Program-made: the position numbers and the translations under genes
DNA from: Protula sp. h YS-2021
Taxonomy: Eukaryota > Annelida > Polychaeta > Sabellida > Serpulidae
Direction: 5' to 3'
NCBI GenBank assembly: GCA_949752745.1
Contig: OX457025.1
Span: forward strand, 49,837,601 to 49,901,600
DNA: 64,000 bases
Notes under the pieces: model-generated
Databases searched by the model: none
What the model saw: only the letters and a program-made list of their open reading frames with translations
Told to the model about the DNA's origin: nothing
Shown: positions 1-64,000 of the stretch, piece by piece
Position numbering within the stretch: position 1 is the stretch's first letter
How the letters are laid out: each line of letters begins with the position of its first letter

Positions 1-1229
1 CACTGTCCGCACTATGATGCTGAGGAAAAGCACACTAAAACGCATGACCAAATTAATTCACGTTATTGATGATCTAAGTCGGCATTCAGTGTATTGACTG
101 TAGTTGCAATGTAAAACATGGGCACCAGGGATGCAAAGCCCTCAGCCATGGGGAACATACTGGATAAAAGAAACAGCTAAGCTGGAGAGAACCAAGCAGT
201 GCAATAAAACCTATGAAAAAATGCATCAAGTACTTAGAGCACCTGAAATAGGATGACAGTGGTTTAAGATGAAAAAAACAAAAAAATTAATATGAGACAT
301 TGTGCTTTTCAAACTCTAACTACATATGCATCCCATAAGGGAAGAGATATAATGATTGTTTTGCAAAGTGCCATAATTCAACGGTTGCACAGCCGCCTAG
401 CGAATTTTATCTTTATTAGTCCATATAGCTACATCTAAAATATTTTAGCAATTGTAAAAGAATTGTAGGCTAGAGAGTGTTCACAAGACAACTGTTAACG
501 ACATTTGATAATGGTACAAGCGAAAAATGAAAGTCCAACTGAGCCGCTGTCCTTTGGTGAATGTGGCTCATATACAATACCAGCCTTTATTAGTCCATAT
601 ACTAGCTATGTCTCTATGATTCTTTGCTCCGCAGTTCGCGGCGGAGGGGTACTGATAAATTTAAGACTGAACTCACATAAAAATGCTTTGCTAAAGGGAT
701 ACAGCAAACTGGATATTTTCACTAGACGTGCAAGTTATTGTGTCAGTTTTGCAATGAGTGTAACGGAATATGCTACAACACAAGGTGTAGCAATCAATAT
801 AATTCCAGAGGTGAAAAATATATTATACCCAAGCATAATGCGCACCCTGACTTTAAGTCAAACATTTCCTTTAAAAAGCGTATCATACTTGGAAAATTCC
901 GGTATATATTTTCAGAAATATTTGATATGCATATAGCTTTCACTTTGTTTGTTTGTAGGTGGATATATACTGGAAACTACGCTTGGAAGTAATGACTGAA
1001 CTGATAATATATCGTGACAGAGACTTATACCATGCTGTTACAGCTTTCAGTGGAAATAGTGTGGTTAATATTTACATTTTTAAGTACAAAAGATTACTTT
1101 AGCTGAAGTTAATAAACTTTTGAGAGAAAAAGCGCTCAACCCGCTTCAAATAGAAGAATATGCTTATATCATACCAGAGTTAATGACGAAAACCTAAAAC
1201 ACTTCTTAGAACAAAGAGGATTTCCTACC
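1..1229. other. No recognisable gene
   Basis: AT-rich sequence. The open frames at 505-936 and 738-992 have no recognisable domain. A pyrimidine tract followed by TAG near 940-958 resembles a splice acceptor, so a fragment of a spliced gene cannot be excluded. I see no supported feature. Confidence 0.3.
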
Positions 1230-1754
1230 GTGTTTGAGTTAGATTTGTTTAACTGCAGTTTCATAAATGGCCAGATATTTCAGCGGTGTATTGTAATAAA
1301 CTTGTTGAATATAAAAACTATTAATTTGATCGGAACAAGTACAAATGATGCGTCATTGTTAGTTTTGTGGGAAACCTGCGATAAATTAGAAGCTCACTAC
1401 GTAACAGGCTGTGAAAGTCTCAACGGAACTTTTGAACTTATACATCAGAAAAGGTCACTGAGATTATCACAGCTACCGGATTCGTTTACACAAGACAGTG
1501 TTATCAAATTTATGCGTGTGTGTCCAAACCTGGAGTTACTGGAACTTAATGGTGTCATAATTAATGTTCATCAATTTTGTAGCATTTTAGAACTTTCCCC
1601 TCATCTTCGAGGACTACATGCGCCGTATAGTCTTATCGGCGATAACGACCTTATATATTTGATTCCTCACGTAAAAGAACTACAGTATCTATATTTTATC
1701 GAGAGTGATGTGACGCAGTTTGACGTAGACTTTGTTCTACGTGTGAAAGCCTAA
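1230..1754 (+). pseudogene. LRR-like protein fragment, possible host gene remnant
   Basis: A 174-residue open frame with leucine-rich spacing in its second half, for example PNLELLELNGVIIN, PHLRGLHAPYSLI and KELQYLYFIESDV. This resembles the degenerate repeats of F-box/LRR proteins. No F-box is visible upstream and the frame stops abruptly, so it is probably one exon or a decayed copy. The neighbouring sequence is transposon debris. The family assignment is inference from repeat spacing; no specific protein is recognised. Confidence 0.35.
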
Positions 1755-1820
1755 AAGTTATTATATCGGCAGATTACAGAACTTGTTGATCAAATACACA
1801 GCGGCAATTTTAACAACAGC

Positions 1821-2310
1821 ATGGTTCGCGACAAAAACAAATTTAGTCCATTGTGGCTACAGCATAAAGACTATAAAGAATGGATTCTTAAAAATGAAAA
1901 TCAGGCAAAATGTAGCCTGTGCAAGAAAGTAATAAATATTGAAAGCATGAGTCGGCGCTGAAAAGCCACATGCAGTCTGCAAAGCACAAAAGCTTTCTTA
2001 AAACAAAGAAATCGGTACTTAGCAGCTTCACTGCCGCGGAGCCAAGCAAAACAGAGGAAACGCCCCCGTCTCTCAACCGTTGGAAAAATTTTTAGTTAAA
2101 GAAGATGTCCCGAAAGCAGAGATATGTTGGGTTTTACACTGCATTGACCAACACTCTCATATCACTAAGATATTGGTATGGCTACAGTTTTTCAAACTAT
2201 GTTTCCAGACAGTGCAAAAGCCAAAGCATTTGCGTGCGGGTAAGTGAAGACCGCATATGTCACACGTTTCGGATAAGCTCCATATTTTTTAGCGCAGCTT
2301 CAGAGAAGTG
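1821..2310 (+). pseudogene. hAT-like / BED-finger transposase-type relic
   Basis: With frameshifts, the + strand reads a BED/C2H2-type finger: CSLCKKV, a short gap, then KSHMQSAKHKSFL (C-x2-C ... H-x4-H). It continues as a stretch like the conserved block after the finger in hAT-derived proteins (KAEICWVLHCIDQHSH, then MFPDSAKAKAFACG and KTAYVTRFG in changing frames). In-frame stops and at least two frameshifts show it is dead. No terminal repeats or 8-bp duplications were located, so element boundaries are unknown. A domesticated hAT-derived gene fragment is an alternative. Confidence 0.5.
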
Positions 2311-2684
2311 TTGGAGACGCATAGGTTATGTTAAAAAATATGTAATACTCAAGATGAGGTGTGTTTGTGCAAAAATATTTTTAGTTTAATTAAGATTGGT
2401 TCGTATGTAGGTTCGTTGGAGAGGTTTTCCCATTTATCATTGTGTGTTCAACGCGTGTACATTTCTCCAAAACACACTTAACATGTTGAAATTTGATGCT
2501 GAAATTTTACAAGCAAACATTCGTCATGGTGATCTGCTTATGAACCCGAGAAAAAGTGCAACGCCTCGTTCACGGAAAAATGACCAAATGGACTTGTAAA
2601 ATGTTGTCTCGTTTTCCTGTGTCGTATCTAGTTTTGATTGTTCGCGTTCTGTTGTCCACAGTCTATAACTTTCTACTTTAACTA

Positions 2685-3836
2685 TACTGAAGAACAAAAG
2701 AAAGTTCGCACATAATGAAAAATTGTATTGTTACTCACTTTATTGCTCGATTGCCTTCAAATTTGTACCAAACATACCTCTCAGATAGTACTACAATATA
2801 ATCGAAAAATGAAACTTCTGAAGAAATTTTAATGAAAGGTCACAAAGCGTCAAAGTCAGTGTAAATGCCGTTTTGAATTTTCTTCGATTTACAATGTTTA
2901 TAACCGCCACTAATACCGTATGCGGTATCCATTGGAACGCAGTAGGGTCTAGATTCGACTACGCATTGAAGTTATCAACCTATTAATTTTGTATTGAGGA
3001 TATTTGTGCCACTCCTCAATCAATGCTTGCCTCAATTCCGCGAGATTTTGAGGCGGTGGGTTACGGGCTCGAACTTGGCAATCCAGATGATCCCATAGAT
3101 GTTCTATGGGATTCATATTCGGACTACATGCCGACCATGGGAGCATAGCAACATTATTAGCCGCTAAATAATCTCTACACACCCGAACAACGTGTCTCTC
3201 GCGGTTTAGCACCACTCCGACGAGCGTGGATCCCATGTTCGCGTAGGCGCCATATAGCGGTTTTCGAGCTCATACGGTTATTCGTCCGTCCAGGGATCTC
3301 CGTTGTTGCTATTGTGACTGGTCTAAAGCGATCCCGGAGGTGGATCATGCGGATCCGACGATCCTGGTTTGGTGTGGTCACACGCTGTCTGCCACTACGG
3401 TCTTTGATTGATCCAGTGTCCTTATACCGTCTTCTTCTGCTCTTTTACTGCACCCGAAACGTCTGGCAACAAACTGAGCAGAAGCACCAGCTTCAAGCAT
3501 GCCAATAGCCTGGTCGCCACAGTTTTGCGGTATTCGCGACATCGCGGTTCTCCGTTGTTTTCATCGATTTACTGCGTTTACATAGGCAGTTATATTGGAT
3601 GACCACGTGTGTAATTTCATAATTTTTCAATATCGAGCCGGTACTGACTTATGTGGATTAAAATGGTACCGTGCTTGAATGCCTACAAACCCGTAATAAA
3701 TAACCACACCCACATGAAAAAATAACAATGGTTACAAATTCTGATTACAATCTGATTCAAAAAATTAGAAGAAAATATCCATAGATTTTGGAGATTTTTG
3801 GGTTTTTATGTGCGAACTTTCTTTTGTCCTTCAGTA
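2685..3836 (-). mobile_element. Tc1/mariner element, internally deleted, TA-flanked
   Basis: The two ends are inverted repeats of about 28 bp: TACTGAAGAACAAAAGAAAG at 2685 and its complement, one mismatch, ending at 3836. Each end is flanked by TA (2683-2684 and 3837-3838), the Tc1/mariner target duplication. The 1,152-bp length is shorter than a full 1.3-1.6 kb element. The interior carries transposase relics on the - strand. The intact ends could in principle still be recognised by a related transposase. Confidence 0.85.
2949..3400 (-). pseudogene. Tc1-like transposase remnant
   Basis: Two frames on the - strand belong to one transposase. The upstream part (about 3381-3175) has the HTH linker signature TTPNQDRRIRMIHLRDRF. 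The downstream part (3236-2949) has the catalytic C-terminus with WSACSPNMNPIEHLWDHL, where the final acidic residue of the DD34E triad lies in NPIEHLWD. The central part carrying the first catalytic aspartate is missing and the two parts are in different frames, so no active transposase is encoded. Confidence 0.85.
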
Positions 3837-3849
3837 TATATTGAAGGTC

Positions 3850-4050
3850 AGTGTTGAAAACGGATCTGATGCAAGCTTTGCAGTTGGGTTGGCTTTCATG
3901 TGTCTCTGTTTAGTTGTGTGTGTGTCTATTGTAATTGTTATTAGTATCATCTGAATTTCCCAATAGAACCAACCCAATGTGACCCTAACGGGTTGCTGTT
4001 GTCGCTAAACCAACCAACCAAACAAACAAACAAGCAAATAAACAAAATCC
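3850..4050 (+). mobile_element. LINE 3'-UTR fragment with CAAA-type tail
   Basis: It ends in ACCCTAACGGGTTGCTGTTG, a short hairpin-plus-tail motif also present at about 4390-4425 and 20283-20320, followed by a (CCAA)/(CAAA) microsatellite at about 4011-4047. The similarity to the 3' end of the complete LINE at 20.3 kb makes this a 5'-truncated copy of a related LINE. No coding part is retained. Confidence 0.6.
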
Positions 4051-4119
4051 TCCAACGATATTGCCTCTTGAGGCAGCATTCACTGTACACCGCTGTTGAT
4101 ATGGGTCCTTCCTACTTCA

Positions 4120-4437
4120 CTTTAAAATAATTACCACTGTGAAACATATTCTACTCAATTGAGTAGATTTTCAGAACACTCGTTCACGCCACTACAGTAT
4201 GAATTGTATGAAAGACCTTTCCACAAAGGAAGCACCAGGCATAATTCGTTCTTTTCTTAAAGAATTACACTTGAACAGTAAGTTTTAAATTGAATTTAGT
4301 TGGTTTTTAGAGTATACACTACTTATTTTGCCTATTTTAATTGTTTTTAGTTTCAACTGAATCTTTCTATAGCAAAAAAAGCAACACAATATGACAAAAA
4401 CGGGTTGCTGTTGTCGTTAAACCAATCAATCAATCAA
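4120..4437 (+). mobile_element. 5'-truncated LINE 3' end (ORF2 C-terminus and tail)
   Basis: The + strand encodes TVKHILL-x-VDFQNTRSRHY and then KELHL. This matches in arrangement AVKHILIDCVDF and KEIKMY of the LINE at 20.0-20.2 kb, the Cys/His tail of I/Nimb-like ORF2 proteins. The 3' UTR ends in GGGTTGCTGTTGTCGTTAAA and an (ATCA)n tail. There is an in-frame stop inside the conserved motif. This is a typical 5'-truncated dead insertion. Confidence 0.7.
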
Positions 4438-4439
4438 TT

Positions 4440-6580
4440 CAAAAAAATTTCAAATTTCATGAAATTTTAAAAAATTTCGAACTTTTTACCAGCCCTGCTT
4501 ATGCCTATGTTTAAGTATTTATCCTGTAGCATGCATAAACGCTTACTGCATATATGTCCTTGATGAATCCAACAGACTATTGTGTAACAACCACGGATAA
4601 GCGAAAAGAGAAGGAAGGGCAAATGTGGACAGATCAGGAATTGATGAGTGATCGTCAAGTGTCTGCAAACCATGCTCAATAAGTAACAACTACGTGACCA
4701 TTCAGCACACTGTAGCTGATTTAGTTGTACCAAGCACAAAAACCTTTACTTTCTAAGCGCAACCCTTAACCATCATATTGTCTATTGCGTGGGGTTTATG
4801 TTTAATTAATAAAAATTCTCGAAGTCAGCGTGGCATCTGTGTTCCAACAGACACATTTCTAGTTTATTGTTAGGCTCCAACACCAAAAGGTTGGGTGTGG
4901 GGGCCATAGCAATGGTTCCTGTCCGTCAGGGTGTCACCACTGAGGAAGGTCTTCGTTTCCAAGCTATGTCTCTGAAACTACTGAGCTGATTCTTTTCTAT
5001 CTTTCCACAGAAATTGAAGGAATAATAATACCCAGACCATTCAAAACATTATCGAAAAAGTACAACTGCCAACGACCGGTTTCGAGTAACCCATGCGTCC
5101 TTCACCTTTGGACTGTACCCACGGAAATATGTGTGTCCCGTAACTTTTCGGGACCAGTGTCGACTGTCAACAGTTGAAAAGTGAACATAAAAATAGTGTT
5201 TTAGTTTTTCAATTATAAAGAATTTAAATTGTATTTTATCAGCTTAGGTACTAAAAGTGATGTCTGGTCTCTTTGTGTATCATCATTGAAAGTTAATCTG
5301 GTACAGATTCTACATAATGGGTATGTGTTGTATTATAGTTCAAGCAACGATCATAACCGTTAATTATGAGCGACCGTGTTCAAGCCACCTCTCCTGCCGA
5401 GACTCTGGAGGGGGAGACGCCTGGAACTTTATTACCGTTCTCTATTTAATGCGCTGTGCCACTTCACATTGCTTCCCTGTATCGATTCACCAGGGAACGA
5501 TATATGATTCCCAGCGAGAGGGAAATGAGATGCTTTTTTAAAGTTCACTTTGTACATAAATTCTTGTTCTTGAAAAACGAAAATTTTGTAATTGATTTTA
5601 TGGGACAACTATTTTATTTTAATGAAAAAACTGGAAATATTGTATGCTAGTTAAGTCTAGATTTGTCTTATTTTCATACCCTTGTAACATTTGTATATCC
5701 TTTCCTTCGTATAAATGTCCATGTTTAATAGGAATTCTATGAAATTCCTTTCTTTTCAAATTTTGACGTTTTATAAACTAGAATGTGAAGTGACCTTTTT
5801 CATCACAATCAACATATACATCAAAGAAAATGGTTAGGTTCCATTAAACACTGCTTATGCGGTCTAACACCGCCAACACCATCTTATCAGTAAAGAACAA
5901 ATCAAATACGGATTTAATCTCCCTTGTGAAAGTGTACTATCAGAATCCAGAAAGGTAAGTCCAGTGTCATATCTAAATCATTAAAGGTAGCAACCAGAAT
6001 GACGAGAGCATCTTATAATCCGTGGCCACACTAAATACGGATCAGGCGTATGATTCTTCATGGCAGCAATGGGAATATCAGATAAATTGAATAAAGTAGA
6101 GTTATATAAAGTTGAACATGCCAGATTCCAATTGCAACCAGCATTGTTACTACAGTTATACTTTGTCTGTTGTTTATGCAATTGATCGAATAATCCGATC
6201 CCTATAATCAAGTATCACACAAGTTATTTTTAGTGGTGATCCGCCGAAAATGCTTTATGGAAGCATTTTAATTTTTTGTGGGCTGTTTTGCTGTGGCTCC
6301 CGTGCGGGTTTGATCGGATTTCTTCTAAATCTCAGAAGAATATTCTTCATGTAATCTTTTCTTTAAAATTATATTTTTAACTATATTTAAAAAACATTGA
6401 CGTCATATGAAAAATGATAAAGAAAAGGAAAAGGGTTAAAGGTTTTAGTCAGCACTTTATTCTGTATGTGATTGTGGGTTCGACTCCCATAGAGTGCTTG
6501 CACAGCGATATCTTATTCAATAAATTGACACTCTCCAGTGGTAGCACAGGATAAGTATTAGACTGGAGCATATAACCAGT
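4440..6580. other. Intergenic, no gene seen
   Basis: Short open frames only, with no recognisable domain. A B-box-like GGGTTCGACTCCC at about 6477 hints at a tRNA-derived SINE remnant, but no matching A box or cloverleaf was found. Confidence 0.4.
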
Positions 6581-6600
6581 AAAACAGATACCACCAGAAT

Positions 6601-6720
6601 TTCTTCACAGGACAGAAGTAGAAACATCAAGAGAATATCTATATACTAATGATAAGGATTTTCTTCACAGGACAGAAGTAGAAACATCCAGAGAATATCT
6701 ATATACTAATGATAAGGATT
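6601..6720. repeat. Tandem duplication, 2 x 60 bp
   Basis: Two adjacent 60-bp units differ at a single base (AACATCAAGAG versus AACATCCAGAG), so the duplication is recent. Confidence 0.95.
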
Positions 6721-8190
6721 TTCAACATAAATTATTAAATCAGTGTCACTAAAAGTGTGTGTGTACGTTACATAAATGTTAATGCAAAATTTTATAAATG
6801 CTGCTCCACTTACAGTTTAGGTAGAATCATACGTAATGATTTTTCTACTTTCTAAATCAAAATTATTGAGGAATATTGGGACCAGCTGGGATCTAGTGAA
6901 TCAAATAAAAAGGTATGAAGGGTCCAGGGACAAGAATGACCAGTGACATTATTACCGGCAGAGGTTTGGTGAAACAAGTATTAACTGAAGTATTTAATTT
7001 CTTAATACTCATCTTTATGAGCAAAATATCTTGTAGATGTCGAAGCCATCACTATAGGGCTTCCAAAGTGTTAACATTGGTTATCCCGCAAAAAGAATTT
7101 TTTGGGATAAACCAACAGACATGGGTACCCCTAACAGGTGCCCCGGTCACAATGTTTCCAATGCCTGTCAATCATGTTCGATGCAGTTCCTTTCATGTGA
7201 TCGAACCATATCCAACTTATCGTACCAAACGATCCCAATTGATCGGGAGGTAGGCGGATATAATTCGAGTGATGGCTTCTACGTCTGCAAGATATTTTAC
7301 TGATAAAACGAGTCTTAAGAAATTCAATACTTCAGTTTTTAGTTCGAAAATATCGACTTGTAGACTACAAAGCCATCACTATGCTAGACTCGAACTGGTG
7401 GTAGAAATTGAAAACCCAATGCATGCGAACTGGTTGACATGCCGTGTACAAGACATTATGTCGGAAAGGCAGAAATAAAAGAAATTGGATTCAATTTATC
7501 TTTTAATTCAGAGGGGTCTCACAGCGAACTTCCCATTCAACAACAAATAACAATGTAAGTAGGGTTTCACCACGAAGTAAACATTATTAACAAACCATAT
7601 GAAGCTCGAACACACATACATACGGTCTGATACGAGATAATGTTCTCCACGCTCTTTTTCCATAAGAGAGGTACACTAGCCGACTTCGACATCACCACAT
7701 GTGCCGACCCGTCACAGTGGCGTGTTATAAAATGTGCAAAACCATACTGTCTAAACACCCGACCACGCCACTGTGCCGAGCGACCACAGCACCAGTCAAG
7801 TGACGGACAGCGTTAATATCGTCGGTGTAGAGTCGAGCGGTGCTTCCACTACACCGAGTCGGCTTCGTGGCCTTCTTCTTGTAAGCTTTCTTTCAACTCA
7901 TCAGATTGTTGATGAGTCCTACAAGAAGGAGGGATATTATGAATCACTGGTTCAGTAGCAACAAACTAGCCAAGACTATGCAAATTATTTAACGCAGTTG
8001 TATATTCTTGCAAACAGTGTTAAATAAACGTGCTTGACGAGACCCAACAACCAACCCATAATAACTCACACATTGACACACCATTAGCAATACACAGGGA
8101 GTGCACTGCATGCCTACGAGTTTTAATTGACAGTTGCTTTTGAATTTCATCTCAGCAGGCTCTTTAATTATATCATCACATGCTGACAAT
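6721..8190. other. Intergenic with diverged repeats
   Basis: A block at about 6980-7060 recurs in diverged form at about 7300-7390 (shared AAGCCATCACTAT and a repeated ATATC-TTGTAGA-like core). No gene is supported. Confidence 0.35.
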
Positions 8191-8204
8191 ATGGTTTTCT
8201 TGAT

Positions 8205-9800
8205 TTAATTAGATATTGATATTTTGGAACGTAATTTGTCTGAAATTATAGAGTGATGGAAAAGTGCAGACGTGAGATATTTCAAAACCAGATACAAATT
8301 CCCAGGCACCACTGACCTTTCGGAGATAGGATGCTCCAGTTGAAAGAACCTCAGAAAGTCCGACAGTACATCACAGGCAGACGAATCATAACCCAAGGAA
8401 GGTGTGGAACGCTTGAGTGATAAAACCATTGTTCAATAACACGAAAGAAGACCTACTTGGTAAGTCAAGATATCAGTGAAAGCGTACCGCCCTGCTTGAA
8501 CAACCAAGAGACCAGTGTCTAATTGTCCACCAGAAACTTAACACATGACCCTTGAGAAACGTAGAGAATAGTCAAGAAGCAACCAATACTACCTTTCTTT
8601 CCAACACATTGATACGCGATGTGCAGTCGTGAGCAGAACACTGCCCCTTCTCAGTACCCAAATCGTCTCACGATGCATCGTTCTGGACCTGTCTTGGAAG
8701 ATGGATGGAAGAGGGAAACACACACCTTTCAGGAAATTGTTCTCACGCGATCGGTAGTTGAGATCCCTCATTACTAGTAAGGAGAGCCGCAGTCAATGAT
8801 GTGGTGACCAGCCACAACACAGCGCCCCTAAAACCATACGCTAAAACTGGCGAAAATGGCCCCTACTTTCTCTGTGGCAACTAACAAACCAGGAAGTTAC
8901 TCCGGCAGAGACTCGAGGCTTGGGAGTGTACACGACTTGAGCAATCAGGGTTGACAATATTTTAATCCGATTTTGAGCGGAAAACGCTCTGGCCCTTTCA
9001 AAATTTAGGAGGTCACCCCTAAGCTCTATCCATTGAACCGGAACTAACTCGACAAACTGTGGTTGAACACAAACGGTACTGTCGACAACTCGAATTGTAG
9101 AGCGAGAAACCAATAGCTCCCCTCCCCTACCCTGGAAGATTGATAACAGTGAGAGGTTTTCCACATCGGAATGTGAAGATGTGCACCGGAGAGATTTACT
9201 GAGATGCCCCACGTGACCTGACTTAGTAGATTTGATAAAATGTGGAGTGTAAATCTTTGACAATCTGAGCTGCAAGAACTGATTGATTTGTGGCAAGTCT
9301 GTGAGTAGGCGCCAACTGTCCGGGTTTTTTTTGGTGCAAGAAGGCTGAAAAACCCTTGAGTACATAAACGCATCTGTTCTTGGCTCTTTTGTCTAACAGT
9401 TCCAGAATCTGGCAAATTGTAAAGGGATATATCCAACACAACCAACAGACTATTTGTTTGGAAGCACCGAGTGATTGCCAAGCTTGCCAAAAATTCTTTA
9501 GCCTTCCTTCTACAGGCACATTTGCACTCGATCTGACTGGTGGAGAAACCAGTTCTTTGTAACAAGTATCCGTTGGAGATCTCTGCACGATGTCGACCAT
9601 ATATTTTGATTGACTGTTATCTTCGAAGGAGCAGCCGGCTTTCTAGTGCCCACCTTGGCTTCTTGGCCTGAGGAGTAGATGCCGCTGAAGACTCCAGTGA
9701 CTTTTTGGTCGCAGGCATGGAAGACATGGCAGACTGTCTCTGCCTTGTTCTGATGTGCTGCCGGTTCAAAGCTCTACACATAAGTGTATCTTGTGACTTC
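8205..9800 (-). pseudogene. DIRS-like retrotransposon remnant (RT and recombinase pieces)
   Basis: On the - strand, frames at 9600-9044 read a reverse-transcriptase N-terminus with VEGRLKNFWQAWQSLG. This is followed by WGISVNLSGAHLHIPMWKTS and YWFLALQFELSTVPFVF. These correspond to the DLKDAYxHIPI and LPFGLSTAPxVFT blocks typical of DIRS-type RTs. Further downstream (8429-8205), LYLVLKYLTSALF resembles the region before the DIRS tyrosine recombinase. The frames shift several times and the catalytic DD box is not seen, so it is dead. A Ty3-like RT is a less likely alternative because LST replaces the usual LCN. Confidence 0.6.
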
Positions 9801-10439
9801 ACCCTGCCTCGATTGCCTGTTTCAATAAATTCGGGCTGAAAAGTTACGATTGATCGTCCCTTGGTGGAAATCGATGTTTACGAGCGTCTTCTGCTCTGAC
9901 ATTTGAATGTGGCAACGTTTGGTCGGACCATAAAACCACCAAAGAAGCCAGCAGGTAGGCATGCAGCTTAAATAGATCGGAAGACGCTGCCACCATTGAA
10001 TCGAAAACGGTTCCACAAATTTTTACAAAGTGTGGACCATCAAATCTCGAAACGTGTGTGCAGACGACTTATCACTCTTTCAACGCTTACATTCTTAGCC
10101 CAATCACAAGCCGACTACCTCACCTCAAAAGGAAATAAAAAATAAATCCTCCAGGTGTACGCATTAGTCGCGACGATTCTCCGAAGCACAAAGCTGTATA
10201 TCTGAGAGCGGTAGACCTGCTATGCAGATTTTATTTTGGTCACCGGCCTGCTTGATGTAAGCTCAGGGGTTCGAGATCGGCTTTATGTCGCCAACAGAAA
10301 GAAAGCCACATAAGTAAGCAATAACTGCTATTGTTGCCATAAAAATCACTAAAATAAAATATAACACTATCCAATCACTTTAAATTCAATAAAATACTGA
10401 GAAGTGTGATATAAAGTCAATACAGCGACGTTAACAAGT

Positions 10440-11960
10440 GATCGTTACATTGCGCGAGTGAGCCTTGCCATGCTTGTCACGATAACGGGTCGATACAACG
10501 GTTATACGGTTAAAATAAAATACAACATGACATAATCACTGACTATTGCGTAAAAAATTGAAAGCAATGGAAAAGACGATATAGCCACGTTAACACGAGA
10601 TTGAGACGCTGCACAAGCAAACTGTGACATGTGCGACCCGGTACTGTGATACTCGTCAGTGAAGCGATACGACAGATTCGACCTGTCACGTAAACAACCC
10701 TCGGTTGTGACGACCCGTCACAGTCACGAGTAGCCACAATAGCTACTCGTCACATACACAACGCGTGGCGGCAACAACCCGTCGCATAATCGACTCATCA
10801 CGTGACTGGCTCGTCACCCTCGCGAGTCGTGACAGTGACAACCAGTTGCCGACACGAAATGCGACCTATCACATGATCGACCAGTCACTGCAATGGGACG
10901 TGAAAGTGACGACCACTGAGTACATAGTTTCACGCTGCACTATCCGACACAGTGACGACCCGTCGCAGTCACGGAATGGGCCAGGTACGACCCGCCACGT
11001 GAACAAGTCGTGATGGCACCGATCCTTACCAGCGACGAGTGGTCCTAGTCACGACTCGTCACGAACACGATACATTACACTCACGAGTCATGGTATGATC
11101 GATCTGTCACATAATGGACATCGTTACGGGTCGTGACAATGACCACCCGTTGCAAGCACAGTGGTGATAGCATTAGCTCATCACATGATTGAACCGTCAA
11201 TGCTACAGGTCGTGGCATGACGACTCGTAGCATACACGATTCGTGTGATAGTAATCTAGCCCACTGCATTCGCCGAGCTGAGGTAAATGGAGCAAACGTC
11301 ATACCTGCTTACCGCTCCCCGAACTTGGGACCTTGGGATTAGCAGCCCTACGCTCTAAAAAAAAGAAACAAGACCTGGACTTGAACGATACGCTACTGTA
11401 AGCACAAGTTACATGATCGAATTATGCTGAAATGGTGACAGTGGCGTATAGCAGCAACTCGATCGCGTGACTGTACCTGTGTCATGACATATGCTTACAC
11501 CATGTCGTGTTTTTAACAAATTGGGACAGTTGCGTTTAACCGCAACACTGCTGTGTGACAGGTCGTTGCTGTCACGACATGGGCTCGTACTCGACCACGT
11601 GATTGTACCTGTGTCGACCGTGACACATGATCTATGCTTACACCGTGTTGGTGTTGCATATACAATTCGTGATAACAGCGACCCATCCCTTGATCGACCT
11701 GTCACTGCAACGGGTCATGACATGACATCATGACATGTGCTCGTATTTGATCACATGATACTACTTGTGCCGATAACCCCCATACTGTGACACGTGGTCG
11801 ATGATGACGGCGTATTGGAGCTGCAGCAACCCGACACAGTGTCGTACCTGTTACAGGTACGATGCTTCTGTAACGACAATATGAACAACTCAACTGTGCC
11901 AGAGGTGGACATGAGCGGCTACACGTCTAGCTGCGTGATAAAGCGTCACAACACTAAATG
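10440..11960. repeat. Degenerate satellite rich in CGTCAC/GTGACG dyads
   Basis: About 1.5 kb is dominated by variants of CGACCCGTCACAGTCACGAG and its complement, alternating in orientation at roughly 20-30-bp spacing. The open frames here on both strands are by-products of the repeat. No protein domain is present. Confidence 0.6.
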
Positions 11961-12580
11961 CATTCGCGTCTATCACAGAAACAGATAGCGTAGACAACTC
12001 CTCAAAGGGAGCTGCCGCAGTATCAAACCAGTGGAATACTGACTTCCTAAATCTTGTGATAACTGCGTGTCCGACGATCCTACAATGCCTTGTTGCGGAT
12101 AGAAGGGAAGAAGGGCAGCGGAAAGTTGAAACTTTCCCGTCTGCAGAACCGACTCGATGCAAACTGTTTACCAACCACCAGAGAAACCCTCGAAATGAAA
12201 ATTCTGAGGAAATCGCCCAGAAACCGTCTCACGGTCTGCTACCAGTATCCTACACAACGTTGTTAATGGCAGGGAAGCATTTACCGAGAGCCGATCTGAC
12301 AAAAGTATAGTCACATAGTGACATATTGTTACGGCTACCGATAACATTTTTTTTATGAATCGCGTTAGTCTACAAGTCGATATTTTTGAAATTAAAATGG
12401 GCTTGTGTAGTTGAAAAACGTGGTAGTCATATTTTAAGAACCGGTTACTGAAAATTTTTCAAAGGACTACGCCAAAAAAATAAAAGCATTCTAAGACATT
12501 TTTAAGAAAACGCCGAATAAATCTAATCAAACCACAGCAAGCAACGCATTATAAAAAAAAAACAAAAGCAAATTTTGAAG
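11961..12580. other. Intergenic, no gene seen
   Basis: The frame at 12056-12310 has no recognisable domain. The remainder is AT-rich. Confidence 0.35.
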
Positions 12581-12589
12581 AATCGCAAC

Positions 12590-13120
12590 AAATTTTTCAA
12601 AACAGAAACGTACAGGAAGCATTCGTATAAAATTATGAAGGAATCCAGTGCAAAATGGGGCATTTTGGCTGCTAAAGTTTTTTTTAAATGCACCCCCTCA
12701 ATTTAGGGAATTTTTGGCGGATTGGCATAAAAAAGTAACTTTTCAGAAGTGGGCCAGCTAGCAAATATTTGGACAATTGCCTAAAATTCTTTGGGCAATT
12801 GTCTAAAAACTAAATGCTTTCCATTTGGCCAATTTGTTTGATGGCTCACCAAAAAATTTCAAGAGAGGCTTACCCGGTAAACATTCGCACAAAACTTAAA
12901 GGCGGTCTGATCAAAATTGTGGAAGTAGAAGTATTTTTAAAATTGGCTTCAAAAAATTATTAATACCTCTGTTTGGATAATTTTTGGCGAATTGCCAAAA
13001 AAAGAAGAAATTTTTCTAGAGAGGCCTACCTAGAGAGCGTTAGCACAAAATTTGAAAGGAATTTGATCATAACTGAGGGCGGAGAAGCATTTCAAGTAAA
13101 CATTTACATGCGTACATACA
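12590..13120. repeat. Diverged ~150-bp repeat units
   Basis: Similar blocks start at about 12600, 12870 and 13020, each with a core like GGTAAACATTCGCACAAAA followed by TTTTTGGCGAATTGCC variants. This looks like a degenerate tandem array or a non-autonomous element without identifiable ends. Confidence 0.45.
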
Positions 13121-13512
13121 GACAACAAATACCGTCTGTACTGATGTAAGAGCAGCCCAACGTAGTCGGATGGGTTATAAAATCAGAAGCTGATAATTAT
13201 CTCGAAAGAGTTTTGTTTTCGACCAAATATATTTGGTCTGTCGTCATCTACCATTGCAAAATTCGGTCTAGTTTGGAAACCGCTTTTACGTTACAACTTG
13301 CAGCTTGCAACTAGAATATCTATTGCATATGACATACATGAGAATAATTGATGCGCTCTGCGCTACCACCAGAGAGCGCCTTTTCTTTGCATAAGAAATC
13401 GTTATGCAAGAAATCTGTATAAGTCAAACCCATAATAGCAAAGAGCGATCATTATTGGAATGTTATAAAATTATCGTGCTTCATGTATTATTTTTACCAC
13501 TAGTTGATTTCA

Positions 13513-15560
13513 GTAGATATAAAGTCGGGGTATGAGCACAGGTTCCGGAAGTAGAATTATGAGTACACTCCCGGTTTGTGTGTTAAAACCCTCGCGGGTA
13601 GCAGCACAGTTTCCGGAAGTAGAATTATGAGTGCACTCTTGGTTTGTGTGTTCACACCCGCACGGGTATGAAAACAGTTTCCGGAAGCGGGTATGAAAAC
13701 ACTTTCCGCAAAACAAAACAAAAACCAAAAAAAAATAAATAAACAAACAAAAAAACAAACAAATAAAATAAATAAAGAAATAAAAAAATAAAAAAGATAA
13801 AAAATAAATAAACAAATGAAAGAAAATTTAAAAACTAATAATAAATGAATAAAAAAATAAAAAATAAAATAAATAAACAAAAAATATATATATGAAAAAG
13901 TTAAAAAGGAATAAAAAATGAAAGAAAATTAAAAAAATAAATTAATAAAATGTGTTGACTCAGCCTTTAAAACATAGGTATGAGCACAGTTTGCCGAAGT
14001 TGGAGTTATGAGCACAGTTTCCGGAAATGGCATTGAGAGTAAGAACCCGCTCCACTCGGTTTGTGTTTTAAAACCCCTAGGGGTATGAAAACAGCTTTGT
14101 TGAAGTGGTATGAAAACAGTGGCGCGTTATGTTGTGGGTAAGAACCCCCTCACCTTACCGAGTCAGCAAGTATTTTATGCTGACTCAGCATACGGAGTCA
14201 GCAAGCATTTTTTTATTATTCATCATACCGAGTCAGCAAGTATTTCTTGCTGACTCGGCATACCGAGTCAGCAAGTATCTTGTGTTGACTCAGCATACTG
14301 AGTCAGCAAGTATTTTGTGCTGACTCAGCATACCGAGTCAGCAAATATTTTGTGCTGACTCAGCATTCCGAGCTAGCAAGATTTTTTGTAAATAGGCGAA
14401 TAAACACAGTTTCCGGAAGTGGCACAAAAAGTTTCCGGAAGTGGCATTGTGGGTAAGAGCTAAACAAAAAATAAGCTAATAAAAAATAAACAAACAAATA
14501 AAAGATAAAAATTAACAAGTAAAAAAAATTAGGAAATAAAAATAATACTAAATACTAAAAATATACTAAAAATTTCAGCAGATTTCTCAGTATGACTTCG
14601 CAATTTGACCTCTTTTAGCCTAGATAATTAAATTGAAAAAATACTTGCTCCCTTTTTCCTAGAAATCATTTCTCTCACCCTCTCTTTTGTGATAGGGACT
14701 CTCGGTGTTTGTTTTAAGCCATTCTTCCTACACTCTGTTATATGTGTATGTGTGAAAGTGCTTTGAGTAACAGGTGGTATGAAGTTGTAATGCTTACATA
14801 ACGGAACTCTGATGGACATAGACTGACTTCCGAGCTTCAAGGTGACAAACTCTGACATAGTGCACTTTCGCAACACTTTTTCAGCAACGTTTGGGAAACA
14901 AAAACCCAGTACTTCCACACCACTTCCAAAACATTTCCCAACACGCCCTCAACATTTTCCTAACCACTTCCTCAACACTTAACCAGCACTCAACATTTAC
15001 CCAGCACCTCCTCAGAATTTCACTGCCCTTCCTCAACTTTTCCTAGCATTTCCTCAGTACTTTCCCAGCAATTCCTAAGTATTCACCCGACGACTTACTC
15101 AGGATTTACCCAGCAGCTCCTCAAAATTTTGTTGCACTTTCTCATACTTTTTCTAGCATTTCCTCAGCTCTTTTCCTCACAACTTTGCCAGCACTTTGCC
15201 AGCATTTTGCGACCACTTATTCCACATTTTCACAGCACTTCCTCAACATTTCCCTAGTAATTCCTCAACAATATTTAGCCTATTACTTTTTCAACAATTC
15301 CTCGGTGGTTCTTGAGCATTTCCGCAGCACTTCCTCAGTGTTTCCGAAGCACTTTCTCAACACCATTGGAAAAACAACCTCAGCACTTATTCAGTACTTT
15401 CCCGCCTTTTCCTCAGCATTGTCTCACTTTCTCATTTCCGCAGCATTTTCCCGCCAATCCCTCAGCACTTTTTCAGCGCCGTTGGGGAAGCGCCCCCAGC
15501 ACTTCTTCAGCCCTTTCTCAGCACTTCCGGAACATTTTGCAGCACTTCCTCAGGCACTTG
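13513..15560. repeat. Element B left TIR
   Basis: From outside inward it contains four parts: units with GGTATGAGCACAGTTTCCGG; an A-rich low-complexity stretch (13700-13960); repeats of CCGAGTCAGCAAGTATTTTG (14155-14390); and a unique block (14570-14890) followed by a 15-16-bp tandem array built on CAGCACTTCCTCAACATTT (14900-15560). The same blocks occur in reverse complement and reverse order at 31.5-34.0 kb. Open frames in the array are artefacts of its period. Confidence 0.8.
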
Positions 15561-15954
15561 GCTTATGGGCATTGTGACATCATGATGACGTCTTGATAAC
15601 GCAAGCAGTACGTGCATAAGCTACTGTTTACACATACAAGTGAGCACTCAAATGACAGTGCTTCGTGTAAGTACCACTTTAACGTTAATAGTGGAGTAGA
15701 ATGTATAAATACACTATTTTGTGTGCTTAAAACGATCCACTTTTTGTTTTTATTAACAGAAAAAAACACTTAACTAACCACATTTTCTAACAAATATTTA
15801 ACTAACAATACTTACACCATTCTCAAACAAATACTTAACTAACAATATTTTTAAACAAATACTTAACTAACAATACTTATATAGCAGTATTCAATAAAAC
15901 ACAGGTTTATAACAATCATAAATAATTTTTTTACAATGAAATCACTGTCACTGT

Positions 15955-16314
15955 TAAAGTCCCTCTAGAATGTCTTCTACAATTACACCTCGAGGCCGTT
16001 GTAAAATATAATACACGCAGTAAAATCCACATGTATTTGACAATGGTTGTTTTTATGATATGCTATTTATAACAAAGTTTTGTCCTAGAAACTGAGCTAA
16101 ACGTTTATCTCAAGGTGCTACACCATATGAATCAAAATGCTCTTTATGATACACCGCCAACAAATGTTGCCGGGGCTTATACTGCTTATCCGTGTGTTAA
16201 TAACGTAAGCCCCGGTTGCCATGTTGGTATCTCATCAATGGCAAGTACACCATGAAAAATATCTTTAGTCATACAGTCATGTTTTAAAATAGCTCCTATC
16301 TGCCATGTATTCAT
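15955..16314 (-). pseudogene. Polinton adenain-like protease, decayed copy B
   Basis: Starting at the ATG complementary to 16312-16314, the frame begins MNTWQIGAILKHDCMTKD and continues HGVLAIDEIP. This parallels the first 30 residues of the intact protease of element A. Stops and frameshifts follow. The region around the catalytic cysteine (FVKYMW...VLYFTT-like, in shifting frames) is degenerate. Its start overlaps the MCP stop in a TAATG arrangement. Adenain-type proteases mature the capsid of these elements; this copy cannot make an active enzyme. Confidence 0.75.
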
Positions 16315-17639
16315 TATGTATAGTCAAACTGAATATTCCGACTACCCGTGATTTCAACAATGTTGTCAAACTCGGCATAAATGATAATATTTGTGGGATG
16401 ACGCAGTCCTTCAGGAAAATTCATTTCCAACCTTAAATTTCCATGTTTTATAAAACCATAGTGGACATTCTCATCATAGTCTGGTCTTAAGTCAAAGGCA
16501 AAGAGTGAATAGCTTTGATCCCAGTTTAAAGGTTGATTATACAGCTCTTGCCTCCATCCAGCTTATCAAATCCTCGAAACAACGTTTCACAGCATTGCAA
16601 ATAAGCTTTTTCACCCATATTCGGTTGAACAACTTTGGTAGCTACAGGCTCACAATCTGTGTACACTTGAATAAAGTTAATGCTGTTGTGTAGAAAATTG
16701 TAAGGGTTCATATCTACCCTTCATGAAAAAGCTGAACTGTCCGCCATACTTATGACAACTAGTTTCGGTAATAAATTTACGAACTCCAGCCGGTAGAGCA
16801 ACTACTTTACATTGATAGGGATAGGGATAGGGAATTTAGCTGGCGTTTTCGATAGTGTATCAGCATGAACTAATTGTACACCTAATTGTACACCGGGGCT
16901 TGCTTCAATTTTCGTACCATTAAAAACGTTCAATCAAGTCAACTCGATAGTTCACTGCAGGTGTTATCAGCATGTAACTATCCTTTTGTCTGTTGAAATG
17001 TAGTTTTACATTGATACCGCTTGAAAAGTACCTTTCTTGCTCACACACTGTTGACTCTTGCGTGTGTATGTGTAGCGAGTGTGCAAGTCATGGTTCCCAA
17101 GGGGGGTCAGCAATGGGTTGTCCATTCTCTCCTATAGTGAACTCTGAATGTTCTGTAATTGATTAGCCTTCTTCACATTTAAAGAATCTATTTGCCCTGC
17201 CGTGTCTTTGTAAATGAGCTGTAGCGTTCGCTCTGACTTGAGGCTTTCTTCCGAGTCATGAATGAGGTGTGGAATAATGCTTGTGTACCCATGAGTGTTG
17301 TTGCTATGTGAAATAAGACGATCATTCAGAAACTGCTCCACATTGCTCCATAATCCATTGAGCATATCGTTAATAGGAGCCACTTCGTCGTCAGGTCCAC
17401 AACTAGCTCTTGATTTTGTTACATTTCTAAGGGTGACATAAAGTTTAGAATTAGAAATCTAAATATTCCTCTGTTGTTGCTGGTATGTAGAATTCTACTG
17501 GTGCACTTGGTCTAAGAGCAGTAACGGGCTAGTATTCTATATCAAATGTTTCTTCAACTGCTGTTTCTGTTGGTAAAATGCGTAACCATTCTTAAGATGA
17601 AGTACTACATTCACATGACTGATCATGAATAAGTGACAT
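16314..17639 (-). pseudogene. Polinton major capsid protein, decayed copy B
   Basis: The start (MSLIHDQSCEC) and end (NIQFDY) match the intact MCP at 41648-43021. In between, the best-preserved stretch (17132-17383) reads DMLNGLWSNVEQFLNDRLIS and SNNTHGYTSIIPHLIHDSEE. There is an in-frame stop near codon 15 and further frameshifts. The family forms the double jelly-roll hexon-like capsomer. Gene order relative to core and protease is unchanged from element A. Confidence 0.85.
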
Positions 17640-17641
17640 TT

Positions 17642-17995
17642 TTAAAAAATATCTTTTGATGCCGGCGCTTTGACTCTTTCGTTTACTGACAGGTTTACGT
17701 ACTTTCTTGCGCCTTTTACTATTTGGTATAGCACTTAGGAGTCGTGTTATCGCTTCCTGAGCTACTTTTCCAGTGACATCTACCTCTTAATGCTTTTTAT
17801 CAAATGAGGGGTAATCATTTTTCACCAGATGCAAGTAGTCGTACAGCCTTTCTAGCCAATGCACTCAGAAAGGAATCAATGCCTTGTCCACATTGCATTC
17901 GAGTGCTTCGAAAACCAGGTAGTTTTAGTTACCCGCCCCACTTGGTATTGAAAATGGTTTCGATAAATATTTGGATTGTAAATATAATGCTTCAT
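17642..17995 (-). pseudogene. Core/pVI-like peptide gene, decayed copy B
   Basis: The frame starts MKHYIYNPNIYRNHF and ends in a lysine-rich tail finishing SKDIF, the same beginning and end as the 118-residue protein of element A. The central amphipathic segment is destroyed by frameshifts. It sits between the penton and MCP remnants as in A. Confidence 0.75.
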
Positions 17996-18002
17996 ATTGC
18001 TT

Positions 18003-18778
18003 TCTGTCTAAAATGAAGTTTACAGATGACTTTACCAGTCTCAGTTGCTACGTTTTCCCCTTTTTCGTTCTTGGGAACAGGACAAGTCTCTTTTCTAAAT
18101 GAAAACCGAAAAAATTAAAAAGTAGGAAGAAATCCTAGTAGGGACTTGTCCTAAGTATGGATTTGTCCAGTTCTTGATATTTATTTCAACAGTATCGAAC
18201 TTGTTGGTATTTATAGAAACATGTGGTTCCTCATAAGTTTTGGTCATTATATCACCATCTTTTCCTTGAGCAGTCACTGCGAGTAATAAAGGGACATAAT
18301 AATCTCTAACAACTTGGGGATCACAAATACTACAATATGCATACAAAGTGCAAAACCTACGTGTTATGTCTAGTCCGATTGGTAAATTTGTTCCCTGTCC
18401 ACGTTAAATATAAATATGCAAAAGCCTAACAAGTCAGCTAAACCTCGACTTAGAGTGAGTTGATGTCTATTTTTCACAATATTTCGTGTACGTCGTGTGA
18501 TGGTGTTGCATTTGAATTTTATTTGTAATACTGTAATTGTTGTTGCATTGGTTTCCATAAGCATCTGCCTATTGAGCATATCTACTAATTTTTCCGCTGC
18601 ACTATAATGTCCTCGAGAAATATGAATGTTAATTAACTCTTCTGTAATATACCAAAGGGAATAATCTGCATCTTTTTAAAATGTGGGCCAGGTATGAGGG
18701 TATTGAATTTCTGCTAATGCTACTTCAAATGTGTTTCTTAAATAAATTGTTTTTGGCTTACGTATTTGAAACGTAAAT
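18003..18778 (-). pseudogene. Penton (minor capsid) remnant, main part
   Basis: From the breakpoint at 18778 the - strand reads FQIRKPKTIYL, then FEVALAEIQYPHTW. It continues (18346-18095) with YCSICDPQVVRDYYVPLL and GDIMTKTYEEPHVSINTNKF, all paralleling the intact penton of element A. The N-terminal codons are missing here and are found inverted at 21080-21154. The break is the inversion junction described in the findings. Additional frameshifts are present. Confidence 0.85.
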
Positions 18779-20452
<1,674 letters not shown>

Positions 20453-20463
20453 CTGAATATTAT
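20453..20463 (+). repeat. LINE A target-site duplication, 3' side
   Basis: CTGAATATTAT here matches the complement of 29112-29122, at the 5' side of the LINE. The LINE entered the start of the 196-aa gene homologue of element B. Confidence 0.85.
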
Positions 20464-20890
20464 ATCTTGTTAGAGCTAAAAGTTCTCAGTCTAAGGAGAA
20501 TGACCTGAAAAGTAAAATAAAACATGTATTGAAAGGTGAAAGGAACCATGAAGCTGCTAAGAAAATGGCACAGATGGTGGGAGAATATTCGCTACAAACA
20601 AAAACGTGGTACACCTCCAGATAAGAAAATCAATATAGTACAGTATTTTCCACCTACATATCATCAAAATGTGACTTTAGTGTTAAAAGAGCTTAAAGAC
20701 AATGGAATGCATTGGACTGAACAGAAAGAACTTGTGTTAACTACGGGTTAAGTCATTTCTAATTCCAATATTGTCGACTTACTGAAAGAAGTACTGGTGG
20801 GGTCACGAAATAAAGAACGTGAAAGATGGATGGAAAGACGTCATTGAAGCCATAGCAAACAATAACATTCCGTTAACCATTTTTGCAAAA
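20464..20890 (+). pseudogene. Remnant of conserved Polinton 196-aa protein gene
   Basis: In shifting frames it reads DLKSKIKHVLKGER, KMAQMVGE, then LVLKELKDNGMHWTEQKELV and a later FAKRTAI-like end. This parallels the - strand protein at 44390-44980 of element A (TKVNKLLRGKR, TQLLAELKKYGTRWTDKNEL). The first codons lie on the other side of the LINE at about 29123-29165. It is on the + strand only because the segment 18779-21154 is inverted. Confidence 0.8.
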
Positions 20891-20899
20891 CGCACAGCC

Positions 20900-21068
20900 A
20901 TACAGGATATCAAAAAAGTCCGTCAACATGAGCTCGAATGGGAAATGTATTAAATTACCTTCATTACGTTTTATGAAAACCATTCATAAAGTACGATGCT
21001 TAAGTGGGTGTTGTGGACGTAGAGTAGACGAAACTATAGCTGTTGAAACTAATGTTTTACTAAAGTAG
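20900..21068 (+). pseudogene. Remnant of Polinton 69-aa Cys-rich ORF
   Basis: KVRCLSGCCGRRVDETIAVE parallels KIRCVSACCQGEVVDTNLDH of the 69-residue ORF at 44196-44405. Position between the 196-aa homologue and the penton N-terminus is the same as in element A. Confidence 0.7.
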
Positions 21069-21079
21069 TAACGGTCATT

Positions 21080-21154
21080 TTCAATTTAGAAGTCATAGAA
21101 TCAACAATATTTTACCTTACTTTGCCGAGCAATGCTAAGACTGAATGTTGTTTG
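21080..21154 (+). pseudogene. Penton remnant, N-terminal fragment (inverted)
   Basis: Reads ESTIFYLTLPSNAKTE, matching the first residues of the intact penton (ESTSFYITLPSNAS). The remainder of the gene lies on the opposite strand ending at 18778, placing the inversion junction at about 21154. Confidence 0.85.
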
Positions 21155-22341
21155 CGTTTTTTTTACAAAAGTGCATACAAAACGTTTTGATTTTGTGAGA
21201 ATTTAAACCCACTCTTATTCGCCCTAGCTTGGAGACGACGCTGTATTAAATTCATACTTATGCCTCCACACCACATGGCAAAATCATCTACGAAGAGTGA
21301 GCTATCTATCCCCTGTCTGAGTGTATCTTTTATATTGTTGATATTTATCAGGAATAGTGGAATTGGAAGGATGCTTCCTTGGGGAAGCCTCTTGTTTAAA
21401 GTATTCTGAGAATATTGCACCCCTGAGACAAACCCTGAATCGACGGTCATCCAGGAATCCTTCCATAAACTGGGTCAGGCGGCCTCGGAGGCCGAAATCA
21501 TGAAGATCTTTAGTACTCCGTGTTTTCATGCTGTGTCATAAGCCTTCTCCAAATCAAAGAACACGATAACAACATGTTTGTTATTATTGAAAGCTTCTTT
21601 CAAAAAAGAATCTAGACTTAAAAGATGGTCCACAGTGCTCCCTTGTTTCCCAAAAACACTCTGTATATCGGCGAGCAAGTTGTTTCTTTCCACGTACCGT
21701 TTTCAGCCATCGTTCGCTCAATTGTTTTGCACAGGCCACCAGTCAAAGAAATTGGTCTGTAGTTTTGAGGATTTAGTAGATCTTTGTTTGGCTTTGGTAT
21801 TGGTATTATTGTGGCTTCCTTCCATATTTCAGAAAAGGTGTCGGAACTACAAGTATGGTTTAGCAGTTCTAAAAGGATCTTTAGGGTATGATCTGGCAAG
21901 TGTTTTACCACCTGGTAATGTGTCATCTGGTCCTGCTGCTGAATCATGGGAACTATCTATGGCCTTTCTTAATTCATTAAGAGAAAAGTCGCTATTATGC
22001 GCTTCGCTGTCGCCAGAATAGAAGTTAAGAGTATTTGTTTCTTCTGTTTCTTTGTCACATCTAAACTCATGGCTATGAATTTCAGAAGATGAATTATGTT
22101 CAAATGTTTCGCCTAGGGTATCTTAAATGTACTTCGGGTCGGTGATCATATTATTGTTAACTTCTAGATGGCTTACTGCGTTAAAAGTGTTCTTGCCGGG
22201 TATTTTTCTAACCATGCCCCAGGTCTTTTTAGACAATTATTTCTGTTGAGTTGAGAAACATATTCTTGCCAGGCCTCTTCTTTGCTTTTCATACTGCTTT
22301 AGGAGCAACTGCCTTCACCCTTTGATACTCTATTTTCCTTG
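21155..22341 (-). mobile_element. LINE copy A, RT core
   Basis: The - strand encodes RT blocks in order: EIWKEATIIPIPKPNKD and NYRPISLTGGLCKTIERTMA; a degenerate ILADIQ-like block; LRGRLTQFMEGFLDDRRFRV; and finally FLININNIKDTLRQGIDSSL then FVDDFAMWCGG (catalytic DD). The sequence then ends abruptly at the inversion junction. Several frameshifts and stops make it inactive. At 22341 it is interrupted by the BEL/Pao element and resumes at 26230. Confidence 0.85.
22337..22341. repeat. BEL/Pao target duplication (left)
   Basis: CCTTG, repeated at 26225-26229. The uninterrupted LINE copy at about 58.2 kb has a single CCTTG here. Confidence 0.9.
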
Positions 22342-22820
22342 TGTGACGGACGGAAAATAAAAGACCATTGCTGTTCTTTAGCTAGTTTATTTTCTATCCT
22401 GCCTCGCAATGTGGACTGCAATAAACAACAAAATATTTGAACACATTGCCACAAGATTAATGCCAAAATACCGATAATTAACAGATAAATTGAGCCAATA
22501 TTTAATATAAATTACTCATGACATATTTCTGACATAAAAGCATTTCATTTATTATAGGTAATTATAATCAAGCTCTTACCAATTGTGGCGGACCTTAAAC
22601 TTCAGGCTAAACCCATCTGTTCAGTATGACTGACTTTTACAGACTGACTAAACACGTGAAGAAATAACAACGAATTTGAGACGATATGGTCCGTTGATCA
22701 GAACACGTGTCATAGACCAATCACAGGGAATCACCTGACCTTAACACATGTTTAAAATTTATGGACCATATAAAGGTTAAGTGTACCATCCCAAGAAACA
22801 CTAACACCAAGTCAACTACA
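22342..22820 (-). repeat. BEL/Pao 3' LTR
   Basis: About 479 bp, TG...CA ends on the + strand as written, direct repeat of 25747-26224. In element orientation it follows the purine-rich GGGGAACCA that would serve as polypurine tract. Confidence 0.85.
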
Positions 22821-23030
22821 TGGTTCCCCAAATTACGCAGTAATTTGACGAATGAACCTTGCATGTCATATAACTTCACATTAGTACACACGAAACAAGT
22901 CTACAAACTCTCTACTTCGCATATCACTGTCAGAGCTTTAATGAGTAAAATTTCTAGTGAAAACATCAAATTATGTATTGGCATGTTTAAGCATTCAATA
23001 CGTTTAATAACGAAATCTTCGGCGGGGAAT

Positions 23031-24129
23031 CTACCCCATGTTCTCCACAAGAAGATCTAGCTTCGTCAATGGTCTAACAAGATACTTGACCTTACCAAAG
23101 CGTTTGCCTTTACTATCTAGATTCCTGTCACCGACTGCAAGTGTGACACTTCTCACAAAGCCATCAGATGACTTGTTAACCTCATGGACCTTCCCTAAAG
23201 ACATAAATTCCTTGGTACACAATCGTCTCGAATTAAGACTATGTCTCCAACAACGAAATTTTGCCTCTGACGTGTCCACTTTGATATACTTTGCAAGTAG
23301 TGGACATACTCATGTTTCCAACGAGACCAAAACTGATCAACGAGGAATTGTTCCCTCCTCCAGCGCTTTACCGAATAGACATCGTCCCGTTGGAATTCAC
23401 TCGGAGGAGAGACAACTACTTTCGTTTTTCCTGCTAGAAGATGATTTGGAGTGAGTGGCTCTAATAATTTTGGATCAGTTAAGGATTCAAGCGTCAGATT
23501 TCTGCTATTCAGAACAGCAGATACTTCTGTCATGAAGGTATGAAGTGACTCATCATCCAAGTGAGAACCTGTTGGTGCATAAGGGAGGCTAAAACACTTC
23601 GAACAGAACGAATGAGGCGCTCCCATGCTCCTGACATGTGGGAGGCTGCAGGTGGATTCGTCTGAAATTCGAATATGCAGTTATTCTCCAACAAGAAGCG
23701 TCTAACTGAGGGCTCTTGGATGTTCCTGAACTGTTCCCTCAACTCTTTGGAAGCGCCCACAAAGTTTGTGCCTTGGTCACATCTAAGGAGTTAGATAGGT
23801 CCGCGAATCGCTATAAATCGTCGGAGTGCATTGATAAACGAGCTGGTGGTCAGAGAGTTGACCACTTCAATATGTACAGCACGGGGCGAAAGACATGTAA
23901 ATATGCAACCCCATCACTTAACATCTCTTCGCCCCGACTTCACAGTAAAAGGGCCAAACAGGTCCACACCACAGTGGGTGAAGGGTGCACTAGGTTGCAC
24001 ACGGTCTGCAGGCAAATCGGCTATCCTCTGATGGGCAGCTTCTGCCCTCAGCTTCCTGCAGATCACACAATGATAGATAAACCGAGTAACCAAACCACGG
24101 CAACCAACTATCCAAGCCCAGACCAACAC
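23031..24129 (-). pseudogene. BEL/Pao integrase, C-terminal part of pol
   Basis: The - strand from 24129 reads an HHCC finger tail (YHCVICRKLRAEAAHQRIAD). It continues into the integrase core: THCGVDLFGPFTV with the first Asp, then CDQGTNFVGASKELREQF with the second. The third acidic position lies in the SHMSGAWERLIRSVRS region. The DDVYSVKRWRREQFLVDQFW block and a chromatin-side tail ending LDLLVENMG follow. Frame breaks occur at about 23.8 and 23.6 kb. RT and RNase H are missing upstream, so it cannot be autonomous. Confidence 0.85.
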
Positions 24130-24164
24130 GGATCAATGGCGTCCTCGCGTACTGTACATATTGA

Positions 24165-25246
24165 AGTGGTCAACTCTCTGACCACCAGCTCGTTTATCAA
24201 TGCACTCCGACGATTTATAGCGATTCGCGGACCTATCTCACTCCTTAGATGTGACCAAGGCACAAACTTTGTGGGCGCTTCCAAAGAGTTGAGGGAACAG
24301 TTCAAGAACATCCAAGAGCCCTCAGTTAGACGCTTCTTGTTGGAGAATAACTGCATATTCGAATTTCAGACGAATCCACCTACAGCCTCCCACATGTCAG
24401 GAGCATGGGAGCGCCTCATTCGTTCTGTTCGAAGTGTTTTAGCCTCCCTTATGCACCAACACGGTTCTCACTTGGATGATGAGTCACTTCACACCTTCAT
24501 GACAGAAGTATCTGCTGTTCTGAATAGCAGAACTCTGACGCTTGAGTCCTTAACTGATCCAAAATTATTAGAGCCACTCACTCCAAATCATCTTCTAGCG
24601 GGAAAAACGAAAGTAGTTGTCTCTCCTCCGAGTGAATTCCAACGGGACGATGTCTATTCGGTAAAGCGCTGGAGGAGGGTACAATTCCTTGTTGATCAGT
24701 TTTGGTCTCGTTGGAAACATGAGTATGTCCACTACTTGCAAAGTAGATCAAAGTGGACACGTCAGAGGCAAAATTTCGTTGTTGGAGACATAGTCTTAAT
24801 TCGAGACGATTGTGTACCAAGGAATTTATGTCTTTAGGGAAGGTCCATGAGGTTAACAAGTCATCTGATGGCTTTGTGAGAAGTGTCACACTTGCAATCG
24901 GTGACAGGAATCTAGATAGTAAAGGCAAACGCTTTGGTAAGGTCAAGTATCTTGTTAGACCATTGACGAAGCTAGATCTTCTTGTGGAGAACATGGGGTA
25001 GATTCCCCGCCGAAGATTTCGTTATTAAACGTATTGAATGCTTAAACATGCCAATACATAATTTGATGTTTTCATTAGAAATTTTACTCATTAAAGCTCT
25101 GGCAGTGATATGCGTAGTAGAGAGTTTGCAGACTCGTTTCGTGTGTACTAATGTGAAGTTATATGACATGCAAGGTTCAGTCGTCAAATTACTGCGTAAT
25201 TTGGGGAGCCATGTGGTGGACTTGGTGTTAGTTTTTTTTTTGAAAG
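24165..25246 (+). repeat. Inverted duplicate of BEL integrase end plus LTR edge
   Basis: This segment is the reverse complement of about 22790-23879, including some 32 bp of the LTR edge at its right end. It leaves a loop of about 285 bp. It is why an apparently long + strand frame ends with the integrase C-terminus. The two arms differ by scattered substitutions only. Confidence 0.9.
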
Positions 25247-25489
25247 AGAGAATATGTTTTAAATACTGGACAGGGGCGAGGGTGGGGGTTCACTCAAATT
25301 TGGACTAAATTTTTGTTTTACTCTCAATTTTTTTCACATCTGTTTTAATAGAATTTTTTAAACAAAGCACAAAAATACCAGTCACTTCTTGACGGTGTCA
25401 CGGCAACAGTCCATGAAAAAGACCGCATCCATCGAGACGTCCTGTGCTGTGACCTGAGCGTTCCTTACGTTTCTGCATGGTACAGCACG

Positions 25490-25665
25490 TTCCTGTACCG
25501 TCCAGTGCGTATCTGAGCCGCCGAGCGCGTAGCTGGGCCATTGAGCAGTACCTGGGTCGTCCAGGCGCGTATCTGAACTGTCGAGCGCGTAACTGAGTCG
25601 TCCAGCTTGTACCTGAGCCATCGAGCGCGTAGCTGGGTCGTCCAGCGCGTAACTGGTGGGGGGGA
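25490..25665. repeat. ~21-bp tandem repeats in BEL leader
   Basis: Repeats of CGTCCAGCGCGTAACTGAG variants, about eight units, GC-rich compared with the surroundings. They lie in the untranslated leader next to the 5' LTR. Confidence 0.75.
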
Positions 25666-25746
25666 TCATCGTGGTGGCCTGTTCTGCCGTGTCACTGGTT
25701 GGCTCCGAAAATGGATTTAGCCGTCCATTTCAGTCTAATTGTCCAC

Positions 25747-26224
25747 TGTGACGGACGGGAAATAAAAGACCATTGCTGTTCTGTAACTAGTTTATTTCCT
25801 ATCCTGCCTCGCAATGTGGACTGCAATAAACAACCATATATTTGAACACATTGCCACAAGATTAATGCCAAAATACCGATAGTTAACAGATAAATTGAGC
25901 CAGTGTTTAATATAAATTACTCATGACAAATTTCTGACATAAAAACATTTCATTTATTATAGCTAATTATAATCAAGCTCTTACCAATTGTGGCGGACCT
26001 TAAACTTCAGGCTAAACCCATCTGTCCAGTATGACTGACTTTTACGGACTGACCAAACACGTGAAGAAATAACAACGAATTTGAGACGATATGGCCCGTT
26101 GATCAGAACACGTATCATAGACCAATCACAGGGGATCACCTGACTTTAACACATGTTTCAAATTTAGGGACCATATTAAGGTTAAGTGTACCATCTCAAA
26201 AAAACTAACACCAAGTCCACTACA
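25747..26224 (-). repeat. BEL/Pao 5' LTR
   Basis: Direct repeat of 22342-22820. Immediately inside it, in element orientation, TGGACAATTAGACTG is a candidate tRNA primer site because it starts with TGG. The matching tRNA was not determined. Confidence 0.8.
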
Positions 26225-29111
26225 CCTTGTAAGGTCTGGGTAATTTGAAAACTTGTTAAGAGCTTGTTTACAAAATGTTATGGATTCTTTACAAGCGTAA
26301 TTAAACCACGGTTTATGCGGTTTCTTGCGGGATCCCGATGTCCTTTGGATAGATATTTCACACACTCCATGGAGAAGAAAGGTAAATAATAAAATATGGT
26401 TTTCGTCATCATCAGTAAAATGTTCCCTTTTGATGCTCTTTAATGCTAATTCTTGGAATTGTGACCAGTCTGATTTTTGAAACTTCACCTTTGAAGTTCT
26501 TTCTCGTGATACGGTTTGGACTCAGATAATAAAATAGTGAAGTGGTCACTGCCATGGAGGTCGCCCAAAACTGTTCAATTAAAATCAAGGTATAAATTAG
26601 CAGATGCTATAGAAAGGTCAATGGAGGCTTTTGAACCAGTACCAAGGTGAAGATAGGTGTATGATATCTCGTTGAAAATGGTAAGATTATGATGGTTAAG
26701 GATGTTCAAATCTGCGTGAGTATTACCCCATAATGTACTGTGAGCATTAAAGTCACCCAACAATAGGATTGGTTTAGGCAACTGGTTTATTAGGTTGTTT
26801 AACTCTTCTGGTTGAGGACTTAAATGTGGTGGCAAACGGATATTACAAATTGTAAAAGTTTTGCCAAGCGTGGTTTGAGTCTGGAAAGGGCAAATTAGTT
26901 TAATTTCGCTTTGAAAAAGATCACTTCGAACAAACATAGCGATTCCACCCGTCGCTCTGTCATCCGATGGTTTGTTGTATGAAGTATATCCTCTTAGTTT
27001 TGATGAATTGTCGTTTTATCTGAATGTTTTCTGAAGAGAAAAGATCATTTAAGTGTATGGGTGTTAACAATTCATTTTAGTTGGTCCAAAAACCTAAGAG
27101 CTCGATTTCTATTAATCGTTACTTTTGGAGGCTTTTTATTTGAGTGGGACGGCATAGGGGAGATTCTATGTGCAAGTCTGCCATCGCCAGTATTCATAAG
27201 TGAGGAATATCTATTCCAACTCATTTCCTCCGTAAGGTTAGTGCGCAACCTCTGTTTGGCGAACTGAGCTCTTTGTTTGAGTCTCGCCTTTGTTTCGCGG
27301 CCCAGATGAGAGGATAGGGGGTTTGGTACAACAGCTGCCTCCCTTCCCTGACACCTCAGGAGAATTACTTGATGAAGACTCACAAAGACTAGAGTCTGTT
27401 TCAGTTTTAGTTTGTTTCGTTTCTCTGGAAGGTCATTGCTGCCTTGGTGACGAAAAAATCTTTTTTCCGTAATCCATATGATGTCAGTTTGACAGGAAGA
27501 ATTTTGAAACTTTAGTTTTACTGAGCTGGCACATGTTTTCGTATTTGATGGAAGTAAGGTATATGTTGCACTTTCTTTTCAGCATGCCACAGCGGACAAT
27601 CCTTTGATGAAGCCGGGTGACTGCCCATGTAGTTTATGCATTTGGGGATGTGAGAGGTATATGAACTATATTCATGACCTTTCTCTCCGGATTTTGAGCA
27701 GGTGGATTTTTCATTTCTGCATTTGTCTTTGTTATGTCCGTATTTCTGGCAATGAAAAAAGCGAATAGGGTCTGGGATATATACTTTCACCGCTAGACTG
27801 AAATATCCCACTTTTGTATTACTTGGTAAACTAGGCTTGCAGAAGGTAAGCACAAATGTTCCTCGTTGACCCAAAGGTCGCGCTCCGGTCACACCCTGGT
27901 CCTTTAGTTCGTCCACTAGTTCTTTATCAGTGCAAAATCTTAGTTCAGGGTGCGTAATCGCTCAGCTGCAAAACTTTAAGGTTCGATGAACAGAACACTT
28001 AGCTGGGGTGTTTATGAAAGTTACTATTTTTAGGAAGTTTTTACATTTCTGTAGGGCGGCTATTTAGACTAGAATGTCTCCCGAACGGAGTATTCTTACG
28101 TTAAATTGTTTTCCTACTATCGACACTACCCCCTTCTGGATAGCGAGGGGGGGATAGCTTGAACGTGCCGTCTATAGGTGTGATAATCAGGTATTGTTGA
28201 AATGAAGCAGGGGGAGGTCCTACCTCAATCCTTGGTCTTTTAGGTGTCGGTGATGTATTGTTCGGTTTTTCTTTTGTCTCATTCATTAATTTTTTTAAAT
28301 ATTTTCTTCCTGGTCTGTCGGTCTTGGCCTAACTCCGACCACCTAAATCGGCAGCGGGGGTTTCCCCTTATGACTAGGACGCCTCGAATACTCTTTCGAT
28401 TGACCCGACAATTTGGCCGCAGTTTGGTTTATCTTTAACGACCAAGCGTTAATGGTCATAACGGGCAACCCTTCATAGGTAGAAGAGGACCGAAGACATG
28501 TGTTCGTCGATTAGTAGTTTGTAGTTATTTTAGGAGGCACTACCTAATGAACATGCTCCATCAATGGCCAGGTTCCGCTCTATTACCCTTGGGACGCAAG
28601 GAGTACTTGCTGTAGGTCACACTCCAGTTGCTGGAAATCCATATTGTGGGATAGCCAGATTGCCACGCTTTTGTGAGATTAACGTGCGAACGCTTCAAAA
28701 TTAATAACGTTAGTATGTAGGGGGGGGGGGGTTAACTGGGGTACTTACAATTAAGAAAACTCCAGCAGTCAAGTACATCTATGGAAAAAGATTAATGTAG
28801 TTGAAATTATGGTTTAGAACTTTGTTTGTAAAAAATGACAAAAATGAAAAGGGTTAAGGTAACAAAAGTTACTATTTAATTTTTAATGTTTAGTTGATTA
28901 CATTGGCTGAAATACAATTGAGAAAAAGGTATTGGTTTCAGGTTTTGGTTTTAGAGATTTGGTGAGGGGTGGGGGGGGGCTAGATGATAGTTCAATTGTC
29001 GCTCATATAAGCATCAAGAAAACTAGCATCCGTTGATTCATTGGTTAGTAAAAAAACCTGAATCCCTCTGAGTCAAGGGTTTCCTTTTTAATTAAAGGGA
29101 CGGACCCGTAC
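26225..29111 (-). mobile_element. LINE copy A, 5' part (5' UTR, ORF1, endonuclease)
   Basis: Upstream, ORF1 (about 28286-27518) starts MNETKEKPNNTSPTPKRPRI and has a gag-like domain with zinc knuckles (CQKYGHNKDKC, then further Cys pairs). Downstream, an AP-type endonuclease C-terminus has LLLGDFNAHSTLWGN and SKASIDLSIASANL, followed by the linker KPWFNYACKESI. Frames are broken. With the pieces at 21155-22341 and 18779-20452 it makes one LINE of about 5.7 kb. The 5' end at 29111 abuts the 11-bp duplication, so the insertion was full length. Confidence 0.85.
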
Positions 29112-29122
29112 ATAATATTCAG
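29112..29122 (-). repeat. LINE A target-site duplication, 5' side
   Basis: Complement of CTGAATATTAT at 20453-20463. It lies within the codons of the 196-aa gene homologue (KMVLIPESEYY). Confidence 0.85.
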
Positions 29123-29412
29123 ATTCTGGAATCAACACCATTTTCTCTGTATGTTTCATCGTTGTATAACCTTATGTTTTAGAGATACCTTTTTTGTTAC
29201 TCAATGTTCTCAACAAGTGCTTATGACCTTTCAGCTTTTGATAAGCTTGCGGATGTGATGGTTTATGCCCTTTTAAAATGTTAAGACATATTTCAAACAA
29301 ACTGGTTAATTCTTCTTTGTCGCTTCTTTGAGTAAAGCTTTACATCGCCGTGGTCCACTGCATGCAAGCAAATGAAGGAATGATTGATTAGATTTAGGTC
29401 GCTTTGACATGT
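29123..29412 (-). pseudogene. Remnants of 108-aa gene and start of 196-aa gene (element B)
   Basis: From the ATG at 29412 the - strand reads MSKRPKSNQSFLHLLACSGP, then (after a frameshift) EELTSLFEICLNILKGHKPS and LLRTLSNKKGIS. This parallels the 108-residue protein of element A. It runs into MKHTEKMVLIPESEYY, the start of the 196-aa homologue, which the LINE then interrupts. The hydrophobic C-terminus of the 108-aa protein is lost. Confidence 0.85.
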
Positions 29413-29449
29413 TGCTTCATTCAATGCAAAAGCTAGAAATGACTACTGT

Positions 29450-29970
29450 ACTATATACATAGCCTTATTTACATAAACGAAAGGTATGTCTTGTGATAAA
29501 ATACCAGTACGAATGCGAAGGTGCTCTTCTGTTTTTGGTTTTAAATTAATAAGCAAGTACGCAAAAGGTTTGGTTGTAGTGTCTTGAAACGCTTCAATCA
29601 AAAATTCTGGTTTGCCTGATACATCTGACGCGCCAGTGTTGTAATTTATTGATTATCTCTTGGGTTCTTAAACAAAATATAATTGGAGTTTAAACTAATA
29701 TCTCGCATTTCTTTTCATCGATGAAACAAATTATGCACAACAAACAGAATGCTTAAATTATTATGACTGCTTGCCATGCTAAACAAACGCGTCATACTTT
29801 CATCGGTAGGGCACTGTATCATTAAGTCATCAGTAACTAAGAGATTAGATGTTTTAGAATCAAATCGGCCTTCGATGTCTTCTGGTATACCTTTAAGAAA
29901 CATCACCTGACGCATAGATAAACGTGATGTTATATAAAGTTTGATATTCACCATGTAACCATAAAATATG
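29450..29970 (-). pseudogene. Polinton packaging ATPase remnant, copy B
   Basis: Conserved stretches are GIPEDIEGRFDSKTSNLLVT, then DDLMIQCPTDESMTRLFSMA with the Walker B acidic pair, and LSILFVVHNLFH. They match the intact FtsK/HerA-type ATPase of element A. The P-loop is absent: the homology starts after it, where the sequence switches to a PC4-like module at about 29970. Later frameshifts hit the C-terminus. Confidence 0.85.
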
Positions 29971-30158
29971 TCGTGTCCATCTTTTGTGGCAATATAGTCG
30001 CGGATATTTACGCAGAGGTTTTGCTTGTATCGATACACTTTCACACCTTTTCTATTTCCAATTGGAATGAGAAGAATTGCTTGTTTCACGTCTTGTGATG
30101 TAGCACTTTCTTGTGTTAAGGATGGTTCATCACTCACATTTACTTCTCCTGCATTCAT
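29971..30158 (-). pseudogene. PC4-like module fused in frame to ATPase remnant
   Basis: Begins at an ATG (MNAGEVNVSDEPSLTQES), followed by LLIPIGNRKGVKVYRYKQNL and CVNIRDYIATKDG. The pattern of a short beta-hairpin with KGVKVY then VNIRDY resembles PC4 (p15) ssDNA-binding domains such as the one at 39649-39999. The frame runs on into the ATPase remnant because of a deletion that removed the P-loop and any integrase gene. Confidence 0.5.
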
Positions 30159-30589
30159 TTGTTTAATGTTTACTTCTCAACGGTTTGTTTTAAAATACTG
30201 ATGAAGTGACTGTGTTGTACCCTTTTATTGTATACTAGTGTCCAATGGCGCATGCGTAACTGAACACATCTCTGCTACTAAAAACCGATGTCTGGTAGCC
30301 AGTTATAATCAGCCTTTTGTAATGCTACTCCTAATATAAATTGTTCATGTAGTACAACAAGACTGTTACACTTTTGCGTATTTTGCGTAAATTCCACCAA
30401 CACTTGGCAAATTTATAAAAGTTGAGCCGTGCTTTTCTTCCAGTGTGCATTAAAGTACACAAACACAGCATCAAATTTTTCGTTCGGAGAAGAATAGGAT
30501 GTAAGACAAAAGACTTTTTTCGGTGTAAACTAAGCTACATCCAATGTGAAAAACGTTTTTTAAAGTCAAATTCCATTACACGATACGAT

Positions 30590-30930
30590 TCATATGTGCC
30601 TAATTTTGATTGTTGTGTCTAATAGGTTGTTGTAGTTGTTGTACACTTTGCTTTCCACTTTTCGAATCCAGTGAAAACTGACGCATCTCTTTTCAGCAAA
30701 CTTAATAACTGTAATGTGTTTATCGTTAGAGAGTTTGAGTTCATATCCCTCAGCACGCATGCGGTTATTATTAACTCTTATTTTATCCCGCTTAACAGTT
30801 GGGAGAACAATCATCTTGACCTACATAAAAGATGCACAAAGCGTCCGTATGCCCCTTCTTCCACGGACACTTGTAAGCCGTCACTGATTACGAATAATGC
30901 GTTTATGGTTGCGTTCATGGTTGTGTCTGC
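30590..30930 (-). pseudogene. PC4-like small ORF remnants, element B
   Basis: The - strand reads MNATINALFVISDGLQVSVE and, in another frame, RAEGYELKLSNDKHITVIKF followed by KRCVSFHWIRKVESKVYN. The latter parallels the small + strand ORF at 40805-41062 of element A (GYELKLSEHEDVKIIKFGNG). These genes are on the - strand next to the ATPase here but on the + strand next to PolB in element A, so the layouts differ. Confidence 0.6.
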
Positions 30931-30959
30931 TGAGTAATACTAAAGTACATTCCTTTTAT

Positions 30960-31480
30960 ACCTGCTGCCACATGACGTCATAGAATTGTTAACCAATCAT
31001 ATTATCAGTTGGTTGAAGATGTCACAGAATTTTTAACCGATCATATTTGATTCCTCACCCCATTTGGCTATGAACCACTTTCTAACCAGTTCTTTTACTA
31101 CAGGAAGCCATTAGTTTTCTGGTTTTTGCATATCTTTCTGTATATTAAACCTCACATTCATCCTTAAATCCATGGAAAATTTTATCCAAAGAAATCATAG
31201 CATGGGCACTTAACCATTTTTGGTCAATGTCTTCCCACAGTCGATCTGGGTTTTCTATTTGAACGACTGAAAATATCCATGTACCATTCCTTACATATTT
31301 TCTCTATAGGTCTGTCTTCCTCCACTCTCCGCTTTTAATGAACGTACTATGTTACCCCTTTTATGTCATAGCAGGCCTCTGATGAACAAAATTCGCCTCT
31401 AGCGGAATTTAATTGGTGGAGAAATGGATGACGGCATTGATGTAAATTATAGATTAACAGATAACGGTGTCAATTCTGGA
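30960..31480. other. Intergenic part of element B, no gene seen
   Basis: AT-rich, no supported frame. A diverged repeat of about 60 bp (ATGACGTCATAGAATTGTTA and ATGTCACAGAATTTTTAACC) occurs at 30972-31045. Confidence 0.4.
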
Positions 31481-31494
31481 GTTTATTTCTCTAA

Positions 31495-33988
31495 CGATGC
31501 TGAGAAAGTGCTGGAAAAATGCTGAAGAAGTGTTGGGAAAGTGTTGAGAAAGTGTTGGGAATGTTGAGAAAGTACTGAGGGAGAGGTGCAAAGAAGTATT
31601 TGGAAAGTGCTGAAGAAATGTTAGGAAATGTTGAGGAAGTGCTGTGAAATGTGCTGAGGTAGTGTTGGAGAAGTGTTGAGAAAGTATTGGGAAATGTTAA
31701 GGAAGTATTCAGGAATGTTGAAGTGGTGAAAAACTGTTGGAAAAGTGCTGAAGAAATGCTAGGAAAGGTTGCGGAAGTGCTGTGAAATGCTGAGGAACTG
31801 CTAGGTAAATGCTGAGGAAATGGTGCAGTTAATACTAAAGAACTGTTGGGAAAGTGCTGAGGAAGTGGTGGGAAGTGCTGGGTATTGTTTCCCCAACGGT
31901 GCTGAAACAGTGCTGGGAAAGAGCTGAGGAAGTGCTATAAAATGTTGAAGAAGTGGTGGGGAAAATGCTGATTAAGTGGTGGGAAAGTGTTGAGTTGTTT
32001 CCCAAACGACGCTGAGAAAGTGCTGGGAAAATGTCTAAGAAGAATTGAGGAAGTGTTATGCAAATCTGAGGAGGTGCTAGGAAAATGGTAACAAAGTGGT
32101 GGGATAAATGCTTAGGAATTGCCGGGTTAGTGCTGAGGAAGTGGTGAGGAAAATGCTGAGGAAGTGTTAGGAAATGTGGGAGTGGTGTGGAAGTACTCGG
32201 TTTTGTTTCCCCAAGCGGTGGTGAAAAAGTGCACTGTGTCACAGTTTGTCACCTTGAACCTTGGAAGGTCGTAAATCAGTCTACTTCCATCATAGCTATG
32301 TAAACATTACAATTTTATACGATCTTTCACCGTAAGCCCTTTAGCACATACACGTATAACAGAGTGTGGAAGAATGAGTTAAAATAAACACCACGAGCCC
32401 CTTCAGACAAAAGAGAGGGTGAAAGAAATGGTTTCTAGTAAGAAAGGGAGCAAGTATTTTTTCAGCTTAACTTATCTAGGCTAAAAGATGTCAAAATGCG
32501 AAGTAATGCTGAAATTTTTAGTATACAACGTCACCAATAAACACTTAAAGTTTTCATGAATGCTATGGTGAAAAGATGGTTGAAATCGACCGAATCGTTT
32601 TCAAAATATGCACTTTTGACTTTTTAGTATATGACGTCATCAGTGACGTCAATAATAAAAACTTTAAGTCTTACTGAATGTCATGGTGAAATGATGGCTG
32701 GAATGGACCGAGTCGTTTTAAAGACACGTTTGAAATTTTTAGCATATGACGTTATCCATGACGTCATCAATAAATACTTAAAGTTTTATTGAATATTATG
32801 GTGAAAAGATGGTTGAAGTCGACCAAGTACTTTTAGAGATAGGCACGTTTGAAATTTTTAGTATATCATGTCATCCATGACGTCATCAGTGACGTCATCA
32901 ATAAACACTTAAGTCTAACTGAATACTATGGAGAAAAGATGGCTGAAATCGTACCTGATAGTTTTAAAGATAGGCATGTTTGAAATTTTTAGTATATGAC
33001 GTCATCAATGACGTCCGAAAGTGCTCGGATCGGGTGACGAAAGTACATGCGTGTTTGGACAAACGAGCCTCGAAGGCATGACGAAATCATGCACGTTCGA
33101 ACGTGCTCGGATGGGATGACGAAAGTATATAGTGTTTTGACGAAATCATGCGTCATTTGATGAACGTCTCTCGATGCCGTGACGAAATCATTTACGACCA
33201 CTTACGGGAACTGTTTTCATAACCCTAGGAAACCCCTAGGTTCTTACGCACAATGCAGCTTCCGGAAATTGTTTCCATATCATTTCCGGATACTGTTTTC
33301 ATACCATGTTTTATACACTGTGTCAGCACATTTATTTTTTTATTTAATTTTTATTTATTTATTGGTTTATTTCTTCTTTATTTTTAATTTTTTATTCATT
33401 TTTATATTTGTTATTTATTCTTTTATTTCTTTATTTATTTAATTTTTTTACTTGTTTATTTTTTATTTAGTTTTTAATTATTTATTTTTATTTGCTTATT
33501 TTTTTATTTATTTGTTACCCACAATGCCACTTCCAGAAACTGTTTTCTTACCACTTCCATAAACTGTTTTCATACTTCTATTCACAAAAGAGCTCGTTAG
33601 CTCGGTATGCTGAGTCAGCACAAAATACTTGCTGACTCGGTATGCTGAGTCAGCACAAAATACTTGCTGACTCCGTATGCTGAGTCAGCATAAAATAGTT
33701 GCTGACTCGGTAAGGTGAGGGTTCTTACCCACAATGCAACGCGTCACAATTTTCATACAACGTCACCAAAACTGTTTTCATACCACTAGGTGTTTGAAAA
33801 CACAAACCGAGAAGTTCGTGGTTCTTACCCAAAATGCCATTGCTCATAACTCCAACTTTCCCAAACTATGCTCAGATCTACGTCTTATACGCTGACTCAG
33901 CACTTTTTATTAATTTATTTTTTTATTTTCTTTCATTTGTTTATTTATTTTTTTTATCTTTCTTATATCTTTATTTATTTTGTTTAAA
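31495..33988. repeat. Element B right TIR with expanded arrays
   Basis: Reverse complement of the left TIR blocks. They are a 15-16-bp array on GTGCTGAGGAAGTGTTGGGA (31495-32220), a unique block (32220-32500), T-rich low complexity, and TGCTGAGTCAGCACAAAATA repeats (33605-33720). It additionally has an array of about 120-bp units with ATGACGTCATC (32510-33010) and GACGAAATCATGC units (33010-33195) that the left TIR lacks. Confidence 0.8.
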
Positions 33989-34267
33989 TACTGCAGTGGA
34001 TTTAGATAATCTTATGTTTAATCGAATTGAATTCGATAAAGCAGGGGCACGATTTGCAAACGCCCTGGACCCGTAGTTACACCTAACCCTACCTTCTTTT
34101 AACATTCATTGACTAGATGATCTCAGATTGAGACTTGCGTGGTAGGGAGCAAGTACATCTTTTAAATAGGAGGCAACACAATCATTCAAGGCATCAAAAG
34201 TGTGACTTAAAATTCTAAAAACAATTCTTATTCAACCGGTAAGCAGTGTAGCTCTTTTAATATTGGA
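33989..34267 (-). mobile_element. CR1/L2-like LINE RT C-terminus, left of element A
   Basis: The - strand reads RIVFRILSHTFDALNDCVAS, then YLKDVLAPYHASLNLRSSSQ, YGSRAFANRAPAL and NIRLSKSTAVFK. These correspond to the conserved C-terminal tail of CR1/L2-type RT ORFs (F-ALN--AP-YL, LRSS, YG-RAF, P-LWN-LP). The upstream part lies beyond element A at 50441-50983. In-frame stops are present. Confidence 0.85.
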
Positions 34268-34273
34268 GTTCCG
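34268..34273. repeat. Element A target-site duplication (left)
   Basis: GTTCCG; the right copy at 50435-50440 is GTTACG. Six bp is the Polinton norm. Removing the element joins the flanking LINE frame as DRVTPILKELHCLPVE, which supports the boundary. Confidence 0.9.
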
Positions 34274-34307
34274 AGTAGGGTAGAAACACCGTTTCTGGCG
34301 CACTTGA

Positions 34308-34344
34308 TGACGTCATACTGTCTGGACCGGAAGTGACGTCATCA
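34308..34344. promoter_or_regulatory. Subterminal CRE-ETS-CRE block
   Basis: Two TGACGTCA palindromes flank ACTGTCTGGACCGGAAG. TGACGTCA is the consensus for CREB/ATF bZIP factors and CCGGAAGT is the consensus for ETS/GABP factors in animals. The first 28 bp (34308-34335) are identical at the right end of A (50373-50400) and at both ends of element S. A role as promoter/enhancer or as terminus recognition site is inference. Confidence 0.65.
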
Positions 34345-34570
34345 TGTTGCCCCCCTGGTGAAGAATCATATACCATGGGGACCCCCCCTGGTCAAGAATC
34401 ATATAGCATGGGGACCCCCCCCTGGTGAAGAATCATATACCATGGGGACCCCCCCCTGGTCAAGAATCATATAGCATTGGGACCCCTCCCCCTGGTGAAC
34501 AATCATATAGCATGGGACCCCCCCCACCCCCGGTGAAGAAGTATATCATATCATGGGACCCCCCCCCCCT
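34345..34570. repeat. 36-bp repeats with long C runs
   Basis: About six units of CTGGTGAAGAATCATATACC followed by ATGGGGACCCCCCC, alternating GGTGAAG...TACC and GGTCAAG...TAGC versions. The complementary G runs of 7-13 could form quadruplexes. The same array is at 50140-50360. Confidence 0.9.
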
Positions 34571-34970
34571 AGGATGTGATTCAACACTCCTATAAGAGCA
34601 CATTGTCTGTGCACATATGCATCATTCATGCTCTGACTGCCGTTGGATACACAGGGGAAAAAAGTGAAAACAGTTGCTCTTACCTATTGTGTTGTGCTGT
34701 TGAAGAACAAGTGAAGGATTGACTGGAATACACATAGGAGATGAAGTGAAACATTAGTTATTCTTTGGAAAAGGAAAGTGAACGATTGGTTATTCTTTGG
34801 AAAGGAAGTGAAAGATTGGAGACGAATTGGCAAAACAGTCGTGGTAAGTGACTTTTTTTTTTTTTTTATTTTTTTTATTATTATTATTATTATGATAATA
34901 TTTAATTAGTCATATTTCAATGGTTTCCCATTACAGTAACCACACACACACACACAGCATAAGTACATGT

Positions 34971-35165
34971 GTACAGAGTGTGGGGGAAAACCGACTGAGA
35001 AATTTCAGAGTGCACTCGTACAGAGTGTGGGGGAAAACCGATCAATAATTTCAGAGTGCACTCGTACAGAGTGTGAGGGAAAACCGATCAATAATTTCAG
35101 AGTGCGCTCGTACAGAGTGTGAGGGAAAACCGATCGATAATTTCAGAGTGCGCTCGTACAGAGTG
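34971..35165. repeat. 46-bp tandem array in TIR
   Basis: Four full units and a partial one of GTACAGAGTGTGGGGGAAAA followed by CCGATCAATAATTTCAGAGT and GCACTC, starting at 34971, 35018, 35064, 35110 and 35156. The mirror copy is at about 49550-49700. Frames reading through it are not genes. Confidence 0.9.
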
Positions 35166-35816
35166 TGGGAACGATCAATAAATTTGAGAAGGAATGGGAT
35201 TTTCCCTACGTTAAGTCTAATGTTATGTTTTAAGTTATAGTAGTTGGAAAATGACACTTCTAAAACACATTTAACAAATGTAGTTTTTAACACCATATAA
35301 TATATAAAATAAATTTGAACATTTTATCATGCTACTTATTTGAATGTTCTAAAGTTATAGTAGTGGGAAAATGGTGGTTCTAGTCCAACTTTAACAAATT
35401 TAGTTTTTAACACCATATGATATATAAAATAAGTTTGAACATTTTTAGCACGCTACTTATTTGAATATTCTAAAGTCATAGTAGTGGAAAAATGGTGATT
35501 CTAGACCAATTTTAACAAATTTTGTTTTTTGACAAAATATGATGTATAAAATAAGTTTAAACATTATACAATGGTGTAGTAGAGTAAAAATGAGGGTTCT
35601 AGACCAACTTTAACAAATTTTGTTTTTTGACAAAATATGATGTATAAAATAAGTTTGAACATTTTACCATGGTGTAGTAGGGTAAAAATCAGGGTTCTAA
35701 TCCAAAATTTAATTTTTTTTTGAAAACATATTATGGTTTTCTTTTCTTAATGCTTTCAGGTATCGTCAGAACACATCGCTCTCCGCTAGATGTCTCTGCA
35801 ATACATGCCTAGGCGG

Positions 35817-35824
35817 TATAAATA
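35817..35824 (+). promoter_or_regulatory. TATA box of PolB gene
   Basis: TATAAATA lies 66 bp before the ATG at 35883 and just inside the TIR. Its spacing matches the TATA boxes of the PC4-like gene and of the element S gene. Confidence 0.7.
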
Positions 35825-35882
35825 GGATGAGTGAGACCTACATTTCATCATATCAGTTTAAGCAATTGACGTGACAACAACA

Positions 35883-38800
35883 ATGGCATCTAATTCAGAC
35901 ACATCAGTCGTCTGTCATGATTGTAATGTGACATTTCCATCTCTGGAATTGTTCGTAGCACATACATGCAAACAAGCTAAGATGAAACGTGCTAATGAAG
36001 AGCTTGTTGAGATGATTGAAGCCAAGAGACGAAAGACGGTACAAGATGGTGTTATCAGACCTGATCCGTTCCTCTGCTGTGAATGCATTAAAATATTTCC
36101 ATCTATGGATACTTATGAGGCACATGCATGCATACCAGCTGAGATAGAAAATGCGTCTCATGAAGAACATGTTTCAAAGAAAGAAAAAACAGGACAAGTA
36201 GGGAGAGGTAGAAGGGTTAGTCTGGGAGAAAACGCGCAGGAAAGACGATTTGAGTCTGAGGATGGATCGGATTTACTGCTTGAAATGCGACAACAAGAGA
36301 ACCGAATCAAGAGACATTTGTTAGAGACGTTAAATCATGGCATGAAATGGTACATTGTCGTACATGCACGCTTCAAGAAAATGACACCAAATGCTGAAGG
36401 CGTGATGGTAGAACACGTGGATAATGCCTTCATCAGTAGTCCAACATATGCAGCATACAATCCAACGGATATTGAGAAGGACTTACCAGAAGCCTATAAA
36501 GAATTGTTTACCAGGTTTGATGAACATGAGCGACAAGGTTCTGGCTGGGTGTTGGATAACATATTATTCATTGAAGTACATACAGCTACGTCAGCGCCAC
36601 TGGAAGCGAGCAGTTTTATCCCACTACCGAAGAAAGTAAAGAGTACAAAGGCGGTGCTAAACATTCAGAATAAAGACAACAAGTGTTTCTTATGGTCTGT
36701 ATTGGCTCACCTTCACCCTTCAACAAACAGCCCATACCGTGTACATCAATACAAAGCATTTGAGAACGAATTGAAGGTGGAAGGCATGACATTTCCAACA
36801 CCGATTACAGACATTCCAAAATTTGAAAAGGAGAATGATGTGTCCATTAACGTGTTTGGATATGAACATGATGTCATTGTTCCCATACAACTCAGCCGAA
36901 ACACCAGCGCCAACAGCGCCAGAGAAATCAACTTGCTTTTGATTAGCAATGACAAGACAAGACATTACTGCCTCATCAAGAATTTCAGCAGACTGATGGC
37001 TTATCGATCAAAGTATAAGCATACAACTTTTTATTGTTTCAACTGTCTTCACGGGTTTATGCGGCAAGATCTGTTAGACAAGCATCGTGAAGTGTGTGGC
37101 AAGCATGGCGCACAACGTTTATCATTCCCCAAGGAACCCTTCATCAAGTTCAAGAATGTAGCCAAACAACAGCGAGCGCCGTTTGTCATTTATGCAGACT
37201 TTGAATGTTTCACGAAAAAGCATGAAGAAGTTAGGTATCAGCATCATCGTCCAAACAGCTTTGCCTATGTGGTTGTCAGCCAGTATGATACACGTGCGCC
37301 AGTTGTGTATCGAGGCGATAATGCCGTGAAAGTCTTTTTAGACCATATGGTGAATGAGCGTGATCGTATTGTACATGGTTTACAACAGAAAAAGAAAATG
37401 GTGATGACTCATGAAGATGAAGAGCATTATAAGAACGCCACAGATTGCTACATTTGTCATGAGCCTCTAGGAGCAGATCGTGTGAGAGATCATGACCATA
37501 TCAATGGCAAATACCGCGGAGCTGCACATAATGAATGCAATTTACAATTCCGACTTCGAAAAGATCAGCAGGGAGATAAAGATTCTTTCATCATTCCTGT
37601 GTTTTTCCACAATTTACGAGGCTATGACAGTCATTTGATCATGGAAGAAATTGGAAAGTTCAAAAACGAAAGGATTACAGTCATTCCCAACACCGTTGAG
37701 AAATATATTGCATTCACCATGAGCAATCTAAAATTTACAGACAGCTTTCAGTTCATGAGTACTTCTCTACAGAAGTTGGTCTCCAACCTAGCGGCAGAAG
37801 GGAAAGACAACTTTTGTAACATGACGTCACACATTCACGATAGTGACCAACAAGATTTACTGTTGAGAAAGGGAGTGTACCCTTATGATTACGTGGATGA
37901 GCCATCCAAGTTTGCTGAAACACAACTGCCGTCCAAGGACAAGTTTTACAGTCTGCTCAGTGAAGAAGACATTAGCGATGAGGATTATGCGCATGCGCAG
38001 AAGGTGTGGGAGACATTCCAGTGTACTACATTTGGCGAATACCATGACTTGTACCTGAAATCAGATGTGTTGCTGCTGGCTGACGTGTTTGAAAACTTTC
38101 GTCACGTATGTCTCAACACATATGAATTAGATCCTGCTCACTACTATACAGCGCCAGGACTGTCGTGGGATGCCATGTTGAAAGCGACAAAGGTGAAATT
38201 GGAATTGATCAACGACATTGACATGTACCAAATGGTTGAACAAGGTCTACGTGGAGGAATATCTGTCATCACACACAAGTATGCGAAAGCAAATAACCCC
38301 TACGTAGCAGATTACGATCCCAGGAAACCAACCAACTACTTGACGTACCTGGATGCAAACAACTTGTATGGCTGGGCCATGTCGCAAAGCATGCCGGAAA
38401 GTGGATTTATGTGGGTGAGCGAGCCAGAATCCATTGACTTTATGGATGTGGATGAAGATGACGAGATTGGGTACATTTTAGAAGTGGATTTGGAATACCC
38501 ATATGCAATCCATGATCATCATAATCACTACCCAGTGGCTCCAGAACGGAAATGTGTGAAGGTGGGAGAATTGTCAAAACATAGTCAGAAGCTACGGAAA
38601 GATCTAAACATGAAAGGCAAACCTAGTGAAAAGCTCATTCCCAACTTATGTGAGAAGAAGAAATATGTACTTCATTATAGAAATTTACAGCAATATGTCT
38701 CACTGGGATTGAAAGTCACGAAGGTGCATCGTGCCATCATGTTTGCACAGAGCAAATGGTTGGCAAAATACATCTCCTTGAACACAGAAAAGAGAAAGTT

Positions 38801-39593
38801 GGCCAAGAACCCGTTTGAGAAAGACTTTTTCAAACTGATGAACAACTCTGTGTTTGGCAAAACCATGGAAAATGTGAGAAAGCGCATGAATGTGGAACTT
38901 GTTCACAAAGAAAAGCGGTTCAAGAAACTTGTGGCCAAACCTTCCTTCCACAAATTTAGAATTTTCAACGAAGATTTGACCGCGGTACATTTGCGCAAAG
39001 TGGATCTGCTTCTGGATAAGCCCATTCAAGTTGGGTTCACCATTCTCGACCTCAGCAAAGTGCTCATGTTCCACTTTCATTACAACTACATCATGACCAA
39101 GTATCCCGACGCCAAACTCTTGTTCAGCGACACCGACAGTCTATGTTATGACATAGAAACGGAAGATATCTACAAAGACATGCAGGAAGATGCTGACTTG
39201 TTCGACACAAGTGACTATCCCCCAGATCATTTCCTGCATTCCAACGTGAACAAGAAAGTGCTTGGGAAAATGAAAGATGAGACGGCAGGCATTCCCATTG
39301 AAGAGTTTGTTGGACTTCGACCGAAAATGTATAGTATGATATATGGTGGGAAAGAAAAACGTACGGCCAAAGGCATCACTCGCGCGTGTCAAAGACGGAT
39401 GAAACATCAGCATTATAGAGACAGTTTGTTCAACCAAACACAAACGATGACCACAGGACACATCATACGAAGTCATGACCACCAGATCTTCTCGGAGAAG
39501 TTGAGGAAAGTGGCTCTCTCTCCCTTTGATGACAAGCGATATGTGATGAGTGATGGCTATTCCACTTTGGCGCATGGGCATTACAGTATATAA
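35883..39593 (+). CDS. Protein-primed DNA polymerase B with zinc fingers
   Basis: 1,236 residues from the ATG at 35883 (an upstream in-frame GTG at 35871 is disregarded). It replicates the linear element from a protein primer. The N-terminus has two Cys/His fingers (C11-C14-H27-C29 and C65-C68-H81-C83) and a third at C385-C388-H401-C405. The exonuclease starts with YADFEC (D439, E441). An HNH/EndoVII-like zinc module CYICHEPLGADRVRDHDH begins at C522, followed by FFHNLRGYDSHLI and the YYTAPGLSWDAML block. Polymerase motifs are DANNLYGWAM (A, D824), KLMNNSVFGKTMEN (B, about 983-996) and SDTDSL (C, D1083), then KRTAKGI. All catalytic residues are present and length is normal for Polintons. The terminal fingers might contact TIR DNA; that is inference. 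Confidence 0.97.
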   Translation: MASNSDTSVVCHDCNVTFPSLELFVAHTCKQAKMKRANEELVEMIEAKRRKTVQDGVIRPDPFLCCECIKIFPSMDTYEAHACIPAEIENASHEEHVSKKEKTGQVGRGRRVSLGENAQERRFESEDGSDLLLEMRQQENRIKRHLLETLNHGMKWYIVVHARFKKMTPNAEGVMVEHVDNAFISSPTYAAYNPTDIEKDLPEAYKELFTRFDEHERQGSGWVLDNILFIEVHTATSAPLEASSFIPLPKKVKSTKAVLNIQNKDNKCFLWSVLAHLHPSTNSPYRVHQYKAFENELKVEGMTFPTPITDIPKFEKENDVSINVFGYEHDVIVPIQLSRNTSANSAREINLLLISNDKTRHYCLIKNFSRLMAYRSKYKHTTFYCFNCLHGFMRQDLLDKHREVCGKHGAQRLSFPKEPFIKFKNVAKQQRAPFVIYADFECFTKKHEEVRYQHHRPNSFAYVVVSQYDTRAPVVYRGDNAVKVFLDHMVNERDRIVHGLQQKKKMVMTHEDEEHYKNATDCYICHEPLGADRVRDHDHINGKYRGAAHNECNLQFRLRKDQQGDKDSFIIPVFFHNLRGYDSHLIMEEIGKFKNERITVIPNTVEKYIAFTMSNLKFTDSFQFMSTSLQKLVSNLAAEGKDNFCNMTSHIHDSDQQDLLLRKGVYPYDYVDEPSKFAETQLPSKDKFYSLLSEEDISDEDYAHAQKVWETFQCTTFGEYHDLYLKSDVLLLADVFENFRHVCLNTYELDPAHYYTAPGLSWDAMLKATKVKLELINDIDMYQMVEQGLRGGISVITHKYAKANNPYVADYDPRKPTNYLTYLDANNLYGWAMSQSMPESGFMWVSEPESIDFMDVDEDDEIGYILEVDLEYPYAIHDHHNHYPVAPERKCVKVGELSKHSQKLRKDLNMKGKPSEKLIPNLCEKKKYVLHYRNLQQYVSLGLKVTKVHRAIMFAQSKWLAKYISLNTEKRKLAKNPFEKDFFKLMNNSVFGKTMENVRKRMNVELVHKEKRFKKLVAKPSFHKFRIFNEDLTAVHLRKVDLLLDKPIQVGFTILDLSKVLMFHFHYNYIMTKYPDAKLLFSDTDSLCYDIETEDIYKDMQEDADLFDTSDYPPDHFLHSNVNKKVLGKMKDETAGIPIEEFVGLRPKMYSMIYGGKEKRTAKGITRACQRRMKHQHYRDSLFNQTQTMTTGHIIRSHDHQIFSEKLRKVALSPFDDKRYVMSDGYSTLAHGHYSI

Positions 39594-39594
39594 G
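39587..39594 (+). promoter_or_regulatory. TATA box overlapping the PolB stop codon
   Basis: TATATAAG includes the last codons and TAA stop of PolB. It lies 62 bp before the ATG of the PC4-like gene, the same spacing as for PolB (66) and the element S gene (61). Confidence 0.65.
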
Positions 39595-39648
39595 GGGGAG
39601 ACACTTCAACTTTAGAGTTAGTTGAGGTGTGCACACTGAAGCGTCAAC

Positions 39649-39999
39649 ATGAATAGGAAAAGATCTGCAACAACGGATATGGATACACTTGCTGATACAG
39701 TCAAAGACATGAATGTGAAACATCCTGACACTACCATCAAGAAATTAAAAGTGGAGATAGCACCAACACCACAGTCGTGGGATGGAATGCTTTCTCTAGG
39801 CAATGGAAAGTATATCAAGATTATGAAACAAAGTAATGAAGGTGTGATAAACATTCGCAAGTACCTGAGAGATGAGGGGACTGGAAAAAACCGTCCAACG
39901 AAAAAGGGTATCTTGCTGACAATACCTGAATGGAAAATGCTGAAGAAGCAGGTGAAAGAAGTGGATAAAAGGCTTCGCAGACAAGAAGACGGCTCATAA
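39649..39999 (+). CDS. PC4-like (p15) ssDNA-binding / transcription cofactor protein
   Basis: 116 residues. The basic, flexible N-terminus is followed by a PC4-type domain: LGNGKYIKIMKQ, GVINIRKYLRD, RPTKKGILLTIPEWKMLKKQ and VKEVDKRL. The beta-strands with NIRKY, the KKGI loop and the terminal W-x-x-L helix match the order in the eukaryotic PC4 coactivator, which dimerises on ssDNA and acts in RNA polymerase II transcription. In a Polinton it could assist replication or late transcription. It directly follows PolB and has its own TATA box; the next ORF starts 12 bp after its stop. Confidence 0.8.
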   Translation: MNRKRSATTDMDTLADTVKDMNVKHPDTTIKKLKVEIAPTPQSWDGMLSLGNGKYIKIMKQSNEGVINIRKYLRDEGTGKNRPTKKGILLTIPEWKMLKKQVKEVDKRLRRQEDGS

Positions 40000-40011
40000 C
40001 AAGGTAAAAAC

Positions 40012-40383
40012 ATGAATGCACTCATGCTGAACCGTGGTGCTTACCTTACTGTAAATGATAGGAATGAAGTGATACTAGGTTCTCAGACAAGTTATCATCG
40101 GTTTAAACCTGAAGTGTGGAAAGACTTTAAAAACATACCACTTGAACATGGGTTTAAACGTAGACTTGAAAATAAAGTGGAAGTGACGGTGGCTGAATAT
40201 GATTCTAACATACGTGTAGAAATCTGTAGAAATCTTTTACAGGATTATCCAAAGGATTATAAGGGAGTTGTGCCAGATACACCGTATACAGATTTGATCA
40301 TCTTTGATATCAAGAACTGGCGCGCAGTCTTACGATTCCTAGAAGCTATACAACATCCACTCTTCGCCATCTTGCGAGCATAA
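40012..40383 (+). CDS. Small ORF, possibly a diverged PC4-like protein
   Basis: 123 residues, ATG 12 bp after the PC4-like gene's stop. The central part VEVTVAEYDSNIRVEICRNL, then TDLIIFDIKNWRAVLRFLEA, has the layout of a PC4 fold: beta strands with V-x-V/I-R-V, then a strand leading into a W-containing helix. There is no clear sequence identity. No other domain is recognised. Function unknown; proximity suggests co-expression with the PC4-like gene. Confidence 0.6.
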   Translation: MNALMLNRGAYLTVNDRNEVILGSQTSYHRFKPEVWKDFKNIPLEHGFKRRLENKVEVTVAEYDSNIRVEICRNLLQDYPKDYKGVVPDTPYTDLIIFDIKNWRAVLRFLEAIQHPLFAILRA

Positions 40384-40437
40384 AAACGTCTTTGCAGACA
40401 AGGAGACAGCTCATAGTTCATCTGACTGTTGAACGAG

Positions 40438-40779
40438 ATGGAAGAATTTTTATCGGAATATGAACCTATTTCACATGGATTCTCGTATCTGAGAAACTTA
40501 TGTGATGACATTGTGCTAAGACATTTTGGAAAGTATATCATTCTATCAACTGACGAACAATCTGTGTTGAAAGACCATCTAGAGAAGTTCAGGATACCTG
40601 GCTTTCTCCTGGCAGTCTCAAATGAATTAGAAGTGTGTGTGACTGAGAACTGCTTAGACGTGTTTGTACAATTTCGCCAATATGACGAGCTTACAGAACG
40701 CTACGACTACATCACCCTCAACACAGTGGAATGGTACGCTCTGTTACAAGCATTGGATTGGAAAGAACCTGACGCTTGA
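40438..40779 (+). CDS. Small ORF, possibly a diverged PC4-like protein
   Basis: 113 residues from the ATG at 40438. The second half reads LEVCVTENCLDVFVQFRQYD, then DYITLNTVEWYALLQAL. This again fits strand-strand-W-helix, like the PC4 C-terminus (LT-x-x-EW-x-x-L). The N-terminal 50 residues are not recognised. A diverged paralogue of the neighbouring PC4-like ORFs is the best guess. Confidence 0.6.
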   Translation: MEEFLSEYEPISHGFSYLRNLCDDIVLRHFGKYIILSTDEQSVLKDHLEKFRIPGFLLAVSNELEVCVTENCLDVFVQFRQYDELTERYDYITLNTVEWYALLQALDWKEPDA

Positions 40780-40804
40780 ATTCAAAGAGGAAGGAGTGCA
40801 ACTC

Positions 40805-41062
40805 ATGCGAGGCACCAAGTCCATTGAACTGACACATCCCATGTGTGTTATGGTGATGAACATTGACATGAATGATCATGGATATGAACTGAAACTGTCT
40901 GAACATGAAGATGTTAAAATAATAAAGTTTGGTAATGGACAGTGTTATGCTAGTTTTCATAGCATTTACAAACGTGAATGTAATGTCTATGATGCATATA
41001 TTAATTTAGATTGGTATGAATGGCATGTGTTTATTGATGTATTGAATGTATTTGTAAAATAA
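40805..41062 (+). CDS. Small PC4-like-fold ORF conserved in element B
   Basis: 85 residues from the ATG at 40805. It has GYELKLSEHEDVKIIKFGNG followed by CYASFHSIYKRECNVYDAYI and LDWYEWHVFIDVL, ending in a W/F-rich helix. A related relic on the opposite strand in element B (30590-30814) shows that it is a genuine conserved gene, not a chance frame. An AATAAA at 41109 follows the stop. Function unknown. Confidence 0.65.
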   Translation: MRGTKSIELTHPMCVMVMNIDMNDHGYELKLSEHEDVKIIKFGNGQCYASFHSIYKRECNVYDAYINLDWYEWHVFIDVLNVFVK

Positions 41063-41108
41063 AAATTCAATGTAAAATAATTGTTGAAATGTAAATAATG
41101 TATAACAC

Positions 41109-41147
41109 AATAAACAAAGAATGTTGTATAAAACTGTCTTGTTTATT
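41109..41147. terminator. Convergent polyadenylation signals
   Basis: AATAAA on the + strand (41109-41114) serves the PolB/PC4 side. Its complement TTTATT at 41142-41147 serves the capsid side, in the 151-bp gap between the two convergent gene blocks. Confidence 0.65.
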
Positions 41148-41213
41148 TACAATATTCATAATACAATTCACAATTACCAACAACTTAACTAATACAACTT
41201 AACTAATACAACA

Positions 41214-41651
41214 TCAATAAAATAATGGTTTATAATGTCTATATACAAAATCCTTTACAACAAAATCACCATCACTTCTTCTTAATACATCAATGATTTC
41301 AAAAGGACTATGTCCTCGAGCTCTTTGAATTATATAATACACACAATAAAATCCACATGTAGAGGATATCGGTGTTTGTAATGGAACTGAATTATAAATG
41401 AAATGAAACTTTAAAAACTTATTCAAACGACTGTCTATAGGTAAAAGTCCATAAGAGTCAAAATATTCTGCAGGGTCTTCGTCATAATATACTGCCACCC
41501 AATGCTCTCCTGGCTCATCATGATCGTCTGTGTTGATGACATAGGCACCGCGTTGTAAAGATGGTAACTGGTCGATGGCAAACACACCTTGAAACAAGTC
41601 TTTTGTCGTGGCATCATGGGATAGGATGGCTTCTATCTGCTTCGTGTTCAT
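41214..41651 (-). CDS. Adenain-like cysteine protease
   Basis: 145 residues, Ulp1/adenain (C5/C48-type) fold. In related virus families it cleaves capsid and core precursors during maturation. Visible catalytic set: H50 in EPGEHWVAVYY, D65 in EYFDSYG, Q92 in LQTPISSTCG, and C99 in STCGFYCVYY, with the Q-to-C spacing of seven seen in adenain. Its ATG overlaps the MCP stop (ATGA). It ends the capsid gene block and is followed by a polyadenylation signal. All key residues are intact. Confidence 0.93.
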   Translation of the reverse strand: MNTKQIEAILSHDATTKDLFQGVFAIDQLPSLQRGAYVINTDDHDEPGEHWVAVYYDEDPAEYFDSYGLLPIDSRLNKFLKFHFIYNSVPLQTPISSTCGFYCVYYIIQRARGHSPFEIIDVLRRSDGDFVVKDFVYRHYKPLFY

Positions 41652-43021
41652 GACTGGTAGTCGAATTGAATGCTACGATTTGCACTTATTTCAACAATGT
41701 TATCAAATTCAGCATACACTATAACATTGACTGTATTTTGCAAGGCACCAGCATAATTCATTTCTAGTCTCAAATTCCCATGTTTGATAAGGGCATAATG
41801 ATCAGCACCATCATAATCAGGTGTTAAGTCAAAAGAAAATAAAGAATAACCTCTAGGCCAATCTTCCCGTTTTATAATGGAACTTTTCTCACCATCCAAT
41901 CTATCAAAAGATTTGTAAAGTGTTTCAAAAGCATCAAGATATTTGCCTCGATTTATATCAAGCTTGAGAGGTTTGGATAGGACTGGTTCACCATCAGAGT
42001 AAAGCTGCATAAAGTTAAGATCAAAATGTTCAAAATTGTATGGATTTCTCAATACTGTTCCAGCAAAGGATTCATTATGAACCATTCCAATGACAATACG
42101 TTTTGGTAATTGGCCTAAAAAGATGCTATCTTTCACAAAAGATTGAAATCCAGTTGGAATAGCTAAATTTTTACACTCTTTTCTATTAATAATAAACTTA
42201 GCAGGACTTTTCATCAATGCATCTGCATGTCCCAATTGAATACCTGGACTAACCCTCACTTTGCGAATGGTTAAAAACGCTTCTCTCACTTCTACTTTAA
42301 AACCATTATTTGCAGCCATTAATACATATTCATCTTTTTGTCTATGTAAACGTAATTTCATACTAACACCATTGGGAAGATAACGATCCTGCTCAAACAA
42401 ATCTACCCTTAAACCACCTGTAAGCATAAACTCACGGCTTAGACGTGTATACAAATAGCGATTATGTAAACCATTATTTCCTGTTTCAGCTATATCACCA
42501 CCTTCAATATTTACATGAAAACCTGGTACATATCTTTCATGATTAGGTCTTTTCACCTCATGAGTATTCATTGACCCGGCAGTATCTTTATAGATGAGAC
42601 GCATAGAGCGCTCAGAATGGAGACTTTCTTCCGAGTCATGAATGAGATGAGATATGATGCTGGTATAACCATGGGTATTGTTACTATGTGATACCAATCG
42701 ATCATTTAGAAATAATTCAATATTGGACCATAACCCATTAAACAAATCATTGATACATGACACGTTATCATCTACACCACACGGTGTACCATCAGCCTTT
42801 ACAATGCGACATATAATATGGAGTTTACTGTTCTTTAAATCTAGATATTCTTCGGTACTCGCAGGAATGTAGAATTCTATTGGAGCACCCTCTCTAATGG
42901 TAGTCATTGGTTGATAGTCTACATTATAACTTTTTTCTACAGCAGTTTGCGTTGGTGGTATGTGAAACCATTCTAATGGAGAAAGACTACATTCACAAGA
43001 ATGATTATGAATTAAAGACAT
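41648..43021 (-). CDS. Major capsid protein, double jelly-roll (hexon-like)
   Basis: 457 residues, recognised by IEFYIPASTEEYLDLKNSKL, then LFNGLWSNIELFLNDRLVSH, NNTHGYTSIISHLIHDSEE, and C-terminal RLEMNYAGALQNTVNVIVYA before SIQFDYQS. These are the landmarks of Polinton and adintovirus hexon-like proteins, which form the trimeric double jelly-roll capsomer. The length is within the family range. The start lies 2 bp after the core gene's stop; its own stop overlaps the protease start. The frame is intact, unlike the copy in element B. Confidence 0.92.
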   Translation of the reverse strand: MSLIHNHSCECSLSPLEWFHIPPTQTAVEKSYNVDYQPMTTIREGAPIEFYIPASTEEYLDLKNSKLHIICRIVKADGTPCGVDDNVSCINDLFNGLWSNIELFLNDRLVSHSNNTHGYTSIISHLIHDSEESLHSERSMRLIYKDTAGSMNTHEVKRPNHERYVPGFHVNIEGGDIAETGNNGLHNRYLYTRLSREFMLTGGLRVDLFEQDRYLPNGVSMKLRLHRQKDEYVLMAANNGFKVEVREAFLTIRKVRVSPGIQLGHADALMKSPAKFIINRKECKNLAIPTGFQSFVKDSIFLGQLPKRIVIGMVHNESFAGTVLRNPYNFEHFDLNFMQLYSDGEPVLSKPLKLDINRGKYLDAFETLYKSFDRLDGEKSSIIKREDWPRGYSLFSFDLTPDYDGADHYALIKHGNLRLEMNYAGALQNTVNVIVYAEFDNIVEISANRSIQFDYQS

Positions 43022-43023
43022 GA

Positions 43024-43380
43024 TTAAAAAATATCTTTCTTATATTTTGTTGATGTTATCCGTTTAGCTGCCTTTCGCCTTCTGACAGGTTTTGCTGGTT
43101 TCGCTCTCTTTTGTCCTCCTAACTCATCACCAAACATACGTTGTGCTACTCGACCTGTAACATCTTTCGCGACATCTTTTGCAGCCTTTTTAAGATGTGG
43201 TGCAACGATTTTAGCCCCTGCCTTAAGCAGTGGAATAGCTTTTCGAGCCAATGATCCCAGTATTGAACCAATACCATCTCCATATTGTATTCGCACTCCT
43301 TTAAATTCTGGTAATTCTCCACCCACTTGACGAAGAAAATGGTTGCGATATATAGATGGATTGTGTGTGTATGCTTTCAT
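43024..43380 (-). CDS. Core / pVI-pX-like virion peptide
   Basis: 118 residues. An N-terminal segment is followed by GDGIGSILGSLARKAIPLLK and AGAKIVAPHLKKAAKDVAKD, a glycine-led amphipathic and cationic helix. The basic tail is KRAKPAKPVRRRKAAKR. This layout matches small virion proteins of adenovirus pVI/pX type found beside the MCP in Polintons, thought to disrupt membranes or bind DNA. The ATG overlaps the penton stop (ATGA). Exact equivalence to pVI or pX is not settled. Confidence 0.8.
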   Translation of the reverse strand: MKAYTHNPSIYRNHFLRQVGGELPEFKGVRIQYGDGIGSILGSLARKAIPLLKAGAKIVAPHLKKAAKDVAKDVTGRVAQRMFGDELGGQKRAKPAKPVRRRKAAKRITSTKYKKDIF

Positions 43381-44141
43381 AATGCTTTTGGTCGAAAATG
43401 AAGTTTACAGATCACCTTTCCAGTTTGAAATGGAACATTATGGCCTGTGTCGTCCTTGATATTCATTTCTATCACGTCAAATTTGGATGTGTTTACAGGA
43501 ACATAATGCGGTTCTCCATAAGTTTTCATGATAATGTCTCCATCATGTCCTTGTATTCCAACAGAACGTAGCAAAGGAACATAATAATCACCAACAACTT
43601 GTGGCTCACAAATACTACAGTACACATAAAGTGTATAAAATCCCTGTTTCACATCAGCTTTATGTTCAGCTGTACACGTTTCAGTATACCATTGATCTGG
43701 GATAAATCCTAAAATCTCAGCTAATCCAGTTGAGAATGACACTTCAAAACCATAATTTAGAAATAGAAAAACACGTCGTCTAATTTTATCATACTTTATC
43801 TGAATAGCTTCTTTAAGGTCATCTTTCATAGAATTAGTTGCTTCTTTATTGACTGCCTGACATATCTCTTGTATGGATCTGTAGTAACCATAAGGAATAT
43901 TGATTGTGTCAAGAACAACATCATTCAGTGGTTGTTGTCGATACTGAATAGAATAGTCCATTCCATGTCTCATGGTTGTCCATGTATGTGGATATTGAAT
44001 TTCAGCTAAAGCCACTTCATATTTTCCGTTCAGATAGATGGTTCGAGGCATACGAATTTGATAATTCGAAGTCTTGTTGTTGGGATAATAGTTCATACTA
44101 GCATTGCTGGGTAAAGTAATGTAAAAACTTGTTGACTCCAT
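43377..44141 (-). CDS. Minor capsid (penton) protein
   Basis: 254 residues with the characteristic N-terminus FYITLPSNASMNYYPNNKTS, then MPRTIYLNGKYEVALAEIQY and PHTW. The C-terminal half has YCSICEPQVVGDYYVPLL and INIKDDTGHNVPFQTGKVIC-like strands. In Polintons this single jelly-roll protein forms pentons at the vertices. A TATATA on the - strand at 44188-44183 lies 47 bp upstream, so this gene probably starts the penton-core-MCP-protease transcript. Confidence 0.9.
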   Translation of the reverse strand: MESTSFYITLPSNASMNYYPNNKTSNYQIRMPRTIYLNGKYEVALAEIQYPHTWTTMRHGMDYSIQYRQQPLNDVVLDTINIPYGYYRSIQEICQAVNKEATNSMKDDLKEAIQIKYDKIRRRVFLFLNYGFEVSFSTGLAEILGFIPDQWYTETCTAEHKADVKQGFYTLYVYCSICEPQVVGDYYVPLLRSVGIQGHDGDIIMKTYGEPHYVPVNTSKFDVIEMNIKDDTGHNVPFQTGKVICKLHFRPKAL

Positions 44142-44182
44142 GACAGCTAAATCGTTTATGTGATGTAGATAGACTAGATGTG

Positions 44183-44188
44183 TATATA
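44183..44188 (-). promoter_or_regulatory. Possible TATA box of the capsid block
   Basis: TATATA in GTATATACA, 42-47 bp before the penton ATG, in the only sizeable gap (54 bp) between - strand genes from integrase to protease. Confidence 0.5.
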
Positions 44189-44195
44189 CATTACT

Positions 44196-44405
44196 TCATG
44201 TTTGACACTCTTCATCTTCACTTTCTACATTGTTGTCTACATTGTCGTCTAAATTGCTATCTACATGATCTAAATTGGTATCTACTACTTCTCCCTGACA
44301 ACAAGCACTAACACACCTAATTTTTACAGGAATAGTATTTTTATTTCCATTTTCTTTACAACAACAACACCATAGCTCTTTAATCCATGTTAAAAAGTTT
44401 CCCAT
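44196..44405 (-). CDS. Small Cys-rich ORF (69 aa)
   Basis: 69 residues: MGNFLTWIKELWCCCCKENG at the N-terminus, then KIRCVSACCQGEVVDTNLDH and an acidic D/N-rich tail. MG followed by a Cys cluster suggests possible myristoylation or palmitoylation and membrane association; this is inference. It overlaps the end of the 196-aa gene by 16 bp. A relic in element B conserves the RC-S-CC motif, so it is a real gene. Confidence 0.65.
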   Translation of the reverse strand: MGNFLTWIKELWCCCCKENGNKNTIPVKIRCVSACCQGEVVDTNLDHVDSNLDDNVDNNVESEDEECQT

Positions 44406-44980
44406 CCTTCTGGAAACAACCTTTGTTGACGTTGTTGTTGCTCTTTTGTAATATCTTCACGAGTTGTCTTTTTGCCAAAAACAGTTTTTGGAATATTAGC
44501 GTCTACAATTTCCTCAATAAACTGCTTCCAACCACGCGGTGGTTCTCGTTGTTCTTTTCTTCTTGTAGCAACCAATGCTTCTTTCAACAAATCAATAATG
44601 TTAGAATTTGTAATGACAGTACCTGTTTTTAAAACAAGTTCATTTTTATCTGTCCATCTCGTACCATATTTCTTAAGTTCTGCCAGAAGTTGTGTTAGTT
44701 TTACATGATAAATAGGTTGAAAATGGTTTAGAAACTGTTGAAACTTTTCTGATTTTTCTGCATTAGATGCTGTAACAGACTTTTGTCGCTGTTGTTGCGA
44801 CTGAATTGTTCGTAAATGACGGCCAAGAACTTGAGACATTTCTATTGCCTTTTCACGAGTTCTTTTCCCACGTAAAAGTTTATTCACTTTCGTTTTGATT
44901 TCACCATCTTTTCCCTTCTTTTCTAACAACATTTTATATTCATATTCAGGAATGAGGACCATTTTCATAGTATGTTTCAT
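44390..44980 (-). CDS. Conserved Polinton protein of unknown function (196 aa)
   Basis: Starts MKHTMKMVLIPEYEYKMLLE, followed by a basic helical region. A conserved block is LTQLLAELKKYGTRWTDKNE, then LVLKTGTVITNSNIIDLLKE. The end is Q/R-rich. The K-MVLIPE start and the NSNIIDLL block are familiar from other Polinton gene sets, but I know no assigned role. Possibly a scaffold or virion-associated protein. Its ATG overlaps the 108-aa gene's stop (ATGA). The element B relic confirms conservation. Confidence 0.8.
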   Translation of the reverse strand: MKHTMKMVLIPEYEYKMLLEKKGKDGEIKTKVNKLLRGKRTREKAIEMSQVLGRHLRTIQSQQQRQKSVTASNAEKSEKFQQFLNHFQPIYHVKLTQLLAELKKYGTRWTDKNELVLKTGTVITNSNIIDLLKEALVATRRKEQREPPRGWKQFIEEIVDANIPKTVFGKKTTREDITKEQQQRQQRLFPEGWETF

Positions 44981-45303
44981 TTTAACAGCAACTGAGCTAA
45001 CAAGGGCAATGCAAATTTAGCAATAGCTCCAATGAATCCTCCTTTCTGATTAACCAACTTCTTTTTTCTTCGAAGTGATATCTTCTTATCTGCTAGTGTG
45101 CGTAGGGTATGACGTTCACGTTTGAATACCTTATACCTTTTTGAGCTTAAGGGTAAATGTCCTCGCAATATATTCAAACAAATTTCAAACAAGCTAGTTA
45201 ATTCCTCCTTAGTAGCTTGTTGTAGCAAGGATTTACGTCGCTTAGGCCTGCTGCGTGCGAGCAAGTGAAGAAAAGGTTGATTCGCTTGAATACGTTTAGA
45301 CAT
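44977..45303 (-). CDS. Conserved small basic protein with hydrophobic C-terminus (108 aa)
   Basis: MSKRIQANQPFLHLLARSRP, then EELTSLFEICLNILRGHLPL, a basic stretch KISLRRKKKLVNQKGG, and the terminal helix FIGAIAKFALPLLAQLLLK. Similar ORFs with an ICLNILRG block and a GGF-led hydrophobic tail are common in Polintons between ATPase and capsid genes; the role is unknown. The tail may insert in membrane. It overlaps the ATPase stop by 8 bp. Confidence 0.78.
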   Translation of the reverse strand: MSKRIQANQPFLHLLARSRPKRRKSLLQQATKEELTSLFEICLNILRGHLPLSSKRYKVFKRERHTLRTLADKKISLRRKKKLVNQKGGFIGAIAKFALPLLAQLLLK

Positions 45304-45955
45304 CTTGGCTGCGAATGGTCAAGTGACTTGGTTCTTGTTCATACGCTACCTTATCAACATATACGTAATGTGTATCTTTTGGTAAAATGCCTGTACGAAT
45401 ACGTAGTTGATCATTCGTCTTCGGCTTCAAATCAATGAATAAATAGCCATGAGGTTTGCTGGTAGCATCTTGATAGGCTTCTATGAGAAATTGAGATTTT
45501 CCAGGATACATTTGTCGCGCTAATGTACTTATTTGTTGGCTGTCTCTAGGATTTTTAAACAGAATGATGTAATGTGTATTCAAACTAATATTTCGCATTT
45601 CTCTACCATGATGGAATAAATTATGCACAATAAAAATAATGCTTAGATTTTGATGACTGCTACCAACACTAAAGAGACGTGTCATTCGCTCATCACTATG
45701 ACATTTGGTCATTAAGTCATCAATGATGAGTAAGTTTGGCTTTTTCGGGTTAAAACGCTCTTCAATGTCATCTGGAATGCCTTGGTAAAATTCCACACCC
45801 TTCATTCCCTTGTATAAAGGCTGATCTGCTGCATAGAGCCATAAAATGGTTTTTGGAGAGGGTTTAATTAACTTTTGTTCTAGAATTTCTCTAACTAGAG
45901 AAGTTTTACCACTGCCTGTAGGCCCAGAGACCAAACACGTGAATGGATGCTTCAT
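45296..45955 (-). CDS. FtsK/HerA-type genome-packaging ATPase
   Basis: 219 residues from the ATG at 45955. A TTG further upstream would lengthen it, but the ATG forms an ATGA overlap with the integrase stop. Walker A is GPTGSGKTS (K17), Walker B is LLIIDDL (D79, D80). HNLFHHGREMRNISLNTHYI, then ILFKNPRD, carry the sensor-like segment typical of A32/Polinton ATPases, which translocate DNA into the capsid. The size is normal for the family and all motifs are intact. Confidence 0.93.
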   Translation of the reverse strand: MKHPFTCLVSGPTGSGKTSLVREILEQKLIKPSPKTILWLYAADQPLYKGMKGVEFYQGIPDDIEERFNPKKPNLLIIDDLMTKCHSDERMTRLFSVGSSHQNLSIIFIVHNLFHHGREMRNISLNTHYIILFKNPRDSQQISTLARQMYPGKSQFLIEAYQDATSKPHGYLFIDLKPKTNDQLRIRTGILPKDTHYVYVDKVAYEQEPSHLTIRSQDV

Positions 45956-47052
45956 TTTCGAATATCTGTTTCTTTCACCCAACTGTTAAACTTCTTTGGC
46001 CAACCTAACCACTTCACATATAATTCTTTAACACCTCGTCTTCTTCGTGTTTTCAAGGCCTTTTCAATTCTGTAGACTGATTCAATATCTTTTGTCACTT
46101 TCTGCAGTTCTTCTTCATAAAAATGTCCATCAATATCTTCATCTAAAAAGTCTTTCACACGATACAAGTGTATTCCTTGCTTCTTACAACGATGTGTGAT
46201 AATGAACACTTCTTGCGTCCACTTTATATGATAATCCCGTTGAAATACATATTTCATGTGAGAAATGCGAACCTGATCACCAATTTTAAATTTGTAGGGT
46301 TTTTTCTTCTTTGGTTTTAATTTCAATTTGTCTACATACATATACTTCCACACTTTCGATTCGTTGTCTTTACGAATATCTGCAGGAGCATACTTATTAG
46401 GGAGGGAGCCATGAGGTCTATGGTTGTAATTATACACTAAGCCTGGAAGGATGTCCATATATCGATACGTTTGATTATGTAGGAAATATCGATACATCAT
46501 TCCCTTTAGAGTACGAATGACTCTCTCAGCAAAGTTGGCTTTGGTTTCATTCTTTGTCGTATAGGCATGTATTCCCTCCTTCTTCAAAAATGCTTTTACC
46601 CATCTGTTTTTAAATTCAGTTCCTTTGTCTGACCTTAGAGTTCGTGGTCTTCGTTGTGTTTCATGAAAAATCTTTTGAAAGGCTTCTATGACACTCGTAT
46701 GTGATTTATTAGGCATTGGTTGCACCCATAAATATTTGGAAAACACATCAATGACAACCAACAAAAAACGGGTGTCATCATTATATGGAGCTATGTTTCC
46801 CATGTCAGCTAAATCAATATCCCACATGTCATCAATTCCACGTGTAATGACACGTTGCCTTTTAAACCTGTATTTTACAGGTTGTAGTAAACTGAAGGCA
46901 TCTTGATCCTGTAACCATTTCTTCACTTGTGAATGAGTGACTGGTTGATCATGTTTTTTTAATATATGATAAAGTTTATAAGGACCAGCAAATGGCCCGG
47001 GTTGACCAGGTTTAAAGTAAATATTGGTTAAGTAGTCTTTCCACGTTGACAT
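45952..47052 (-). CDS. Retrovirus-like integrase with C-terminal chromodomain
   Basis: 366 residues. The catalytic core has WDIDLADMG (D80), TLRSDKGTEFKNRW (D142) and ETKANFAERVIRTLK (E176), a D,D-about-35-E triad. It is followed by an SH3-like basic region and a chromodomain near residues 323-366 (SVYRIEKALKTRR, ELYVKWLGWP, FNSWV). The enzyme inserts the element, giving 6-bp duplications; the chromodomain may steer it to modified histones. An HHCC finger is only vestigial at the N-terminus. The stop overlaps the ATPase ATG. Confidence 0.95.
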   Translation of the reverse strand: MSTWKDYLTNIYFKPGQPGPFAGPYKLYHILKKHDQPVTHSQVKKWLQDQDAFSLLQPVKYRFKRQRVITRGIDDMWDIDLADMGNIAPYNDDTRFLLVVIDVFSKYLWVQPMPNKSHTSVIEAFQKIFHETQRRPRTLRSDKGTEFKNRWVKAFLKKEGIHAYTTKNETKANFAERVIRTLKGMMYRYFLHNQTYRYMDILPGLVYNYNHRPHGSLPNKYAPADIRKDNESKVWKYMYVDKLKLKPKKKKPYKFKIGDQVRISHMKYVFQRDYHIKWTQEVFIITHRCKKQGIHLYRVKDFLDEDIDGHFYEEELQKVTKDIESVYRIEKALKTRRRRGVKELYVKWLGWPKKFNSWVKETDIRK

Positions 47053-47069
47053 GTTAACACTAAATGATC

Positions 47070-47180
47070 AACACTTGTTAACATATCTTGCATTTTATTT
47101 TATCAACATATCTTACATTTTATCAACACATCTTAAATTTTATCAACATATCTTAAATTTTATAAAAGCTCAATCAACAT
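47070..47180. repeat. ~20-bp AT-rich tandem repeats upstream of integrase
   Basis: Five units of CAACATATCTTACATTTTAT variants. On the - strand they give repeated GATAAAATGTAAGATATG, with several TATA-like ATAAAAT stretches in front of the integrase start. A promoter role is plausible but unproven. Confidence 0.7.
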
Positions 47181-47183
47181 ATC

Positions 47184-47516
47184 TTACAAATCAAGTATTG
47201 ATACAATGGTGTGAATAATTGAAGTCCATTGATCTTCAATGTACATTAACCAACTACTTAATTCATCAAATGTGATAGCATCTACACCATATTTTTTACA
47301 ACGTTGATTTGCATTATCTAACACTTTATCTAAATGAATGTAATATTTAGCTTCATTCCAATATGTATAGACACATGCAGAATGACAAGTATGTTCTGAA
47401 CACTCTTCATTTTGACAAGCAGGACATACTAAACATGCAAACTTTTTTACAGCTAATAACATTTCTTCACAATATGTCTTTTGCACAATATATTGTCTCA
47501 ATGTAATGTCCGTCAT
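47184..47516 (-). CDS. Accessory ORF, helical paralogue family with Cys cluster
   Basis: 110 residues from the ATG at 47516, which overlaps the preceding stop as TAATG. There is a Cys-rich insert CLVCPACQNEECSEHTCHSA (two CxxC pairs and more), likely metal-binding. The C-terminal KYGVDAITFDELSSWLMYI resembles the end of the neighbouring 95-aa protein (FDPRLFDEVREWLIYI). This suggests a small family of helical proteins duplicated next to the right TIR. No known domain is recognised. Confidence 0.6.
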   Translation of the reverse strand: MTDITLRQYIVQKTYCEEMLLAVKKFACLVCPACQNEECSEHTCHSACVYTYWNEAKYYIHLDKVLDNANQRCKKYGVDAITFDELSSWLMYIEDQWTSIIHTIVSILDL

Positions 47517-47803
47517 TATACTGCAATGTAGATTAACCACTCTCTCACTTCATCAAACAGTCTTGGATCAAATCGAGCAAAGTGATATGCTGCTTCCACA
47601 TCTAACTCCTCAGCTCCGTCAATATTTGAAAGCACACACTCTTTGATGAAATCCTCACGTAATTTCGGTACGTTCAGCGTGGAATGAGCAAGTTCCCAAT
47701 AGATGTCAAAGTGTTCCAGTTGTTGTTGAATAGATCCAAAACGCGCCAGTTCACTTATCATGTAGTCCACATACGTCTCCTTGAAAAACGTTTCTACATG
47801 CAT
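47516..47803 (-). CDS. Accessory ORF, helical paralogue family (95 aa)
   Basis: MHVETFFKETYVDYMISELA, then FDIYWELA, LREDFIKECVLS and an end at REWLIYIAV. It aligns in pattern with the 139-aa ORF at 48489-48908 (VFKVNYVDYVFSKLPAF, HKHWEAVGK, RDEFIHSFLQEC), so the two are paralogues. No function is recognised. Accessory genes in this position next to a TIR are candidates for host interaction, which is inference. Confidence 0.6.
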   Translation of the reverse strand: MHVETFFKETYVDYMISELARFGSIQQQLEHFDIYWELAHSTLNVPKLREDFIKECVLSNIDGAEELDVEAAYHFARFDPRLFDEVREWLIYIAV

Positions 47804-47867
47804 CTTTCACATATCCATATGACACGTCTACACACTTTGACGACTGGCAAGCAAATGACTTGTAGTC

Positions 47868-48080
47868 TTACTCGGCAGATACTGTTAGTGAGCCGCACTT
47901 GTTGCAGAAGTTGTCAGGTTCACACAACTTGCAATTGTACTTGTGGCAGTGACAATCATAATCCTCAGCATATCCGTAAGCACCACAATATTCACAGGTA
48001 AGTCCAAGTTGATTTTGCACGTTCATATTCTCCAATCGAACTTCAGACAGTCTTTTCTTGGATAGCTTTGACACTTTCAT
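47868..48080 (-). CDS. Small zinc-ribbon-like Cys-rich ORF
   Basis: 70 residues from the first in-frame ATG (48080). The frame is open further upstream to 48176 with another Cys pair (PCTECHGKK) but without an ATG. It has CEYCGAYGYAEDYDCHCHKY, then CKLCEPDNFCNKCG: four CxxC-type pairs, so two zinc sites are likely. A TATA-like GCTATATATTGC lies at about 48187-48176. It could be a short transcription- or ubiquitin-related zinc protein; no family is recognised. The start is uncertain. Confidence 0.5.
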   Translation of the reverse strand: MKVSKLSKKRLSEVRLENMNVQNQLGLTCEYCGAYGYAEDYDCHCHKYNCKLCEPDNFCNKCGSLTVSAE

Positions 48081-48151
48081 TCGATTGTCCTTTTGCAGCT
48101 TAACAGGAGTTTTCTTCCCATGACATTCCGTACATGGCAGTAAGGTTGAGG

Positions 48152-48415
48152 TTATGCTATGGATTTCCTGAAGCAATATATAGCATAGCGCATATCCAAG
48201 TATGAAATGACTTCAAGCCACTTCGTTTGCGTTAAGTACAGTTTGAAGCCAATGTTGCGTAATCTTGTCAAGTTCTGACACACAATCTTCCACAAGGATG
48301 GTGATAAAGCAAGCCATCTCTCTCCACGTTTGATTCGAAGAAATAGCCCAAATTCTCCATGCTCCACAGTAATGGTTAAGTTTGCACTAATTTTAAAGCT
48401 GCTTGTCTTCTCCAT
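48152..48415 (-). CDS. Accessory ORF, possible diverged PC4-like protein (87 aa)
   Basis: MEKTSSFKISANLTITVEHG, then EFGLFLRIKRGERWLALSPS and LWKIVCQNLTRL. The strand pattern LTITVE...LFLRIKRGE...LALSPSLW followed by a helix recalls the PC4 fold and the element B relic LFVISDGLQVSVEEG. No catalytic motif. ATAAAAGG on the - strand (48460-48453) is a fitting TATA box 45 bp upstream of the ATG. Confidence 0.55.
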   Translation of the reverse strand: MEKTSSFKISANLTITVEHGEFGLFLRIKRGERWLALSPSLWKIVCQNLTRLRNIGFKLYLTQTKWLEVISYLDMRYAIYCFRKSIA

Positions 48416-48488
48416 GGCTGCGCGTTGAATGATGACTTCACTTCACCCTTCTCCTTTTATGCCATTAGAAATTGCAGAGTCAGCTTTT

Positions 48489-48908
48489 TTATAGTTCTTC
48501 AAACATTTTACAAAGCTTTGAATTCACTTCAACTCGTTCATTGTTGAATCGAACAAGTTCTGATGCATTCGTCGTCAATGGAACGCCATCATCATAATGT
48601 AAAATAATTCTAGCAGCTACAACTAGCATGAGTTCAGCTGCCCAAATTGTATTCGCGCGGATAAATGCTGAATCAATGTCGTAAGTTGATGGTAAAAGTA
48701 GTTCTTCACATTCCTGTAGAAATGAGTGGATGAATTCATCTCTTGGAATTATCTTTCCAACAGCTTCCCAATGCTTATGCAAATTCTTCACTTGTAAAAT
48801 CCAATTAGATTCAAAAGCAGGAAGCTTTGAAAACACATAGTCAACATAGTTCACTTTGAAGACGTCATCCATGGTCTCTACACATGGGTGAAGAAGTAAT
48901 GTTGACAT
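48489..48908 (-). CDS. Accessory ORF, helical paralogue family (139 aa)
   Basis: MSTLLLHPCVETMDDVFKVN, then YVDYVFSKLPAF, HKHWEAVGKIIPRDEFIHSF and YDIDSAFIRANTIWAAELML. It is predicted helical throughout with no signal peptide or known domain, and is paralogous in its first 100 residues to the 95-aa ORF at 47516-47803. The start codon is only 20 bp inside the right TIR, so its promoter would lie within the repeat. Confidence 0.6.
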   Translation of the reverse strand: MSTLLLHPCVETMDDVFKVNYVDYVFSKLPAFESNWILQVKNLHKHWEAVGKIIPRDEFIHSFLQECEELLLPSTYDIDSAFIRANTIWAAELMLVVAARIILHYDDGVPLTTNASELVRFNNERVEVNSKLCKMFEEL

Positions 48909-48927
48909 TGTTAATAATCAGGTGAAG

Positions 48928-49775
48928 GCGGAGAGCGATGTGTTCTGACGATACCTGAAAGCATTAAGAAAAGAAAACCATAATATGTTTTCAAAAAAAA
49001 ATTAAATTTTGGATTAGAACCCTGATTTTTACCCTACTACACCATGGTAAAATGTTCAAACTTATTTTATACATCATATTTTGTCAAAAAACAAAATTTG
49101 TTAAAGTTGGTCTAGAACCCTCATTTTTACTCTACTACACCATTGTATAATGTTTAAACTTATTTTATACATCATATTTTGTCAAAAAACAAAATTTGTT
49201 AAAATTGGTCTAGAACCACCATTTTTCCACTACTATGACTTTAGAATATTCAAATAAGTAGCGTGCTAAAAATGTTCAAACTTATTTTATATATCATATG
49301 GTGTTAAAAACTAAATTTGTTAAAGTTGGTCTAGAACCACCATTTTCCCACTACTATAACTTTAGATCATTCAAATAAGTAGCATGCTAAAATGTTCAAA
49401 TTTATTTTATATATTATATGGTGTTAAAAACTACATTTGTTAAATGTGTTTTAGAAGTGTCATTTTCCAACTACTATAACTTAAAACATAACATTAGACT
49501 TAACGTAGGGAAAATCCCATTCCTTCTCAAATTTATTGATCGTTCCCACACTCTGTACGAGCGCACTCTGAAATTATCGATCGGTTTTCCCTCACACTCT
49601 GTACGAGTGCACTCTGAAATTATTGATCGGTTTTCCCCCACACTCTGTACGAGTGCACTCTGAAATTTCTCAGTCGGTTTTCCCCCCACACTCTGTACAC
49701 ATGTACTTATGCTGTGTGTGTGTGTGTGGTTACTGTAATGGGAAACCATTGAAATATGACTAATTAAATATTATC

Positions 49776-49823
<48 letters not shown>

Positions 49824-50434
49824 GAAAAAAAAAAAAAGTCACTTACCACGACAGTTTTGCCAATTCGTCTCCAATCTTTCACTTCCTTTCCAAAGAATAA
49901 CCAATCGTTCACTTTCCTTTTCCAAAGAATAACTAATGTTTCACTTCATCTCCTATGTGTATTCCAGTCAATCCTTCACTTGTTCTTCAACAGCACAACA
50001 CAATAGGTAAGAGCAACTGTTTTCACTTTTTTTCCCCTGTGTATCCAACGGCAGTCAGAGCATGAATGATGCATATGTGCACAGACAATGTGCTCTTATA
50101 GGAGTGTTGAATCACATCCTAGGGGGGGGGGGGGGTCCCATGATATGATATACTTCTTCACCGGGGGGGGGGGGTCCCATGCTATATGATTGTTCACCAG
50201 GGGGGGGGTCCCCATGTTATATGATTCTTGACCAGGGGGGGGGGGGGCGTCCCCATGGTATATGATTCTTCACCAGGGGGGGGGGGTCCCCATGCTATAT
50301 GATTCTTGACCAGGGGGGGGGTCCCCATGGTATATGATTCTTCACCAGGGGGGGGGGGCAACATGATGACGTCACTTCCGGTCCAGACAGTATGACGTCA
50401 TCAAGTGCGCCAGAAACGGTGTTTCTACCCTACT
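48928..50434. repeat. Element A right TIR
   Basis: 1,507 bp, reverse complement of 34274-35786 with few substitutions and different G-run and ATT-repeat lengths. It contains the mirror copies of the CRE/ETS block (50364-50400), 36-bp G-run repeats and the 46-bp array. Confidence 0.95.
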
Positions 50435-50440
50435 GTTACG
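50435..50440. repeat. Element A target-site duplication (right)
   Basis: GTTACG, pairing with GTTCCG at 34268-34273 (one mismatch). Confidence 0.88.
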
Positions 50441-50983
50441 CGGTCGACCTTGGAAACTTTGCAAATTATTCTAGCAGCCATACTCTGTAAACGCTGCAAT
50501 CTGTTTATTTGAGTTCGTATAGTTTCAAATAATAGAGAGTTCCAGAAATAAAGACGCGATGTAACAATTGCACTAACTGGAAATACTTCCTTATTAAGCC
50601 AATATTTCTTAAATTATATATTACGGATTTACACTTTTCATTAATAAATGGCACCATTAGCATGCTGTTGTCAAACACCGCAGCCAAGTTCCTGACTGAT
50701 ATCTTAGACGTTACAACGTAATCCTCAGCGTGTATTTGTACGGCGCATTGTTGTCTGAGCTGGTAAAGTGAGAAGTTCCTCCGTTTTATCGGCGTACAAT
50801 TTTAAATAATTGGCTATCATCCAGTGTTCTTTTTCTGAAATACATACTTCTATCATTCCAAACAAATCTGAGACTGTACAAAGGAGAAAAAGACTTCTAG
50901 GCGTTTATCATTACAAATCAGTGCCAGGCTTTATAAGAGAAAGGCTAATCGAGTATTCTATATATTTTAACAAAGCAATACTC
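50441..50983 (-). mobile_element. CR1/L2-like LINE RT fragment between elements A and S
   Basis: In shifting frames the - strand reads ADKTEELLTLPAQ, then VFDNSMLMVPFINEKCKSVI and YNLRNIGLIRKY, AIVTSRL, and RTQINRLQRLQSMAARII followed by KVSKVDRVT. This is the LNxxKTE, FINxxCKS-xx-LRNI-xIRKYL and INRLQRLQ-AAR series of CR1/L2-type RTs. It continues on the other side of element A at 34267, so both elements are insertions into this dead LINE. Confidence 0.82.
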
Positions 50984-50989
50984 CGTCAC
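50984..50989. repeat. Element S target-site duplication (left)
   Basis: CGTCAC, identical to 56268-56273. Confidence 0.93.
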
Positions 50990-51057
50990 AGTAGGGTGAA
51001 AACAAGAGAACCACCGCACTTTTGCGGTGGAACTCTTAAGAGTTCCACCGCACTTTG

Positions 51058-51163
51058 TGACGTCATACTGTCTGGACCGGAAGTGTTGTCTGGATCGGAA
51101 GTGCTGTCTGGACCGGAAGTGTTGTCTGGACCGGAAGTGCTGTCTGGACCGGAAGTGACGTCA
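51058..51163. promoter_or_regulatory. Five tandem ETS-like 18-bp units between CRE sites
   Basis: TGTCTGGACCGGAAGTG repeated five times (one copy with GGATCGG), bracketed by TGACGTCA-type sites. The first 28 bp are identical to the element A block at 34308-34335. The mirror copy is at 56094-56199. Confidence 0.75.
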
Positions 51164-51332
51164 TAGGCGTAACCAAGGCGTAACCATGGTGATAATGACG
51201 TCATCAGTCACGTGACCAATGAAAAGCCAATGAGATCAATGAAGACAATGAAGCCCCGCCCACTTTCTGTCTATCATACTGTCTGGACCGGAAGTGACGT
51301 CATAGACGTGGTCATGGTAACGAATTGAAACT

Positions 51333-51750
51333 TTGTAAACAAAAGTGAACTTTGTAAACAAACTGTGTAAACAAACTTTGTAAACAAAATTTGTAAATAA
51401 ACTTTATAAACAAAATTTGTAAACAAACTTTGTAAACAAACTTTGTAAACAAACTTTGTAAACAAAATTTGTAAGCAAAATTTGTAAACAAACTTTGGTT
51501 ATTTACATAATTGAAACTTTGTAGACAAACTTTGTAAACAAACTTTGTAAACAAACTTTGTAAACAAACTTTGTAAACACTATTTGTAAACAAACTTTGT
51601 AAACAAAATTTGTAAACACAATTTGTAAACAAACTTTATAAATAAACTTTCTAAACAAACTTTGTAAACAAAATTTGTAAACAAACTTTGGTTATTTGCA
51701 TAATTGAAACTCATTGAAACTTTGTAAACAAACTTAGTAAACAAACTTAC
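51333..51750. repeat. 14-bp tandem array
   Basis: About 28 units of AACTTTGTAAACAA variants. The mirror array is at 55505-55930. Frames rich in FTKFVYKVCLQSL are products of the period, not genes. Confidence 0.95.
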
Positions 51751-51779
51751 CCCCCCCCCCCCCACACTCTCTCCACACA

Positions 51780-52079
51780 CACCACGACTGAGCATTTCAT
51801 AAGCCACATAGGTATTTCAACCTTCTGATGACAACTTTTTTTTCCCCCCCCTCACACACTCTCTCTCTCCACACACACACACACACACACACACCACGAC
51901 TGAGCATTTCATAAGCCACATAGGTATTTCAACCTTCTGATGACAACTTTTTTTTCCCCCTCACACACTCTCTCTCTCCACACACACACACACACACCAC
52001 GACTGAGCGTTTCATAAGCCACATAGGTATTTCAACCTTCTGATGACAACTTTTTTCCCCCCTCACACACTCTCTCTCT

Positions 52080-52114
<35 letters not shown>

Positions 52115-52200
52115 ACGACTGAGCGTTTTATAAGCCACATAGGTATTTCAACCTTCTGATGGCAACTTTTTCCCCCACACTCTCATGCATACATACCAAC
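51780..52200. repeat. ~115-bp tandem units with CA and CT microsatellites
   Basis: Four units of ACCACGACTGAGCATTTCAT followed by AAGCCACATAGGTATTTCAA and a (CA)n/(CT)n tract of varying length. Mirrored at 55060-55500. Confidence 0.93.
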
Positions 52201-52599
52201 ACCATGATAAAATGTTTTGCTTATGTTGCTCTTTGTACTCCATTATTCTTCTTTTTTTTTTGTTTTTGTTTGAAATGCAGTGTTTACTTAGAAAAGAAAA
52301 TGGCGTCATACAACCTTCAATCGTCATCAGCAGCATTTCGTCATCAGTGTAATCAGACTGCGTAATTAGATTTCGTCATCAACAATGTAGACAGCGGTGT
52401 CAGGCTTTTCGTTTTTCTGAGGCAGCAGTGTCTAACTGCTTGGAGTTGCAGTATGACCCTAAGTGTTATACTTGACCGATTTACATGAAAATTTCACTGT
52501 TTAATTCAGTTTTATATCTAGTTTTCACATAGTCATGGACTGGTTGTGCAGCTGGCTGTATGTATCATGAATTCACCTTAAAATGATAAGTTAAAAGTG

Positions 52600-52910
52600 G
52601 AATAAAGACGTCATGATGACGTCATCATTATGACGTCATAATAACGTCATTCGAACAGGCGCGCGCTTTACCAAAAAAAAACTGACTCAGCAGAATTTGT
52701 TTCTGTTTGATATGCATGAAATGCATGTCTCACTCTTCCTTTTATGTTACTTTGATGTAATCAAAATATGGTGTGTAACTTGCTCAAACATTCAAACTTG
52801 TTATAATTGCTGACTCAGCATAATGACGTCATGATGACGTCATAAAGACGTCATGATGACGTCATAAAGACGTCATGATGACGTCATAAGGACGTCATGA
52901 CGTTAGACTC
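52600..52910. promoter_or_regulatory. CRE-like and MARE-like motif cluster before the zinc-finger gene
   Basis: Repeated GATGACGTCAT units (52610-52650 and 52830-52905, 20-22-bp period) and two ACTGACTCAGCA/TGCTGACTCAGCA sites (52681 and 52809). TGACGTCA is a CREB/ATF consensus and TGCTGACTCAGCA a Maf/AP-1 (MARE) consensus in animals. This could be an enhancer for the gene at 53145; binding is not shown. Confidence 0.55.
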
Positions 52911-52945
52911 CCCTAAGCGGCATAACCCTAACCCTAGACGTAGAC

Positions 52946-53083
52946 AACATGTTCAACAACATGTTGAACATGTTGAACATGTTGTTCAACATGTTGAACA
53001 TGTTGAACATGTTGTTCAACATGTTCTTGAACATGTTGTTCAACAAGTTGAACATGTTGTTCAACATGCTGTTCAACAAGTTG
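52946..53083. repeat. Palindromic CAACATGTTG array (5' of gene)
   Basis: Tandem dyads such as GTTCAACATGTTGAAC, each self-complementary. A similar array lies on the other side of the gene at 54095-54330. Open frames of VEHVVQHV type are artefacts. Confidence 0.92.
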
Positions 53084-53091
53084 TATATAAG
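53084..53091 (+). promoter_or_regulatory. TATA box of element S gene
   Basis: TATATAAG, 61 bp before the ATG, the same core and nearly the same spacing as the TATA box of the PC4-like gene in element A. Confidence 0.7.
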
Positions 53092-53144
53092 GCTATGTTT
53101 AAAGGCTTTTTCATCATTTGAAAAGTGTATGTTGAACCGAAAAG

Positions 53145-53882
53145 ATGTATAAATGCAACATTTGTTTGAAATCTTACAATTGGCCACAAAGTCTTAAAAG
53201 ACACTTAAAGAATGCTCACACTTCAGAAGAAGAAGAATTGGAGATAGATATGGTAAACCCTGTAAAACCACCTATCACTGAAACTTTAGATGAGTCTTCT
53301 ATGGAAAGTCAAAGCGTCAACATGACTGAAAAGAATGCACATGCTTGTACAGAATGTGGTGCGTTGTACAACAGTCAAGAAGCTTTGTTCAAACATATGG
53401 AACATTGTGTTGAGGGTGATGATGACGACAGCTCTGAAAGTGAGTCAGAAACAGACTCTGAAAGTGAGTCAGAAACAGACTCTGTTTGGTATGATATGGT
53501 TCAAGAAGTCTACGATGAATATGATACCAAATTTCAAGAAAAGGTTTCAGAATATGAAGAACAAGGGCTTGAAGATGCGCGTGAAATAGCAAGTGATGAC
53601 TTTCGACCCATTTATAAGCGTCGACTTAAACAACTGTTTATGAGACTATTCAAATATGCCCAACGTCTACAACAAAACGAACATTATGAAACCATTTTAG
53701 AAGACTTTAATTACTTTGTTGATGAAAAACATTACGAGTATTCAAAGGCACTAAAGGCGGCTATAAGAAGAAACGATGCATTCTTTGAAGAGCTTCTAGA
53801 TGAGGAGGAGGAAGATGAAAGCAGTGACGAAGAAAGTGATATGGATGCCAGTGAACAGAGTGAAGCAGATGAAGAAAAATAG
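53145..53882 (+). CDS. Acidic C2H2 zinc-finger protein of element S
   Basis: 245 residues. Finger 1 is YKCNICLKSYNWPQSLKRHL (C4, C7, H20, H25). Finger 2 is CTECGALYNSQEALFKHMEH (C68, C71, H84, C88). Then come SESETDS repeats, a helical middle (about 120-215) and a very acidic C-terminus. Two fingers with long acidic regions suggest a DNA- or chromatin-binding regulator; the PolB of element A also carries N-terminal Cys/His fingers. It is the only gene in element S. The frame is intact with good Kozak-like context and AATAAA signals at about 53905 and 53925. It may be a terminus-binding or trans-recruitment factor (inference). Confidence 0.8.
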   Translation: MYKCNICLKSYNWPQSLKRHLKNAHTSEEEELEIDMVNPVKPPITETLDESSMESQSVNMTEKNAHACTECGALYNSQEALFKHMEHCVEGDDDDSSESESETDSESESETDSVWYDMVQEVYDEYDTKFQEKVSEYEEQGLEDAREIASDDFRPIYKRRLKQLFMRLFKYAQRLQQNEHYETILEDFNYFVDEKHYEYSKALKAAIRRNDAFFEELLDEEEEDESSDEESDMDASEQSEADEEK

Positions 53883-53954
53883 ACTTATTTGACTAAACAT
53901 TATAATAAAGACTTTGTAAATCAATAAATGTTATAATATTGTTATAGATTTAAG

Positions 53955-54050
53955 CTGTATGTATTTAAGTTATTTAAGTGTATTTAAGTGTAGTTAAGTG
54001 TAGTTAAGTGTATTTAAGTGTATTTAAGTGTATTTAAATGTATTAATAAA
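53955..54050. repeat. ~11-bp TATTTAAGTG tandem repeats
   Basis: About eight units of TGTATTTAAG / TGTAGTTAAG downstream of the zinc-finger gene. Confidence 0.85.
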
Positions 54051-54094
54051 CCTATTCAACATATGTCTTGTTTTTTCTTTGCTTGAACTACAAC

Positions 54095-54330
54095 TAGTTG
54101 AACAACTTGTTAAACATGTTCAACATGTTCAACATGTTCAACAACATGTTTAACAAGTTGAACATGTTGAACATGTTCAACATGTTCACATGTTCAACAA
54201 CATGTTGAACATGTTCAACTTGTTGAACATGTTGTTGAACATGTTGAACATGTTGAACAACATGTTCAACATGTTGAACAACAGCTTGTTGAACAATTGT
54301 TGTACAATTGCTAAACAACTTGTTGAACAA
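54095..54330. repeat. Palindromic CAACATGTTG array (3' of gene)
   Basis: Counterpart of 52946-53083, longer and less regular, including ACTTGTTGAACA variants. It lies outside the TIR proper, so the pair of arrays brackets the gene. Confidence 0.9.
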
Positions 54331-54414
54331 TAGTTTGACGTAAAAATAATTCAAACACATGTTGAATGGTGGGGGGCGCGCGCCATTCCAATAACCCACC
54401 TATGCACAAACTAC

Positions 54415-54770
54415 TTTAAACGAAAACATCAAACTGAATCCAACGGTGAAATGTTCATGCAAATCCGTCAACTATAGCGGAAGTTATCCCACTTTTTACA
54501 AAATTAAAAATTGTGGTAAATATGCACACAGCCAACTGCGCAAATAGCCTATAACCACTTAATGTTAAAACTAGATATAAAACTGAATCAAACAGTGAAA
54601 GTTTCATGCAAATCCGTCAATCATAACAAAAGTTATTCCACTTTTAACTTATCATTTTAAGGTGAATTCATGATACATACAGCCAGCTGCACAACCAGTC
54701 CATGACTATGTGAAAACTAGATATAAAACTGAATTAAACAGTGAAATTTTCATGTAAATCGGTCAAGTAT
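54415..54770. repeat. Three diverged ~150-bp repeats
   Basis: Units share AAACTAGATATAAAACTGAA, then CAGTGAAA-TTTCATGCAAAT and CCGTCAA. The innermost ones lie inside the TIR edge; only one copy is in the left TIR, so the array expanded on the right side. Confidence 0.75.
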
Positions 54771-55125
54771 AACACTTAGGGTCATACTGCAACTCCAAGC
54801 AGTTAGACACTGCTGCCTCAGAAAAACAAAAAGCCTGACACCGCTGTCTACATTGTTGATGGCGAAATCTAATTACGCAGTCTGATTACACTGATGACGA
54901 AATGCTGCTGATGACGATTGAAGGTTGTATGACGCCATTTTCTTTTCTAAGTAAACACTGCATTTCAAACAAAAAAAAAAAAAAAAAAGAAGAATAATGG
55001 AGTACAAAGAACAACATAAGCAAAACATTTTATCATGGTGTTGGTATGTATGCATGAGAGTGTGGGGAAAAAAGTTGCCATCAGAAGGTTGAAATACCTA
55101 TGTGGCTTATAAAACGCTCAGTCGT

Positions 55126-55158
<33 letters not shown>

Positions 55159-55240
55159 AGAGAGAGAGTGTGTGAGGGGGAAAAAAAAGTTGTCATCAGA
55201 AGGTTGAAATACCTATGTGGCTTATGAAACGCTCAGTCGT

Positions 55241-55291
<51 letters not shown>

Positions 55292-56267
55292 AGAGAGAGA
55301 GTGTGTGAGGGGGAAAAAAAAGTTGTCATCAGAAGGTTGAAATACCTATGTGGCTTATGAAATGCTCAGTCGTGGTGTGTGTGTGTGTGTGTGTGGAGAG
55401 AGAGAGTGTGTGAGGGAAAAAAAAAAGTTGTCATCAGAAGGTTGAAATACCTATGTGGCTTATGAAATGCTCAGTCGTGGTGTGTGTGGAGAGAGTGTGG
55501 GGGGGGGTAAGTTTGTTTACTAAGTTTGTTTACAAAGTTTCAATAAGTTTCAATTATGCAAATAACCAAAGTTTGTTTACAAATTTTGTTTACAAAGTTT
55601 GTTTAGAAAGTTTATTTATAAAGTTTGTTTACAAATTGTGTTTACAAATTTTGTTTACAAAGTTTGTTTACAAATAGTGTTTACAAAGTTTGTTTAGAAA
55701 GTTTGTTTACAAAGTTTGTTTACAAAGTTTGTCTACAAAGTTTCAATTATGTAAATAACCAAAGTTTGTTTACAAATTTTGTTTACAAATTTTGTTTACA
55801 AAGTTTGTTTACAAAGTTTGTTTACAAAGTTTGTTTACAAATTTTGTTTATAAAGTTTATTTACAAATTTTGTTTACAAAGTTTGTTTACACAGTTTGTT
55901 TACAAAGTTCACTTTTGTTTACAAAGTTTTAATTCGTTACCATGACCACGTCTATGACGTCACTTCCGGTCCAGACAGTATGATAGACAGAAAGTGGGCG
56001 GGGCTTCATTGTCTTCATTGATCTCATTGGCTTTTCATTGGTCACGTGACTGATGACGTCATTATCACCATGGTTACGCCTTGGTTACGCCTATGACGTC
56101 ACTTCCGGTCCAGACAGCACTTCCGGTCCAGACAACACTTCCGGTCCAGACAGCACTTCCGGTCCAGGCAACACTTCCGGTCCAGACAGTATGACGTCAC
56201 AAAGTGCGGTGGAACTCTTAAGAGTTCCACCGCAAAAGTGCGGTGGTTCTCTTGTTTTCACCCTACT
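54633..56267. repeat. Element S right TIR
   Basis: About 1,635 bp, reverse complement of 50990-52615, differing mainly in microsatellite lengths. Confidence 0.93.
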
Positions 56268-56273
56268 CGTCAC
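56268..56273. repeat. Element S target-site duplication (right)
   Basis: CGTCAC, identical to 50984-50989. Confidence 0.93.
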
Positions 56274-56985
56274 TGACATTGGCTGTCAAAATTTCATGCT
56301 GCAGTGGACGATAATCCCTTTGAAAAAACGGGAACCAGATATTACTCTAAATCCGAGAATGCTTCCATGTCAGCAAGTGTTTGAAAGGAAGCAGCTTACA
56401 AAAAAAAAAAACAATTTTGAAATGGAGATAATTACACGCGAACGAAAGACAAATGTCACAAAAAAAGCAAACAAAAAGCTCCACCTCTTCACATGATTGT
56501 AATATTTGTAATAACTTTTCAATTCAAGGGAATTATCGCCAGGCGTACTATCGCCAGGCGTATTGTCACCAGGCTCATGGCCACGAGGCTCGCTGTTACG
56601 AGGCGTATTGTCACTAGCGAATTGGCACCACGCATATTGTCGCTAATTGGCTGTCGTCATATTGATGGCGATTGATGCCTCAGAAGTGTGTCCGTTGTAG
56701 ATACTTTCGAGTGTTGAGGGTATTCTAGATATGACGTTTTCGAGTGTTACGTATTTGTGTTTATTTTCCAGCGACTGCCAGTTAAAGGCCACTTTTTATT
56801 TACTTGAAAGTTGATTCAAGCGGAACGAGTTAGTCCAGACACTCATCAAGGTGTAACGGTATCAAGACATTTAGGCCTTTTGAACCAGAATTATAAAGTG
56901 ACACATCATTTCCTCAACTTCGTAAGAACACTTTCAATGCCATTCTGCAGCATTCGCGTCAGGTTCTGAAATTATGTGTCCAAGT
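56274..56985. other. Intergenic, short 17-bp repeats, no gene seen
   Basis: At 56530-56650 there are about six imperfect units like TCGCCAGGCGTATTG. No supported gene is present. Confidence 0.4.
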
Positions 56986-56989
56986 TAGT

Positions 56990-59900
56990 TAGTTATTTAT
57001 TTGATTGCTTTAGCGTTTTTTGTTTTACAAAAGTGCATACAATCCGTTTTGGTTTGTGAGAATTTAAAACCATTCTTATCCACCCACGCTTGGAGAGAAT
57101 AAATACTCTGCTGAAGACGCACACTGTATTAATTTCATACTTTTGCCTCTACACGACATGGCAAATTCATCTACGAAGAGTGAGCTATCTATCCCCTCGA
57201 AGAGTGAGTTACCTATCCCCTGTCTGAGTGCATCTTTTATATTGTTGATTTTTATCAGGAATAGTAGAATTGAAGGATGCATCCTTAGGGGAACCCTTCC
57301 TCTTGTTCAAAGTATTCTGAGAATATTGTACCAAGACGAACCCTAAATCGACGGTCATCCAGGAATCCTTTTATAAACTGGGTCAGGCGGCCTCGGGGAT
57401 GAAATCAAAAAGATCCTTAAGTATTCCGTGTTTCCATGCTGTGTCTAAGCTTTTTCCAAGTCAAAGAAAACCGTAACAACATGTTCGTTGTTATTGAAAG
57501 TTTCTTTCACAAAAGATTCTAGTCTTACAAGATGGTCCAGAGTGCTCCCTTGTTTCATAAAGCCACTCTGTATGTCGGCAAGCAAGTTGTTTCTTTCCAG
57601 GTACCTTAATCTTTCAGCTATCATTCGCTCGAATGTTTTGCACAGGGCACTAGTCAAGGACATTTACCTGTGATTTTGAGGATTTCGTGGATCTTTGTTT
57701 GGATTTGGTATTGGTATTATTGTAGCTTCCTTCTAAGTTTCTGGAAAGGGGTCGGAACTCCAAGTATGGTTTAGCAGTTCTAAAAGGATCTTTAGGGAAA
57801 GGTCTAGCAAGTGTCTAAGCATCTGGTAATGTATATCATCTGGTCCTGTTGGTGAATCATGGGAACTATCTATGGCCTTTCTTAATTCATTAAGAGAAAA
57901 TTCGATATTATACGCTTTTTGATTATAGGATTAGTTTCTTCTGTTTCTTTGTAGCGTCTAAACTCATGGCTATTATTTTCAGAAGATGAATTATGTTCAA
58001 ATGTTTTGCCTAGGGTATCTAAAATGTCCTTCGGGTCGGTGATCATATTATTGTTAACTTCTAGATGGCTTATGCGTTAAAAGTGTTCTTGCCGGATATT
58101 TTTCTAACCATGTCCCAGGTTTTTAAAACAATTATTTGTGTTGAGTTGAGAAAAATATTCTTGCCAGGACTCTTGTTTGCTTTTTAAACTGTTTTACGAG
58201 CAACTGCTTTCGCCCTTTGATACTCTATTTTCCTTGTAAGGTCTGGGTAATTTTAAAACTTGTTGAGAGCTTGTTTCCGAAGTGCTATGGATTCTTTACA
58301 AGCGTCATTTAACCACGGTTTATGTGGTTTTCTGCGGGATCCCGTTGTCCTTGGGATAGATTTTTCACACACTCCATGGAGAAGAAAGGCAAATAATGAA
58401 ATATGGTCGTCGTCATCATCAGTAACATGTTCCCTTTTGATAATTGAACTCAGACCATATAATAGGAAAGTGGTCATTACAGTGGAGGTCGCCCAAAACT
58501 TTCCAATTAAAATGAAGGTATAAATTAGCAGATGCTATTGAAATGTCAATGGAGGTTCTTGAACCAGTACCAGGGTGAAGATAGGTATATGACTTCTCGT
58601 TGAAAATGGTTAGATTATGATGGCTAAGGAGGTTTTCTGTCAATTTTCCTTTCAAATCTACGTAAGCATTGCCCCACAATGTACTGTTTATTAAGTCATT
58701 CAGCTCTTCTGGCTGAGGTCTCAAATGTGGTGGCAAATAGATATTACAAACTGTGAAAGTTTTGCCAAGCGTGATGCGAACCGCTTGGGTCTGGAAAGGC
58801 GTAATTAGTTTAATTTTGCTTTGAAAAAAACATAGCGATTCTCCCGTCGCTCTGTCATCCGATGCGGGTTTGTTGTATAAAGTGTATCCTCTACCTTTGG
58901 GTGGATTGTCGTTTTATCTGAATGTCTCCTGAAGACAAAACACTGCCGGATCATTTAAGCGCATGAGTGTAAACAATTCATGGTAGTTGTTTAAAAACCT
59001 CTGATGTTCCAATGAATTGTTGTCATCGTTATTGGCTAAGAGCTCGATTTCTGTTAATCGTTACTTTTTGAGGCTTTTTATTTGGCGGGGTGGCTTAGGG
59101 GAAGTTCTGCCTGAGCTCTTTGTTTGAGTCTCGCCTTTGTTTCGCGGTCCAGGTGAGAGCATTGGGGGCTTGGAGTACAAGATCCGCCTGTCTTCCCTGA
59201 CACCTCAGGAGACGTACTTGGTAAACACTCACAAAGACTGGAGTCTGTTTCAGTTTTAGTTTCTTTAGTTTCTCTGGAAGGCCGTTGCTGCTTTGGTGGC
59301 GAAAAAATATTTTCTTCCGTAATCCATTTGATGTCAGTTTGACAGGACGAATCCTGAAACTTGGATTTTGCTGAGGTGGCATACGTTTTCGGATTTGATG
59401 GAAGTAAGGTAGAAGCCAGTTTTCGGGCTTCAGGATAAGACACTGATTTTTCAAATTTTATCTGTTGCATTTTCTTTTCAGCATGGTACGGCGGACAATC
59501 ATTGGATGAAGCCGAGTGATTGTCCATGCAGTTTATGCATTTGGGGTTGTGAGAGGTACATGAACCATATTAATGCCCTTCCTCCCCGCATTTTGCCCAG
59601 GTGGGTTTTTGATTTCTGCATTTGTCTTTGTAATGCCCGTATGTTTGGCAATGAAAAAAAAACGAATAGGGTTTGGGATATATACTTTCGCAAGTAAGCT
59701 GAAATATCCCACTTTTATATTACTTCGTAAACTAGGCTTGGAGAAGGTAAGGACAAATGTTTCTCGTTGGCCCAAAAGTCGCACTGCTGTCACACCCTGG
59801 TCCTCCTTTAGTTCGTCAACTAGTTCTTTATCATTGCAAAACCTTAGTCCAGGGTATGACCTTAATCACTTCCCTGCAAAAAGGGTCGATTGACACAACA

Positions 59901-61400
59901 CTTAGCTGGGTGTTTTCGACAATTGTTATTTTAAGAGGTTTTTAAATTGTTGTAGGGTGGCTATGTTCACTAGAATGTCCCCCTAACGGAGCCTTATGTT
60001 AAACTGGTTTCTTACTATCAACGCTACCCCTAGCTTGAGCGTGCCCTCCATAGGTGTGATAATCAGGTATTGTGGCAATGAAGCACGGGGATACGCTACT
60101 TCAACCCTTGGTCTTTTAGGTGTCGGTGATATATTGTTCGGTTTTTCTTTAGTCTTATACATTAAGCGATTTTGAAAATTTTCTTCTTGGTCCGGCGGCC
60201 CCGGCCTTACTAACACAACCTATTTCGGCAACGGGGGTTACCCGCTCAGGGCTAGGACAACTGAAATACTCTACTAGACGCGGCGGTATTATCCATCCAA
60301 CGCCGTTCGATTGACCCTACAGCCGCAGTATGGTTAACCTGGACGACCAGCAGTTATTGGTCGTGACGGGCCAGTTCACGACCGCCGTTCTTGGGACGGA
60401 GAGAAGGACCAAAGGCATGTATTGCCAAACAAGCCCCTTAACAGAATATACTCAACAAAAAAAGAAACGCAGCTTTTTCAAATGGCTGTTATATTGTCAA
60501 TACTGGACAGATAACAACAAAATTTTAGGTATAGACTCAGAATCAATAGATAATTTCATTTCTCTAAAAATTCAAAGCTACATTCTTATCGTTACGCTGT
60601 AATGCTTACGTAAACTGAAGGTATCCGAAAAGCAGTTCACAAGCCTAATATCTCGTGTGTCCTAATAGGGTTGAATAGGGTGTGACAAGCGGATCTGTCG
60701 GTCCTGGTCTGGGGTCGTTGACCGTGGCCTGCCCGTTCTAGGACGATCGGATGTGGACCCTGTTGTATCTAATCTTATTCTCAGGCGAGTAACCGTCGAT
60801 TTGTGGACGCCAAACGCCCGCGCCACGTCAGTCGCCGTTTTTCAGCATGCCGATCGCACGCTCTCGCTGAATTGCGGTTAACCGTGCCACCGGTTGGGAT
60901 CGTTCCAGAAACTTCAAATTTTGTACAACGTGCACTCTTTTCTTAAGGGTTAAGACTATGAAAAAATAATTCAATAACTCTCAGCGGTTATTTCACAATG
61001 TGCTAGACTACCAGTTTAGGTCACGTGACTGCTCGCTCCAGTTGTAAGATAGAGCGGGGAATGATTTTGACACATTGTTTGGACAATCATTTTCCAAGTA
61101 ATAGAATGTACAAGAAAAATTAAATATACTAATAGAAAAAAATTAACCCCCTCTATAGGTGTTGCGTTTGTTTTTTTGTTGAGTATATGTATTTGAAAAG
61201 CCTGCCTAAGAGATAAGAAGCCTCAGTACCTAGGTATCCGCTCTCTTTTCACTAAGGGATGCAACCCACGGCAAAGTGCGTTCTTATGACTGGTACTATC
61301 ACCGGCTACTGTAAGACATCTTGGTGGACGCACGGCAGGCTGCCACGCTTTTATGCGGATTGCGTGGGAATGGTGTAACGCAGGATTTTGTTGACTGCTA
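56990..61400 (-). mobile_element. LINE copy B (same family as copy A), decayed
   Basis: On the - strand, from 5' to 3': a 5' UTR (about 61400-60250, interrupted by a Tc1-like element); ORF1 starting MYKTKEKPNNISPTPKRPRV (60160); gag-like zinc-knuckle remnants (59800-59080); endonuclease tail (STLWGN, then RTSIDISIASANLYLHF, 58700-58550); RT blocks (CKTFERMIAERLRYLERNNL, ADIQSGFMKQGSTLDHLVRL, 57660-57450); and an altered catalytic block FVDEFAMSCRG at about 57170. It stops near 56990 without RNase H or tail. Numerous frameshifts. Confidence 0.85.
60449..61185 (-). mobile_element. Short Tc1/mariner-like element with transposase N-terminal relic
   Basis: Terminal inverted repeats TACTCAACAAAAAAAGAAAC (60449) and its complement ending at 61185, flanked by TA duplications (60447-60448, 61186-61187). 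Length 737 bp. On the - strand at about 60900-60650, frame-shifted sequence reads LTAIQRERAIGMLKNG, GVHKSTVTRL-like and GRPRSTTPDQDRQIR-like HTH segments of a Tc1 transposase. No catalytic domain remains. It sits in the 5' UTR of LINE copy B. Confidence 0.8.
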
Positions 61401-62980
61401 GTAGTCTTTGACAAAGGTGTAACAGAGCTAATGCCGTGTCTCGAGTAGCACAATTAAGTAGACCCCAGACGATAATCCAAAAATGTGCCGAAGGTTAAAT
61501 AGGAAGGTAAGGAAAGATTTTCTTTATTGGAATTAAAGACATCAGATTTATCAAAAAAGGATTTTATTACGTGGAAAGGCATTATTGTTAATTTTATTTT
61601 AGCATTGTATTTTTCGGGAGGTTTTATAGTAGCTATTAAAATGGTACAGTGTTATCGTATTTCTGGTGGTACTTTAGAGAGGTTTTGGGGGCGAGGCACC
61701 AGCAGAACTGTTGTGAAACAGAAAGACTGGTACCCCGAGGAGGGTCGGTATCTATATGATTCGCAGTCCCATAAACGGATACGGCCCATTCCCGCCTCCC
61801 CCGCCTGATAGCACATGATGTGAAGACAATCCTTAGCATCGTTGTGCGGCGGTAATTAGCGCACACCAGACCAGATTATGCCCATTTCACCCCGGTACCA
61901 GACAACCGGTTACGCAAAAAATGGTCCCTTATCAGTACCATTGCTAACTACTTCGCCTGTCAAGCTTGCCTGGTTCCAAGTCTGAAGACAAATGAAAGAG
62001 CAGACTTTGCCCACCAAATTAAAACTGAAATCACATAGCTGGGAATTAATGGAAATTAATAGAAATATTGTAACTCGCAATATCTTAACATGAATTATTA
62101 AAACTGTGAGCATAATTTTTTTAAAAGTAGCCCAAATGTCATAGTTATTACTCTGTGTCTAAATGTCTCTGGCGCAAATATCTCTGACACAGATGTCAGG
62201 GATTCAGTTGGTACAGAACAAACATAGTGGGAAATTTAAAACTAAAAAAAGACCGCATGACTTCAACGAACGTAGAATGCCCTTGGTTAGGACAGTGCTG
62301 GGATGACGACATACTAGCTTGGCATTTTGTTGATAGAATTGTGTTCGAAAAATAGGGATTGCTAGCAGTATGGACCAGGATTAGGATTAAACCACTTACT
62401 TTGATCAATTACTTATTCAGGAGCTAGTTACTTTAAGCACTTCATTCTCCAACACATGAAACTCATCTCTTCTTTTACCTGACTCCAGAGCCAGTGTAGT
62501 CCACCTGCTGCTTCCTGAAAATATCCTTATCAGACAGAAACCGAAGGACCAAGCCTAGATCTTATTGTGCCACATTTCTCCTGATTGGAAGGAGGGGGTA
62601 ACTAATTGAAATTTGTGATTCAAAATTGCTGCTGAAAAATACAGTCTGCTCTTGGATCATAGCCGGAGACTAGTTTAAGCTTTGCTGCGCTGGCTGATTT
62701 GCATCGCTCTATAAACAAAGGTCTGGAAATGTATTGAATGGGCCAAAGTTTTGACTGCCACGCCAGCCTGTAAACTTATTTCACTATGAACATGAGCTTT
62801 TCTAGTAGATGACTTATCTACTTGAGTTATTTTCTTTACAACACCGTCCGAATACCCTCTAGAAAGGAAAGGATATGCAACACACTCTAAGGTCCAGTTG
62901 ATGTGGGCGGAGTAGAAGTGTGCCCAGTGGGACTGGTATATTAACCCTGGTTGGCAAAGGGATTTGGAAGAAAATAGGCG
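61401..62980. other. Intergenic, no gene recognised
   Basis: The frame at 61527-61808 starts with a hydrophobic segment (GIIVNFILALYFSGGFIVAI) but shows no family similarity I can name. The rest contains only short frames. Confidence 0.35.
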
Positions 62981-62984
62981 TCCT

Positions 62985-63135
62985 TTTTTAGACGTAAGAA
63001 AGACGTCGTCTTACAACGTAAAAAGAACATCCTGTTTGGACGTAAAAAGACGTCGTTTTTGGCTGTCTCTACGACGTCTATAAAATGTCGGTTTTGCAAC
63101 AAAAAAGGACGTCTTTTGCGGGACGTGAAAAGATG
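62985..63135. repeat. GACGTAAAAAGACGTC-type repeats
   Basis: Five to six diverged units with AAAAAGACGTCGT and partly complementary GGACGTCTTTT, able to fold back. Possibly the remnant of a MITE; no duplicated flanks identified. Confidence 0.55.
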
Positions 63136-63690
63136 TCCTTTTGAACGTGTTAACGAGTTCTGGAAAAGATCAATTTTCCAATTATTTATGAGTCTAATGT
63201 CAATTTTGTAGATGTCTTTTGGGGAATAAAACTAGATAAAACACAAGAAAATACAATATTGTTGCTCTATGCAATAGTATTACTTCATTGTTAAATGAAC
63301 GCATTGAATACGTAATCACAACAACATTATAGTAATAAAAATTTTTAGGGCAAAATTTTTCTTTTTACTTAAAGTTGAATCATGATTTTTTTTGACAGAA
63401 AAACTCTAAAATCAAACTGCCCCAGACATTGGTCAATGCCACAAAATGAACCAAACATTTTAAAGTCTCGTTTAATTACCCTATCAACTATCGCCCATTA
63501 CTGTGACCAAGCCGCTACTGAAGACGACCCGGTAATCGTACCGCCCCGCTACTTGTGTCGTCTCGTCTGTGTGGCTATCGCTAACCCGCTACTGACACCA
63601 CCACGCAAGTGAGAAAACACCGCTATTGGGGCCACATGACTGTCATGTGATCATTGACGGCCGAAACTCCCCCAAAGGTCAGCAGTGGAA
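63136..63690. other. Intergenic, no gene seen
   Basis: The frame at 63382-63612 has no recognisable domain. AT-rich surroundings. Confidence 0.35.
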
Positions 63691-63699
63691 TAGTTTTCC

Positions 63700-63920
63700 T
63701 TTTTTCACAGACAAGCAGTACTCTCGAGCGGCCAGTAATGCAACAACTTTTTTTTCAAACAACGAACACTCTAAAGTGGCCACTAATCTAACCCTTTTTT
63801 AACAGATAATCAATATTCTCATGCAGCTAGTAATGTAACCACCATTTCTAAACAGGTAACCAGTTCTCTCGAGCGGCCACTATTGAACTGCGTTTTTCAA
63901 ACAGAAAAAGTGCGAACAAC
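63700..63920. repeat. ~56-bp minisatellite, about four units
   Basis: Units share CTCGAGCGGCCAGTAATG and a T-run followed by AACAG, starting near 63712, 63765, 63815 and 63865, each diverged. Confidence 0.7.
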
Positions 63921-64000
63921 AAGTTATCTATTTATATATGTATACAGACTCATTTCTTTATACTGCGAAAAAGAGTAACACGCTGAATCGCAGGTGCGCT

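Follow-up and report, generated by a model that had tools for sequence, protein, structure and literature searches.

Element S belongs, with a probability of about 0.7, to a large and young family of non-autonomous Polintons, termed "ZF satellites", that are mobilised in trans and whose zinc-finger (ZF) protein probably acts on element DNA while it is replicated or packaged. The structure is of Polinton type, with AGTAGNG ends, 6-bp duplications and kb-long terminal inverted repeats (TIRs); genes for replication, integration or a capsid are not recognisable. The elements are rich in AACATGTT and carry one ZF gene or a divergent pair in inverted arms. S has subterminal sequence in common with a Polinton from its own genome, the integrase of which is present in at least 112 near-identical copies. 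Newly identified here is the helical domain of the ZF protein, which by profile comparison is akin to an extension of packaging ATPases. We infer dependence on a helper, and with it satellite status as proposed in the sequence-only reading, because ends are shared and core genes are missing.

Structure of element S

Both ends of S are exact copies of AGTAGGGTGAAAAC (50990 on the plus strand, 56267 on the minus strand). In the window, i.e. the whole 64,000-nt stretch of DNA analysed, this pattern occurred six times with at most two mismatches, compared with 0.59 expected, and none of 100 shuffles reached six. Two of the six matches lie within the TIRs of the adjoining Polinton P, away from its ends. 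Polintons/Mavericks have long TIRs beginning with AG. The TIRs of S, about 1.6 kb long (1616 and 1635 bp) with a P-like end beyond shuffles, share an ungapped stretch of 769 bp at 99% and differ by 14 mismatches (blastn) or at 20 of 1603 positions (MAFFT), in addition to microsatellite indels. They are rich in CRE-, ETS- and FOX-like motifs; GTAAACA was counted 22 times in the left TIR (0.7 expected) and AACATGTT 24 times in the interior (0.2 expected).

No gene of the autonomous Polinton set (PolB, RVE integrase, packaging ATPase, protease, capsid proteins) was found in S, and tblastn with the ORFs of P gave short TIR-type matches only. The AGTAGGG ends, the CGTCAC duplication, the kb-scale TIRs and the lack of polymerase, integrase and capsid genes, all described in the sequence-only reading, were confirmed. 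The same holds for the TATA box and the poly(A) signals of the ZF gene. Apart from this gene, ATG ORFs of at least 45 aa in 52606-54632 lie within repeat arrays or overlap it out of frame, with one exception (Table 1).

Table 1 Features of elements S and P and further two-ended ZF elements
Feature	Position	Strand	Remarks
Element S	50990-56267		5278 bp; AGTAGGG ends, TIRs, TSD, one gene
Left TSD copy of S	50984-50989		CGTCAC, exact match to right copy
Right TSD copy of S	56268-56273		CGTCAC, exact match to left copy
Left TIR of S	50990-52605	+	AGTAGGGTGAAAAC end, ETS/CRE-like repeats, GTAAACA array, CT/CA minisatellite
Right TIR of S	54633-56267	-	TIR comparison, blastn, MAFFT
Subterminal module common to S and P	51049-51085	+	37 bp at 94.6% (blastn, E 6e-10)
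GTAAACA(AA) array	51330-51740	+	left TIR of S
AACATGTT array 5' of ZF gene	52945-53085		repeat count
TATA-like box	53084-53090	+	TATATAA; sequence
ZF gene	53145-53882	+	245 aa, intact; sole ORF of at least 150 aa in S
Two AATAAA poly(A)-type signals	53904-53928	+	starts at 53904 and 53923
AACATGTT array 3' of ZF gene	54083-54340		repeat count
Remaining small ORF of S interior	54455-54607	-	50 aa
Polinton P	34274-50434		16,161 bp; TIR about 1.5 kb; TSD GTTCCG/GTTACG
PolB of P	35883-39593	+	presumptive label (motif reading)
Protease-like of P	41214-41672	-	presumptive label (motif reading)
MCP-like of P	41648-43021	-	presumptive label (motif reading)
Penton-like of P	43377-44141	-	presumptive label (motif reading)
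ATPase of P	45296-45955	-	Pfam
Integrase with chromodomain of P	45952-47052	-	Pfam
L074			6869 bp; TSD AATAGC, perfect
L075			6956 bp; TSD CATCTC, perfect
L087			4588 bp; TSD CTGGTC, perfect
L088			3684 bp; TSD CCTCCA, perfect

Copies of ZF elements in the source genome

The source genome contains at least 150 matches to the ZF protein, a lower bound on copy number. Each of the 150 best-scored matches covers the full length with 98-100% identity; 146 lack a stop, in a sample whose choice by protein similarity biases intactness and dN/dS. Both ends were traced for five more ZF elements of 3.7-7.0 kb. Four of these have different perfect 6-bp TSDs, the length typical of Polintons/Mavericks and also perfect in S, and L086 has both ends and no TSD. 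L086 sits in a larger inverted duplication with an identical flank ORF on either side. For L071 no end was found within the range searched, for L072 and L073 a single end each; empty sites were not found. Of the five, the 6.9- and 7.0-kb elements are palindromic, each with a divergent pair of ZF genes in long inverted arms. The single intact ZF gene of the sequence-only reading thus applies to S, not to these members. Together, the ZF elements show Polinton ends, no core genes and multiple copies, as non-autonomous Polintons do.

It could be argued that the palindromic copies are artefacts of assembly or rearrangement and S a chance juxtaposition, since the assembly of long inverted repeats is difficult and L086 has the setting described above. 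We give this practically no credence, as S and four others carry five different perfect TSDs in separate places.

The distinct changes among the ZF ORFs comprise 21 synonymous and 36 nonsynonymous ones, corresponding to a ratio of 0.37-0.62 depending on the model, and pN/pS over all pairs was 0.29. With a transition bias of 4 the depletion of nonsynonymous changes had a one-sided P of 0.057. This deficit, in a sample biased by protein similarity, is modest evidence for purifying selection. In the 30 top-ranked loci and in L071-L075, the ORF is only 0-2 substitutions away from that of S, therefore youth alone accounts for much of the intactness. Furthermore, openness of the frame does not guarantee function, as the ORF of L088 is open although a zinc ligand of finger 1 is changed (H20Y).

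Both observations favour a reading of the elements as deletion derivatives of an autonomous Polinton with a standalone ZF gene, the gene being a passenger kept intact by the youth of the burst. Non-autonomous Polintons also seem to exist, as the Repbase name Polinton-1N1_DR appears in the accessible part of PMC9341505. Nevertheless, we consider a mere passenger unlikely. Each of the six two-ended elements has kept the ZF gene and the AACATGTT repeats (24-66 per element) despite differences in TIR content and ends, nonsynonymous changes are depleted, and standalone homologs with only 35-50% identity to the S protein are open. A ZF homolog was detected neither in P or Q nor in the four integrase loci L089-L092. 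Proteins of P (18 ORFs, E <= 1e-3) had no match in any of eight ZF neighbourhoods, the 6.9- and 7.0-kb palindromes gave no P-protein match, and no PolB-bearing parent was among the larger relatives found. Thus, the further copies, the unbroken ORF and the absence of such a parent among the relatives found, on which the satellite interpretation had been made to depend, agree with it, the ORF count with the sampling bias named above.

The ZF protein and its relation to packaging ATPases

The protein consists of a C2H2 finger (aa 2-25), a C2HC-type finger (aa 68-88), an acidic linker, a helical domain (aa 106-219) and an acidic tail. S groups with 10 standalone homologs in a single clade (support 100/99); P0013 and P0014, also labelled standalone, are long branches outside it. 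All eight zinc ligands are invariant across the 10 sequences of alignment A3.

A homolog of the helical domain is found in other Polinton-like contigs, as an extension at the C-terminus of the FtsK/A32 packaging ATPase. The domain alone was aligned with the extension by hhalign at a probability of 98.2 and an E of 4.6e-14, with a score of 83.7, whereas none of 60 column-shuffled controls exceeded 19.6, and an HMM of the fused profile matched the S ORF at 2.7e-15. The homology spans a finger as well, and in several proteins both are in one ORF with ATPase sequence. With finger and homologous helical domain, the S protein can be assigned to the ATPase-ZF family. Predicted models of the S protein and of the extension have a similar helix order, the ATPase model being of low confidence in this region. 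A structure search with the whole model of the S protein gave no clear known fold for the helical domain. The ATPase of P lacks the extension; the fusions come from other sources, among them P0017 on a contig of 22.4 kb, P0016 on one of 17.9 kb and P0012 on one of 17.7 kb. This homology lay beyond the sequence-only reading.

Alternatively, the ZF gene could derive from the host by capture, or encode a repressor that silences Polintons and so protects host or satellite. C2H2 proteins are frequent among host genes, and small elements elsewhere are known to retain repressors. Against this very improbable explanation, the homologs read are either freestanding proteins with a comparable layout or Polinton-type ATPase fusions, and none of the 15 and 16 proteins found, which are mostly unnamed, was recognisable as a host gene with the helical domain.

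Shared ends with Polinton P

P, the candidate helper type, is a full-length Polinton adjoining S with similar termini; the names given to its PolB, MCP, penton and protease genes are presumptive (Table 1). All 112 scored matches to its integrase are full length and 111 are without stop. Besides the common subterminal module, a further copy of it (51274-51303, 100% over 30 bp) and AGTAGGGT are shared by S and P, and L087 agrees with the P terminus at 85% over 74 bp. Six of seven satellite ends tested scored above all 300 shuffles against the end of P. For the end of L074, 11 of 300 shuffles were as good against P, and none against L122. The end of S exceeded all shuffles with two of five sampled P-type ends (L117, L122); for the other three 4-8 of 300 shuffles were as good.

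An equivalent of the whole S TIR was found neither in P nor in the sampled P-type copies. From 20 further integrase copies the sequence was followed outward; 7 led to an end that reads AGTAGGGA, as identified by motif alone. CTGTCTGGACCGGAAGTG was present in none of the 32 stretches around integrase copies followed outward, with 13 of the 20 ends not reached. Therefore, the satellite-like end belongs to P itself and not clearly to the common P type.

Proposed mode of mobilisation

PolB and integrase of P-type Polintons would replicate and integrate the satellites in trans via the shared ends, and the satellites may be packaged by P-type capsid and ATPase. With less certainty, the ZF protein would bind element DNA at the AACATGTT arrays, the subterminal repeats or both. 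Because of the homology of its helical domain to the ATPase extension, it would most likely be a DNA-recognition adaptor that brings satellite DNA together with the machinery of the helper for replication or packaging.

The second choice is an acidic transcription activator of TIR or helper promoters, comparable to Ziftr, with the ATPase link as an incidental fusion. The excess of acidic residues (68 D/E versus 25 K/R in 245 aa), the two fingers and the dense CRE/ETS/FOX-like motifs in the TIRs are in line with it, as are the "Ziftr" zinc-finger genes which, according to the accessible part of PMC11071296, occur in some adintoviruses. We regard this role as possible, at well below even odds: three of the five two-ended elements other than S lack GTAAACAAA arrays, and helical domain and finger are fused to the ATPase in several proteins, which indicates a role near the packaging motor.

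Extended to the adaptor, our reading would make the family an equivalent, in eukaryotes, of phage satellites: a Polinton parasite present in many copies that swaps or mimics helper ends and steers helper replication or packaging with one detached DNA-recognition module of the packaging motor. This is a tentative and rather doubtful proposal. If the satellite were packaged, animal Polintons would by implication form transmissible particles.

Comparison with known systems

Non-autonomous Polintons are, like S, of Polinton type without core genes. The "N" in the name of the zebrafish element Polinton-1N1_DR presumably stands for non-autonomous. In the S family, by contrast, the ZF gene is conserved and open and the ends are of several types, a combination for which no report was found in the accessible portions of the Polinton literature. 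FtsK/A32 ATPases with C-terminal ZF and helical domain (P0017 and kin) share the helical domain and the C2HC-type finger with the S protein. In these proteins the domain is fused to the ATPase, whereas in S it is standalone with an additional N-terminal C2H2 finger. Adintovirus Ziftr, compared by description only, is also a zinc-finger gene in a Polinton relative, but its carrier is a virus genome with other genes, while S carries the ZF gene alone. Virophages and satellite viruses resemble S in concept as parasites of a larger replicon; virophages encode capsid genes, S does not.

Polintons are thought to be viral, with particles so far unobserved, as stated in the accessible part of PMC8097293. 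A thriving satellite with a packaging-motor-like gene would be indirect evidence for an active Polinton life cycle, and with satellite and candidate helper each present in many near-identical copies within a single genome, the pair is directly testable. Phage-inducible chromosomal islands redirect helper packaging (PMC6739421, accessible part). By analogy, S may follow the same idea, a factor of a small element turning helper packaging to its own DNA, although the islands are bacterial, their proteins are unrelated to that of S, and S would only putatively be packaged.

Element S and the adjoining Polintons

By structure, element S is a non-autonomous Polinton, with many young copies. The hallmarks named in the sequence-only reading, i.e. 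its termini, 6-bp target-site duplication (TSD) and kb-long terminal inverted repeats (TIRs), were confirmed (table). The single intact C2H2 zinc-finger (ZF) gene was borne out as well; no Polinton gene was detected in S by tblastn with the ORFs of P. This complete Polinton lies to the left of S, separated by 555 bp. Pfam identifies an ATPase and a chromodomain-bearing integrase among the products of P; its PolB, protease and capsid genes are presumed from motif reading. A short match lies immediately internal to the TIRs in both S and P. Further left, Polinton Q still shows traces of genes, among them those for protease, MCP, penton and ATPase. A near-perfect palindrome contains an integrase-like ORF, which we take to be of BEL/Pao type.

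Features of the window and of ZF loci elsewhere in the genome
Feature	Position	Size	Ends or repeats	TSD or flanks	Remarks
Element S	window 50990-56267		exact AGTAGGGTGAAAAC at either end; TIRs 1616/1635 bp	CGTCAC, perfect
ZF gene of S	window 53145-53882	245 aa			intact C2H2 ORF
Polinton P	window 34274-50434		AGTAGGGTAGAAAC, similar to those of S	6 bp, one mismatch	complete
Polinton Q	window ~13.7-34.0 kb (13700-34000)		TIRs 73-92% identical		older, decayed, broken up by insertions
Palindrome	window 22793-25239	2.4 kb	arms 777 bp and 314 bp, 98-99%
Integrase-like ORF	window 23872-24837				inside palindrome
S/P match	S 52708-52745; P 35818-35855	39 bp			87%; beats all 100 shuffles; opposite orientation relative to element ends
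L074 element		6869 bp		AATAGC, perfect
L075 element		6956 bp		CATCTC, perfect
L087 element		4588 bp		CTGGTC, perfect
L088 element		3684 bp		CCTCCA, perfect
L086 element and flanking ORF	L086 73-447, 1133-4915, 5600-5974	3783 bp	both ends present	ATGTGT/ACACAT, no duplication
ZF copy in L072	880-1641 (-)	253 aa			24-bp in-frame insertion; partner copy normal
ZF copy in L088	3022-3759 (-)				frame open, but finger 1 zinc ligand lost (H20Y)

Copies and selection

The 863-Mb assembly containing the window was searched for the ZF protein. The best 150 of 6410 first-look candidates were scored, and all 150 matched at full length with 98-100% identity; a stop was present in four, so that the ORF is open in 146. 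Divergent ZF pairs were a frequent arrangement. Eight ZF neighbourhoods (L071-L075, L086-L088) were retrieved to span whole elements. Further copies with 6-bp duplications, as sought by the sequence-only reading, were found in four other elements with distinct perfect TSDs. The flanks of the L086 element hold inverted copies of each other, the same ORF lying on both sides; it seems to sit within a larger inverted duplication rather than to have a direct one. One element end each was in range for L072 and L073, none for L071. Regarding a PolB-bearing parent of S, the larger relatives L074 and L075 instead carry two oppositely oriented ZF genes within inverted arms of ~3.4 kb (97-98.5%), and the 18 ORFs of P matched none of the eight neighbourhoods. 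Since traced elements measure 3.7-7.0 kb, some with two ZF genes, S is a single-gene member of that family.

The ZF gene is probably under constraint. Among 56 extracted ORFs of 738 bp (30 distinct sequences, overlapping loci counted repeatedly) no stop occurred, and distinct changes relative to S were 21 synonymous and 36 nonsynonymous. The all-pairs pN/pS was 0.29; the distinct-change ratio was 0.37-0.40 without transition bias and 0.50-0.62 at a bias of 2-4 (one-sided P 0.001 to 0.057). Nonsynonymous changes are thus depleted, as purifying selection would predict, but sampling by protein match biases the estimate towards constraint. On a longer time scale, 10 standalone homologs of other origin group with S in a single clade (support 100/99); P0013 and P0014, likewise standalone but more distant, fall outside it. 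All eight zinc ligands are invariant across the ten sequences of alignment A3.

Ends shared with Polintons

The ends of these probable satellites, of at least four types, vary while the ZF core stays constant. As aligned, they are common in part to a multi-copy Polinton: L087 is 85% identical across the first 74 bp of P, the L072 end 90% across 70 columns. With the first 8 bases held fixed, six of seven satellite ends matched the P end better than every one of 300 shuffles. For L074, 11 of 300 shuffles were as good; its match to the integrase copy L122 beat all. The S end beat all shuffles against two of five ends of other P-type copies and failed for three.

The P integrase has at least 112 full-length scored genome matches (98-100%, 111 of 112 without stop), which are a recent Polinton burst. 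Twenty other copies were traced outward, 12 of them farther; an end reading AGTAGGGA[AG], a motif call without TSD check, was reached in seven (L099 and L118 are one copy). Compared with the sampled integrase-bearing relatives, the TIR of P is shorter and its end differs. Its satellite-like end, and the CTGTCTGGACCGGAAGTG module in none of 32 stretches around traced copies, set P apart from them. That P, unlike these relatives, bears a satellite-like end suggests that Polintons and satellites have exchanged ends. The outer TIR of another integrase copy (L095, C8:16426907-16428507) contains a tRNA-like (SINE-like) stretch, judged by eye.

Function of the ZF protein

Profile and region searches gave 15 and 16 homologous proteins. 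Several combine in one ORF an FtsK/A32-type ATPase sequence, one C2HC-type finger and the C-terminal helical domain of S type, among them P0017 (474 aa, 22.4-kb contig) and P0020 (115 members). Judged by sequence, the ZF protein is homologous to this ATPase extension: the helical domains alone matched with hhalign probability 98.2 (E 4.6e-14, score 83.7), and 60 column-shuffled controls scored at most 19.6. The ATPase of P is 47% identical to P0017 (alignment A4), in comparison with which it lacks the finger/helical extension. In the predicted S model most residues of the helical domain have pLDDT >90; searched whole, the model gave no clear fold match.

Each of the six two-ended elements has 24-66 copies of the AACATGTT repeat and 10-20 TGACGTCA sites; GTAAACAAA is abundant in S and absent from three. 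The AACATGTT arrays, on both sides of the ZF gene in S, would be the best candidate target of its protein. This protein is probably a DNA-recognition adaptor serving helper replication or packaging; a role as transcription activator is the main alternative. Integrase and PolB of P-type Polintons would act in trans to transpose the satellites.

The "N" in Polinton-1N1_DR marks a non-autonomous element. In the open-licence full texts searched, Polinton-1N1_DR is named (PMC9341505), and no Polinton satellite carrying a conserved gene came up. Some adintoviruses have Ziftr zinc-finger genes (PMC11071296), and bacterial satellites redirect packaging (PMC6739421).
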